A DNA stretch of 64,000 bases, taken from contig OZ014424.1 in assembly GCA_963965975.1 (NCBI GenBank), forward strand, positions 248,001 to 312,000. Direction: 5' to 3'. Below the pieces are notes generated by a model. That model was not told the origin of the DNA. It searched no databases and saw nothing but the letters and a program-made list of their open reading frames with translations. Positions 1 through 64,000 of this stretch are shown here, piece after piece. The first letter of the stretch is position 1. Each line of letters opens with the position of its first letter. Made by a program: the position numbers and the translations under genes. This stretch comes from Xestospongia bergquistia. Taxonomy: Eukaryota; Porifera; Demospongiae; Haplosclerida; Petrosiidae.

Positions 1-507
1 GGAAAATGTCTAAGCAGCTTGCAAAGAAAACCATACTTTAATATGAAATGGAATTAATAATGATATTTATTCAGCATTTATAACAATTTACATGCAGAAA
101 TTTTTTTATGAAGTTAGCTATATAGGTCTTTGCTAAGTAGAGTAATTGTTTGTGCTCAGAAATGTTATTAAAATCTGTAAAAAAAACCTAAAAAGATTCA
201 TTAATTTACATGTAAATTTACTAGTAAAACAAAGGACATTATATAAAGATTTTTAAACATGTAATATAACATTTTAGAGCAGTAATACTAATGTCACTTA
301 ACAAGGACCTATATAGCTAATTTTATTAAAATTCAAGTGATTTGGTAACGTGGACCAAATTCTTAATCTTTAATTCAGATCATGATAGTTTTTGATATTG
401 TAGGTAAAAATTGAAGTGACTATAAAATATTAATTCACAGAATACAAATCAATACATTTTAGTACAAAATGGTCATTGCTATATATGAATATATATTTTT
501 ACTATGT
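1..507. other. AT-rich 3' flank of metaxin gene
   Basis: No coding region is recognised here. The stretch is AT-rich and contains an imperfect inverted repeat, listed separately. It lies downstream of the metaxin stop codon and may include its 3' untranslated region. Confidence 0.5.
113..322. repeat. Imperfect palindrome, MITE-like
   Basis: The arm at about 113-139 (core GCTATATAGGTC) is the reverse complement of the arm at about 297-321 (core GACCTATATAGC). Weaker complementarity continues inward, for example GCTCAGAAATGTTAT on the left against GCTCTAAAATGTTAT read from the right arm. It has no coding capacity. The shape suggests a short non-autonomous DNA transposon, but I could not define the ends or a target-site duplication. 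Confidence 0.45.
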
Positions 508-1635
508 TTAACTGGACTTACTGGTTTTCATTTCTGGAAAGAGCAATCGTCTGATATTGTCACAATATTCAGATAAATTTCTCAATGAGTTTAACTTAAG
601 TTGTAATTGATTGTTGCCTGGCAACTGATATTGAGCAATTAATTCCAAGTACCCATATACAAGTGCATCCAATGAACTGGGACTAGAGATATTTGTCATA
701 GTAACAAACTAATAATTTAAAGAGTGGGTGGATACCTGGTACCAGAGAAAAAAGTTTCATTGTGTAATCTATCTGATAGTAAGTCTAAAGCTTCTTCTGC
801 CTGGTTTATTAACTGTAATATTAATTAATTAATTTAATTAATTAATAATAAATATAACTTACTTGTATTCCTCTTTGTTCTGGTGTGATATGTTCAGGCA
901 AACCAGTTTTCATAACTTGTTGAACTAGTCTATGTTGCCGAGATAGGATATACAGGGTGAGAGGGAAGGTCACCATTTTGCTGTGCCACTTTCGAGTGAC
1001 CTCAGTATAATTTTTACCATCAACCCAATGGATATATAGCTGATCAATAGAATAAAAATGGATGAATAGATGACTAACAAGATGAATGATCAATAAATGG
1101 ATGGATAGAATTAATGAATGGATTAATGAACAGATAGAAAAAAGAATATATTTACTAATGCTAATTTTAGACGATCTGTTAAAAAAGCTGAGTAAGCAGT
1201 AATTTCAGCTAATTGTTTCGGATCCAATTTTCCTTGATCACAGTCTAAACCCTACAATTCAAATGATATCAACCAAATAAACAAACACCTGTTTAATTCA
1301 CTTGTTTCTTTAATTGTCCAATAATAGCGTCAGCACCAGAAAATGGTGTACCATTAACTACAAGACTAGGAAAATTACCTACAAATGACATAAGTTAATT
1401 TTAATGTAGATTGTTTCATTTTAGACCTGTTGGAGACATCCAATGTTTGCATGTTGAGATGATCTGGACCGGACAGTTGTCTCCTAGCAATCGTAGATAT
1501 GTCTAGATAATGAGGTTATTATTAGGAGTGGATTTAATGCTTTTCTTTAGTACTTACTAGTACTTGAAGACATTCAGGATCAATTGAAGCAGTAAATAAA
1601 TCACCAGGATATACAGTGAGTTTAATGGAGGCCAT
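508..1635 (-). CDS. MTX1: Metaxin-1-like outer mitochondrial membrane protein
   Basis: Seven exons (1635-1558, 1502-1427, 1378-1302, 1251-1156, 1039-863, 812-736, 682-508) join in frame through GT-AG introns to give about 251 residues. Metaxin/GST-fold signatures are visible: YNP-type thioredoxin-like start, SPTGNFPSLVVNGTPFSGAD around residues 48-67, the conserved WVDGKNYTEVTRKWHSK block, and the C-terminal FFSGTSPSSLDALVYGYLEL plus LSEYCDNIRRLLFPE. Metaxins are part of the SAM-associated import machinery on the outer mitochondrial membrane and, in animals, mitochondrial transport adaptors. The protein stops soon after the GST-like domain, and I see no C-terminal membrane anchor as in longer metaxin-1 isoforms, so it could also be a metaxin-3-like form. 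The start at 1635 is the first ATG in frame with the GST-like beginning (MASIKLTVYPGDLF). Confidence 0.85.
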
Positions 1636-2191
1636 ATTAAGGGTTAAAAATTATAATTCTATTCTATTTTTAGTTCAATTTTTTGTTTAATTACAGTGAA
1701 ATTTTGTAACATTTAAGAGCAGTAACATTGTAACTAAATTTAGACACTTTATAAATTTTGTTCCTTGTTATGTCCACAATTGTAGGAAAAACATGAGTTC
1801 ATTCATTCTATTGTGATTGGATCTCATTGTTATATAAATTTCTAGTTAACTGGTTATAAAACTTTCCTTAAAACTTCAAAGAAGTTACATTATAGTTGTA
1901 CTGTATCATACAACATAATATTATATGAATGACTTAAAACAACACAGGGCAATGTCATAATGAAGTATACTTAGAGGAACATAACATATAATTTGACACT
2001 TAATACAAAAATATAATAATTTCTTTTAACATGACATTATTATATTTTAAGGAAGTACAAATAAAATATTGCACATGCTACACAAAACAATGAAATATAC
2101 ATGTACAAAAGTATACTCCATTTTAATTATTCCAGTGCTACTAACACACATTAATTGTAATAGGGAGGGAGATGAGGGATCTATCGACTGT
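1636..2191. other. Metaxin to FHOD spacer
   Basis: About 560 bases of AT-rich DNA lie between the metaxin start codon and the FHOD stop codon. The metaxin promoter and the FHOD 3' untranslated region must lie here. A short stretch near 1693-1735 resembles the inner arm of the palindrome at 113-322 (shared AACATTT.AGAGCAGTAA), so an old repeat copy may be present. Nothing coding is seen. Confidence 0.5.
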
Positions 2192-5100
2192 TCACTGTGG
2201 ATCATTACTGTTGTGTTCTTCATTCCAGGAACGATTGAATTTTTCTAGTAACTCTAATTCTTCAGGTTTACCTATAGTTCTACGAACTAAATAAAAAATA
2301 TATAATTTCATATTTCATTTCATTAAAACAATAATTACTTGTTTTCTTTTCTTCCCTGTGTTTACGTGGTGCTACCCTCCTCTTTCCAACTTGTCTCTTT
2401 TTTGTTTCTTTAACAACTTGGTCAGCAAGGACAGATATCAAATCAATCTCTGCTTGGACCTGTGTACGTTCCTTCTCCTTTTCCTCAGTAACCTCACCAT
2501 TTTCTCCCCCATCAAATGATGTAGCAGATACTCTAGCCTACATTAATAATAAAATGAAAGTAATAGAAAGAAGTGGACACTTACAATTAGTTTTCCTTTT
2601 GTTCTCAGACGTGCCTGCTCTTTCTTCTTTCTCTCAATTCTTTGTAATACTTTACCATATGTTGTACGATACTCCATAGAGAAATCACTGATCAGCTTAA
2701 AAAAATCGTCTATCTGTAATACAATGATCCATGTTAAAATTTATTTACTGATATAATCTCTCATCTGTCCATCCATCCAGTCATACCTTTGTTCTCTCTG
2801 CCTGTCCTTGATTCATTCCCATATAAAGCAATAGTTTTTGAAATCTAGTGTGAACTCTCTTATAAATGGTCTCCAACACTCGCAATCTCTCAGCAGCATC
2901 TGTTAAACTTTGAGCAGACTTCATTTTCTTTTCCATACTGGCAGCATCAGAGAATGTCTCCTGTCTAGCAATAGCACGAAGATGTCTCCAACTGATCGAC
3001 AAATCTGATGTCAACTTCTCTAAATTTTGAATCTGTTCATTCCAGTCAATCTAATTTAGAATTATTGATACAATTACTCATTACATTAGATTTTAAGATA
3101 AGACTTACTTTACCAGCTCGATGTGCACGAGTTAATTCAGAATGAAGATCAGAGGACTCAGGATAATGTTCAATGACCAGTTCAACTATATGTATTAAAA
3201 GTGGAGTCTTGTGTTGTGTATCTTTGACGTTAGTAACCCTTGACAAAAATTCTAGCTCAAATGCCTCAACAGGTTGTCCATTTAGGACATTACCAATTGA
3301 GAGAAGTGCTCCAATTACTTGTTTTAAGGTACTACTGTTTCGTACTTCCTCAATAGCACCTTTTAAGTCCATCAATGCATCAGCCATTTCCTCTTCAGAT
3401 GACTGGAAGGCATAGTTGAATTTCCATAAACTGAGACGAGCCTTAAGTTCTGGGATTGAGGCTAAAGTATAAAGGAAGTCTTCAGCTGGTCCTAATGGAA
3501 GATCTGGTCTCTCGGCATGTTTTTCTTGAATAAGAGTCCGCTCCTCATCAGTTGGCATCAAATTAAGTAGTTTCTATAGAAAGATGGATGAACAATGGGT
3601 GGATCAATGGATAGATGAATGAATGAATGGATACATAGATAACTGGCTAATAATATAAAATACCTCAATCATTTCTTTGTTAAAAAAGGACTGATCCATA
3701 TTGAGGATAGCAGTACGAATGTGACGTGCAGCTGGAAGTCGTTTAATCTCAATTTGAATATTATTTGCTCTCTGTTGTTTTAATACAGTCACAAACCTCT
3801 CCTTTTTAACGTCAGGTGACTCCTGATAAGAGGGGTTAAAATTAACAAGCTTTCTTGGAAATATTAACTCACAGTTTTCTTGTTTCGTTCTGCTTTTTGT
3901 GCAAACAGTTCCAGGAATTTATCCTGTGGTACATCGACTTTCTGTATGTCCTTCCAAAAGGAGCCATATCGATTTACTGATGTGGGAAGAAGATTTTGAC
4001 GACGCCATCTTAACTGTTTAATGTCACGTTTCTCGGTACCTAGTACATCAAAGTATTATGTTAAAGTGATATTACTTACAAATACTGAACTTACCGCCTT
4101 TTGAATTAAGTGCCATTGAGGGAGGTGGAGGAGGTCCCGGTATTCCCGGAGGAGGAGGAGGGGGAGGTGGAGCACCACCTGGAGGGGGTGGAATTCCTGG
4201 AGGAGGTGGAGGTGCGGGAATACCTCCAGGTGGTGGCGGAGGTGCAGGTACACCTCCGGTCATGGGGGGTCCAGCAGGTGCTGCAAAGATGTCTTGTTCA
4301 TCATCCCATGTAAGGTCAGTAAAGTCCATTCCATTCACAACAAGATCTCTCAATTTAATATCAGTAGGTGCATATGCCCACTCTAATTCTGGAAAGTACT
4401 CTTCAACTTCTTCTTCAACAACTTTAGCAGCTGGTGTAAGGTCCTCCAAGGGAGGAGGAGGGGGTTCCGGCTATGAAAAACATTTAGAGTAAATCAAAAA
4501 TTATTATATATAATCTTTTATGTAGTTATAATTTTACAACTGCACTTACCTCCTTCTTTGGAATTTTGTGTATTTCTGTCTTATGTTCCTCAATAACTGA
4601 TTCTTCATCATTCATTAGAGCCAGCATTTTTTTTGTTTTATTTGCTATGTTACTTGTAGTACCAACTCTTGGGCGATTTTGAGGGGAGACATCAGTTTGT
4701 ATGGGAGGGGGAGGGGTTACTGGTTGAACATGATTAGGGGTGGGGTCAGGTTCTTTATGTCTCCCATTTTCTGGAGACCTCATTGGCTTAGGAACAGATT
4801 CTTGATGTGGTGGAGAATCTGGCACGGGAGCGGGAACATGGTTATGTTCTTGAGTGATTTCTCTAGTTCTATTGGTTGTAATGGAAGGGCTATTTTTAGA
4901 CTTTGTCTCACTCTGAATCGAGGTGAGTTCTGCCTTTTGAGATGAAGGAAGTGTGGGCGAAGAAGGAGGAGATGATGACGACTTTGAACTTACAGGTTGA
5001 GGGCTCAGAGGATGACCAGCTATAGGACTAACAGAGGACCTTTGCTGTAATGGCGTTGGGCTTTTACTTTCAGAGCTCTCGTCAGAGTCTAAAAACCGAG

Positions 5101-8100
5101 ACCTTCGTCTGTAGAATACCCCTAATGCTCTGTCACCTGTCATTGTGGGTCTGTTGGAGCCAGTTTTTTTCTTTCGTAATACCACAGTATCAGTGACTCT
5201 GTCTCGTCTTTCTGATTCTTCATTGTATCTATTTCTTTGCTTATAAGACATATCTTCTCTTTCGTCATTGGTCTCCCGTCTTGGTGACAGATCTCTCTCT
5301 CTATCATCTATGTTGTTGGTTCTATAGTTGTCCCAGTCCTTCCATTTGTATTTTTTGTCTTCATTTTCATTTTCCTTCTCTCTGTCTCGTCTTCTTGCCT
5401 CTCTCTCTTCTTTTTCTCGCTGTCGTTGTGCTTCTCTCTCCTCTCTTTCTTGTTGTTCTGCTTCTCTTTCTCGTTCTCGTTCTGCTTCTCTTTCTCGCTT
5501 GCGTTCTTCTTCTCTTTCTCTTTCCCGTTGTCTTTCTTTTTCTCTTTCCTCACGTTCACGCTGTCGCTCTTGTCGTTTTCGTTCCCATTCTTCTCTTTCC
5601 CTGTCCTCCTCTCTTTCACGTTCCTGCTTTGATTTAGATGTACTATAGTAATTAACATTAGCGTCTGATTGCCGAGTTCTTTTAGTACGATCAATACCTG
5701 GGGAAATTTGATTCTTAGTCTCTGAAATATCATATCCTTTTGACTTATTTTGTGATGAGCTTGACGGTTCTCGGTCAGGACTTTTAGTAGGAGGTTCAGG
5801 AGTCTTAACATCAGCAGGTGTGGGTGTACGAGAGGGCTCAGGACTGGAACTGGAAGTTGGACTTTTAGACTTTCCATAAGACAAACCAAACCCACCAAAT
5901 CCACCATATTTTGGTTGCTTTTTATCTTCAACTGGTTTTGTGTATCTTGATGAAAGCTTTGTGTCATTTCTAGATTCATCTTTACTGGTACTGCGAGATA
6001 ATTCATCTGAACTAGAACTATGAGTGCTACTATTTAAATCTTTTTCTTTGTCTCTTGGAGGTTCTGGACTTTTGGAAGACATTGGTTCTGGACTCTTGGT
6101 AGAAGTAAATAGATATTTTGATTCCGCACTCTTGTTTGAAGAGGGTGAAGACTTTGTCACATCAGGGATTGGACTTGGAGATTTTGGTTTACTACCATAT
6201 GAAACACCAAAACCAGCAAAGCCCCCATATTTTGGTTGAGCTTTTTCTTGTTTGTTAATAGATGCAGGAGATGAGATTTTACGAGGTAATGTCTTTGATG
6301 TGGGAGAAGTGACTTTTGAATTATCAGTCTTTGATGGTGTGTCGGCAGAAAACTTCCCCAAATCTTTCTGTCTTCTACGATCTCTCTCTTCTTTTTCTTT
6401 CTCCCATTCTAACCTTCTTTTTTCACGTTCTTTCTCCCTTTCCTCTCTTTCCCGCTCTCTTTCCTGACGTTCTCTTTCCCTCTCTTTCTCTCTCTCCTGA
6501 CGCTCCTTTTCTCTTTCCTTCTCTCGCTCTTCCCTTTGACGCTCTCGTTCTCTTTCTCGGTCTCTAAAAGAGAGAGTTGGTGAAGTTTCGGGTTGTTTAT
6601 TATAACGAGAAGTGGGTGTGTTTTTATTTTTCTCTTGTACAGCTGAAACAATACAAATTTCTCTCAAAAAATATTAAAGATTCTACTTACCAGTTCCCTG
6701 TGACTGAACTAACTCAGCACTGGACGATCGATACATGGACACACCTTTTGTTTTATCAGGTGTAGTGAGAAGAGGGCTAGGGGATAACCCTTTTGTACCT
6801 TTAATTAAGACAACCAGAGTGGTCAAAAGCCCACAGTAATGAAGGTTATGTAATATATGCATAATATTTTAAATGTACTCATTTGTTTTACCACACACTA
6901 ATTGCTGTTTGTTATTAAAACAATTATAACTATAATTTATACCAGTTTTTACTACCTTTTACTCACATTCCATTGACCATACATATAATACCTAATAGTT
7001 ACACACATACCAATTGACTAAACTTAACTATAAACAAGATTGTACTACATTCATAAAATACCAACCACTACTTCAATGAAAACTGATCATTTATTTTACT
7101 CTAACAATCTATACATGTAACATTATAGTCTGTGTCTATCATATACTGGAATGATATGATGTATATCATCAAATAAAAATTTGCACTTATAGAGGTTCTA
7201 TATAGTTGTAACTTACCAGTGGTAGTAGTATTCTCTCCTATAAAACAATAAAGGTAAGTACATGTTATACAGGTAAAATATGTATCCTTACCTTTCTTTG
7301 TAGTGTCTTTTTTACCACTAGGAGGTTTATCAGCAGTAAATTTAGGACTAGCAGGAGTTTGTACCTGTGAACCTACATCACTAGTTGTAGATGACTTCTT
7401 ATCGCTATTGTGGTAATAAATACACAAGATATAAGATAAAAGATACTGACCTAGAAGGTGTCTCAAGATTTGTTGTAGATGAAGCACTAGGAGTTGGAGA
7501 TGCAGAAGAAGTGTTTGTTCCAAGAGAAGCCTGACTTCGACTACGTCTCATTTTACGAGGAGTACTAACATATGCAAAGTATTAAAATACATATTAACAT
7601 GTAAATATTGTACCCAGTATCTGAGTCTTGATATTGTACTGTATAAAACTGTTTGACTGAGTCCTATAAAAATATGATAATATTAAAACTTTTAAATGTT
7701 CTGTTAATTTACATACTTCGTATGATTTAAACTCTTTCAATAAATTCTTGTTCTTATCACGTCTTTGATGATACTAAGAGAGCAGATCATTTAATTATAA
7801 GATTACTATGTACTTACTCCCATAATCTTCTCCATTTGTTGTTCCTCTAATGAGTCAACAATATCATAATAATTGTCCATGTCATTGAGATTAGCTAATG
7901 TCTATGAGAATATAAAGTATGTATATATAAATATATATAAGAGGATTAAAGTAACTATGTAACCAGTAAACAATACAGGCTATAGTTGACATGTATACAT
8001 ATATATATATATACTAGTATTAAGAAGGATTTAACTTAGAAGTAACATAGTCTTAAAGTTTAATGTGTCTTTCTATATATATAGTTATAAATATAAAACT

Positions 8101-11100
8101 GACTCTGTTAATTAGTGTCATTGTTTTTGTTTGAATTTCAGGATCTTGAACTGATTTTTCATCAATAAGTGTTATAAAAAGAGACCAAGGTGTTAGACCT
8201 ACATCAAAAATAGCCAATCAAAATTTGCTTTGTCACTGGTTAGTGTGTATACCTTTGTCATCAGAATATAGATCAACAGCTTCTTTTAAAAGTTGAGCTG
8301 TGTTGAAGCCACTAGCTGAGTCGGGTGACCCAATCCGCTGAGGAGAGTCACGCCCACTTCTTATACCAGTCCCATTTCCTCCTTCATTTCCAGCGTCAGT
8401 GTAATTTACGAATAAAATTAATGTGTCTAGTACTGTTTTGACCACCATTTTGAACTTAAAGAGGAAGAGAGAGTAAGTAGGTATGTATGTGGGATAAAAA
8501 GGGACATGAGAAGAAACAGAAGAAGACAAGATGATAACAAATAAGGGAGAGGATAGAGACAATAACATGTTGCATAACAATTAGTTTACACAACATTATA
8601 ATAATATTCATGAACTCTTATAAAAGACAAGTCATGAATATTATTAAATGTATTGTAGGGTACATGACACTAACCTTTGATGTGGTCAGTTGATATAACC
8701 ACTGAATCATTTCGTTACAACGAATTAAGCCATGCATTCCATCAACATAGACCACAATCTCACCAACAGCTAGAATAATAAAGAAAAAAAAAGAAAAAAA
8801 AGAGAGATATAGTTATTATTGAGTTATTGTATTATGTCGTTAGAATCATTACTCCTATTCACTATGATTATACTAACCTTTTAGAATATATTGTTGAAAA
8901 GTTGCGTCAGCATCTCTTGCAACTGAGACCAGAGCATTTAATCCTTGATTGGATACAAATTCCAGCACCAAGTCAGCATCATCCTAATGCAGTATTATAG
9001 TGTAGTAACTATATGACTAGTGACAACAGACACAGTCTACTAACTACTAATAAATTAAATTATCATGATAATATATGGTTAAATTTGAAAGTGATGTTGA
9101 ATCATGATCATTAACACTTTGGAAGCCTTCCAGGTTTCTTCTTACTCTGCCTACATCTTTTGACTAAACTTGGCAACTATTTCAATCACACTTATATAAT
9201 TACTATAGTGTTCTAACATATCTATAGCCACTACATTAAGTTTTAATGATCATTGTATATTTAGATCCTTCTATGTACAAGGCGAGGTCTTAAGAGATTA
9301 TATATACAGTACTGGATGTATTGATAGATGAATAGATGAAAGAAAAAAACAATGAATGGGGAGACTAACAAACCTGGAACATTCTTTTTAAAGAGAACAA
9401 TGCTTGACGAAGTTTGTTTTTCTCTTCATTCAATAAAGTTTCTGTAAACATAAGAAGAGAGAGAATAGTTAGAGATAATAAACAATAAAACAAGACAATT
9501 AAAATCTCATTTATTATAATTATATAAGTCATTTGAGACTTAAAATAAATGTCATAGAAATGATTGTTATATAATTAGGTACAGACAACTGTCTGTATAT
9601 CTATGGGAGTTTTGTTTGTGTGTGTCTAATTGAGTAAAATAGTCTATTGAGTTCACTTAATAAGTCATTTAGTAACATGGACTAGGAAACATAGTGTTTA
9701 TGAACAGGAAGTGATTATCAAGCTAGTAGGAAGTACTTTACATTAACTTACCAACTATTGTATGTATCCTGACTGATAATTTATTTCTTAAAAAAATTAC
9801 TGCACCTCTATTAAAAAAAAAAAGTAGTTACTATATTGGAATGTAAATAACTTTATATTCTCTATTTATAGTATATTATATAAAAATTATATTTATGATA
9901 GAAATACAGGAAATAACTGTGGATGACTATCAAAACCAATTGTTAACAAATAAAATACATGATCCATAGACATGTATATATATGTACATGGAACAAATTA
10001 CGGAACACATGTATATGTACTCCTACAACACATTATTAACTTAATACAATAACATAGCAACCGTTACTATGACAAAGAGTTGACATTAAGGTGAAGAATG
10101 TTCAGAGATAATGCAGCATTAATTTTATTAGATTAGTAAAAACGATAATAATAGTTCTTGATGTATATCCTATAATGTTTTACTTTAAATGAAGTCAAAC
10201 TAATGCCATATTGTATATGACAAAGAGCTATTTAGTTATTTAATTACTTATAATAACAGCTACATACCATGTGGTCAGCGCTAGCTACTCATTTACAAAT
10301 GACAATATAATTTAATCTATAAGTAAATGCCACCTCAACTAGAGAACATTTAGATTCAATTTATCTTCGTACTAACATTATTCATTACTATTGGGGACTA
10401 CTATGATGACATATATCATGTACTAACTTCCTGTATAATACAGGTGTTATCCCTTGATAATAAGTTATTCCATTCAATATGATATATGATCAAAGTCATT
10501 AAGAGACTATTTCAGGTTTCTGTATGTGTGGTTGTTTACTAGTTATAATAATTAGTTTGTTTATCTTTTAATTTCAAATTTACTTGTCAAAGGAAAGATT
10601 ATAATCTCGCATCACTTCTTCCATATCGGATTCCAAGTTCAAATATCTGGACTCCTTATCTTTTGCACAATAATAAACCAAGGTGGCATCATCAGTCTGT
10701 GTGTGTGTGTGGGTGTGTGTAATGTGTGTGTGTGTGTAATGTGAATGTGTGCGTTTGCATGAGAAAGAGAGCAAATAATTTATTAATCAACTCAGAAGAC
10801 AAACATATATATCATTAAATTACATGTCCAATTAAATACATACCAATCATATCACTTAATACCACAATACACAGACACACACACACTAACATAATAGACA
10901 ATAAGTATTGTTAGTGAGTGCCAAATGTATTTTGTAGACTTCTCATGGCAAACATTAGGTCACTATGTGACCAGATAATGAGTCCAACTGAAAACATAGT
11001 AACTTAATTAATGTTACAACTATGATATGTCTATGTACACACAGTCAACCTATTGAAGTGACCATACATAGTTAACTTCATCAATGACAATTTGAAATAT

Positions 11101-12523
11101 GGTGAGACTCAATTAATAGTATAGCCAATAGTCTTATCACACTGAAAATGTAACCATGGTGATACCATCTGTTTGAAGGATACCCAGTCTTAAGACATAT
11201 TGGTGATAATTATACAAACTTCTTATACAAGTGTGAATGATTTCAGGAAATGTATTTCATGCCATCTGATCAATAACTGTGTCTACTAACTACAATTTTA
11301 ACATTCTCTTACAAGAGGACTTGTGTTCACTTTAGACCACAATGAATTAATTTTAATAATTTCTTCCAAATTAATCATTTATTTAGCGAATTAATATAAA
11401 GTGTCCCTAATAAATTAACAAATTAATAACATATTTACTTCATGTAATGACAACATGTAACATTAGATAATCAATATTATCATATTGATCAGTATAGTTA
11501 TCGCTTTTACAAACAAACTAGTCATAATTCATTACAGTGTCACTAGATTGTTAGATGAAGTGTAAAATCAACAGATAGATACATGATATGTCAATACTAG
11601 CTATACACACTTCATACCACAAACAAGAAAACTGTTTATAGGAGAAGCTATTAAGTAGCGAAAATTGTAATGTAATCTGTCATTAGGAGGATCTTATAAG
11701 AGCTAGTATTGAACAACTAAAACAATCAATAACGTGTTTATAAGATGTATAAAACAAACAAAACGAGTGTATAATTATTATATTATTATTAAATATCTAA
11801 GCTCTTTCCAGTATTCTGGATCTGTTAAATGGGTTCCCTAAAAAACTCAAAAGTGAACATCACAAGAAATGATCAACCACAAATACAATAATCCATGGAA
11901 AATATGACTTTATAAGGAAGTTAGTGAATACTCACTACAAATAGAACACCTGGACTGTATAAGATATACATACTATAGAATATCACTAAAATAACAATAT
12001 GGACCTCTATACAAATATACTACCAGTATAGGAATTAATATCACGATGTCATTAAATAATTTTTAGTAGCATACAATTTCTCTCTCTCTCTCTCTCTCTT
12101 TTGAAGAGGCAGCCATTGATGCTTGAGTGGTTGCAATGTTTTGAAGTTAGCATTGCAGACTAATATGTTGTGAACAAGACACACATTGTTAAGTGAAAGT
12201 TTTCTATTACAAATCAAGCATTTGTTAACACATATCAATACTATAGTCAATAGCTATGGATATCTGACAGTCTCACTTACAAAACAGCTGCAAATTTAAT
12301 AGTCACCTTTGAGTGACACAGTTTGTATATATAATCTTACTTTATTGGGAGCCTTTAATGCTTTCTTTAATCCAGCTATTTGATCACACAGTGGTATGCC
12401 AGCTACGAAACTGTACTTGATTGGTGGAGAAGGCTCTGCATGTTTGATAGTGGCTAATACGTTGAACGGATCACTATCATCAATGTACTGAACTGGTACA
12501 TCAAACGAATCAAAGTCGCTCAT
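2192..12523 (-). CDS. FHOD: FHOD-type formin (FH3/DID, FH1, FH2)
   Basis: A multi-exon formin. The first exon (12523-12341) gives MSDFDSFDVPVQYIDDSDPF, matching the FHOD GTPase-binding start. Exons near 10.7, 9.8, 9.4, 8.95, 8.75, 8.45, 8.2 and 7.9 kb encode the rest of the FH3/DID region (for example RNKLSVRIHTIV and VYVDGMHGLIRCNEMIQWLY). A huge exon at about 6650-4550 encodes a low-complexity arm. The FHOD-specific VNGMDFTDLTWDDEQDI precedes a proline-rich FH1 (about 4330-4110), then FH2 (about 4035-2600) with LLSIGNVLNGQ. The last exon ends at TGA 2192. FHOD formins nucleate and bundle actin filaments downstream of Rho/ROCK. Intron-exon limits are approximate for the middle of the gene, and the total protein length is not determined. 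It is head to head with DPH2, the ATGs being 262 bases apart. Confidence 0.88.
4526..6667 (-). other. Giant charged exon of FHOD with repeated KYGGF motif
   Basis: This single open stretch of about 700 codons inside the formin gene encodes two long Arg/Glu heptad-free tracts (near 6560-6370 and 5640-5360) that may form single alpha helices. Ser/Pro-rich linkers lie between and after them. A motif reading KYGGFAGFGVSYG (near 6230-6190) recurs as KYGGFGGFGLSYG (near 5915-5880), each followed by KSPSP/KSPTS. Human FHOD proteins have a disordered linker here, but I do not know this repeated motif from them. The opposite strand also reads open because the tract is compositionally biased; those antisense frames are not genes. 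Confidence 0.75.
8000..12290. other. Long introns of the FHOD 5' half
   Basis: Between the small FH3 exons lie introns from several hundred bases up to about 1.5 kb, unusual in this otherwise compact window. They are AT-rich, with a TG-rich simple repeat at about 10696-10750 and a CT repeat at about 12079-12100. I see no convincing transposon coding sequence or RNA gene in them. Confidence 0.5.
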
Positions 12524-12785
12524 TTTGAGAGATATCTCGACCAATTCGTAGTTAAAAAGACCTCTATTGCAATAAAGAACAGTTGTCTATCTTGCAGACT
12601 AAAGTAATATGGTCAGTTGAGCACTAAAGACACAATATAAACTGATACTGCACAAATGCTGACTTACATAACTAGTTACTATGTGGGCGGATCTGAAAAT
12701 ATATACCGTAATTATTTCGGCTCAACTTATTAATACGTATTACATGTTTGGAACTTTTAAAATTTAAATACCCACGTGGAAGGTA
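12524..12785. promoter_or_regulatory. Shared FHOD/DPH2 head-to-head promoter interval
   Basis: The minus-strand FHOD start codon and the plus-strand DPH2 start codon face away from each other across 262 bases. Both promoters must fit here unless untranslated exons lie inside the neighbouring genes. No TATA box or initiator was assigned with confidence. Confidence 0.5.
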
Positions 12786-15152
12786 ATGGCAGCCTTCAGT
12801 AATAGTGGAGAAGACGTTATTAAACGTGTTATAGAGGCTGTACCTGTGTCAGCTAAGACAGAAGAAGAGATAAGAGAATATTATGAGTTGGACCGATGTC
12901 TGGAATTTATTAGAAAATACAATAGGGTATTGTATAAAAGTTCTATTTTTAAATATCATGTGACTATCATGTGACAGGTAGCATTGCAGTTTCCTGATCA
13001 TTTATTACAAGACGCAGCTACAGTAGCCTCCATTCTACAACAAGAAAGCAATAATGATGTCTATATATTAGGGGACACCTCTTATGGAAGGTTAGTGAAC
13101 ATCCTGTTACCATAGCAACACCTATATTCTTTAGCTGTTGTGTGGATGAAGTAGCGGCAGAACATATTCATTCAGAAGCAGTCATTCATTTTGGACCAGC
13201 TTGTCTAACCGAGTAAGTAATGACCATATATGGTACATCAGTATAATACATGTACATGTACTTGTAATATAAAGTATGTAATGTATATTACCATATATGG
13301 TATTTATTGGTATTTATCATATAGGACACAACGACTTCCTGTGTTATATGTGTTTGGATGTGAAAGGATTGATATCATAGATTGTGCTGATAAATTTAAG
13401 GAAATGTTTACAAATATATCACAACCAATTATAGTATTATATGATGTTATATATAATCATATAATAGGTCAGTATAATATGTGAATAATATTGTATTCTA
13501 ATATAAACAACCTCTTTCAGATTCATTTAAAAAGGAAGTATCCTCAATTTATACTAATTTAATTATTTCTCAATTGGTAATTCCCTTGTCTCATACAAAG
13601 GAACCCTCTTCAGTGGGTGTGGTTAGTAAAGGAGTAGTTTCTGATGAAAAGAGTCAATGTGGAGGGTGTGGTTCTTGTGTGCACGAGAAAAGTGAGGGTG
13701 ATAATGTGAGGGAGAAGGAGAAGGATAATATAACAGAACATCAAACTTATGCACAGTCATTAGTTGACACTGAGACTTCATTAAATATTCATAGAATGTT
13801 AGTTAATAATTAATTAAAATATAATAACTGGTATATTTATTAGATTTGGTCGAATATTTCATATCACAAGATCATTAGAGGAATATAAAATATTTTATAT
13901 TGGAACTGAAGGAACTACACTTACAAATTTTATGCTAACTTATCATAATAACCAGGTACCTCCCCCCCTCCCTCTCTGTCTCTCTCTTATGTACGTACGG
14001 CTCATATCTCAATTTATTTTCTCTAGTTTTATTCATATAATCCTGTTGAGAAGACTTGTCGTAAAGAGACTACTAATGTTAACAAGATGTTAGGTAGACG
14101 ATATTATTTAATACAACGAGCTAAAGAAGCCAGTACTGTTGGTATATTAGTAGGTACATTAGGAGCTAGTAAGTTATAAAATATATTGTTACTATGGTAA
14201 CTGATCTGTCCAGTTAACTATTTATCAATGATAAAAAGATTGAAGAGTTTACTAAAGAAAGCAGGCAAGAAAGTAAGACACATTTATTATATAGAGCTAT
14301 AATATATTTAATAGTGTCTAGTTCTATACTGTAGCTGTTGGTAAACTCAATCCAGCTAAACTGGCTAACTTTATGGAGATTGATATCTATGTACTAGTAG
14401 CTTGTCCTCACTGTAGTCTGTTAGACTCACAAGTATGACTATTGTTACTATAATCTCTTTAATATAATAGTGATAATATAGGAGTTTTATCGTCCTATTG
14501 TAACACCATATGAAATGGAAGTAGCTTGTTTAAGGTAAGGAGGGGCTTATAATTAATACCCTGTGCTTATATTTAATACAATGTTCTAGTTCTAGAGAGT
14601 GGAGTGGTGATGTCATAATGGATTATCAACAATTATTACCTGGTAATTACTATATCTTGTTATAAATGTTATATATTAAGTTAATTACTTTAGACCTCTA
14701 AATATGACCTTATAAGGACATATATATTACATTTAGTTTAAGTCTCCTAAATCATTAATTGTTCTTTAATTAGGGGGACGACATTATGTACCTGTTGAAC
14801 AAGAAGAGACCACTCAACCTGAATACTCATTTCTTACTGGACAACTGTTGCCATTGGCAACCAATAAGGAGAAGGAGAACATTGTTAATAGAGAACAGAG
14901 TCTAGTATCTAAAAGTACCACCAATATCTCTCTACCACATTCTGGAGGTAAGACTTGTATGTCTTAATTTGGTTGAGTAAAAAACTAAAAACGTTTGTAC
15001 TTGATTTGTTATTTCTCTTACACACAGGTAGTTATCTTCAAAGTAGAAGTTGGCAAGGATTAGAGAGGAGGTTAGGGGAGACAGAAGTAAAAGTTGCAGT
15101 TGAAGGAAGACAAGGACTACCCATGTCATATACTCATGAAACACAACAATAA
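12786..15152 (+). CDS. DPH2: Diphthamide biosynthesis protein 2
   Basis: DPH2 pairs with DPH1 in the radical 3-amino-3-carboxypropyl transfer from SAM to the histidine of elongation factor 2, the first step of diphthamide synthesis. Exon 1 (12786-12926) joins 12978-13090 to give [16 protein letters not shown], then [20 protein letters not shown] and [10 protein letters not shown] across the next junction. Later exons give the conserved [57 protein letters not shown] and the C-terminal [11 protein letters not shown] with [12 protein letters not shown]. Exons are separated by introns of roughly 40-100 nt. A cysteine-rich insert CGGCGSC at about 13651-13680 is not something I recall from human DPH2. 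The gene converges with KIN1, whose stop is 178 bases away. Confidence 0.93.
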
Positions 15153-15330
15153 TTAAACAGGTTAGAAAATTTTTATAGAATTTTAGAAAATAATATATAC
15201 TTAAATGTTTCACGTAAACACACGACAAGGTAATGTTAAGGTCACGCTAAAAATTAACTTATATCAAAAGACAAAATATATATCACACTTTAAATCTTGT
15301 CAGTACTACATAATGTTAGTAGTTAATATA

Positions 15331-18300
15331 TTATTTTGGACGTTGTTTAATGTAACTATCAAGATGTTCAATTACTTGTTTCATTATTGGACGACTACTG
15401 GGATCTTCTTTAACACAAGAGACTATTAAATCATAAAGAGGTGGAGATCTTGAACGAACTTGTTGTAACATATCTTGGAAAATATCTTCATCTGGAAAAC
15501 GACAAGTCATAACTTCACAGAAGAGAACACCATAGCTAAAGACATCCATTTTAGTAGTCTGAGCTTTTTTAGCACTAACCACACTTTTTAAAGCCTCAGG
15601 AGCACTATATACTAGAGCACCTGCAGCTTGAGTAACTGCATATCGAGCTTTATTAGCAGAGCCAAAGTCAGAGATCTTAGTCTTCCATTTATGAGGACCT
15701 TTAGATTCTAGGAGGACATTGGCACTACTCACGTCACGATGTATAATAGGATCAGGTAGACAATGTAAGTAGTTTAGACCTACTGCTACATCACGTATTA
15801 TAGTTAACATGACAGGTTCACAGGTTGGATGAGGAGTGAGTTGTTTGGTCTCATAAGCATTACGTAATGATGTATCCATAATTTCAGTAATAATCATAGG
15901 ATTACCAGATGGATCATCTAATACAGCACCAATAAACTGGAGAAGATTAGGATGACGTAACTGAGCCATTGTATTGATCTCACGATGTAATAACTGGAGA
16001 GTTGCTTCATGAGTGTCTTTGTTAATAAGGAGTTCATGCATTTGTTTCACAGCTACTCTTTGTTCTCTAAATATAGCAACTCTAACAGCTCCCCAAGCTC
16101 CTCTACCTACTTCTTCTTTAGTAAAAGCTAGCTCTTTAAAACTCACTTTACAGCTGCTTTCTATTGTTGTAATCTTCTTTTGAAGTAGATCTTTTTCTCT
16201 CAAGTATCTTTCAAGTTGTTTTTGAAGTTGTTCTAAAGTCTGTTGTAATTGTTGATGATCTTCTAGTTTCTGTTGGTAGGTTTGTTGTAGTTGAGAGTAC
16301 TCTTCCACTTTGTTTTGGTGAACCTTCTGTAGCTGGGAGAGTTCCTTCTCTTGTTGGGAAGTCTCTTGTTGTAGTTTTTGATGATCCATTAGTTGCTGTT
16401 GGTACTCTTGTTTTTGTTGGTGGTGAGTCTGTTGTAACCGGAAATGCTCCAGTAGATGTTCTTGGTGAGTTTCTTGTAGTTGATGATGCTCCTCCTGTAA
16501 TTTGCTCAACATCAGTTTCATGTTCTTTTCTTTTTCTTTTTTATCAGCTAATAATTGGCTCATTTCTGTTTGTAATTGAGCATTCTTTTCTTTCTCTTTA
16601 TCAAACAATTCCCATATTTCTTTATATCTACTGGATAGGTTATCAAAATTTGTGTTCAGCCATGAGTTCTGCTCGCGTTGTTTGACAATAGCTCTCTCCA
16701 TCATTGAAATCACCTCATCAAATGGAACCTCTCTTTCACAAACTCTTGACTTCTCTTCCAATAGACTTTGTAGATCATTCATTGTAAAGGATACTACTTG
16801 AGGCACACAATTACTATCAGTATTATTTATTTGGGGAATGGTTGGTGCATTGTTTTGTATCTCTTCTGGTATTTGTCCTGGAGTAATAAAAGTTTTATCC
16901 AGTTTCATAAAATTAATAGGACAAAAGAAAGCTTTTCCAGGTGGACAGTTAAAGAATCGTCTACCCAGCCAAGTACCATCAGTACATCCAGTAAGTGGAT
17001 TATCCTAAATAGATCATGTTAACATCTAGTGGATCAGTACTATATGACTAACCAGTTCTACACCAGCTATTACTCCATCAATTTCAGGGAGGGTCCCTAT
17101 CCACATAACCACACCATGTAGTGGGTCACCATGTTGGGCTGGTATATATACCATAGATCCTATAGCAAACTGAATGGGATCTTGAGGAGGAGGATCACTA
17201 GACAAGATGGTTTGAGAGGGAAGACTTGTATATGGTGACTCCTCAAATGGAGTAGAAGAATGGTTTGACCTTTGTACTATACCAGGTGAGTTTTTAAACT
17301 TGTGTGGTGCATTGGGAGATAGGCCAGTTTTTTCAGATATCACAGGTATATTTGAATATATTGGTGTAGAGGATGGGTCTTGTGATGTCTTTGTCTTGAT
17401 AGCTGAGGCTCCATTCCCTAAGTGCTGAGAGAAAATATATTGAGAAATTTTAATAAAACTACCACCTCTGTTTGTTCTATTTGTACTTCAATCACCTGAT
17501 AATCTTCATGTTGATGATGTTCCCTTTGTTGATCTTTAAATTTGTTAAGACATTTTCTTTCCCATTCAATTCTCTCATCACTAGTAGGTTGTCCAGTTTG
17601 TAGCAAATAAACTGAATCTTCTATTTCTCTGTGATCTCTTCCAGCTACAAGACTTTCTTTACTCTTATGTTGTATTGTTGTGTCTCTTCGTTCTTTATAT
17701 TCTTTTAAAGCTTGTCGCTCAAGTTCTATTCTCTTAGGATTTACCGGTTGTCCAGTATTTACAAGATAAACTGATTCTTCCATTTGTCTGTAGTCTCCTC
17801 CAACTGGAACTCTTGTAGCAGCTGTAAGACCTTCCTCATTCTGATCAGCTAAGGGAGCATCTGGTGGTATTCTGTCTAAATTCTTATCATGGCCTATTCT
17901 TTTATCATGGTCAATGATTATGGTCTCATCTAATAGATCTTTTTGAGCACGGTATTCCTCCACACTAACACTAGCTAACTTTGTCTGATATTCATTTTCT
18001 TTCTCTTTCTGTTGTTGTAGTGCATATTCATCAGCATGAAGAACCATTTGTTCAGGAAGATAGACTCGACTATGTCCAGATGATATCTTAAAAAGGTGAC
18101 CATAGCTACCAGTCAGTTCAAGACAAACATCAGGAAATTCTTCTTTGACTTTTATTTTCTCATCCTAAAAGATAAATATATAAAGTACTATTGTATAATA
18201 TATATAGTTATGTAAACTAACTGTTTCAATTCCTACAGCAATGACTTGAGGTGAACCAGGATCTCTTGATAGTCTCATTGGCCCCACCCACCTAACAGTA

Positions 18301-19190
18301 CCAGTGATAGGTCTTTCTTTAATAGATTGTAACACAACACGATTGCCACGTTTAAATTTATATTCTGTAGGTTTAGGATCAACATCTGTTCCTCCTTGAA
18401 TCTTTTGATGAACTTTACCAACAAACTCTTTTGCTTTTGTTGCTACTGATGTTGCTTCTGAACGACTTCTGGTATTATCAGCTGGACTTGAAGTGTGCTT
18501 TTGTCTAGAACTTTCACTAACTTTAGACTGAGTTGAAACAACTTGTTGATTTTGTTTGCCAGGATATGTTGATTTCTGTACTATTTTATACATAGCTACA
18601 TACACACCATTATTGGCACCACATTGGAAGTGTGGTCTACCATTAGTGTTACCTTTACCATGATATTTATCATCCTAAAGAAACAATGTATAATTCTATT
18701 GTTTTTTTAAGACTTAACTTACTATTATTTCAATTCCAAAGAATATTCCTTCATTTTCATCAATAGGTCCAATGTAACGTATCTTTCCACGAATAATATT
18801 ACTTGCACTATAGTAGCCTTGATCTAATTTAAACATGACTACATCTTCCACTTTGAGTGCCATTATCTCTTTCTTTCTGTCTTCTCTTAAATACTCTTTT
18901 AAACGCACACCAGGTGGTTGTACAGCTAACAGATAATGGACTTCATCTTTCCGTAATGGTGAGACATCAGTCAGTTCAGCATGAAGTTTGACAATATCTG
19001 GACCACTGAGCAGTTCATAATTAAGTGGTTTACCCTCCTTGTTAAATAACCAGTCCTTTTTTGGTATTTCTAATACTAACTCTCCTTTGAATATTATACA
19101 CTCCCATGGATCTTCTTCTTTCTCTGGTTTACCCTCACCATACATATCTTTTGTTGTGATACAAACTCCCAATTTAGTAGTAGCCATCAT
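15331..19190 (-). CDS. KIN1: CAP-Gly(x3), coiled coil, TKL kinase (class A)
   Basis: Five exons (19190-18723, 18674-18222, 18164-17466, 17424-17053, 17004-15331) join in frame to about 1,221 residues. Three CYLD-type CAP-Gly regions are seen: residues about 140-190 (IRYIGPIDENEGIFFGIEI), 255-335 (NRVVLQSIKERPITG) and 605-700 (GSMVYIPAQHGDPLHG, then CTDGTWLGRRFFNC). A Gln/Glu-rich coiled coil spans about 765-950 and a kinase about 960-1221, with GRGAWGAV loop, VAVKQM lysine, HRDVSSANVLLE and DFGSAN, all catalytic residues being present. CAP-Gly domains in CYLD bind microtubules and NEMO, so a scaffolded soluble kinase is plausible. Intron 3 is only 41 nt. The 5' half is closest to KIN5 and the 3' half to KIN4, so the gene is a mosaic. 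The start could also be the second Met at 19187. Confidence 0.85.
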
Positions 19191-19352
19191 AAAGGTTCTG
19201 ATAATAAATATATTATTAAAGAGGTAATCAGAAAGTATTTAGGCTAGATATCCTCCAACTGAGCACTAGATAAGTCACACGAGGGGTGTGGTTCAGATTT
19301 TGGGGTGGGCTAAATAGATTCATATAACTACAATCACACAAATTACATATTT
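19191..19352. promoter_or_regulatory. KIN1 upstream spacer
   Basis: This short interval between KIN1 and the end of KIN2 must hold the KIN1 promoter and the KIN2 3' end. It is closely similar to the KIN5-KIN6 spacer at 37538-37712, including the shared words GATATCCTCCAACTGAGC and GGGGTGGGCTAAA, which fits block duplication. Confidence 0.5.
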
Positions 19353-22069
19353 TTATATATCAGTAAAATCATTTAATTCTGTCATTAATATACTACTAAA
19401 CTTATCATAAAATGTTTGCAGTACATGTTCCATATCAGGACGATCAGCTGGTGAGGATTTAGTACATGATACAATAACTTGATACATCAATGACCAACTA
19501 CTAGCTAATGATTGGAGCATACTGGGAAATGTTTGGTGGAAAGGAAACTGATTGGTCAATACCTCACAGAGAAGTATGCCATAACTATAGACATCCATTT
19601 TAGGCGTCTGTATCTGAGGGACTTCAGGTGCTGCATATACTTGTGCTCCAGGTCCTGTTGTCATGGAGAATTGGACGAGATTAGCTGAACCAAAATCAGA
19701 GAGTTTAGCCTTCCAATTATTGTGACCTTTAGATTCTAGGAGAACATTGGCACTACTCACGTCACGATGTATAATCTGGTCTTTGTGGCGATGAAGGTAG
19801 TTAAGTGCAGCAGCAACGTCACGTAATAGACACAACTTGATTTGGTTGTTAGATAGCATGCCATCTTTGTAAGCTTTGCGTAGTGAGGTATCCAGTAACT
19901 CTGTAATAATAATAGGACTACCTGATGGATGGTCTAGAACAGCTGCTATAAAGAGGAGTAGGTTAGGATGACGTACTTTAGCCATCATACTGATTTCACG
20001 ACATACAAGTTGATTGTAATATGGGGAGACTATTTCTGAATGAAGCATCTTTAAGGCCACTTTTTGACCTTGTAAAAGACCCACTTGAACTTTCCCTCAA
20101 CCTCCTTCTCCCAATATGATCTTGTTGGATTTGACTTGTACATGACTGACCTCCCAATAGTTGATATCAGCTACTGAATTTTCTTCTAATTGTTTGACTT
20201 GTCCTTTTAATCTCATATTCTCTACTGTTAGACGAGCAACCTGACCTTGTAGTTCTGACTCAAATTGATCTTTATCTCTTTGGAGTTGAGTATGTGAGGC
20301 TTGGAGATCAGTGATTTTTCTCTGAAGATCCCATTTTTCTTTCTCCAGTTGTTGTTTCTCTCTCTGAATATGCTGTTGAGCTTGTTCACTGTCTCTTTTT
20401 TCTTTTTCTATCAATGTTATTTTAGAATGAAGGGTGTCATTTGATGTTTGAAATTCATGTATTGTTTGCAGTAGTTTAGCTCTCTCATTTTTAAATTCTC
20501 TCTCTTGTTGTGTTAACTGTTCTTTGAGACTTTGTATTAATTTGGAATCATTTGGTTTAGGGCGGGACTCTCCTGTAATAAAATATAATTACATGTATAA
20601 TATGTAATGTGGGGTTACTCACTTTGCTGTTTTTGGAATTCTTTAAGACATTGTTGTTCATGTTCAATTCTCTCATCACTAAAAGTCTGTCCAGTTTGTA
20701 GCAAATAAACTGACTCTTCCATTTGTCTATGATCTTCCCTTGTGATTCCTGTAGCAGCTATAAGGCCTTTCTCACTCTGATCTGAAGGCATTCTATCTAA
20801 ATTCTTATGATGGCCTATTTTTTTATCATGGTCAATGTTTATAGTCTGCTTAGCTTCATTTAATAGATCTTTTTGAGCACGATATTCTTCAACACTGGCA
20901 CAATATTCTTTAGCTAACTTTGTGTCCAGTTCATTTTCTTTCTGTTGTTCTAGTTTATATTCATTAACATGAAGAACCAACTGTTCAGGAAGATAAACCC
21001 GACTATGTCCAGATGATATAGTGAAGAGATTCTGACCATGACTACCAGTGAGATCTAGACTTAGATCAGGAAATTCTTCATGGACTTTTATCTTCTCATC
21101 CTATAAAGTAAACATATAAAGTACTATAATATAACATATATAGTTATGTAAACTGACTGTTTCAACTCCTACAGCAATGACTTGAGGTGAACCAATCTCT
21201 CTTGATAGTCTTATTGGTGCCACCCACCTAACAGTACCCATGATAGGTCTTTCTTTAATAGATTGCAACACAACACGATTGCCATTTTTAAATTTATACT
21301 CTGTAGTTGTAAGTTTGGAAGTAGGCTTGTCATGATCAATGTCTAATCCTCCTTGAAACCTTTGAGCAAGTTTCTCTAATGTATCTTGTTCTAAATGACT
21401 TCTAGCATATTCCTTTGGAGTAGTTTGATGTTCTATGTTGGAATAAAATGTAGATTTTTTTAGAATTCTGTCCATAGCTACAAAAACACCATTATTATCA
21501 CTGCATTGAAAGTGAGGTCTACCACTAGTGTTACCTCTACCACGATAGTTATCTTCCTAAACACATCATATTAAAATTAACACAGATCATTATAATTAAC
21601 TTACTGTGATTTCAATACCAAAGAATATTCCATCACTTTCTTGAACAGGACCAATGTAACGTATTTTTCCATGAATAATATTACTTGCTGAGTTTTGGCC
21701 TAGATCTAATTAAAATATGACTATATCTTCTAATTTTAGTGCCATTATCTCTTTCTTTTTATCTTCTCTTAAATACTCCTTTAAACGCACACCTGCAGGT
21801 TGTACTGCTAACAGATATGGTATTTCATCTTCATGTAATGGTAAAACCTCAGTGTCTTCAGCATGGAGGGTGACAATATCTGGACCAGTAAGCAGCTGAT
21901 AATTAAGTGGTTTACCCTCCTTACTAAGTAGTCGATCTTTTACAGGTATTTCAACTACTAAATCTCCTTTGAATATTCTACAATCCCATGGAACTTCTCC
22001 CTCTTTCTCTGGTTTACCCTCACCATACATTTCTTTTGTTAAGATAAAAACTGTGGATGTAGTAGCCAT
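19353..22069 (-). pseudogene. KIN2: inactivated CAP-Gly(x2), class B kinase gene
   Basis: Same architecture and nearly the same sequence as intact KIN6 (37713-40420): MATTSTVFILTKEMYGEG start, CAP-Gly region 1, CAP-Gly region 2, linker, coiled coil, class B kinase (VALKML, HRDVSSANVLLE, DFGSAN). Two nonsense changes break it. At 21710-21712 the lysine codon AAA of KIN6 is TAA, just before the first CAP-Gly core. At 20097-20099 the tryptophan TGG of the glycine-rich loop (GEGGWGKV in KIN5 and KIN6) is TGA. Exon borders are otherwise conserved (about 22069-21605, 21556-21158, 21100-20617, 20570-19353). Both stops would have to be sequencing errors or recoded for the gene to work, which I consider unlikely. 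The separate open 3' piece still encodes most of a kinase domain from VGLLQGQKVALK on. Confidence 0.85.
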
Positions 22070-22393
22070 TATGTCAAAGTCTCTAGTGAAAGAAATAATA
22101 AATAAAATGAACTTACATTTGGAAAGAGGAAGGGACTGGCAACGCGAGACTAATCATGGTAGACTCTACACCTCCCACTTATTAAGAGGGAGTGGCTTTT
22201 GTGAGTTTATTCATCAGCTGAAGCATAGCAGAAATGTTTGATTAAGAAAACAATAATTATTTAAAAATAAAAGGTATTAAAAACACACACTAAAAGTAAT
22301 TATAAAAATATCATATAAAACTAATACACATATCAGTATTAAACTATGTCAAATACTATTACACACTCTATCATTACTACAATAGTTAATATA
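22070..22393. other. KIN2-KIN3 spacer
   Basis: About 320 bases without a gene. It shares the block GAGTGGCTTTTGTGAGTTTA and CTGAAGCATAGCAG with the spacers above KIN6, KIN7 and KIN8, so all these spacers derive from one ancestral intergenic region. It must carry the 3' end of KIN3 and would have carried the promoter of KIN2. Confidence 0.6.
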
Positions 22394-25300
22394 TTATTTT
22401 GGACGTTGTTTAATATAACTATCAAGACGTTCAATTATTTGTTTCATTATTGGACGACTACTGGGATCTTCTTTAATACAAGAGAATATCAAATCATAAA
22501 GAGATGGAGATCTTGAACGAACTTGTTGTAACATCTCTTGGAAAACATCTTCATCTGGAAAACGACAAGTCATAATTTCACAGAAGAGAACACCATAGCT
22601 AAAGACATCCATCTTAGTTGTCTGAGCTTTCTTAGCACTAACCACACTTCTTAAAGACTCAGGAGCGCTATACACATAAGCACCTGCTGCACGAGTCATT
22701 GCTTGACGAGCTTTATTAGCAGAGCCAAAGTCAGAGATCTTAGTCTTCCATTTATGAGGACCTTTAGATTCTAGGAGAACATTGGAGCTACTCACATCAC
22801 GATGTATGATAGGATCAGGTAGACAGTGTAAGTAGTTTAGACCTACTGCTACATCACGTATTATAGTTAACATAACAGGTTCACAGGATGGATGAGGGAT
22901 GAGTTGTTTGGTCTCATAAGCATTACGTAATGATGTATCCATAATCTCAGTAATAATCATAGGATTACCAGATGGATCATCTAATACAGCACCAATAAAC
23001 TGGAGAAGATTAGGATGACGTAACTGAGCCATTGTATTGATCTCACGATTAAGTAACTGGAGAGTTGCTTCACGAGTGTCTTTGTTAATGAGGAGTTCAT
23101 GCATTTGTTTCACAGCTACTCTCTGCTCTCGAAAGATAGCAACTCTAACTGCTCCCCAAGCTCCTCTACCTACTTCTTCTTTGGTAAAAGCTAGCTCTTT
23201 AAAACTCACTTTCCAGCTGCCTTCTATTGTTGTTATTTTCTTTTGAAGTAGAACCTTTTCTCCTATGCTTTTTTCTACTTGTTTTTGAACTTGTTCTAAA
23301 GTCTGTTGTAATTGTTGATGATCTTCTAGTTGTTGTTGGTAGGTTTGTTGTAGTTGAGAGTACTCTTCTACTTTGTTTTGGTGAGTCTTCTGTAGCTGGG
23401 AGAGTTGCTCTTCTTGTTGGGAAGCCTCTTGTTGTAGTTTTTGATGATCCACTAGTTGCTGTTGGTGAACCTCTTGTAACAGGTAGTACTCTTCTTCTTG
23501 TTGGTCATGAGTTAGTTGTAGTTGGAAATGGTCCAGTAGATGTTCTTGGTGAGTTTCTTCTAGTTGATAATGTTCATCCTGTAATTGGTTCATTTCTGTC
23601 TGCAACTGTAAATTCTTTTCTTTCTCATTGTCAAACAGTTCCCATAATTCTTTATATGCACTAGAGACACGATCAAAAGTGGTACTCAGCCATTTATTTT
23701 CTTGTTGTACAGCAGAGTTCTGCTCTTGTTGTTTGATAATGACCTTCTCCATCATTGTAATTACTTCATCAAATGGAACTTCTTTCTCACAGACTTTTGT
23801 CTTCTCCTCCAATAGATCTTGTAGATCATTCATAGTAAGAGATACTACTTGAGGTATACTATTACTATCAGTAGATGTAGTAACATTACTCTGGGAAGTA
23901 GTTGGTGCACCAACTTCTACTTCTCTTAATATGGGTCCTGAATGAACTGCTCTTCTGTACATGTTGGCACCTGGATGCTGTCCCTGTTTGAGAGTACCCT
24001 TGTACCATCCTCCATATTGGAAATGTTCTCCTCCCTGTAAGCTTTCCATAGGATCTGTAGCTTCACCATACAGATCAAGTTCAGGATTAACATAGACACA
24101 CATGTAAATATCTTGAGTAAAACGATGGACATATTCTGGTATACTCTTAGCAGGTGAGTCCTTTAACTTTTGACGGTTATCAGGATTGTAGACCCAATCT
24201 TGTAGATCTTCAGTAACATCCACAACTCTAGGAATATAATACATGTCATCTGTAGAGAGATATTATGATAAGAGAGAAGTACTAAGTCATTATAACTTAC
24301 ATAATCTGTTAGCCATACTGTCATGAAAAAGCCATCGATTTTGTGATCTTGTATAACAGACATAATGACTAGTCTCAATACATATAACAGATAAAAGTTG
24401 CATCTGAGATATTTGACTAACATCACCAATATTATCCTGCTTTAATTCCACATCTTCACAGTGATGGTCCTTACGACTCTTGTGAGCATTCTCACAACAA
24501 TTACTACAATAGAACACATAAGGTTCATCAATGTGGTAAAGATCTTTAGAACAATTGTAACAAATAGTAGTGGCTGTGTTAGATAAACACAAATAACATT
24601 TTTGAATTCCTCTAGCACCTATATGGCAGAGAGAAAAGAAAAGTGACAGTCACTGACTATATTATCTATATCTCTCTTACTTGGATCAAGGAGTGGTTTA
24701 ACATTGATAGTTAATGAGGGAATTATTCTGTTATACATTTTAAAGTCTTTACCAAAATGAGGCATTTGAAGTAATAGTTTTGAAGGAACCTATAAAGTCA
24801 TTAATACATAATGAAAGATAAATAGTTTATCATACATTTGTAAATGAGATCTTTTGTTCATGAAACATTTGAGCTATCAACTTTTCAGTTTCTGGTAATT
24901 CATTTTGTTGAGGATCAATTTCAAAAAATAATTGTATAAAATACTCTTTCTCAACTCCAAAAGATCGTCTAAAAATAACAATATTAAAATACTATAAATA
25001 TAGTAATACTTACTTAATACTCAGAAATGGTTTAACATGTAATATTTCTTTAAACAATAAGTTGAGGAACTCAAGATCTAATAATAGAGTAGTATCATGT
25101 GATCAGAATGTGATAGTCACATGACTAACCTTTCTCATCTTTATTGGCTCCATTCATTTGACCAAATTCCTCCAAACTGTTACGTAATTCCATCACAGAT
25201 TCATGTCTAGCCAGACCATACCTATAAACCAGTTTTAATAACCTGTTATATCAGTAACTTATACTAACTTTCTCAATGGATTTACTATCCCTTTCCAGAG

Positions 25301-27785
25301 AATATATTTAATTTTCTGTCCCACATGATCATTAGGTTCTTCTAGTAACATCATATCAAATGAATCACTCAAAGCAAACAATCCAAATACAGTAGCATCA
25401 AGATAACAGGAATTATGATGACCTTGTATACCATGTTCATCACCAATGTATTTGGTAAAGAGATCTGTAGTTACAAAAGTATCTTCTTCCTCAAATTGTG
25501 GTGCTAACTTTTTCAATGCTGTAGTTAGAGAAATGATAATAATTAGTGATAATATGAACTAGTTAATTTACGATTTTGAAAGTCTTCTCTTGCACCTGCT
25601 GGTATTTGTCCTGGATCAATATATCTTGTGTCCAGTCTTAGAGCTGCAATAGGACAAAAGAAAGCTCTTTCAGGTGGACAGTTAAAGAGTCTTCTTCCCT
25701 GCCAAGTACCATCAGTACATCCAACAAGTGGATTATCCTAAATAGATCATATTAATATCTAGTGGATCAGTGTTGTATGAACTTACTAGTTCTACACCTG
25801 CCACTAATCCATCAATTTCAGGGACTGTCCCTATCCACATAACCACACCACATAGGGGATCACCATGTTGTGTTGGTATATATACCATAGATCCTATAGC
25901 AAATTGACTGGGATTTTGAATAGGAGGTTGAGATGGGAGACTAGAATAAGATGAGTTCTGTGATGGACCAATAGAAGAAACTAATTTCTCTTCTGTATCA
26001 GGAATATTACTAAATTTGGCTGCAATATTTGGAGAGAGGTTAGTTTTACCAGAAATCACATTAGACATATTTTGATATACTGGTATAGAGGAGGGACCTT
26101 GTGATGTCTGTCTCCTGTCAGCTGAGGGTCCATTCCCTGAGTGCTGAGAAGAATTGTAGTAAGAAATTTCAACAAAACTTTCCATCTTCTAACTGTCCTT
26201 CCTCAATCACCTGGAAATCCTCATGTTGTGCTCTTTGAAATTCTTCCAGAGCTTGTCTTTCTTGTTCAATTCTCTCAGGATCTACTGGTTGTCCAGTTTG
26301 CACCAAATAAAATGATTCTTCTACTTCTCTGGTATGTTGCCCTCCTCCTTTGGCTCCTATACCAGCTACACTCTGTTCTTCATTCTCATACTCACCTTTT
26401 ATTTCAGGATCTGGAACCATAATGTCTATCCTTTTTTCATGTTCTATATCTTGAGCTCTGTTAGCTTGGTCTAACATTTCTTTTTGGGCTCTGTATTCTT
26501 CCACACTGAGACCATAATCTTTGGCTATTTTCACATCTTGTTGATTATCTATTTGTTGTTGTTGAGTGTAGTCTTTAGCATGAACAACTAATTGTTCTGG
26601 AAGATATATACGATCATGATTAGGAGCTACTCTGAAAAGATCATGACCATGACTACCAGTGACACAGAGATGAAGATCAGGAAAATCTTTATCAGGTTTA
26701 ATTTTCACATCCTAAAAGACAATATATAAAATGATAATTTATATTATCATTACTAACTGTTTCCACTCCAACAGCTTTTATAGGAATACTTCCAACTTCT
26801 TTAGATGTTTTCACTTGCCCCACCCACTTTACAGTACCAGTGATATTTTTGTTTCTCACAGACTGTAATACAACACGATCCCCTTTTTTAAACAGGTACC
26901 CTTCAGGAGGTGGTACCTCCTCTGACTCACATTCAATCATAGGACTTGACCGACCAAACTTTTGAGCAAGCTTATCAACCATCCCTTTAGCCCATGATCC
27001 ACTAGAACCTTCTTTCTTTTCCTCTGTCATTGCTTCTGAACGACTTCTAGTATTATTAGTAGGACTTGATATATCCTTTCTTTTTGATAGATTATCAGAA
27101 CTAGGCTGCTTTGTAATGGGATCCTTTAAAGGATGATCATGAGGTTTATCTCCATGATATGCACACTTCTGTACTATTCTATCCATAGCTACATACACAG
27201 CATTATTATCACCACAATTAAAATGTGGTCTACCATTAGTAGTACCTCTACTACGTTGCTCTTTATTCTACAAATATTCATCAAAGTATTAAATATATTA
27301 TTAATAATACTTACTATTATTTCAATTCCAAAGTATATCCCATCCTTTTCATCAAGGTGTCCAATATACTGTACTTTACCACGAATAATTGAGTCTGGTA
27401 ATCTTTGTTCAATCTTGAATTTAAACATCACCATATCTCCTTTTTTTATTTCCATTATCTCTTTCAATTTTTTCTCATTTAAGAATTGTTGTATACGTAC
27501 ACTAGGTGGTTGGACTGCTATTAAATACTTCAATTCATCTCTACTTAGAGGTGTGACTTCAAGAGGTGCAGCATAGAGGGTGATGTCAGGATCAGAATAA
27601 AGACGATAATTGTCTGGATGCTTGTCCTGTTGGTTAGGAAGTCGATCTTTTTCTGGAATTTCTACTACAAGTTCTCCTCTGTAGATTGTACACTCCCATG
27701 GATTATCTCCTTCTTGTGCTGGTTTACCAACTCCATGTTTTTCTTTCGTTAAAAGAGAAACATCTTTGCTTAGTAGATGGGCCAT
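22394..27785 (-). CDS. KIN3: CYLD deubiquitinase fused to TKL kinase
   Basis: Twelve exons (27785-27315, 27267-26758, 26711-26211, 26143-25787, 25737-25572, 25518-25269, 25221-25130, 25077-25014, 24968-24836, 24789-24681, 24618-24301, 24249-22394) join in frame through GT-AG introns to about 1,553 residues. Order: CAP-Gly regions at about 135-190, 275-345 and 570-650; USP/CYLD domain from about 660 with catalytic Cys near 706 (QGHHNSCYLDA), a Cys/His B-box-like insert at 837-882, catalytic His near 913 (CIETSHYV) and Asp near 928 (FHDSMA); coiled coil about 1075-1275; class A kinase about 1278-1553 with GRGAWGAV, VAVKQM, HRDVSSSNVLLE and DFGSAN. The last exon holds both the USP C-terminus (IPRVVDVTEDLQDWV to DLYGEATDP) and the kinase, so no splice joins them. 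Both enzymes keep their catalytic residues. The DUB half is closest to CYLD at 54941. Exon 3 uses a donor 67 nt upstream of the acceptor used in KIN1 and KIN5; reading through instead meets a stop. Confidence 0.87.
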
Positions 27786-28145
27786 TTGTCATGTCCCTAG
27801 TATCGCAAACCAGCAGAGAGAAAAGGTGTGTTTCGTGCAGTGCACGAGATCCAAGACAGCCACACCTTCAGTAAAATATAAAGTGGTGGGCAGTGTTAGG
27901 TAATTTGATACTACCACTTGCAGACTCGTTAATTTTTTCGCAGTACTTTTATTGCATTGCAAATTTAAAACATTAAATGACACATTCATTATACCCTAAT
28001 ATAAAGGAATAAAATGCACCCAAAAATTAATCTTAAAAAAATAATATTAACAAAATGTTACATAAAACTAATAGAATAAAATCATACAATCAATATTATT
28101 ACTATAATGTGTAGTAAGCTACTATCAATCAGACATTATAAAATA
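27786..28145. promoter_or_regulatory. KIN3 upstream interval
   Basis: About 360 bases between the KIN3 start and the kinase fragment. It holds the likely KIN3 promoter, with a GC-richer patch at about 27810-27870 (GTGCAGTGCACGAG), followed by AT-rich DNA that is the former 3' flank of the kinase fragment. No gene is seen. Confidence 0.4.
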
Positions 28146-28626
28146 TTATTTTGGACGTTGTTTGATGTAACTATCAAGATGCTCAATTACTTGTTTCATT
28201 ATTGGACGACTACTGGGATCTTCTTTAATACAAGAGAATATCAAATAATGAAGAGGTGGAGATCTTGAACGAACTTGTTGAAGCATATCTTGAAAAACAG
28301 GAGGGTCTGGAAAATGACAAGTCATAACTTCACAGAGGAGAACACCATAGCTAAAGACATCTATCTTAGAGGTCTGAACATTCTGGGCTCTAAATATACT
28401 TGGTACAGACTCAGGAGCGCTATACACTAGAGCACCTGCAGCTTGAGTAACAGCATAGCGAGCTTTATTAGCGGAGCCAAAGTCAGAGATCTTAGTCTTC
28501 CATTTATGAGGACCTTTAAATTCTAGGAGGACATTGGCACTACTCACATCACGATGTATAATAGGATCAGGTAGACAATGTAAGTAGTTTAGACCTACTG
28601 CTACATCACGTATTATAGTCAATTAT
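28146..28626 (-). pseudogene. Kinase C-lobe fragment (class A, NHR-kinase type)
   Basis: An open 158-codon piece runs from LTIIRDVAVGLNYLHCLP through HRDVSSANVLLE, DFGSAN and SAPESVPSIFRAQNVQT to the family C-terminus YIKQRPK and stop. It lacks the whole N-lobe, coiled coil and N-terminal domain. The SVPSIFRAQNVQT segment is shared with KIN7 and resembles KIN9, and differs from the CAP-Gly kinases KIN1 and KIN4, so it derives from an NHR-type gene. Its upstream edge near 28622 abuts duplicated DPH2 sequence in the opposite orientation. Confidence 0.85.
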
Positions 28627-29918
28627 AGTCACAAGATCATTAGAGGAATATAAAATATTTTATATTGGAACTGAAGGAACTACACTTACAAATTTTATGC
28701 TAACTTATCGTAATAACCAGGTACCTCCCCCCTCCCTCTCTCTCTCTCTCTCTTATGTACACACATGGCTCATATCTCAATTATTTTCTCTAGTTTTATT
28801 CATATAATCCTGTTGAGAAGACTTGTCGTAAAGAGACTACTAATGTTAACAAGATGTTAGGTAGACGATATTATTTAATACAGCGAGCTAAAGAAGCCAG
28901 TACTGTTGGTATATTAGTAGGTACATTAGGAGCTAGTAAGTTATAAAATATATTGTTACTATGGTAACTGATCTGACCAGTTAACTATTTATCAATGATA
29001 AAAAGATTGAAGAGTTTACTAAAGAAAGCAGGCAAGAAGGTAAGACACATTTATTATATAGACCTGTAACATATTTATTAGTCTCTAGTTCTATACTGTA
29101 GCTGTTGGTAAACTCAATCCAGCTAAACTGGCTAACTTTATGGAGATTGATATCTATGTCCTAGTAGCCTGTCCTCACTGTAGTCTGTTAGACTCACAAG
29201 TATGACTATTGTTACTATAATCTCTTTATTATAATAGTGATAATATAGGAGTTGTATCGTCCTATTGTAACGCCATATGAAATGGAAGTAGCTTGTTTAA
29301 GGTGAGGAGGGGCTTATAATTAATACCCTGTTCTTATATTTAATATGCTGTTCTAGTTCTAGAGAGTGGAGTGGTGATGTCATAATGGATTATCAACAAT
29401 TATTACCTGGTAATTACTATAACTTGTTATAAATATTATATACTAAATTAATTACTATAGACCTCTAAATATGACCTTATAAGGACATATATTACATTTA
29501 GTTTAAGTCTCCTAAATCATTAATTGTTCTTTAATTAGGGGGACAATATTATGTACCTGTTGAACAAGAAGAGACCACTAAATCTGAATACTCATTTCTT
29601 ACTGGACAACTGTTGCCATTGGCAACCAATAAGGAGAAGGAGAATGTTGTTAATAGAGAACAGAGTCTAGTATCTAAAGGTACCACTGATATCTCTCTAC
29701 CACATTCTGGAGGTAAGACTTTTGTATGTCTTAATTTGGTTGAGTAAAAAACTAAAAAGTTTGTACTTGATTTGTCATTTCTCTTACACACAGCTAATTA
29801 TCTTCAAGGTAGAAGTTGGCAAGGATTAGAGAGGAGGTTAGGGGAGACTGAAATAAAAGGTGCAGTTGAAGGAAGACAAGGACTACCCATGTCATATACT
29901 CATGAAACACAACAATAA
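28627..29918 (+). pseudogene. Truncated duplicate of DPH2 3' half
   Basis: The sequence follows DPH2 from within the exon encoding [18 protein letters not shown] (13875 onward) to the stop codon at 29916-29918, introns included, with scattered substitutions and small indels. The 5' half, including the start codon and SYGSCCVD, is missing. It begins at a junction with a kinase exon. It lies beside KIN4 exactly as DPH2 lies beside KIN1, at an offset of about 14.75 kb, so DPH2 3' end and kinase were copied as one block. Confidence 0.92.
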
Positions 29919-30084
29919 TTAAACAGGTTAGAAATTTTTTATAGAATTTTAGAAATAATATATACTTAAAAGTTTCACGTACACACATGTCAAGATAATG
30001 ATAAGGTCACGCTAAAAATTAATTTATATCATACCAAAAGACAAAATATATATCACACTTTAAATCTTGTCAGTAATTAATACA

Positions 30085-33000
30085 TTATTTTGGACGTTGT
30101 TTAATGTAACTATCAAGATGTTCAATTACTTGTTTCATTATTGGACGACTACTGGGATCTTCTTTAATACAAGAGAATATTAAATCATAAAGAGGTGGAG
30201 ATCTTGAATGAACTTGTTGTAACATATCTTGAAAAATATCTTCATCTGGAAAACGACAAGTCATAACTTCACAGAAGAGAACACCATAACTAAAGACATC
30301 CATTTTAGTAGTCTGAGCTTTTTTAGCACTAACAACACTTTTTAAAGCCTCAGGAGCACTATACACATAAGCACCTGCTGCACGAGTCATTGCTTGACGA
30401 GCTTTATTAGCAGAACCAAAGTCAGAGATCTTAGTCTTCCATTTATGAGGACCTTTAGATTCTAGGAGGACATTGGCACTACTCACATCACGATGTATAA
30501 TAGGATCAGGTAGACAATGTAAGTAGTTTAGACCTACTGCTACATCACGTATTATAGTTAACATAACAGGTTCACAGGATGGATCAGGGATGAGTTGTTT
30601 GGTCTCATAAGCATTACGTAATGATGTATCCATAATCTCAGTAATAATCATAGGATTACCAGATGGATCATCTAATACAGCACCAATAAACTGGAGAAGA
30701 TTAGGATGACGTAACTGAGCCATTGTATTGATCTCACGATTAAGTAACTGGAGAGTTGCTTCACGAGTGTCTTTGTTAATGAGGAGTTCATGCATTTGTT
30801 TCACAGCTACTCTCTGCTCTCGAAATATAGCAACTCTAACAGCTCCCCAAGCTCCTCTACCTACTTCTTCTTTGGTAAAAGCTAGCTCTTTAAAACTCAC
30901 TTTCCAGCTGCTTTCTATCATTGTAATCTTCTTTTGAAGTAGAACCTTTTCTTCTAAGTGTATTTTTTGAACTTGTTCTAAAGTCTGTTGTAATTGTTGA
31001 TGATCTTCTAGTTTCTGTTGGTAGGTTTGTTTTAATTGAGAATGTTCTTCTACTTTGTTTTGGTGAGTCTTCTGTAGCTGGGAGAGTTCCTCTTCTTGTT
31101 GGGAAGCCTCTTGTTGTAATTTTTGATGATCCTTTAGTTGCTGTTGGTGAACCTCTTGTAATTGGGAGTACTCTTCTTCTTGTTGGTCATGAGTTAGTTG
31201 TAGTTGGAAATGTTCCAGTAGATGTTCTCGGTGAGTTTTTATTAGTTGATGATACTTCTCCTGTAATTGACTCAAAGTTAGTATCATGTTTTTCTCTTTT
31301 TCTTTTCTATCAGTTAATAATTGGATCATTTCTGTTTGTAATTGAGCATTCTTTTCTTTCTCTTTGTCAAGCAATTCCCATATTTCTTTGTATCTACTGG
31401 ATAGGTTATCAAAACTTGTGCTTAGCCAATTTTTTTCTTGTTGAATAATGGAGTTCTGTTCTCGTTGTTTGACGATAGCCCTCTCCATCATTGAAATCAC
31501 CTCATCAAATGGAACCTCTCTTTCACAGACTCTTGACTTCTCTTCCAATAGACTTTGTAGATCATTCATTGTAAAGGATACTACTTGAGATATACTATTA
31601 CTATCAGTATTATTACTTTGGGAAAATGTTGGTGCATTGTTTTGTATGTCTTCTGCTGATATTTGTCCTGGATAAATATATCTTGTGTCCAGTCTTAGAG
31701 CTGTAATAGGACAAAAGTAAGCTCTTCCAGGTGGACAGTTAAAGAATCGTCTACCCTGCCAAGTACCATCAGTACATCCAGTAAATGGATTATCCTAAAT
31801 AGATCATGTTAACATCTAGTGGATTAGTGATATATGACTTACTAGTTCTACACCTGCCACTAATCCATCGATTTCAGGGAGTGTCCCTATCCACATGACC
31901 ACACCTTGTAGACCTTCACCACGTTGGGTTGGCAGGTAAACCATAGATCCTATAGCAAACTGACTGGGATCTTGAGTAGGAGGACCACTAGAAGGGGTGG
32001 GTTGAGAGGGAAGATTTAAATTAGGTAACCTCTCAGATGGACTTGGACACCTCTCTGCTCTACCAGGTGGGTTATTAAGGTTTGGGGGTGTACTTTTAGA
32101 GAAGTTAGTTTTACCAGAAGTTTGACTAGGTATTAAATTTTGGTATAATGGTGTAGTGGAGGGTTCTTGTGATGTCTGTTTCCTATCAGCTGAAACTCCA
32201 TTCCCTGACAGCTGAGAAGAAGTAAATTGAGAAATTTGAATAAAACCTTTAAGCTCTTTCTCTTCTAACTGTCCTTCCTTAATCACCTGATAACCATGAG
32301 TGATCTCCTCATGATGATGTTGTTGATGTCCTCCTTGTTGCTCTTTAAATTCTTCTAGAGCTTGTCGCTCACGTTCGATTCTCTCTTCAGGGAAATACTG
32401 TCCAGTTCCTAGCATATAAATTGACTGGTCTAATTTTCCTCTACCAGCTGCAAGTACTTCTTCATCACCTATTGAAGGGTCTGGAGGTATGTACTCTTGC
32501 CGTCTTCCTTCATGGTCCATATCTCTACTTTTGTTAGCTTGTTCTAAAATTTCATGTTGGGCTCTGTACTCATCCACACTGAGACCATAATCTTTAACTC
32601 TTTTCACTTCTTGTTGATTATCTATTTGTTGTTGTTGAGTATAATCTTTAGCATGAACAACTAATTGTTCAGGAAGATATATACGACCATGATTAGGAGC
32701 TACTCTGAAAAGATCATGGCCATGACTACCAGTGAGACAGAGATGAAGATCAGGAAATTCTTTATCAGGTTTAATTTTGACATCCTAAAAGAAAAAATAT
32801 AAAATGACAATTTATTTTGTCATTACTAACTGTTTCTATTCCAACAGCTTTTATAGGAATACTTCCAACTTCTTTGGACGTTTTTACTTGCCCCACCCAC
32901 TTTACAGTACCAGTGATAGTTTTCTCTCTCATAGACTGTAGCACAACACGATCACCTTCTTTGAACTGATAGTCTTCAGTAGGTGGTACCACCTCAGATT

Positions 33001-33968
33001 CTACCATAGCAGTGACAGGAAGTGGACCAGTAAATCTTTGAGCTAATCTACCTACTACCCCTTTTCCTTTAGACCATAAACTGTCCCTTTTAGGTTCCAT
33101 ACCAGGAGACTCTGTACCCAAAATTAATTATAAATTTTACTAGTGTGTCTTAATTAATACCTCTAGAGTATGATCCATCTTTCTTTTCTTGTACAAATGC
33201 CTCTGAACGACTTCTGGTATTGTGAGCAGGAGATGAAACATGTCTTTGTCCAGATTTTTCACTAAATATAGGTTGGGTAGAAATGACAGGTTTTTCTTGA
33301 GGAACACCTTGTTGGTTGCTAGGAGCATCTTTGTCAGATTTATATGTAGACTTCTTTACTATTTTATCCATAGCTACATATATAGCATTCTTAGGACCAC
33401 AATTAAAATGAGGTATACCATTAGTAGTACCTCTACCTAGATATTGATCCTCCTAGTGTATTGCAATATATTTAATGATATACAGTACAATACTTACTGT
33501 TATTTCAATTCCAAAATAAATTCCCTCATTTTCTGGTATAGTACCAAGATGTCGTACTTTACCACGAACAAAGGCAATTGGATTACTTTTTCCTTGATTT
33601 TTTTTAAACATCACTGAATCTCCAACTTTTATGTCCATAATTTCTGTCATCCTGTTCTCTCTCGTGTACTGTTGTATACGTGCACTAGGAGGATGAACAG
33701 GTAGTAAGTAGTCAACCTCAGTTCCATGTAATGGTGATATATCAGTTGGACCAGCATAGAGGGTAACATTGTCATGTTCACCAGCATACAACCTATAATT
33801 ATGAGGTTGTTTACCATCAGTGCTTGGAACTCGCTTATTTTCTGGAATTTCTATAACCAACTCCCCTTTGTCAACTGGACAATTCCATGGTACCTCTTCT
33901 TCACCCTCTATCCTCCCTTCTCCACGTTTGTCTTTCAATAAAATGGCTATCTGTGAACTGGCCATCAT
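30085..33968 (-). CDS. KIN4: CAP-Gly(x3), coiled coil, TKL kinase (class A)
   Basis: Six exons (33968-33498, 33452-33161, 33111-32831, 32784-31843, 31797-30085; the second junction is a 49-nt intron) join to about 1,232 residues. The N-terminus MASSQIAILLKDKRGEGRIE is closer to stand-alone CYLD (54941) than to the other kinases. CAP-Gly cores are VRHLGTIPENEGIYFGIEI, DRVVLQSMREKTITG and GSMVYLPTQRGEGLQG. A Gln-rich coiled coil leads to a kinase with GRGAWGAV, VAVKQM, HRDVSSANVLLE, DFGSAN and a YIKQRPK end. After the third CAP-Gly region the text ALRLDTRYIYPGQI, still recognisable as the lead-in to the CYLD USP domain, runs directly into NNAPTFSQ and the coiled coil. This suggests that USP exons were removed from a KIN3-like ancestor. 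The start could be Met 33968 or 33965. Five exons are listed by coordinates. Confidence 0.85.
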
Positions 33969-34054
33969 TATAGAGGTGTGGTTACTGGTTAGTGACAAAA
34001 AGTTGAGTGGGCTAAACAGATTCATATAACTACAATCATACAAATTACATATTT

Positions 34055-37000
34055 TTATATATCAGTAAAATCATTTAATTCTGTCATTAATATACTACTA
34101 AACTTATCATAAAATGTTTGCAGTACATGTTCCATGTCAGGACGATCAGCTGGTGAGGATTTAGTACATGACACAATAACTTGATACATCAATGACCAAT
34201 TACTAGCTAATGATTGGAGCATACTGGGAAATGTTTGGCGGAAAGGAAACTGATTGGTCAATACCTCACAGAGAAGTATGCCATAACTATAGACATCCAT
34301 TTTAGGCATCTGTGTCTGAGGGACTTCAGGTGCTGCATATACTTGTGCTCCAGGTCCTGTTGTCATGGAGAATTGGACGAGATTTGCTGAACCAAAATCA
34401 GAGAGTTTAGCCTTCCAATTATTGTGACCTTTAGACTCTAGGAGAACATTGGCACTACTCACGTCACGATGTATAATCTGATCTTTGTGGCGATGAAGGT
34501 AGTTAAGTGCAGCAGCAACATCACGTAATAGACACAACTTGATTTGGTTGTTAGGTAGCATGCCATCTTTGTAAGCTTTGCGTAGTGAGGTATCCAGTAA
34601 TTCTGTAATAATGATAGGACTACCTGATGGATGATCTAGAACAGCTGCTATAAAGAGGAGTAGGTTAGGATGACGTACTTTAGCCATCATACTGATTTCA
34701 CGACATACAAGTTGATTGTAATATGGAGAGACTATTTCTGAATGAAGCATCTTTAAGGCCACTTTTTGACCTTGTAAAAGACCCACTTGAACTTTCCCCC
34801 AACCTCCTTCTCCCAATATGATCTTGTTGGATTTGACTTGTACATGACTGACCTCCCAGTAGTTGATATCAGCTACTGAATTCTCTTCTAATTGTTTGAC
34901 TTGTCCTTTTAATCTCATATTCTCTACTGTTAGACGAGCTACCTGACCTTGTAGTTCTGACTCAAATTGATCTTTATCTCTTTGGAGTTGAGTCTGTGAG
35001 GCTTGGAGATCAGTAACCTCTCTCTGAAGGTTCTGTTTCTCTTTCTCCAATTTTTGATTCTCCCCATCTACTTGTTGTATCTGTTCCTCAAAGTTATATT
35101 TCTGAGTCTTCAGAGCTACTTCCAAATCTTGTTTGTCTTTTTCTAGTAATTTATTTTTAGATTGAAGGTTGGCAATTGAAGTTTTAAGTTGGACATTTGT
35201 TTCTTGTAGCTTTGTCTTCTCATTTTCAAATTCTCTGTCTTGTTGTTTTAACTGTTCTCTGAGAGTTTGTACTAGTTTGGAATCATTTGTTGGTACTGGT
35301 TTAGGAAGCTGCTCACTTTGAGATTCTTTTTCTAACATGATAATGATAATAATTCAATCAGCTTTGAATGAACATACCATTTTCTAAATCTATCCTTGTA
35401 ACTGTTGGCATTGGTCCTGGATCAATATGTTTTGTCTCCAGTCTTAAAGCTGTAATAGGACAAAAGAAACCTTTTCCAGGTGGACAGTTAAAAAGTCGCA
35501 TCCCCTGCCAACTACCATCAGTACATCCAGGAAGTGGATTATCCTAAATAGATCATGTTAACATCTAGTGGATTAGTGCTATATGACTTACCAGTTCTAC
35601 ACCAGCTATTAATCCAGGGATTCCAGGGAGTGTCCCTATCCACTTGACCACACCATGTATTGGGTCACCATGTTGAGTATCCAAATATACCCTAGATCCT
35701 ACTGAGGCTCGGTTTCCTAAGTTCTAAGAGAAAATGTGTTGAGAAACTTTAATAAAACTTCTACCACCTCTGTTTGTTCTATTTGTGTTTCAATCACCTG
35801 ATAATCTTCATGATGATGATGTTCCCTTTGTTGACCTTTAAATTTGTTAAGACATTTTCTTTCCTCTTCAATTCTCCCATCACTAATAGGTTGCCCAATT
35901 TGTAGCAAATAAACTGAATCTTCTGTCTCTCTGTGATTTCCTCCAGCTACAAGACTTTCTTTACTCTCATGTTGTATTGTTTGGTCTCTTTGTTCTTTAT
36001 ATTCATTTAAAGCTTGTCGCTCAAGTTCTACTCTCTTAGAATTTACTGGTTGTCCACTCTTTACAAGATAAGCTGATTCTTCCATTTGTCTGTAGTCTCC
36101 TCCAACTGGGACTCTTACACCAGCTATAAGATATTCTTCATTCCGGTCAGCTAAGGGAGGATTTGGAGACATTCTGTCTAAATTCTTATCATGGCCTATT
36201 CTTTTAGCAACGTTAGTGATTATGGACTTGTTAGCTTCATCTAATAGATCTTTTTGAGCATGATATTCCTCTACACTGAGACCATATTCTTTAGCTAATT
36301 TTGTCTCCAATTCATTTTCATTTTGTTTCTGTTGTTGTAGTTCATATTCATCAACATGAAGAACCATTTGTTCAGGAAGATAAACTCGACTATGGTCAGT
36401 TGATATAGTGAAGAGATTCTGACCATGAGTACCAGTAATATCTAGACTAAGATCAGGAAATTCTTCTTTGACTTTTATCTTCTCATCCTATAAACATATA
36501 AAGTACTACAATATAACATAATATATATATAATAATATAGTAATATATATAGTGATGTAAACTAACTGTTTCAATTCCTACAGCAATGACTTGAGGTGAA
36601 CCAGGCTCTCTTGATAGTCTCATTGGCCCCACCCACCTAACAATACCAGTGATAGGTCTTTCTTTAATAGATTGTAACACAACACGATTGCCACGATTAA
36701 ATTTATATTCTGTAGGTTTAGGATCAACATCTGTTCCTCCTTGAATTGTTTGAGAAACTTTCTCTACTACAAAATCTTTTGCCTTGGTGATGGTTTCCCC
36801 TGAGTGACTTTTGGCATGATCACTTAAAGCTGATGTATGTTTTTGTCGAGACTTATTAACTTTTGGTTGGGTTGAAATCACAGGTGACTTTGGAGGAATA
36901 CCTTTGCTTGGATATGCTGATTTTTGCATTATTTTATCCATAGTTACATATACAGCATTATTTACACCACATTTGAAGTGTGGTCTACCATTAGTGGTAC

Positions 37001-37537
37001 CTCTACCATGATATTTATCCTCCTAGACAGGGCATAATGTGAAATGATTTTTGTAAAGAGGATTTAACTTACAGTTATTTCAATTCCAAAAAAGAGTCCA
37101 TCACTTTCTTCAACAGGACCAATGTAATGTATCTTTCCACGAATAATATTACTTGCTACATTGTGGCCTTGATCCAATTTGAACATCACTGTGTCTCCTA
37201 CTTTGAGTGCCATTATCTCTTTCTTTCTGTCTTCTCTTAAATACTCTTGAAAACGGACACCAGGTGGTTGTACAGCTAACAGATAAGGGAGTTCATCTCT
37301 CTGTAATGGTGAGATATCAGTCAGTTCAGCATGAATTTTAACAATGTCTGGACTACTGAGAAGCTGATAATTAAGTGGTTTACCCTCCTTGTTAAATAAC
37401 CAATCCTTTTCAGGTATTTCAACCACTAACTCTCCTCTAAAAACTCTACACTCCCATGGATCTTCTCCCTCTTTCTCTGGTTTACCCTCACCATACATTT
37501 CTTTTGTTGTGATACAAACTCCCAATTTAGTAGCCAT
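34055..37537 (-). CDS. KIN5: CAP-Gly(x3), coiled coil, TKL kinase (class B)
   Basis: Six exons (37537-37073, 37022-36567, 36487-35768, 35723-35592, 35543-35378, 35331-34055) join in frame to about 1,071 residues. The N-terminus MATKLGVCITTKEMYGEGK matches KIN1. CAP-Gly cores are IHYIGPVEESDGLFFGIEI, NRVVLQSIKERPITG and SRVYLDTQHGDPIHG. The coiled coil (about 660-790) is Lys/Glu/Gln-rich and unlike that of class A. The class B kinase has GEGGWGKV, VALKML, HRDVSSANVLLE and DFGSAN, with the ending SSILMTELNDFTDI. Intron 3 is 44 nt. The phase-1 intron before the coiled-coil exon is the same joint used in KIN6 to KIN9. The 5' half pairs with KIN1 at an offset of about 18.35 kb. Confidence 0.86.
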
Positions 37538-37712
37538 TATAAAGGTTATAATAATAAATATATTATTAAAGAGATGATCAGAAAGTATGTAGGCTAGATA
37601 TCCTCCAACTGAGCACTAGATATTTCACATGAGGGGGTGTGGTTCAGATTTTTTGGGGTGGGCTAAACAGATTCATATACTGTAACTACAATCACACAAA
37701 TTACACATATTT
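37538..37712. promoter_or_regulatory. KIN5 upstream spacer
   Basis: This short interval between KIN5 and KIN6 is the paralogue of the KIN1-KIN2 spacer (19191-19352), and the presumed promoter of KIN5. The conserved word GATATCCTCCAACTGAGC lies near 37598-37616. Confidence 0.45.
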
Positions 37713-40420
37713 TTATATATCAGTAAAATCATTTAATTCTGTCATTAATATACTACTAAACTTATCATAAAATGTTTGCAGTATATGTTCCATATCAGGA
37801 CGATCAGCTGGTAAAGATTTAGTACATGACATAATAATTTGATACATTAATGACCAACTACTAGCTAATGATTGGAGCATAGCAGGAAATGTTTGGCGGA
37901 AAGGAAACTGATTGGTCAATACCTCACAGAGAAGTATGCCATAACTATAGACATCCATTTTAGGCGTCTGTGTCTGAGGGACTTCAGGTGCTGCATATAC
38001 TTGTGCTCCAGGTCCCGTTGTCATGGAGAATTGGACGAGATTAGCTGAACCAAAATCAGAGAGTTTACCCTTCCAATTATTGTGACCTTTAGATTCTAAG
38101 AGGACATTAGCACTACTCACGTCACGATGTATAATCTGGTCTTTGTGGCGATGAAGGTAGTTAAGTGCTGCAGCAACGTCACGTAATAGACACAACTTGA
38201 TTTGGTTGTTAGATAGCATGCCATCTTTGTAAGCTTTGCGTAGTGAGGTATCCAGTAACTCTGTAATAATAATAGGACTACCTGATGGATGGTCTAGAAC
38301 AGCTGCTATAAAGAGGAGTAAGTTAGGATGACGTACTTTAGCCATCATACTGATCTCACGACGTACAAGTTGATTGTAATATGGGGAGACTATTTCTGAA
38401 TGAAGCATCTTTAAGGCCACTTTTTGACCTTGTAAAAGACCCACTTGAACTTTTCCCCAACCACCTTCTCCCAATATGATCTTGTTGGATTTGACTTGTA
38501 CATGACTGACCTCCCAATAGTTGATATCAGCTACTGAATTCTCTTCTAATTGTTTGACTTGTCCTTTTAATCTCATATTCTCTACTGTTAGACGAGCAAC
38601 CTGACCTTGTAGTTCTGACTCAAATTGATCTTTATCTCTTTGGAGTTGAGTATGTGAGGCTTGGATTTTTCTCTGAAGATCCCATTTTTCTTTCTCCAGT
38701 TGTTGTTTCTCTCTCTGAATATGCTGTTGAGCTTGTTCACTGTCTCTTTTTTCTTTTTCTATCAATGTTATTTTAGAACGAAGGGTGTCATTTGATGTTT
38801 GAAATTCATGTATTGTTTGCAGTAGTTTAGCTCTCTCATTTTTAAATTCTCTCTCTTGTTGTGTTAACTGTTCTTTGAGACTTTGTACTAATTTGGAATC
38901 ATTTGGTTTAGGGTGGGACTCTCCTGTAATAAAATATAATTACATGTATAATATGTAATATGGGGTCACTCACTTTGCTGTTTTTGGAATTCTTCAAGAC
39001 ATTGTTGTTCATGCTCAATTCTCACATCACTAAAAGTCTGTCCAGTTTGTAGCAAATAAACTGACTCTTCCATTTGTCTATGATCTTCCCCTGTGATTCC
39101 TGTAGCAGCTATAAGGCCTTTCTCACTCTGATCTGAAGGCATTCTATCTAAATTCTTATGATGGCCTATTTTTTTATCATGGTCAATGTTTATAGTCTGC
39201 TTAGCTTCATTTAATAGATCTTTTTGAGCACGATATTCTTCAACACTGGCACAATATTCTTTAGCTAACTTTGTGTTCAGTTCATTTTCTTTCTGTTGTT
39301 CTAGTTTATATTCATTAACATGAAGAACCAACTGTTCGGGAAGATAAACCCGACTATGTCCAGATGATATAGTGAAGAGATTCTGACCATGACTACCAGT
39401 GAGATCTAGACTTAGATCAGGAAATTCTTCATGGACTTTTATCTTCTCATCCTATAAAGTAAACATATAAAGTACTACAATATAATATATATAGTTATGT
39501 AAACTAACTGTTTCAACTCCTACAGCAATGACTTGAGGTGAACCAATCTCTCTTGATAGTCTTATTGGTGCCACCCACCTAACAGTACCCATGATAGGTC
39601 TTTCTTTAATAGATTGTAACACAACACGATTGCCATTTTTAAATTTATACTCTGTAGTTGTAAGTTTGGAAGTAGGCTTATCATGATCAATGTCTAATCC
39701 TCCTTGAAACCTTTGAGCAAGTTTCTCTAATGTATCTTGTTCTAAATGGCTTCTAGCATGTTCCTTTGGAGTAGTTTGATGTTCTATGTTGGAATAAAAT
39801 GTAGATTTTTTTAGAATTCTGTCCATAGCTACAAAAACACCATTATTATCACTGCATTGAAAGTGAGGTCTACCATTAGTATTACCTCTACCACGATAGT
39901 TATCTTCCTAAACACATCATATTAAAATTAACACAAATCATTATAATAAACTTACTGTGATTTCAATACCAAAGAATATTCCATCACTTTCTTGAACAGG
40001 ACCAATGTAACGTATTTTTCCATGAATAATATTACTTGCTGAGTTTTGGCCTAGATCTAATTTAAATATGACTATATCTTCTAATTTTAGTGCCATTATC
40101 TCTTTCTTTTTTTCTTCTCTTAAATACTCCTTTAAACGCACACCTGCAGGTTGTACTGCTAACAGATATGGTATTTCATCTTCATGTAATGGTAAAACCT
40201 CAGTGTCTTCAGCATGGAGGGTGACAATATCTGGACCAGTAAGCAACTGATAATTAAGTGGTTTACCCTCCTTACTAAGTAGTCGATCTTTTACAGGTAT
40301 TTCAACTACTAAATCTCCTTTGAATATTCTACATTCCCATGGATCTTCTCCCTCTTTCTCTGGTTTACCCTCACCAAACATTTCTTTTGTTAAGATAAAA
40401 ACTGTGGATGTAGTAGCCAT
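37713..40420 (-). CDS. KIN6: CAP-Gly(x2), coiled coil, TKL kinase (class B)
   Basis: Four exons (40420-39956, 39907-39509, 39451-38974, 38923-37713) join in frame to about 850 residues. CAP-Gly region 1 lies at about 130-190 (IRYIGPVQESDGIFFGIEI, then GRPHFQCSDNNGVFVAMD) and region 2 at about 225-305 (NRVVLQSIKERPIMG). The third CAP-Gly region of the sister genes is absent: the linker ending EEFQKQQS passes through a phase-1 intron straight into the coiled coil (GESHPKPNDSKLVQSL). The kinase has GEGGWGKV, VALKML, HRDVSSANVLLE and DFGSAN. It is the intact twin of KIN2 (offset about 18.35 kb), differing by a 9-nt deletion in the coiled coil and by lacking both stops. Confidence 0.87.
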
Positions 40421-40743
40421 TATGTCAAAGTCTCTAGTGAAAGAAATAATAAATAAAATGAACTTGCATTCGGAAAGAGGAAGGGACTGGCAACACGAGA
40501 CTAATCATGGTAGACTCTACACCTCCCACTTATTAAGAGGGGAGTGGCTTTTGTGAGTTTATTCATCAGCTGAAGCATAGCAGAAATGTTTGATTAAGAA
40601 AACAATAATTATTTAGAAGTACAGGGTATTAAAAACGCACACTAAAAGTAAATATAAAAATATCATATAAAACTAATACACATATCAGTATTAAAATATG
40701 TCAAATACTATTACACTCTATTATTAGTACAATAGTTAATACA
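40421..40743. other. KIN6-KIN7 spacer
   Basis: About 320 bases, nearly identical to the KIN2-KIN3 spacer (22070-22393), with the same GAGTGGCTTTTGTGAGTTTA block. It must carry the KIN6 promoter and KIN7 3' end. No gene is seen. Confidence 0.6.
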
Positions 40744-42554
40744 TTACTTTGGACGTTGTTTAATATAACTATCAAGACGTTCAATTACTTGTTTCATTAT
40801 TGGACGACTACTGGGATCTTCTTTAATACAAGAGAGTATCAAATAATGAAGAGGTGGAGACCTTGAACGAACTTGTTGAAGCATATCTTGGAAAACAGGA
40901 GGGTCTGGAAAACGACAAGTCATAACTTCACAGAGGAGAACACCATAGCTAAAGACATCTATCTTAGTAGTTTGAACATTCTGGGCTCTAAATATACTTG
41001 GTACAGACTCAGGAGCACTATACACTAGAGCACCTGCAGCTTGAGTGACTGCATAGCGAGCTTTATTAGCAGAACCAAAGTCAGAGATCTTAGTCTTCCA
41101 TTTATGAGGACCTTTAAATTCTAGGAGGACATTGGCACTACTCACATCACGATGTATAATAGGATCATGTAGACAATGTAAGTAGTTTAGACCTACTGCT
41201 ACATCTCGCATTATAGTCAACACGACAGGTTCACAGGATGGATCAGGGATGAGTTGTTTGGTCTCATAAACATTACGTAATGATGTATCCATAATCTCAG
41301 TAATAATCATAGGATTACCAGATGGATCATCTAATACAGCACCAATAAACTGGAGAAGATTAGGATGACGTAACTGAGCCATTGTATTGATCTCACGATG
41401 TAATAACTCATCATTATCTTGACTCTTTATAACTTGATACATCTGTTTCACAGCTACTCTTTGCTCTCTAAATATACCAGCCCATATAACACCCCAACCA
41501 CCTCTTCCTAGCTCTTCTTTAGTAAGAATGACCTCATTATGACTCACTTTCCATAAACTATGTTCTAATTGTCTTTTCAGTTGCATATTTTCCATTCTTA
41601 ACTGAGCTACCTCATCTACATGACCTTCTAGTTCTGATTCAAGCTGTTCTTTCTCTTGTTGGAGTTGAGTGTGTGAGGTTTGTAGATCCATGATCTCTCT
41701 CTGAAGATGTTGTCTCTCTCTCCTGAACATTGCTCTATCATTTTCAAGCTCTCTCTCTTGTTGAATCAACTGTTCTCTTAGACTTTGTACTAGTTTGGAA
41801 TCATCTGCTGTAGGACGGAGCTCTCCTGTAATATAAGTTATATCATAGTTCAATTATTAAGAACTATACAATATAGTTATATCACAATATACTAACTGTT
41901 GAGTATATAATAATTAAAATAAATAAAGAACTTACTAAATACAAATTCTGACTTGATCTTTGTAGTGTTTGCGTATACTTCAGCCACACCCCAATATGGT
42001 CTATCAGTAGGTAGTCCAGTCCATCCAACACACTGGAACTTCCCATCAATATAACAATGTAGTTCTCCACTTGATGTGACACTACATCCTACTGATTGAC
42101 CTACTAATATATCATTGAGATTGAAAGTTAGCTGTCTCTTTTGATCAGAATTGTAAACTGTATTAACTGATAGTATCCAATAATTGGAACTCGAATAAAA
42201 TCTTAGAGAATCTTCTGGCATGTCTATGTCATCAGGACACTCAGTAGTAAGTCCAATACGCTGAAGATAACAAACAATATACATATTATAGATAATATAC
42301 TACATTCTAATATTATGTAAGTTAAACATAGAAGTTATAATACTCACAAGTGATCCAACATATGGTCGTTGTCCTTTAGAAGGTGTATGTTTTTCAATTC
42401 GTTTCACTTGAAACAAGTCTCCAGTAGCAATAGGTTGTTCAGTGAACACAATACTATAGCTCCAACCTCTCACTCGATGTGCTACTGTTCCTTTCTGAAG
42501 TAGACGGATATTAGGGCCATGATTTTGATGAAATGAGCCAACCCTACCAGCCAT
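40744..42554 (-). CDS. KIN7: Neuralized (NHR) domain, coiled coil, TKL kinase (class A)
   Basis: Three exons (42554-42348, 42260-41936, 41825-40744) join in frame to about 537 residues. Residues 1-175 form an NHR domain: GSFHQNHGPNIRLL, IVFTEQPIATGDLFQVK, GSLRIGLTTECP, VGCSVTSSGELHCYIDGK and the closing PYWGVAEVYANTTKIKSEF. NHR domains mediate substrate and lipid binding in Neuralized E3 ligases. A phase-1 intron then leads to a short coiled coil (about 185-265) and a kinase with GRGGWGVI, VAVKQM, HRDVSSANVLLE and DFGSAN. The first in-frame ATG is 42554, and the domain starts right after it. A 90-bp tandem duplication covers the start codon region. No RING finger is present. Confidence 0.86.
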
Positions 42555-42693
42555 TAGAAGATGAGCCACACCCTTAATTAATAGGAAGTATAGTTCAATT
42601 AAAAGCTCATGATTTTGATGAAATGAGCCAACCCTACCAGCATTAGGAGATAAGCCACACCCTCAATTAATAGGAAGTGTAGTTCAATTTAGA
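42518..42693. repeat. 90-bp tandem duplication across KIN7 start
   Basis: A unit starting at 42518 (CATGATTTTGATGAAATGAG) repeats at 42608 with a few differences, giving a 90-bp period. The first copy contains the KIN7 start codon and first codons on the minus strand. The second copy has lost the ATG and is a relic. It ends where the DHX16-like relic begins. Confidence 0.85.
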
Positions 42694-42709
42694 AGCTCAT
42701 CAAGTCAAT

Positions 42710-42903
42710 GACATAGCAGATACAGTAGAGTGGATCAGTGATCTACTCCATGATATACTAGATATCTCAGATCATTTCACAGTTGAGTTCTTAGTAGGAC
42801 TAGCAAAGAAGACATCTTCACCTGATGTCTTTCTCTCTCAACTCCAAGACACAGGCACCATTATTATTAATGTCTCTGTCAGATATTTCTCCAAGAGAGA
42901 GTA
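42710..42903 (+). pseudogene. Relic of DHX16 exon 1 (copy beside KIN7)
   Basis: Read on the plus strand this piece follows the first exon of DHX16 (47748 onward): ADTVEWISDLLHDIL, HFTVEFLVGLAKKTSS and VFLSQLQDTGTI. The start codon is ATA and similarity stops near SVRYFSK. It lies head to head with KIN7 as DHX16 does with KIN9, so it was carried along when the NHR-kinase gene and its bidirectional promoter were copied. Confidence 0.88.
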
Positions 42904-43498
42904 ACTTATCTTATAGAAAACTGGTAGACTACACCTCCTAGTTTATATACTGAATAAGAGGGAGTGGCGTTTGTGAGTTTATTCATATACAATAACTGAC
43001 ATCACTAGTAGTACCTGAAGCATAGCAGGAATGTTTAATGTAAGAAGTATATGTGTGACCTGATTTGCAAAAAGGGACCACTTCTGTCAAAACATTTGTG
43101 ACCTGATTTGTGAAAAAATCTCTGTTAAAACATTTCAAAAAACATTTTTCCATACATATATAATAGTTATATATATATAATAACTATACAAAACTGAGAT
43201 GTTTTAACATACAGTGGTTTGTTCACAAATCAGGTCACAAATGTTTTGAATGAAGTGGTCCCTTTTTTCAAAACAGGTCACATATACTATAATAATAATA
43301 ATTGACCAATAATAAATTGTGTCATTAATTCATTATAGCTAAAGACAAAACATTGAAAAGAATACTAATAAAAATGGAAATAGCAAAAGTACTAAAAGTA
43401 ATTATAAAAATATCATATAAAACTAATACACATATTATTATTATTAAAATATGTCAAATACTATTACACACTCTATCATTACTACAATAGTCAGTAGA
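42904..43498. other. KIN7-KIN8 spacer
   Basis: Nearly 600 bases without a gene, including the MITE-like element. It carries the GTGAGTTTATTCATATACAA and CTGAAGCATAGCAGGAATG blocks shared with the KIN8-KIN9 spacer, and ends in the 3' flank of KIN8. Confidence 0.6.
43050..43284. mobile_element. MITE-like palindromic element
   Basis: An arm of about 90 nt at 43050-43142 is repeated in inverted orientation at about 43192-43284, with a short AT-rich loop between. Shared words read outward in are TGACCTG, AAAGGGACCACTTC, AAAACATTTGTGACCTGAT and TGTTAAAACAT. There is no coding capacity. The paralogous spacer at about 45620-45640 has the same flanks without the element, so this is a real insertion. 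The ends are AT-rich (TAT/ATA), and a TA or TATA target duplication is possible. Confidence 0.8.
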
Positions 43499-45325
43499 TT
43501 ACTTTGGACGTTGTTTAATATAACTATCAAGACGTTCAATTACTTGTTTCATTATTGGACGACTACTGGGATCTTCTTTAATACAAGAGAATATCAAATC
43601 ATAAAGAGATGGAGACCTTGAATGAACTTGTTGAAGCATATCTTTGAAAATGGAAGGGTCTGGAAAACGACAAGTCATAACTTCACAGAGGAGAACACCA
43701 TAGCTAAAGACATCTATCTTAGTAGTCTGAGCTTTCTGGACTCTAACAATACTTGGTACAGACTCAGGAGCGCTATACAATAGAGAACCTGCAGCTTGAG
43801 TAACTGCATAACGAGCTTTATTAGCAGAGCCAAAGTCAGAGATCTTAGTCTTCCATTTATGAGGACCTTTAGATTCTAGGAGGACATTGGCACTACTCAC
43901 ATCACGATGTATAATAGGATCAGGTAGACAGTGTAAGTAGTTTAGACCTACTGCTACATCTCACATTATAGTTAACATGACAGGTTCACAGGTTGGATGA
44001 GGGATGAGTTGTTTGGTCTCATAAGCACCACGTAATGATGTATCCATAATCTCAGTAATAATCATAGGATTACCAGATGGGTCATCTAATACAGCACCAA
44101 TAAACTGGAGTAGATTAGGATGACGTAACTGAGCCATTGTATTGATCTCACGATGTAATAACTCAAGAGTGTCTTCATTAATGATAAGTTCATGCATCTG
44201 CTTCACAGCTACTCTCTGTTCTCTAAAGATACCAATCCATATAGCACCCCAAGCTCCTTTACCTAACTTCTCTTTAGTAAGAGTGACCTCTTTATGACTA
44301 ACTTCCCATGAGTTGTGGTCATGTTGTCCTTTTTGTTCCAATGTTAGACGAGTTATCTGACCTTGTAGTTCAGACTCCAACTGATCTTTATCTCTTTGGA
44401 GTTGAGTGTAAGAGGCTTGGAGATCATTGACCTCTCTTTGAAGATGTTGTTTCTCTTCCTCTAGTTGTTGCATCTCCCTCTTGAACTTAGCTTCAAAGTC
44501 TCTCTCTTGTAGTGTTAATTGTTCTTTGAGACTTTGTACTAGTTTGGAATCGTCTGGTTTAGGATGTGGCTCTCCTGTAATTAATAGATATATATTGGAC
44601 ATAGTTTAAATAGAAGCATAATACAATGTAATCATATTATGGAATCATATTCATAACAAATCACAATATACTGAAATGATTAGTATATAATATAATAATT
44701 AATGAACTTACTAAATACAAATTCTGACTTGATCTTTTTAACTGGTCCGTATACATCAGCCACACCCCAATATGGTCTATGAGTAGGTAGTCCAGTCCAT
44801 CCAACACATTGGAACTTCCCATCAATATAACAATGTAGTTCTCCACTTGATGTTACACTACATCCTACAGATTGACCTACTAATAAATCATTGAGATTGA
44901 AAGTTAGCTGTTTCTTTTGATTAGAAAAGTAAACTGTATTAGAATATAATATCCAATACTTGGAACTGGAACAAAATCCTGCAGTATCTTCTGGTATCTT
45001 TATGTCATCTGGACATTCAATAGTCAGTCCAATACTCTGAAGATAGCAAACAATACATATATTATAGATAACAATATGTTATATTATACTCTAATTATAA
45101 TATTATGTAATTTAACACTAAAGTTATAATACTCACAAGTGATCCAGACCATCCTCTCTCTTTCTCAATCAGTTTAACTTGAAACACATCTCCAATAACA
45201 ATGAGTTGTTTAGTGAACACTATACCATTATTAAAACCCTTCACACGATGTGCTACTGTTCTTTCCTCAAGGAGATAGATGTTAGATCCATGATCATGAT
45301 GAAAGGTACCTAATTTGCCAGCCAT
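43499..45325 (-). pseudogene. KIN8: inactivated NHR-kinase gene
   Basis: Three exons match KIN7 and KIN9: exon 1 from ATG 45325 (MAGKLGTFHHDHGSNIYLL), an NHR second exon at about 45041-44710, and a coiled coil plus class A kinase exon from about 44577. A TGA at 43961-43963 interrupts the kinase between LTIM and DVAVGLNYLH, where KIN7 has CGA (Arg). This is a single CpG-type transition. The rest, including HRD, DFGSAN and the YIKQRPK end, stays open downstream. Exon 1 is slightly shorter before the GWSGSL junction than in KIN7. A truncated product with NHR, coiled coil and N-lobe could still be made, so it may be recent or not wholly dead. Confidence 0.75.
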
Positions 45326-45355
45326 TTAAGAGATGAGCCACACCCTTACTTTATA

Positions 45356-45500
45356 GTATGATATACTAGGTCTCTCAGATTATTATACAGCTGAGGTCTT
45401 AGTAGGACTAGCTAGGAAGACCTCCTCAACAGATGCCTTTTTCTCTCAACTCAAGACACAGGAACCATTAATATCAGTGACTGTCAGGGTTTTTGTCAGT
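45356..45500 (+). pseudogene. Relic of DHX16 exon 1 (copy beside KIN8)
   Basis: The plus strand resembles DHX16 exon 1 from GATATATTAGGTCT onward: LGLSDYYTAEVLVGLARKTS and AFFSQ, with a small deletion in CTCAACTCCAAGACACAGG that shifts the frame. Its 5' start is missing. It lies head to head with KIN8. Confidence 0.82.
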
Positions 45501-45838
45501 AGAGAGTAGTAGACTACACATCCCACTTCCTATTAGTGGGTTTTGTGAGTTTATTCATATACAATAATTCTGACATCACTAGTAGTACCTGAAGCATAGC
45601 AGGAATGTTTAATGTAAGAAGTACATTATACTATAATATAAGTGACAGATAATAAATTGTGTCATTAATTTATTATAGCTAAAGAAAATACATCAAATAG
45701 AATAGTAATAAAAACACACACTGCAAAAACACTAAAAGTAATTATAAAAATATCCTATAAAACTAATACACATATTATTATTATTAAAATATGTCAAATA
45801 CTATTACACACTCTATTATTAGTACAATAGTTAATATA
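45501..45838. other. KIN8-KIN9 spacer
   Basis: About 340 AT-rich bases paralogous to the KIN7-KIN8 spacer but without the MITE-like insert (empty site near 45620-45640). It carries the KIN9 3' end. No gene is seen. Confidence 0.6.
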
Positions 45839-47680
45839 TTATTTTGGATGTTGTTTAATATAACTATCAAGATGTTCAATTATTTGTTTCATTATTGGAC
45901 GACTACTGGGATCTTCTTTAATACAAGAGAATATTAAATCATAAAGAGATGGAGATCTTGAATGAACTTGTTGTAACATCTCTTGGAAAATGGAAGGGTC
46001 TGGAAAACGACAAGTCATAACTTCACAGAGGAGAACACCATAGCTAAAGACATCTATCTTAGTAGTCTGAGCTTTCTGGACTCTAAATATACTTGGTACA
46101 GACTCAGGAGCACTATATACTAGAGCACCTGCAGCTTGAGTGACTGCATAGCGAGCTTTATTAGCAGAACCAAAGTCAGAGATCTTAGTCTTCCATTTAT
46201 GAGGACCTTTAGATTCTAGGAGGACATTGGCACTACTCACATCACGATGTATAATAGGATCAGGTAGACAATGTAAGTAGTTTAGACCTACTGCTACATC
46301 ACGTATTATAGTCAACATGACAGGTTCACAGGATGGATCAGGAGTGAGTTGTTTGGTCTCATAAGCATTACGTAATGAGATATCCATAATCTCAGTAATA
46401 ATCATAGGATTACCAGATGGATCATCTAATACAGCACCAATAAACTGGAGGAGATTAGGATGACGTAACTGAGCCATTGTATTGATCTCACGATGTAATA
46501 ACTCAAGAGTGTCTTCATTAATGATGAGTTCATGTATCTGCTTCACAGCTACTCTCTGTTCTCTAAAGATACCAATCCATATAACACCCCAAGCTCCTTT
46601 ACCTAACTTCTCTTTAGTAAGAGTGACCTCTTTATGACTAACTTTCCATGAACTGTGGTCATGTTGTCCTTTTTGTTCCAATATTAGACGAGTTATTTGA
46701 CCTTGTAGTTCAGACTCCAACTGATCTTTATCTTTTTGGAGTTGAGTGTAAGAGGCTTGTAGATCAGTGACCTCTCTTTGAAGATGTTGTTTTTCTTCCT
46801 CTAGTAGTTCTTTCTCCATCATTAACTTAGTCCTCTCATTTTGAAACTCCTTATCTTGTTGTGTTAACTGTGCTCTAAGACTTTGTACTAGTTTGGATTC
46901 ATCTGTTGTAGGGTAGGGCTCTCCTGAAATTAATAGATATAATTATATTGGTCATAACTTAATTTTAGGCTGTACTATACAATGTAATCATATTATGGAA
47001 TGATAGTCACAGTGTAATTATCACAATATACTGAAATGATGAGTATAGTCAATGAACTTACTAAATACAAATTCTGACTTGATCTTTGTAGTGTTTGCGT
47101 ATACATCAGCCACACCCCAATATGGTCTATCAGTAGGTAGTCCAGTCCATCCAACACATTGGAACTTCCCATCAATATAACAATGTAGTTCTCCATTTGA
47201 TGTGACACTACATCCTACTGATTGACCTACTGATAAACTATTGAGATTGAAAGTTAGTGGTCTCATTTGATTACAATTGTAAACAGCGTTAGAATATAAT
47301 ATCCAATAATTGGGACTAGAAAGATATTTCCCAATAAATTGGTGTATCTCTATGTCATCAGGACATTGAGTAGTCATTCCAATATTCTGAAGATAGTAAA
47401 CAATATATATATTATAGATAATATACTACATTCTAATATTATGTAAGTTAAACATAGAAGTTATAATACTCACAAGTGATCCAGCATATAGCCGTTGTCC
47501 TTTAGAAGGTGTATGTTTTTCAATCCATTTCACTTGAAACAAGTCTCCAATAACAATAGGTTGTTCAGTGAATACTATACCATTATTATAACTCTTCACT
47601 CGATGTGCTACTAATCCTCTCTCAAGAAGACTTATATTAGAACCATGATTTCGATGAAAGGAACCAACTCTACCAGCCAT
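45839..47680 (-). CDS. KIN9: Neuralized (NHR) domain, coiled coil, TKL kinase (class A)
   Basis: Three exons (47680-47474, 47386-47062, 46923-45839) join in frame to about 538 residues. NHR motifs are GSFHRNHGSNISLL, GIVFTEQPIVIGDLFQVK, VGCSVTSNGELHCYIDGK and PYWGVADVYANTTKIKSEF. The coiled coil is about 185-265. The kinase has GKGAWGVI, VAVKQI, HRDVSSANVLLE, DFGSAN and a terminal YIKQHPK. Its start codon is only 67 bases from that of DHX16 on the other strand. Because the DHX16 neighbour is intact here and only a relic beside KIN7 and KIN8, KIN9 probably occupies the ancestral position of the NHR-kinase group. Confidence 0.86.
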
Positions 47681-47747
47681 TAGATGAGCCACATCCTTAA
47701 GTTAATTAAAAGGAGGTGTGGCTCTACTGGCTCGTCGTTTTAACGAC
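47681..47747. promoter_or_regulatory. 67-bp KIN9/DHX16 bidirectional interval
   Basis: Only 67 bases separate the divergent start codons of KIN9 (47680) and DHX16 (47748). Core promoter and both 5' leaders must be extremely short or overlap the coding regions. Related intervals sit beside KIN7 and KIN8, with relics of DHX16 on the far side. Confidence 0.6.
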
Positions 47748-52943
<5,196 letters not shown>

Positions 52944-53036
52944 ACATAACTTGACAGTATGTGATTCATTTGTAAATAAACCACACCCACCCACTTTATG
53001 TTTTCAGGTAATGTAACAAATCATTAAAATCATTTT

Positions 53037-54790
53037 CTATTTCAATTTTAACTGAACTGGTTTGTCCTGTTTATCCAGTCTGGGGAGTCCATGTTTTAGG
53101 TCATATTGGTGACTCAAGAAGGCATGTACCACATCCAACAGAAAAAAGATTTGAGTAAGAGAATAAGTTAGTGTTATCCCAAAATAGAAGTTAGCATTGG
53201 CACTTCCTGCATATATCCATAGATACCACATGATAGGACCTGTCACTGTAGTCACTACGACACACCCAATTAATATATATGTAAAACGTAGATCTAGGGG
53301 AGAAAGTGTTCATTAATTAGAATGGTGACCACACCTACTTACATCTGAAGGTGTAGCTCCATAATGGTAATAGTGCTAGAGGTAGTGCTATGTCTGCTAC
53401 TGTTGGATAGGATTTGAAGATTGCAATTGTTGAGAGCAATGTATATATCAGGAACATGGGATAGTTGCTATAGTAACAAGTGGGTGTGGTTAATAGTATG
53501 TTTAGTTTAGTTACCTAAACCTGATAGTGAAGGGTATACAATGAATGAAAGCATTGATTTGAAGAACACAGAGAAAGAAGAGTCGGAAATGTTCAAACAT
53601 GTCAGTAAAAAAATACCAGAAAAGACCAACATTGGGAGTAAAATCAGGAACAGAAAGACTTGATATGTGTAAGAGAGAGAGGAGGGTAAATGACCTAATA
53701 TAAGATCTACTTACATAACTCCATATATAGCTGTGATATAATCCCATGAGTCTGTTAGTACATGCGACAATGACATGATAACAACAGTCCATATTAATAT
53801 ATATAATATAAACTTTATTATCATAGTTACTCCACCACTCTATTATAACAATAGAAAGTTATTACTATCTATTATTATAATTACTTTATAAGCCATTAAT
53901 GAGAGGGGCAATACTAACATAATGGGGTAAAGAGAGAAATGAACAGCTAGACTCAAACCCAAACCACATAGGAACCAGTTACCTAAATATTAGGAATCAA
54001 CACACAATTATTGATCAGTCATATTTATTACCCTTTAATGCCATCCAAAGTAATAATGCTATACTCAAATGATTTAATGATATTGTTGAATATGCACAAC
54101 AAGATAGAATAGTGTATGGATTTAATAGATATCTAATTGAGGGGGTGGAGCATCAATTAATATTATTAATGTACTTACACTCCTGCTACTATTGAGGGTA
54201 ATGAGTCATTAGGAGTAATTAATAGAGGCTCCACCCCTTTACCAAAGCAGTGTTGTTCAGTTGATTGTCTCTGTAACTATTAAGGTATATTTAGTACATG
54301 TTACTATTTATAGAGACATATCACATTACCTCATTTTTATGATGTAATCTTGTTGCTTTAGCTAAACAAAATGCAATTAGCAAATCTATAATCTACAATG
54401 CTGATCATATGAATGTCACATGACTAATAGTGTACATACCACAAAGAATAAACCAACTATCATGTGACCAAATGGAACAATAGCTTGGAACAATAATAAC
54501 GTCAATGGACTCTATAAAATATTAAGAATACATTAACAGAAATTATTGCAAATACCTCATGAAAAATACCACCCTCATAAGGAGAGATCTCAGCCTCTTT
54601 TAGAGCCACACCCTCTTTTACTAGAGAGATGATGAATAATTAATAAGTTACTAACTGAGGGTCATTTCTCACATCTTGTCCATGAGTTTAATGGAGTAGA
54701 TAGTTCAACACGTTCACTGAACCAGTCACTAGAGACCTGTGAGATAAGAGCTATACGTAAGAACACTGATAATACAAACACGTGTTTCAT
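53037..54790 (-). CDS. PIGU: GPI transamidase subunit PIGU
   Basis: PIGU (yeast Cdc91) is a polytopic ER membrane subunit of the complex that attaches GPI anchors to proteins. The first exon from ATG 54790 gives [19 protein letters not shown], then [18 protein letters not shown], matching the luminal start of PIGU. Several small exons follow, with hydrophobic segments. The exon at about 53790-53511 gives [20 protein letters not shown], then [17 protein letters not shown], the most conserved PIGU block. The last exon gives [19 protein letters not shown] and ends at TAG 53037. Exact limits of the middle exons were not worked out. It converges with DHX16 (93 bases apart) and is divergent from CYLD. 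Confidence 0.92.
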
Positions 54791-54940
54791 CTCCTGGCAG
54801 CATAAACGAACATAAACGGAAATATACAAATTCAGGGGGTTTCCTGAAGAAGTTACAACAGTATTCTACATTACTTTTTACAGGTAACAATAAAAGAAAT
54901 TAGTTTTTAATTTTTTAAAACTATTTTTGACAGGTTTTAT
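54791..54940. promoter_or_regulatory. 150-bp PIGU/CYLD head-to-head interval
   Basis: The divergent start codons of PIGU and CYLD are 150 bases apart. A possible untranslated-exon intron for CYLD is suggested by CAGGTAACAA near 54880 and TTTTTGACAG near 54930, which would give a 5' leader intron of about 50 nt. Confidence 0.5.
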
Positions 54941-57900
54941 ATGGCCAGTTCACTGATAGCCATCTTATTGAAAGACAAACGTGGAGAAGGGAGGATTGAG
55001 GGTGAAGAAGAGGTACCATGGAATTGTCCAGTTGACAAAGGAGAGTTGATTATAGAAATTCCAGAAAAGGAGCGAGTTCCAAACACTGATGGTAAACAAC
55101 CTCACAATTATAGGTTGTATACTGGTGAACATGACAATATTACCCTCTATGCTGGTCCAACCGATATCTCACCATTACATGGAACTGAGGTTGACTACTT
55201 ATTACCTGTTCATCCTCCTAGTGCACGTATACAACAGTACACGAGAGAGAGCAGGATGACAGAAATTATGAACATAAAAGTTGGAGATTCAGTGATATTT
55301 AAACTAGATCAAGGAAAAAGTAATCCAATTGCCTATGTTCGTGGTAAAGTACGACATCTTGGTACTATACCAGAAAATGAGGGAATTTATTTTGGAATTG
55401 AAATAACAGTAAGTACTGTCCTGTATATTATTAAATATATTGCCATATACTAGGAGGATCAATATCTAGGCAAAGGTACTACTAATGGTAGACCTCATTT
55501 TAATTGTGGTCCTAATAATGCTGTATATATAGCTATGGATAAAATAGTACAGAAGTCTACATATCATTCTGACAAAGATGATCCCAGCAAACAACAAGGT
55601 GTTCCTCCAAAAAAACCTGTCATTTCCACCCAACCTACATTTAGTGAGAAACCTGGACAAAGACATTTTTCATCTCCTGCTCACAATACCAGAAGTCGTT
55701 CAGAGGCATTTCTACAAGAAAAGAAAGATACCAATAGTGGATCATATTCTAGAGGTATGATTGAGAAACACTAATAAAATTTATGATGATTTGGGTACAG
55801 AATCTCCTGGTATGGAACCTAAAAGGGACAGTTTATGGTCTAAAGGAAAAGGGGTAGTAGATAAAATAGCTCAAACATTTACTGGTCCACTTTCTGTCAC
55901 TGCTATGGTTGAATCTGAGGTGGTACCACATCCTGATGGCTATCAGTTCAAAGAAGGTGATCGTGTTGTACTACAGTCTGCAAAGGACAAAACTATCAAT
56001 GGTACTGTGAGGTGGGTGGGGCAAGTAAAATCGTCCAAAGAAGCTGGAAGTATTCCTATAAAAGCTGTTGGAATTGAAACAGTTAGTAATGACAAAATAA
56101 ATTATCATTTTATATATTGTCTTTTAGGATGTGAAAATTAAACCTGATAAAGAATTTCCTGATCTTCATCTCTGTGTCACTGGTAGTCATGGTCATGAGC
56201 TTTTTAGAGTAGCTCATAATCATGGACGTATATATCTTCCTGAACAATTAGTTGTTCATGCTAAAGACTATACTCAACAACAACAAATAGATAATCAACA
56301 AGAAGTGAAAATAGCCAAAGATTATGGTCTCAGTGTGGAAGAGTACAGAGCCCAACAAGAAATGTTAGAAGAAGCTAACAAGAATAGAGATATGGACCAT
56401 GAAGGAAGACGGCAAGAGTACACACCTCCAGATCCTCCAATAGGTGATGAAGAAGTACTTGCAGCTGGTAAAGGAGAGTTAGACCACTCAATTTATATGC
56501 TAGGAACTGGACAACCTTTCACTGAAGAGAGAATTGAACGTGAGCGACAAGCTTTAAAAGAATTTAAAGGGCAACAAGGAGGACAACATCGACAACATCA
56601 TCATGAGGAGATCACTCATGATTATCAGGTGATTGAGGAAGGACGGTTAGAAGAGAAAGAGGTGGAAGGAAGTTTTATTGAAATTTCTCAATTCACTTCC
56701 TCTCAGCTTTCAGGGAATGGAGCTTCAGCTGATAGGAAACAGACATCACAAGAACCCTCCACTAACCCACCATTATACCAAAATTTAGTACCTAGTCAGA
56801 CTTCTGGTAAAACTAACTTCTCTAAAAGTACACCCCCAAACCTTAATAACCCACCTGGTAGAGCAGAGAGGTGTCCAAGTCCATCTGAGAGGTTACCTAA
56901 TTTAAGTCTTCCCTCTCAACCCACCCCTTCTAGTGGTCCTCCTACTCAAGATCCCAGTCAGTTTGCTATAGGATCTATGGTTTACCTGCCAACCCAACGT
57001 GGTGAAGGTCTACAAGGTGTGGTCATGTGGATAGGGACACTCCCTGAAATCGATGGATTAGTGGCAGGTGTAGAACTAGTAAGTTCATACAATACTGATC
57101 CATTAGATATTAACATGATCTATTTAGGATAATCCACTTAGTGGATGTACTGATGGTACTCGGAATGGAAGACGATTCTTTAACTGTCTACCTGGAAGAG
57201 CTTACTTTTGTCCTATTGAAGCTCTAAGACTGGACACAAGATATATTGATCCAGGACAAATACCAGCAGCTGCAAGAGAAGACTTACAAAATCGTAAATT
57301 AACTAGTTCATATTATCACTATATTATCATCTTCTCTAACTACAGCATTGAAAGACTTAGTACCACAATTTGAGGAAGAAGATACTTTTGTAACTCCAGA
57401 TCTCTTTACTAAATACATTGGTGATGAACATGGTATACAAGGACATCATAATTCCTGTTATCTTGATGCTACTGTATTTGGGTTCTTTGCTTTGAGTGAC
57501 TCATTTGATATGATGTTACTAGAAGAACCTAATGATCATGTGGGACAGAAAATTAAATATATTCTCTGGAAAGGGATAGTAAATCCATTGAGAAAGTTAG
57601 TATAAGTTACTGATATAACAGGTTATTAAAACTGGTTTATAGGTATGGTCTGGCTAGACATGAATCTGTGATGGAATTACGCAATAATTTGGAAGAATTT
57701 GGTCGAATGAAAGGAGCCAATAAAGATGAAAAAGGTTAGTCATGTGACTATCACACTCTGATCACATGTTACTACCCTATTTTTAAGATCCTGAAGAGTT
57801 TCTTAACTTATTGTTTAAAGAAATATTACATGTTAAACCATTTCTAAGTATTAAGTAAGTGTTACTATATTTATAATATTTTATATATTGTTGTTTTTAG

Positions 57901-58914
57901 ACGACCTTTTGGAGTTGAAAAAGAGTATTTTATACAATTATTCTTTGAAATTGATCCTCAACAAAATGAACTACCAGAAACTGAAAAGTTGATAGCTCAA
58001 ATGTTTCATGAACAAAAGATCTCATTTACAAATGTATGATAAACTGTTTATCTTTTATTATGTATTAATAACTTTTTAGGTTCCTTCAAAACTATTACTT
58101 CAAATGCCTCGTTTTGGTAAAGACTTCAAAATGTATAATAGAATAATTCCCTCATTAACTATCAATGTTAAACCACTCCTTGATCCAAGTAAGATAGAGA
58201 TAGATAGTATGGTCAGTGACTATATCTCTCTCTTCTTCTCCCTCTCCCCCTCTTTCTCTCTTTTAGGTGCTAGAGGAACACAAAAATGTCATTTTTGTTT
58301 ATCTAAAACAGCCACTACTATTTGTTATACTTGTCCTAAAGATCTTTACCACATTAATGAACCTTATGTGTTCTATTGTAGCAATTGTTGTGAGAAAGCT
58401 CACAAAAATCGTAAAGATCATCACTGTGAGGATGTGGTATTACAGCAGGGTAATATTGGTGATGTTAATCAAATATCTCAGATGCAACTTTTATCTGTCA
58501 TATGTATTGAGACTAGTCATTATGTGTGTTATACAAGATCACAAAATCGATGGCTTTTTCATGACAGTATGGCTAACAGATTATGTAAGTTATAATGACT
58601 TAGTACTTCTCTCTTTATCATAATATCTCTCTACAGATGACATGTACAATATACCTAGAGTTGTGGATGTTACTCAAGACCTACAAGATTGGGTCTACAA
58701 TCCTGAAAACCGTCAAAAGTTAAAGGACTCACCTGCTAAGAGTATACCTGAATATGTTCGACGTTTTACTCAAGATATTTACATGTGTGTCTATGTTAAT
58801 CCTGACCTTGATCTGTATGGCGAAGCTACAGATCCTATAGTAAGCTTACAGGGAGGAGAACATTCCCATTATGGGGGACAGCAGTCAGGACATTTTAAGA
58901 GTACCACTGTGTAA
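54941..58914 (+). CDS. CYLD: CYLD deubiquitinase, stand-alone
   Basis: Twelve exons (54941-55408, 55454-55754, 55801-56081, 56128-57078, 57128-57293, 57346-57595, 57643-57734, 57788-57854, 57901-58033, 58080-58188, 58267-58584, 58637-58914) join in frame to about 1,137 residues. CYLD cleaves K63-linked and linear ubiquitin chains and restrains NF-kB and necroptotic signalling. Three CAP-Gly cores are seen: VRHLGTIPENEGIYFGIEI, DRVVLQSAKDKTING and GSMVYLPTQRGEGLQG. The USP domain has Cys (QGHHNSCYLDA), MPRFGKDFKMYN, the B-box-like Cys/His cluster (CHFCLSK, CYTCPKD, CSNCCEKAH), His (CIETSHYV) and Asp (FHDSMA). The last exon ends soon after DLYGEATDP, as in animal CYLD, with no kinase. A 45-nt in-frame stretch at about 56662-56706 has intron-like ends that are real introns in KIN1 and KIN5, so it may be optionally spliced. 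Confidence 0.93.
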
Positions 58915-60168
<1,254 letters not shown>

Positions 60169-63100
60169 CTAACTTAAGGAGGCATTAGTAACAAGATCAT
60201 GAAGTTTAAAGAAAGAGATGGCATCTAGACATTGATGTAGTTCTTCATAAGTTACTCCTTTACCAAATACATGTTGATAGGCTTCATTAAGTTTTTCTGA
60301 GAATGATCGAGTAGAGTCTTGTTTCAAAGACTCAATAACATGTGTGTTGATTCCAATTGCTGCAAGAAGGAGACAAAGTTTTTCCAACTGAAGTACCAGT
60401 CCTATGTTTTCAAAAAATTCAAATTTGATGGTTTCATCAGGATTAGGAGAATGCAAGAGAGTTCTTCGTAATTCATCATCCATGTAGAAGTAAGGCTCAA
60501 AAGAGAGAAGGTTCTCAATCGACACAAGAGGCTGTGATGAACGAACAGGTTGTACTCGTGATCTTTGAACTATTGCTTGCTTAGTTCGTTCTATTGCATA
60601 GCGCAAATGAACACTATTAAATAATTGCCTGGACTTGGGAGGTCTTATAACAGGATAATGTTGAGCAAATCGACCAGAAATAGGAATAAGGGCTTCTACT
60701 GGAGATACAGTGTTCTCCATGTTGGGATCAATGTCAGTTAATATTTCTTTAATCTTGCAAATCAAACGATTTCTTTTTATCATACACTGGACTTTAATCT
60801 CATCAGGTGACTCCTCATCTGATTTCATGCTAACTAAGATGGTCTGACTTGCATGAATATGAATAACTAATTCAAGCCCAATTAGAGGAAAGCTTGTCAT
60901 GAGGGTGCGTCTAGCTCGATCACATTGTATTCCTTCGGTGACTTCAGGATCTTGAGAAAGATTAAGAAGGAAGTGGTGAATGAAATGAGGCATGAAATAG
61001 TGATAACGCTCTGCCATAAAAGACCATGCAAACATCAGCTGACCAGTGTCATCGGGAACATCTAACACTTCAGGTAAGAGATGTGGGAAGAAGAACTGAT
61101 CCTCTTGGGGTTCACGAGACGGGGGGACAGGAACTTTATTACAATAATGATAATGAATCATAATTTGAAGCATCAGATCTTGATCTACTGGTTCTGATAG
61201 ATTCCCAAAGAGGCTGGCAATTTCATCTCGACTTAAGATACCATCACCTCCACCTGGATGTTCCGTTTGAAAGATCACCTCTTCCACTTTTTGTAGTAGT
61301 GGGTGACTATTAAAAATGATCCAACTTCTCTCTTTCTCTTCATCATCTGTTAAAACAACAAGGAGGTTGAGTTGTGACAGTGAATTACACAGCTCCAGCA
61401 CTTCATCCACACTTTGGCCAAATATTTTACAGTGCAATTTGTCAGAATGTAGTTCAGATATAATGTCACCTACTCTCAATGCACCTTCATTAACTTTCTG
61501 GCATATTTGTTCAATAATGGCATAAAGTATGTAGCATTTTGTTGGTAGTTGAGTACGGTGAATTCTAAGGCGTTGAAATTCAGCAGAGAGGTGTCTTCTA
61601 AGTAGGACGTTGGAAATAGTGCTATAGCGACATTCTATGGATATCTTTGCAATCACATTAAACAGACCCTCATCTATATGATTCTTTGCCCTTGGATAAG
61701 CAAGGTGCAAAAATCGTTCACGGTTTAATATGTGGCCAGGATTAAAGCTATATAAATGGCTACCCACTATAATGACATTTGGAGGGTGTGCAGCTTGACC
61801 TCTCACCCTTTCATGATGATATCGAATGAAATTAAGCCAATATACGATCTGCTTTGCTATGCTATCAATCTCATTATACAAATTGACCACGACAATAAAC
61901 ACAGCGTCAGACAGATGCCCAAACTGCAAGATAGCCTCATGTACAAACTCGCGATGACTTGATAAATCGTAAAAAACAACATTCCCAAACGAACCACTAT
62001 TAAAGACAGTAGGTATTATACCAGCTTGATGCTCATCTACATTATCAACTTTGAAAATGAAATTCCATACATGATTTTTTAATCCTTGAATTTGCAATGA
62101 TTTGATCAATGTGCTCTTCCCAGCACCTGAATCACCAACTACAACAACTGGAATGGTGTGTTCTAAAGCTGTATTGGAAACTTTCAGTTCAGGGAAAAGC
62201 TGTGGAAACAATGGACAGAGAATCAAAGGGTTACCTTTTGAATGGTTAAGTATTAACTTGGCTATTTCGATACATTGTTCTGCATTATTATCAACATTGG
62301 TAAGAGCTAGCGGAAGTAGATTAGTATAGTTTGGAGGGATAATAACTGAAGTAGGATGTGTGAGGATAGCTTTAGCAATATCGAGATTTTCAGCTTTAAC
62401 TGCCAACTCTAATGGTGTCATATCATCTATATCTGATACCCATATCAGTTCCTTCTTTAAACAATAATCAATAGCAGATAAAATGACCTTTACTATCTCT
62501 AACTGGTTACATTTGACAGCAAAATGTAACAAAGTAGTCTTCTCCTTGTTAGTTTGTCGTAATATGGTCTCAAGGTCATCTTCTTGTACATCAAGTAGAA
62601 TGCGAACTTTATCCACCTCTCCTTTACAAATGGCATCCCAAATTTCTGAAGAACTAAACTAAAGAAATAAACAGTTAATATATTTCAGATGTGATCTGAG
62701 TTATGACTTACTTCTCCAACAATTATATCAGGTCCCACCTTTAAGGCAACTACTCCGATATCTTTCAGCAGGTTCTTCTTTTCCACAGCTTTTTGAGTCA
62801 AGTGTTCTACAGCTGATCTTGTTGTGAGCCATGTTAACTGAAGAGTACTCAAGTTTGCTTTGGCTAATGTTAGTACATAATCCTCACATTCAAAAAATGT
62901 AGAAATATCAAGCTGAAGTTGATCCAGTGTTTTTTCTTTGTAGTCAACACTAAATTCCATCTTGATTGTTGCAGCATCATGATCAACACTCGTAAAAACT
63001 ATTCCTACCTCTTTTTGCTTTTTTTCCATTACCTCCATTAGCTGCCCAACTGTCGTTTCCTTATTAAACACATCAACTTCTGTATTATACTCTTGAAGCT

Positions 63101-63373
63101 TTGCCTTGACATCAGAGCTACCAAATTTTTCAACCAAACACTTTAACAGGTAATACTGGTTAAATGAAATAAATGGACTGGTCAGTTCAAAAATTTCATC
63201 AAATGTAGCCGCGTCTTGTAATTCAGGAATAAAGCCATCATTTGTAAGTGTACAAAGATAGCTAGCTATCTCAGTACCTTTGACATCAAATAAATTTTCC
63301 TTAAGACTACTAAAGAGTTCGGCAAAATTTTCAACAAGTTTTTTCTGCTTTTCTTCAGTATCTTCACATTCTC
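60169..63373 (-). CDS. Ankyrin / Roc-like GTPase / COR-like / death-like protein, 5' partial
   Basis: Two exons are clear: 63373-62712 (220 codons) and 62658-60169 (830 codons with stop), in frame. The upstream exon ends in phase 1 and was not found. The first exon encodes a helical region (NFAELFSSLKENLFDVKGTE) that may be a death-fold domain, then a mixed alpha/beta segment. The second encodes about three ankyrin repeats (TTLLHFAVKCNQLEIVKVIL, DDMTPLELAVKAENLDIAKA), a P-loop VVVVGDSGAGKSTLIKSL, a switch-II-like FYDLSSHREF, NVIIVGSHLYS in place of NKxD, a winged-helix COR-like part, and a C-terminal helical region (LCLLLAAIGINTHVIESLKQ) like a death domain. Ankyrin-Roc-COR-death is the tail order of DAPK1, here without its kinase. 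The G3 glycine is not evident, so nucleotide hydrolysis is doubtful. Family placement is moderate. Confidence 0.72.
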
Positions 63374-64000
63374 CTATATCAAAGAGGATAAAGCAATCAA
63401 TAATATCACAACACAAGTTACATATATGGTATAAAACAATAACAATAAAAATAAACAATGTTAACTAGTTGTTATAAGGAAATAGTCATATGAGCTCAAA
63501 GAAATTAGCATTCATAATCAAGGTAAAGCAATGCATGAATGAAATTATTAAATGGAAATTTTTCATTGACATCCTATATATTGAAAGTACCTATTATGAT
63601 GATAGTCAATCAATCATAGTATCATTATATATAATAAGATATCTGTTTTAATGGAGCATAGTTTTGTTATTTGTTTATCAAAACAATATTAGAGTACATG
63701 TATATATAGCAAATAAAAATAATATTTATTGTCATTTGCATTGTTTAAATTAAAACAAAGTTTGGTTACCATAGTTTCATCAATACAACATGCAACCCAA
63801 TAACAGTTATCTATGAAGCCAAAACTAGTACACATGTAGTCCAAACAGTAACTTTATATAATGTATTGTTTACACAATAATTGAAGCCATCAGCAAAGAA
63901 CGATAATATTTCAATGAAGCTATATGCATACTACAAACTGCCCTAGCAATATGATGCAGTTGACTGTGTTGATATACATGATGCAAGCTGTGTTATTACA
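63374..64000. other. Upstream of the Roc-like gene, no exon recognised
   Basis: AT-rich DNA holding the intron before the 63373 exon. Reading through the splice acceptor gives a few further open codons (DIG at 63374-63385), but no start exon with a matching phase-1 donor was identified. The true 5' end may lie beyond the window. Confidence 0.5.

Follow-up and report, generated by a model that had tools for sequence, protein, structure and literature searches.

CYLD normally acts on complexes whose kinases, among them RIPK1 and TAK1, are proteins of their own, and CYLD-type ubiquitin-specific protease (USP) domains handle K63- and M1-linked ubiquitin chains. A 64,000-nucleotide stretch of the genome of the sponge Xestospongia bergquistia (contig OZ014424.1; hereafter "the window") appears to carry a gene that places such a protease and a protein kinase in the same polypeptide. 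Are the two enzymes indeed encoded as a single chain at this locus, and what may such a protein do? Our sequence analysis confirmed a predicted gene that joins CYLD and a TKL kinase in this way, and it points to a deubiquitinase half that differs from other CYLDs at a near-invariant motif.

A CYLD domain and a TKL-type kinase are predicted in a single open gene

The fusion gene (22394..27785, minus strand) was modelled with 12 exons that encode 1,608 residues plus stop (exons 27785-27315, 27267-26758, 26711-26211, 26143-25787, 25737-25572, 25518-25269, 25221-25130, 25077-25014, 24968-24836, 24789-24681, 24618-24301, and 24249-22394, the last including the stop), which corrects the 1,554 codons with stop given in a preliminary description of this DNA. 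Hand splicing and a protein-to-DNA spliced aligner, the latter fed with the hand-spliced protein, agreed on this model. All 11 introns are GT-AG, span 45-67 nt, and either have a length that is not a multiple of three or contain in-frame stops. With the acorn-worm CYLD P0005 as an outside query, five of the seven USP introns (6, 7, 8, 9, and 11) were placed at identical sites, and the alignment departed from our model in intron 5 and in the intron 10 acceptor. The domain order proposed in the preliminary description, i.e., three CAP-Gly domains, a CYLD USP with a B-box, a coiled coil, and a TKL kinase in 12 exons joined in frame, was borne out by the spliced model, by Pfam (three CAP_GLY stretches, as in human CYLD, and Pkinase at residues 1347-1597), and by a match of the USP region to the solved human CYLD structure 2vhf (E 1e-54, query residues 2-355 of 361). 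Pfam places only the best of the three CAP_GLY stretches (aa 578-644), which lies in exons 4-5 together with a linker and is the third CAP-Gly domain (25572..26143, minus); the places of the first two, in the CYLD N-terminal region of exons 1-3 (26211..27785, minus), come from the CYLD alignment.

The junction itself lies within one exon, as had been claimed: the USP C-terminus, linker, coiled coil, and kinase share a 622-codon open frame (22397..24262, minus; coding part from 24249), whereas stop-free runs in 2,000 mononucleotide shuffles reached 171 at most. Because the USP end and the kinase share this stop-free frame, the join is independent of any guessed splice. The nearest relative of this USP is found in the same window, in a plain CYLD gene without a kinase (G1; 54941..58914, plus; 13 exons, 1,111 aa). 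Its protein ends right after the USP, whereas in the fusion gene the coiled coil and kinase continue in the same exon.

The deubiquitinase half is constrained yet changed at near-invariant positions

The USP domain (24050..25518, minus) retains the catalytic Cys706, His969, and Asp984, and a predicted B-box-like zinc module lies within it (CxxC..CxxC..CxxC..H, aa 892-930); Pfam yielded no UCH match up to E 0.1. Cys706 had been numbered correctly before, but the reported His913 and Asp928 are His969 and Asp984 in our model, and from this offset the earlier model seems to lack ~55 residues between Cys and His. Human CYLD (2vhf), the Amphimedon CYLDs P0038 and P0157, and the fusion protein are alike in their CAP-Gly domains, their USP with an inserted zinc module, and their triad, and they share a phase 1 intron in the codon that corresponds to human D681. 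While the former three read EKDPEEF and end after the USP, the fusion protein reads EKDLEF (aa 781-786) and extends into the coiled coil and kinase. Among 164 other CYLDs, the core of this motif is DPEEF in 161 and DPEEL in 3, neither of which occurs in the fusion, and Arg occupies the place of its His859 in all 164 (R859H). The plain CYLD of the same window keeps both the DPEEF/L motif and the Arg. The motif change consists of one codon lost in frame, without a frameshift. The domain carries N995Y as well, and in total four changes specific to the fusion fall at USP columns that are at least 95% conserved. Neither the changed motif nor R859H featured in the preliminary description.

The changed motif adjoins the residue matching human D681, and human CYLD D681G, at the DPEEF motif, is called catalytically inactive in a passage of PMC8295343. 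The dN/dS between the fusion USP and that of G1 was 0.26 (0.16-0.44; dS 0.17), a pairwise value that also includes selection on the plain CYLD copy. We dropped the notion of a faster decay of the fusion USP, as a relative-rate test assigned 13 changes to it versus 7 to plain CYLD (11 unpolarised), which is not significant (p 0.26). By these measures, the USP is an evolutionarily constrained domain that is nevertheless changed at near-invariant positions. With its triad and zinc module intact, and under this constraint, it may still work as a protease, and a changed motif does not prove that deubiquitinase activity is lost.

A predicted helix and a TKL-type kinase follow the protease

A region of predicted coiled coil (23219..23773, minus; residues 164-350 of the open frame) connects the two halves. 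In a last-exon model whose confidence is low to moderate (mean pLDDT 61), a 187-residue helix here precedes the kinase. The kinase domain (22397..23218, minus) retains the G-loop (GRGAWGAV), the VAVK Lys (Lys1371), the aC Glu, HRD (HRDVSSSN from 1473), DFG (SDFG from 1496), and APE (SAPE from 1518), in line with the Lys, HRD, and DFG noted previously. Among the best 60 of 561 matches, the closest solved kinases were CTR1, TNNI3K, MLK4, MAP3K9, and TAK1 (E 7e-24 to 9e-21), which we take to be members of the TKL group and which, to our knowledge, carry no CYLD part. A Death domain of the RIPK/IRAK type gave no Pfam match up to E 0.1. In Ser/Thr kinases, a Lys of the catalytic loop usually stands two residues beyond the HRD Asp, and where CTR1 reads HRDLKSPN, the fusion reads HRDVSSSN, with Ser at the place of this Lys in all 11 family members inspected. 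As HRDVSSSN departs from the usual loop in this way, the kinase activity is putative.

Compared with G4, a related gene of the window, dN/dS was 0.30 for the linker and coiled coil and 0.18 (0.08-0.42) for the kinase (kinase dS 0.10). Two relatives of the kinase, P0004 and P0006, carry ubiquitin-family domains, and others, P0009 and P0010, are joined to HSP70, which is no ubiquitin module.

The gene lies in an array of CYLD-derived genes

The fusion gene is located within a 44-kb array that also comprises plain CYLD and five CAP-Gly-kinase copies without a USP. G4 (30085..33965, minus) combines a CYLD N-terminal part including the third CAP-Gly region with a coiled coil and a kinase, as assigned by homology to the fusion rather than by Pfam, and G7 (15331..19166, minus; its model begins a few codons into exon 1) is of the same type. 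G3 (34118..37519, minus) carries an N-terminal part with the third CAP-Gly region and a B-type kinase, and G2 (37776..40411, minus) an N-terminal part and a B-type kinase but no third CAP-Gly region, with inexact modelled ends for both; G6 (19416..22060, minus), of the G2 type, has two in-frame stops and is a pseudogene. A kinase C-lobe fragment (28146..28622, minus; 82% identical) lies directly upstream of the fusion, and three further minus-strand kinase stretches comprise two reading frames in which no CYLD part was found in frame (40747..41853 and 45842..46939) and a related kinase interrupted by an in-frame stop (43502..44605). Thus, five of the seven modelled CYLD-derived genes of the window (one of them a pseudogene) keep the CYLD N-terminus/CAP-Gly part and a kinase without a USP, which makes docking combined with a kinase the apparent core function. 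The loci L029, L031, and L032 of the same genome likewise join a CYLD N-terminus to a kinase without a USP. Of 39 CAP-Gly matches in all, four stretches outside the window (two in the C6 cluster, two in C14) had no tblastn match to the fusion protein at 1e-4. Identity along the fusion gene is patchy, with stretches of high and of low identity combined into a mosaic. Separately, the kinase of P0003, from an ENA record, is identical to that of the own-genome locus L022.

Similar joins occur in other animals and may have more than one origin

We found no published description of a CYLD-kinase fusion in the open literature, in agreement with the preliminary description, but the same order does occur in gene models of other animals, which rules out a fusion unique to X. 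bergquistia. Other sponges with both parts, which had been proposed as a search, are Halichondria panicea, with the complete models P0042 (LOC135340804) and P0058 (CYLD-like isoform X3) and the incomplete P0040, and an Amphimedon-like sponge, whose ENA record P0158 holds the order in part, including the join. In the coral Acropora muricata, P0127, annotated as "myosin heavy chain, striated muscle-like" isoform X2, has CAP-Gly, CYLD USP, coiled coil, and kinase. P0042, P0058, P0040, and P0127 are database gene models that are not named as fusions; they resemble the Xestospongia protein in domain order and in being joined after the USP, but DPEEF is intact in all four. The A. queenslandica proteins P0001 (LOC100634190) and P0002 share with it a CYLD N-terminal part with CAP-Gly, a coiled coil, and a related kinase, but lack the USP.

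In the kinase tree, the H. panicea and A. muricata kinases are placed apart from that of the fusion. AU tests, applied to a tree with long branches and to groups picked after that tree was seen, rejected placing the H. panicea kinases (p 0.004) or the A. muricata kinase (p 0.009) in the clade of the Xestospongia fusion, as well as grouping the A. muricata kinase with those of H. panicea (p 9e-6). A clade of the six CYLD-linked kinases (window plus Amphimedon-type) against their own paralogs was likewise rejected (p 1e-5), which could be explained by paralogs that lost their CYLD part. The trees suggest that the two parts were joined separately at least three times or that kinases were swapped later, and gene conversion that replaced the kinase part could mimic separate joinings; a single ancient fusion inherited by all is unsupported by the AU tests. 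We tentatively entertain a broader scenario, in which animals would have fused CYLD with a TKL kinase several times independently, always at the same position, yielding single-chain ubiquitin-eraser kinases active at both ends, and in which sponges would have built up a gene family from this join, some members of which lost the protease or the kinase.

What the joined protein may do

We give an even chance to the reading that the fusion is a CYLD-docked kinase with a weakened or altered deubiquitinase, which dimerises through its coiled coil. If expressed, the protein would be brought by its CYLD part and docking partners to NF-kB/JNK-like signalling complexes built on ubiquitin, its coiled coil would pair two chains, and the paired kinases would activate each other in trans, while the USP, altered at its near-invariant motif, may act as a chain reader or slow trimmer, with residual activity, rather than as a full eraser. 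The open frame across the join, the dN/dS values, the kinase motifs, the USP-less relatives, the changed motif, the helix, and P0004/P0006 are consistent with a docked kinase; the intact triad and zinc module, the USP constraint, the relative-rate result, the HSP70-bearing relatives, and HRDVSSSN argue against it. Gene structure, domain order, catalytic residues, constraint, the changed motif, and the USP-less relatives are properties of the sequence itself.

A somewhat less probable reading is that of a full dual enzyme, where one chain removes K63/M1 ubiquitin and phosphorylates its neighbours, such that a single recruitment ends a ubiquitin signal and starts a phosphorylation signal. The preliminary description had raised this dual activity; the triad, zinc module, and main kinase motifs agree with it, as do the upper dN/dS bounds of both halves (0.44 and 0.42), but EKDLEF, R859H, and the remaining changes at conserved columns weaken its eraser part, and the USP-less relatives indicate a kinase that is independent of the USP. 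H. panicea P0042 and A. muricata P0127 both retain the triad, EKDPEEFL, and PRFG, which speaks for dual enzymes, and full dual activity seems likelier in the Halichondria and Acropora forms than in that of Xestospongia.

We consider it improbable that array recombination and gene conversion merely produced a young chimera in passing, perhaps barely expressed and without a settled role. The patchy identity, the pseudogene and broken or partial kinases nearby, the dS values (0.10 for the kinase versus G4, 0.17 for the USP versus plain CYLD), and the changed USP motif would fit such a mosaic, but all 12 exons are open, dN/dS stays at 0.18-0.30 across USP, coiled coil, and kinase, the motif change preserved the frame, and the CYLD-kinase architecture is modelled in other animals. 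Two separate messages, CYLD-like and kinase, or an assembly-error join are highly improbable, and an assembly or splice artefact is ruled out as the main reading, because, even though plain CYLD ends right after its USP, the junction lies inside one long exon in which no stop separates USP and kinase, and the same order is seen elsewhere, in H. panicea models on contigs of two different lengths and in the separate record P0158.

In sponges and a coral, CYLD is joined to a kinase that resembles TAK1 and the MLKs, which suggests a physical shortcut between ubiquitin editing and phosphorylation and provides a natural test of whether these two activities belong together. With CYLD alone, CYLD-kinase, and a CYLD docking part with a kinase present in one array, the Xestospongia locus lets one ask which part has which function.

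A protease region and a kinase in one reading frame

We found that the candidate CYLD-TKL fusion gene of Xestospongia bergquistia (window 27785-22394, minus strand) comprises 12 exons and 11 introns, all short (45-67 nt) and GT-AG, where read-through of any one of them causes a frame shift or an in-frame stop. A spliced aligner given the target's own protein returned the identical 12-exon model, and an external query, the acorn-worm CYLD, recovered five of the seven USP-part introns exactly and disagreed at intron 5 and at the intron 10 acceptor. We confirmed the coordinates, exon number and domain order in the preliminary description, which had proposed a deubiquitinase and a kinase in one polypeptide; its protein length (1,554 codons with stop) has to be corrected to 1,608 residues.

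Pfam identified three CAP-Gly stretches and a protein kinase in this protein. The general UCH model gave no match up to E 0.1, and the same model scored barely above its cut-off on the Amphimedon CYLD (25.5 vs 23.9 bits); the USP region matched the solved human CYLD 2vhf at E 1e-54. The last exon starts within the USP (at 'YDMYYIP') and continues through a linker and a coiled coil into the kinase, in an open frame of 622 codons, as compared to 171 for the longest stop-free run in 2,000 shuffles. AlphaFold modeled the last-exon protein, at low to moderate confidence, as a 187-residue helix followed by a kinase-like domain.

The kinase retains its main motifs and was closest, among the matches listed, to the solved kinases CTR1, TNNI3K, MLK4, MAP3K9, and TAK1. 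Its catalytic loop, HRDVSSSN, has Ser at the place where Ser/Thr kinases usually carry Lys; because this Ser is common to all 11 family members inspected, it looks like a family trait. The loop HRDVS(S/A)xN instead of HRDLKxxN, seen in these 11 kinases, also in the coral protein P0127, gives no substrate class.

Conservation of the USP

The catalytic triad and zinc ligands of the USP are retained: Cys706 is as first described, but the His and Asp, given there as 913 and 928, are His969 and Asp984. Across 164 other CYLDs (other fusions included, vertebrates over-represented), conservation reaches 95% or more in 82 USP columns. Of these, the target deviates at 11 and the plain CYLD of the same window (G1, 54941-58914, plus strand; spliced model, no kinase) at 7, all 7 in common. 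The target's own four are the absent P and the E-to-L change of DPEEF, R859H, and N995Y; the motif reads DPEEF in 161 of the 164 and DPEEL in 3. For human CYLD, a table in a review (PMC6460526) lists D681G (c.2042) along with the splice variants 2041+1 and 2042-1; these positions indicate that an intron in phase 1 splits codon 681. Sponge intron 7 equals that intron in place and phase, and therefore the Asp of EKD corresponds to human D681, whose change to Gly is termed catalytically inactive in an excerpt of PMC8295343. The target's motif change sits directly after this Asp. The dN/dS of the USP between target and plain CYLD, a pair value that includes the plain copy, was nonetheless 0.26 (0.16-0.44), and although the target branch carried more changes than that of plain CYLD (13 vs 7, 11 unpolarised), the difference was not significant; both results would speak against a weakened USP.

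A mosaic gene within an array

We mapped the surrounding array by searching the window with the target in tblastn and by spliced models, with the domains of the copies assigned by homology to the target rather than by Pfam. G4 (33965-30085, minus strand) and G7 (19166-15331, minus strand) carry the CYLD N-terminus, the third CAP-Gly region, and a related kinase, without a USP. G3, on the minus strand, keeps the CYLD N-terminus and third CAP-Gly region with a second kinase type and no USP, and G2, on the same strand, lacks both the third CAP-Gly region and the USP; G6 (22060-19416, minus strand), directly downstream of the target, is a pseudogene copy of G2 with two in-frame stops. The array also holds kinase-only copies or fragments. 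A kinase fragment (28622-28149) and a broken-frame kinase (44605-43502) lie inside it, both on the minus strand; the window further contains, on that strand, a formin FH2 fragment (3049-3573) and an 829-codon reading frame with ankyrin repeats (60172-62658). In G4, the third CAP-Gly part ends in 'EDIQN' and the frame goes on directly, with no intron between, into 'NAPTFSQ', the linker found behind the USP in the target; it looks as though the USP exons were excised or never inserted.

Identity profiles in 120-base steps were patchy. Against plain CYLD, the target showed 54-70% identity up to 26831, 91-97% over 26830-26471, 62-80% on to 25871, and 82-98% from there to 23951; against G4, it showed 78-100% from 23950 to the gene end, with every step at least 91% from 23470. 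Five of the seven USP-part introns matched their plain-CYLD counterparts at 91% identity or more, with 100% in three, and the lowest matched at 44/62. Values of dS were 0.17 for the USP against plain CYLD, 0.10 for the kinase against G4, 0.08 between plain CYLD and G4 in their N-terminal parts, and ~0.9 for target exon 1 against either. Given this patchiness of identity and dS along the gene, the target was put together, or is repeatedly overwritten, through recombination within the array. Either the full fusion is ancestral, with the kinase lost by plain CYLD and the USP by G4 and G7, or the target regained its USP. The ENA protein P0158 (551 residues) comprises a USP C-terminal part, a coiled coil, and a kinase, with additional intron-like residues where target intron 11 sits; its kinase is 91% identical to Amphimedon queenslandica P0001, and its USP piece clusters with A. 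queenslandica (support 96/92). This favours, though not decisively, a fusion older than the split between this sponge and Amphimedon.

Across the genome, the target USP gave 12 matches, all at the target or plain CYLD (from 7 first-look candidates, a search that distant copies could escape). The kinase gave at least 141, as all 141 scored out of 390 candidates matched. This TKL family is greatly expanded on contigs C11, C5, C1, C2, and C14, with the largest share, clustered, on C11. CYLD N-terminal pieces without a USP match also lay near a kinase at 3 of the 20 kinase loci taken (L029, L031, and L032; only 56 residues in L031). A cluster of CAP-Gly matches occupies C6 8377614-8637181, two stretches of which showed no similarity to the target protein at a 1e-4 threshold.

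Predicted fusions in other animals

The target protein as query yielded 37 matches among 4,684 candidates, with A. queenslandica CAP-Gly-kinase proteins lacking a USP. Residues 600-1111 of plain CYLD retrieved kinase domains in 3 of the best 120 of 2,085 matches, namely P0042 and P0058 of Halichondria panicea (a demosponge of the order Suberitida; Amphimedon belongs to Haplosclerida) and P0127 of Acropora muricata; a profile of three fusions retrieved 4 in the best 120 of 1,483, adding P0158 among those listed. P0042, P0058, and P0127 are predicted database gene models titled 'uncharacterized', 'CYLD-like' or 'myosin heavy chain'; Pfam confirmed their CAP-Gly and kinase domains, and their USP was assigned by CYLD similarity over 94-97% of the query stretch, plus motifs. 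H. panicea P0040 extends into the kinase N-lobe and then ends. P0042/P0040, P0127/P0061 (the plain A. muricata CYLD), and P0157/P0002 (both A. queenslandica) lie, pair by pair, on contigs of equal length, which suggests that each pair may be linked. Titles and abstract starts of the open-access matches listed (subscription papers and preprints being outside this scope) gave no description of a CYLD-kinase fusion, and the excerpted text of PMC5796713 assigns RING, CAP-Gly, and deubiquitinating domains to the A. queenslandica and A. digitifera CYLDs, with no kinase part mentioned there.

A Death domain (PF00531, precomputed) in the CYLD-like proteins P0097 (Lytechinus), P0124 (Acropora), P0117 (Montipora), and P0048 (Patiria) marks another type of CYLD fusion. 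The N-terminus of the A. queenslandica CYLD P0038 matches an RBR E3 ligase C-terminal domain (RING below cut-off), so that this model bears a ligase-like part.

The USP tree (23 rows), in which no single branch set the outgroup apart, paired the target with its own genome's plain CYLD (100/99) and placed P0158 with A. queenslandica; the proteins of H. panicea grouped together, and P0127 joined the CYLDs of Acropora. The kinase tree (43 rows) omitted window kinases that were broken or partial, as well as the majority of the bacterial or protist matches. In it, the target paired with G4, followed by G7 and the own-genome locus L021; the H. panicea kinases stood beside two HSP70-kinase proteins and P0007, and P0127 was separate on a long branch. 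AU tests rejected a union of the target-clade, H. panicea, and P0127 kinases. On a plain reading of these trees, CYLD and a TKL kinase would have joined at least three separate times; kinase swapping or concerted evolution within arrays is the alternative.

A docked kinase as the proposed core unit

The target protein may have full dual activity, as deubiquitinase and kinase; P0042 and P0127, whose USP motifs are intact, are likelier to have it. We propose that the core unit would be the CYLD docking part and the kinase, linked by the coiled coil, since five of the seven CYLD-derived window genes have exactly that and since related kinases join other ubiquitin-linked modules: P0004 has seven ubiquitin-family stretches and P0006 has ubiquitin-family domains with a weak, below-cut-off RING-like match, though the HSP70-joined relative P0009 (like P0010, also joined to HSP70) qualifies this second argument. 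As far as the excerpts of PMC5796713 go, the chains cut by CYLD assemble kinase-activating complexes, with RIPK1, TAK1, and TRAFs named. A CYLD-docked kinase would act at the same place as these complexes.
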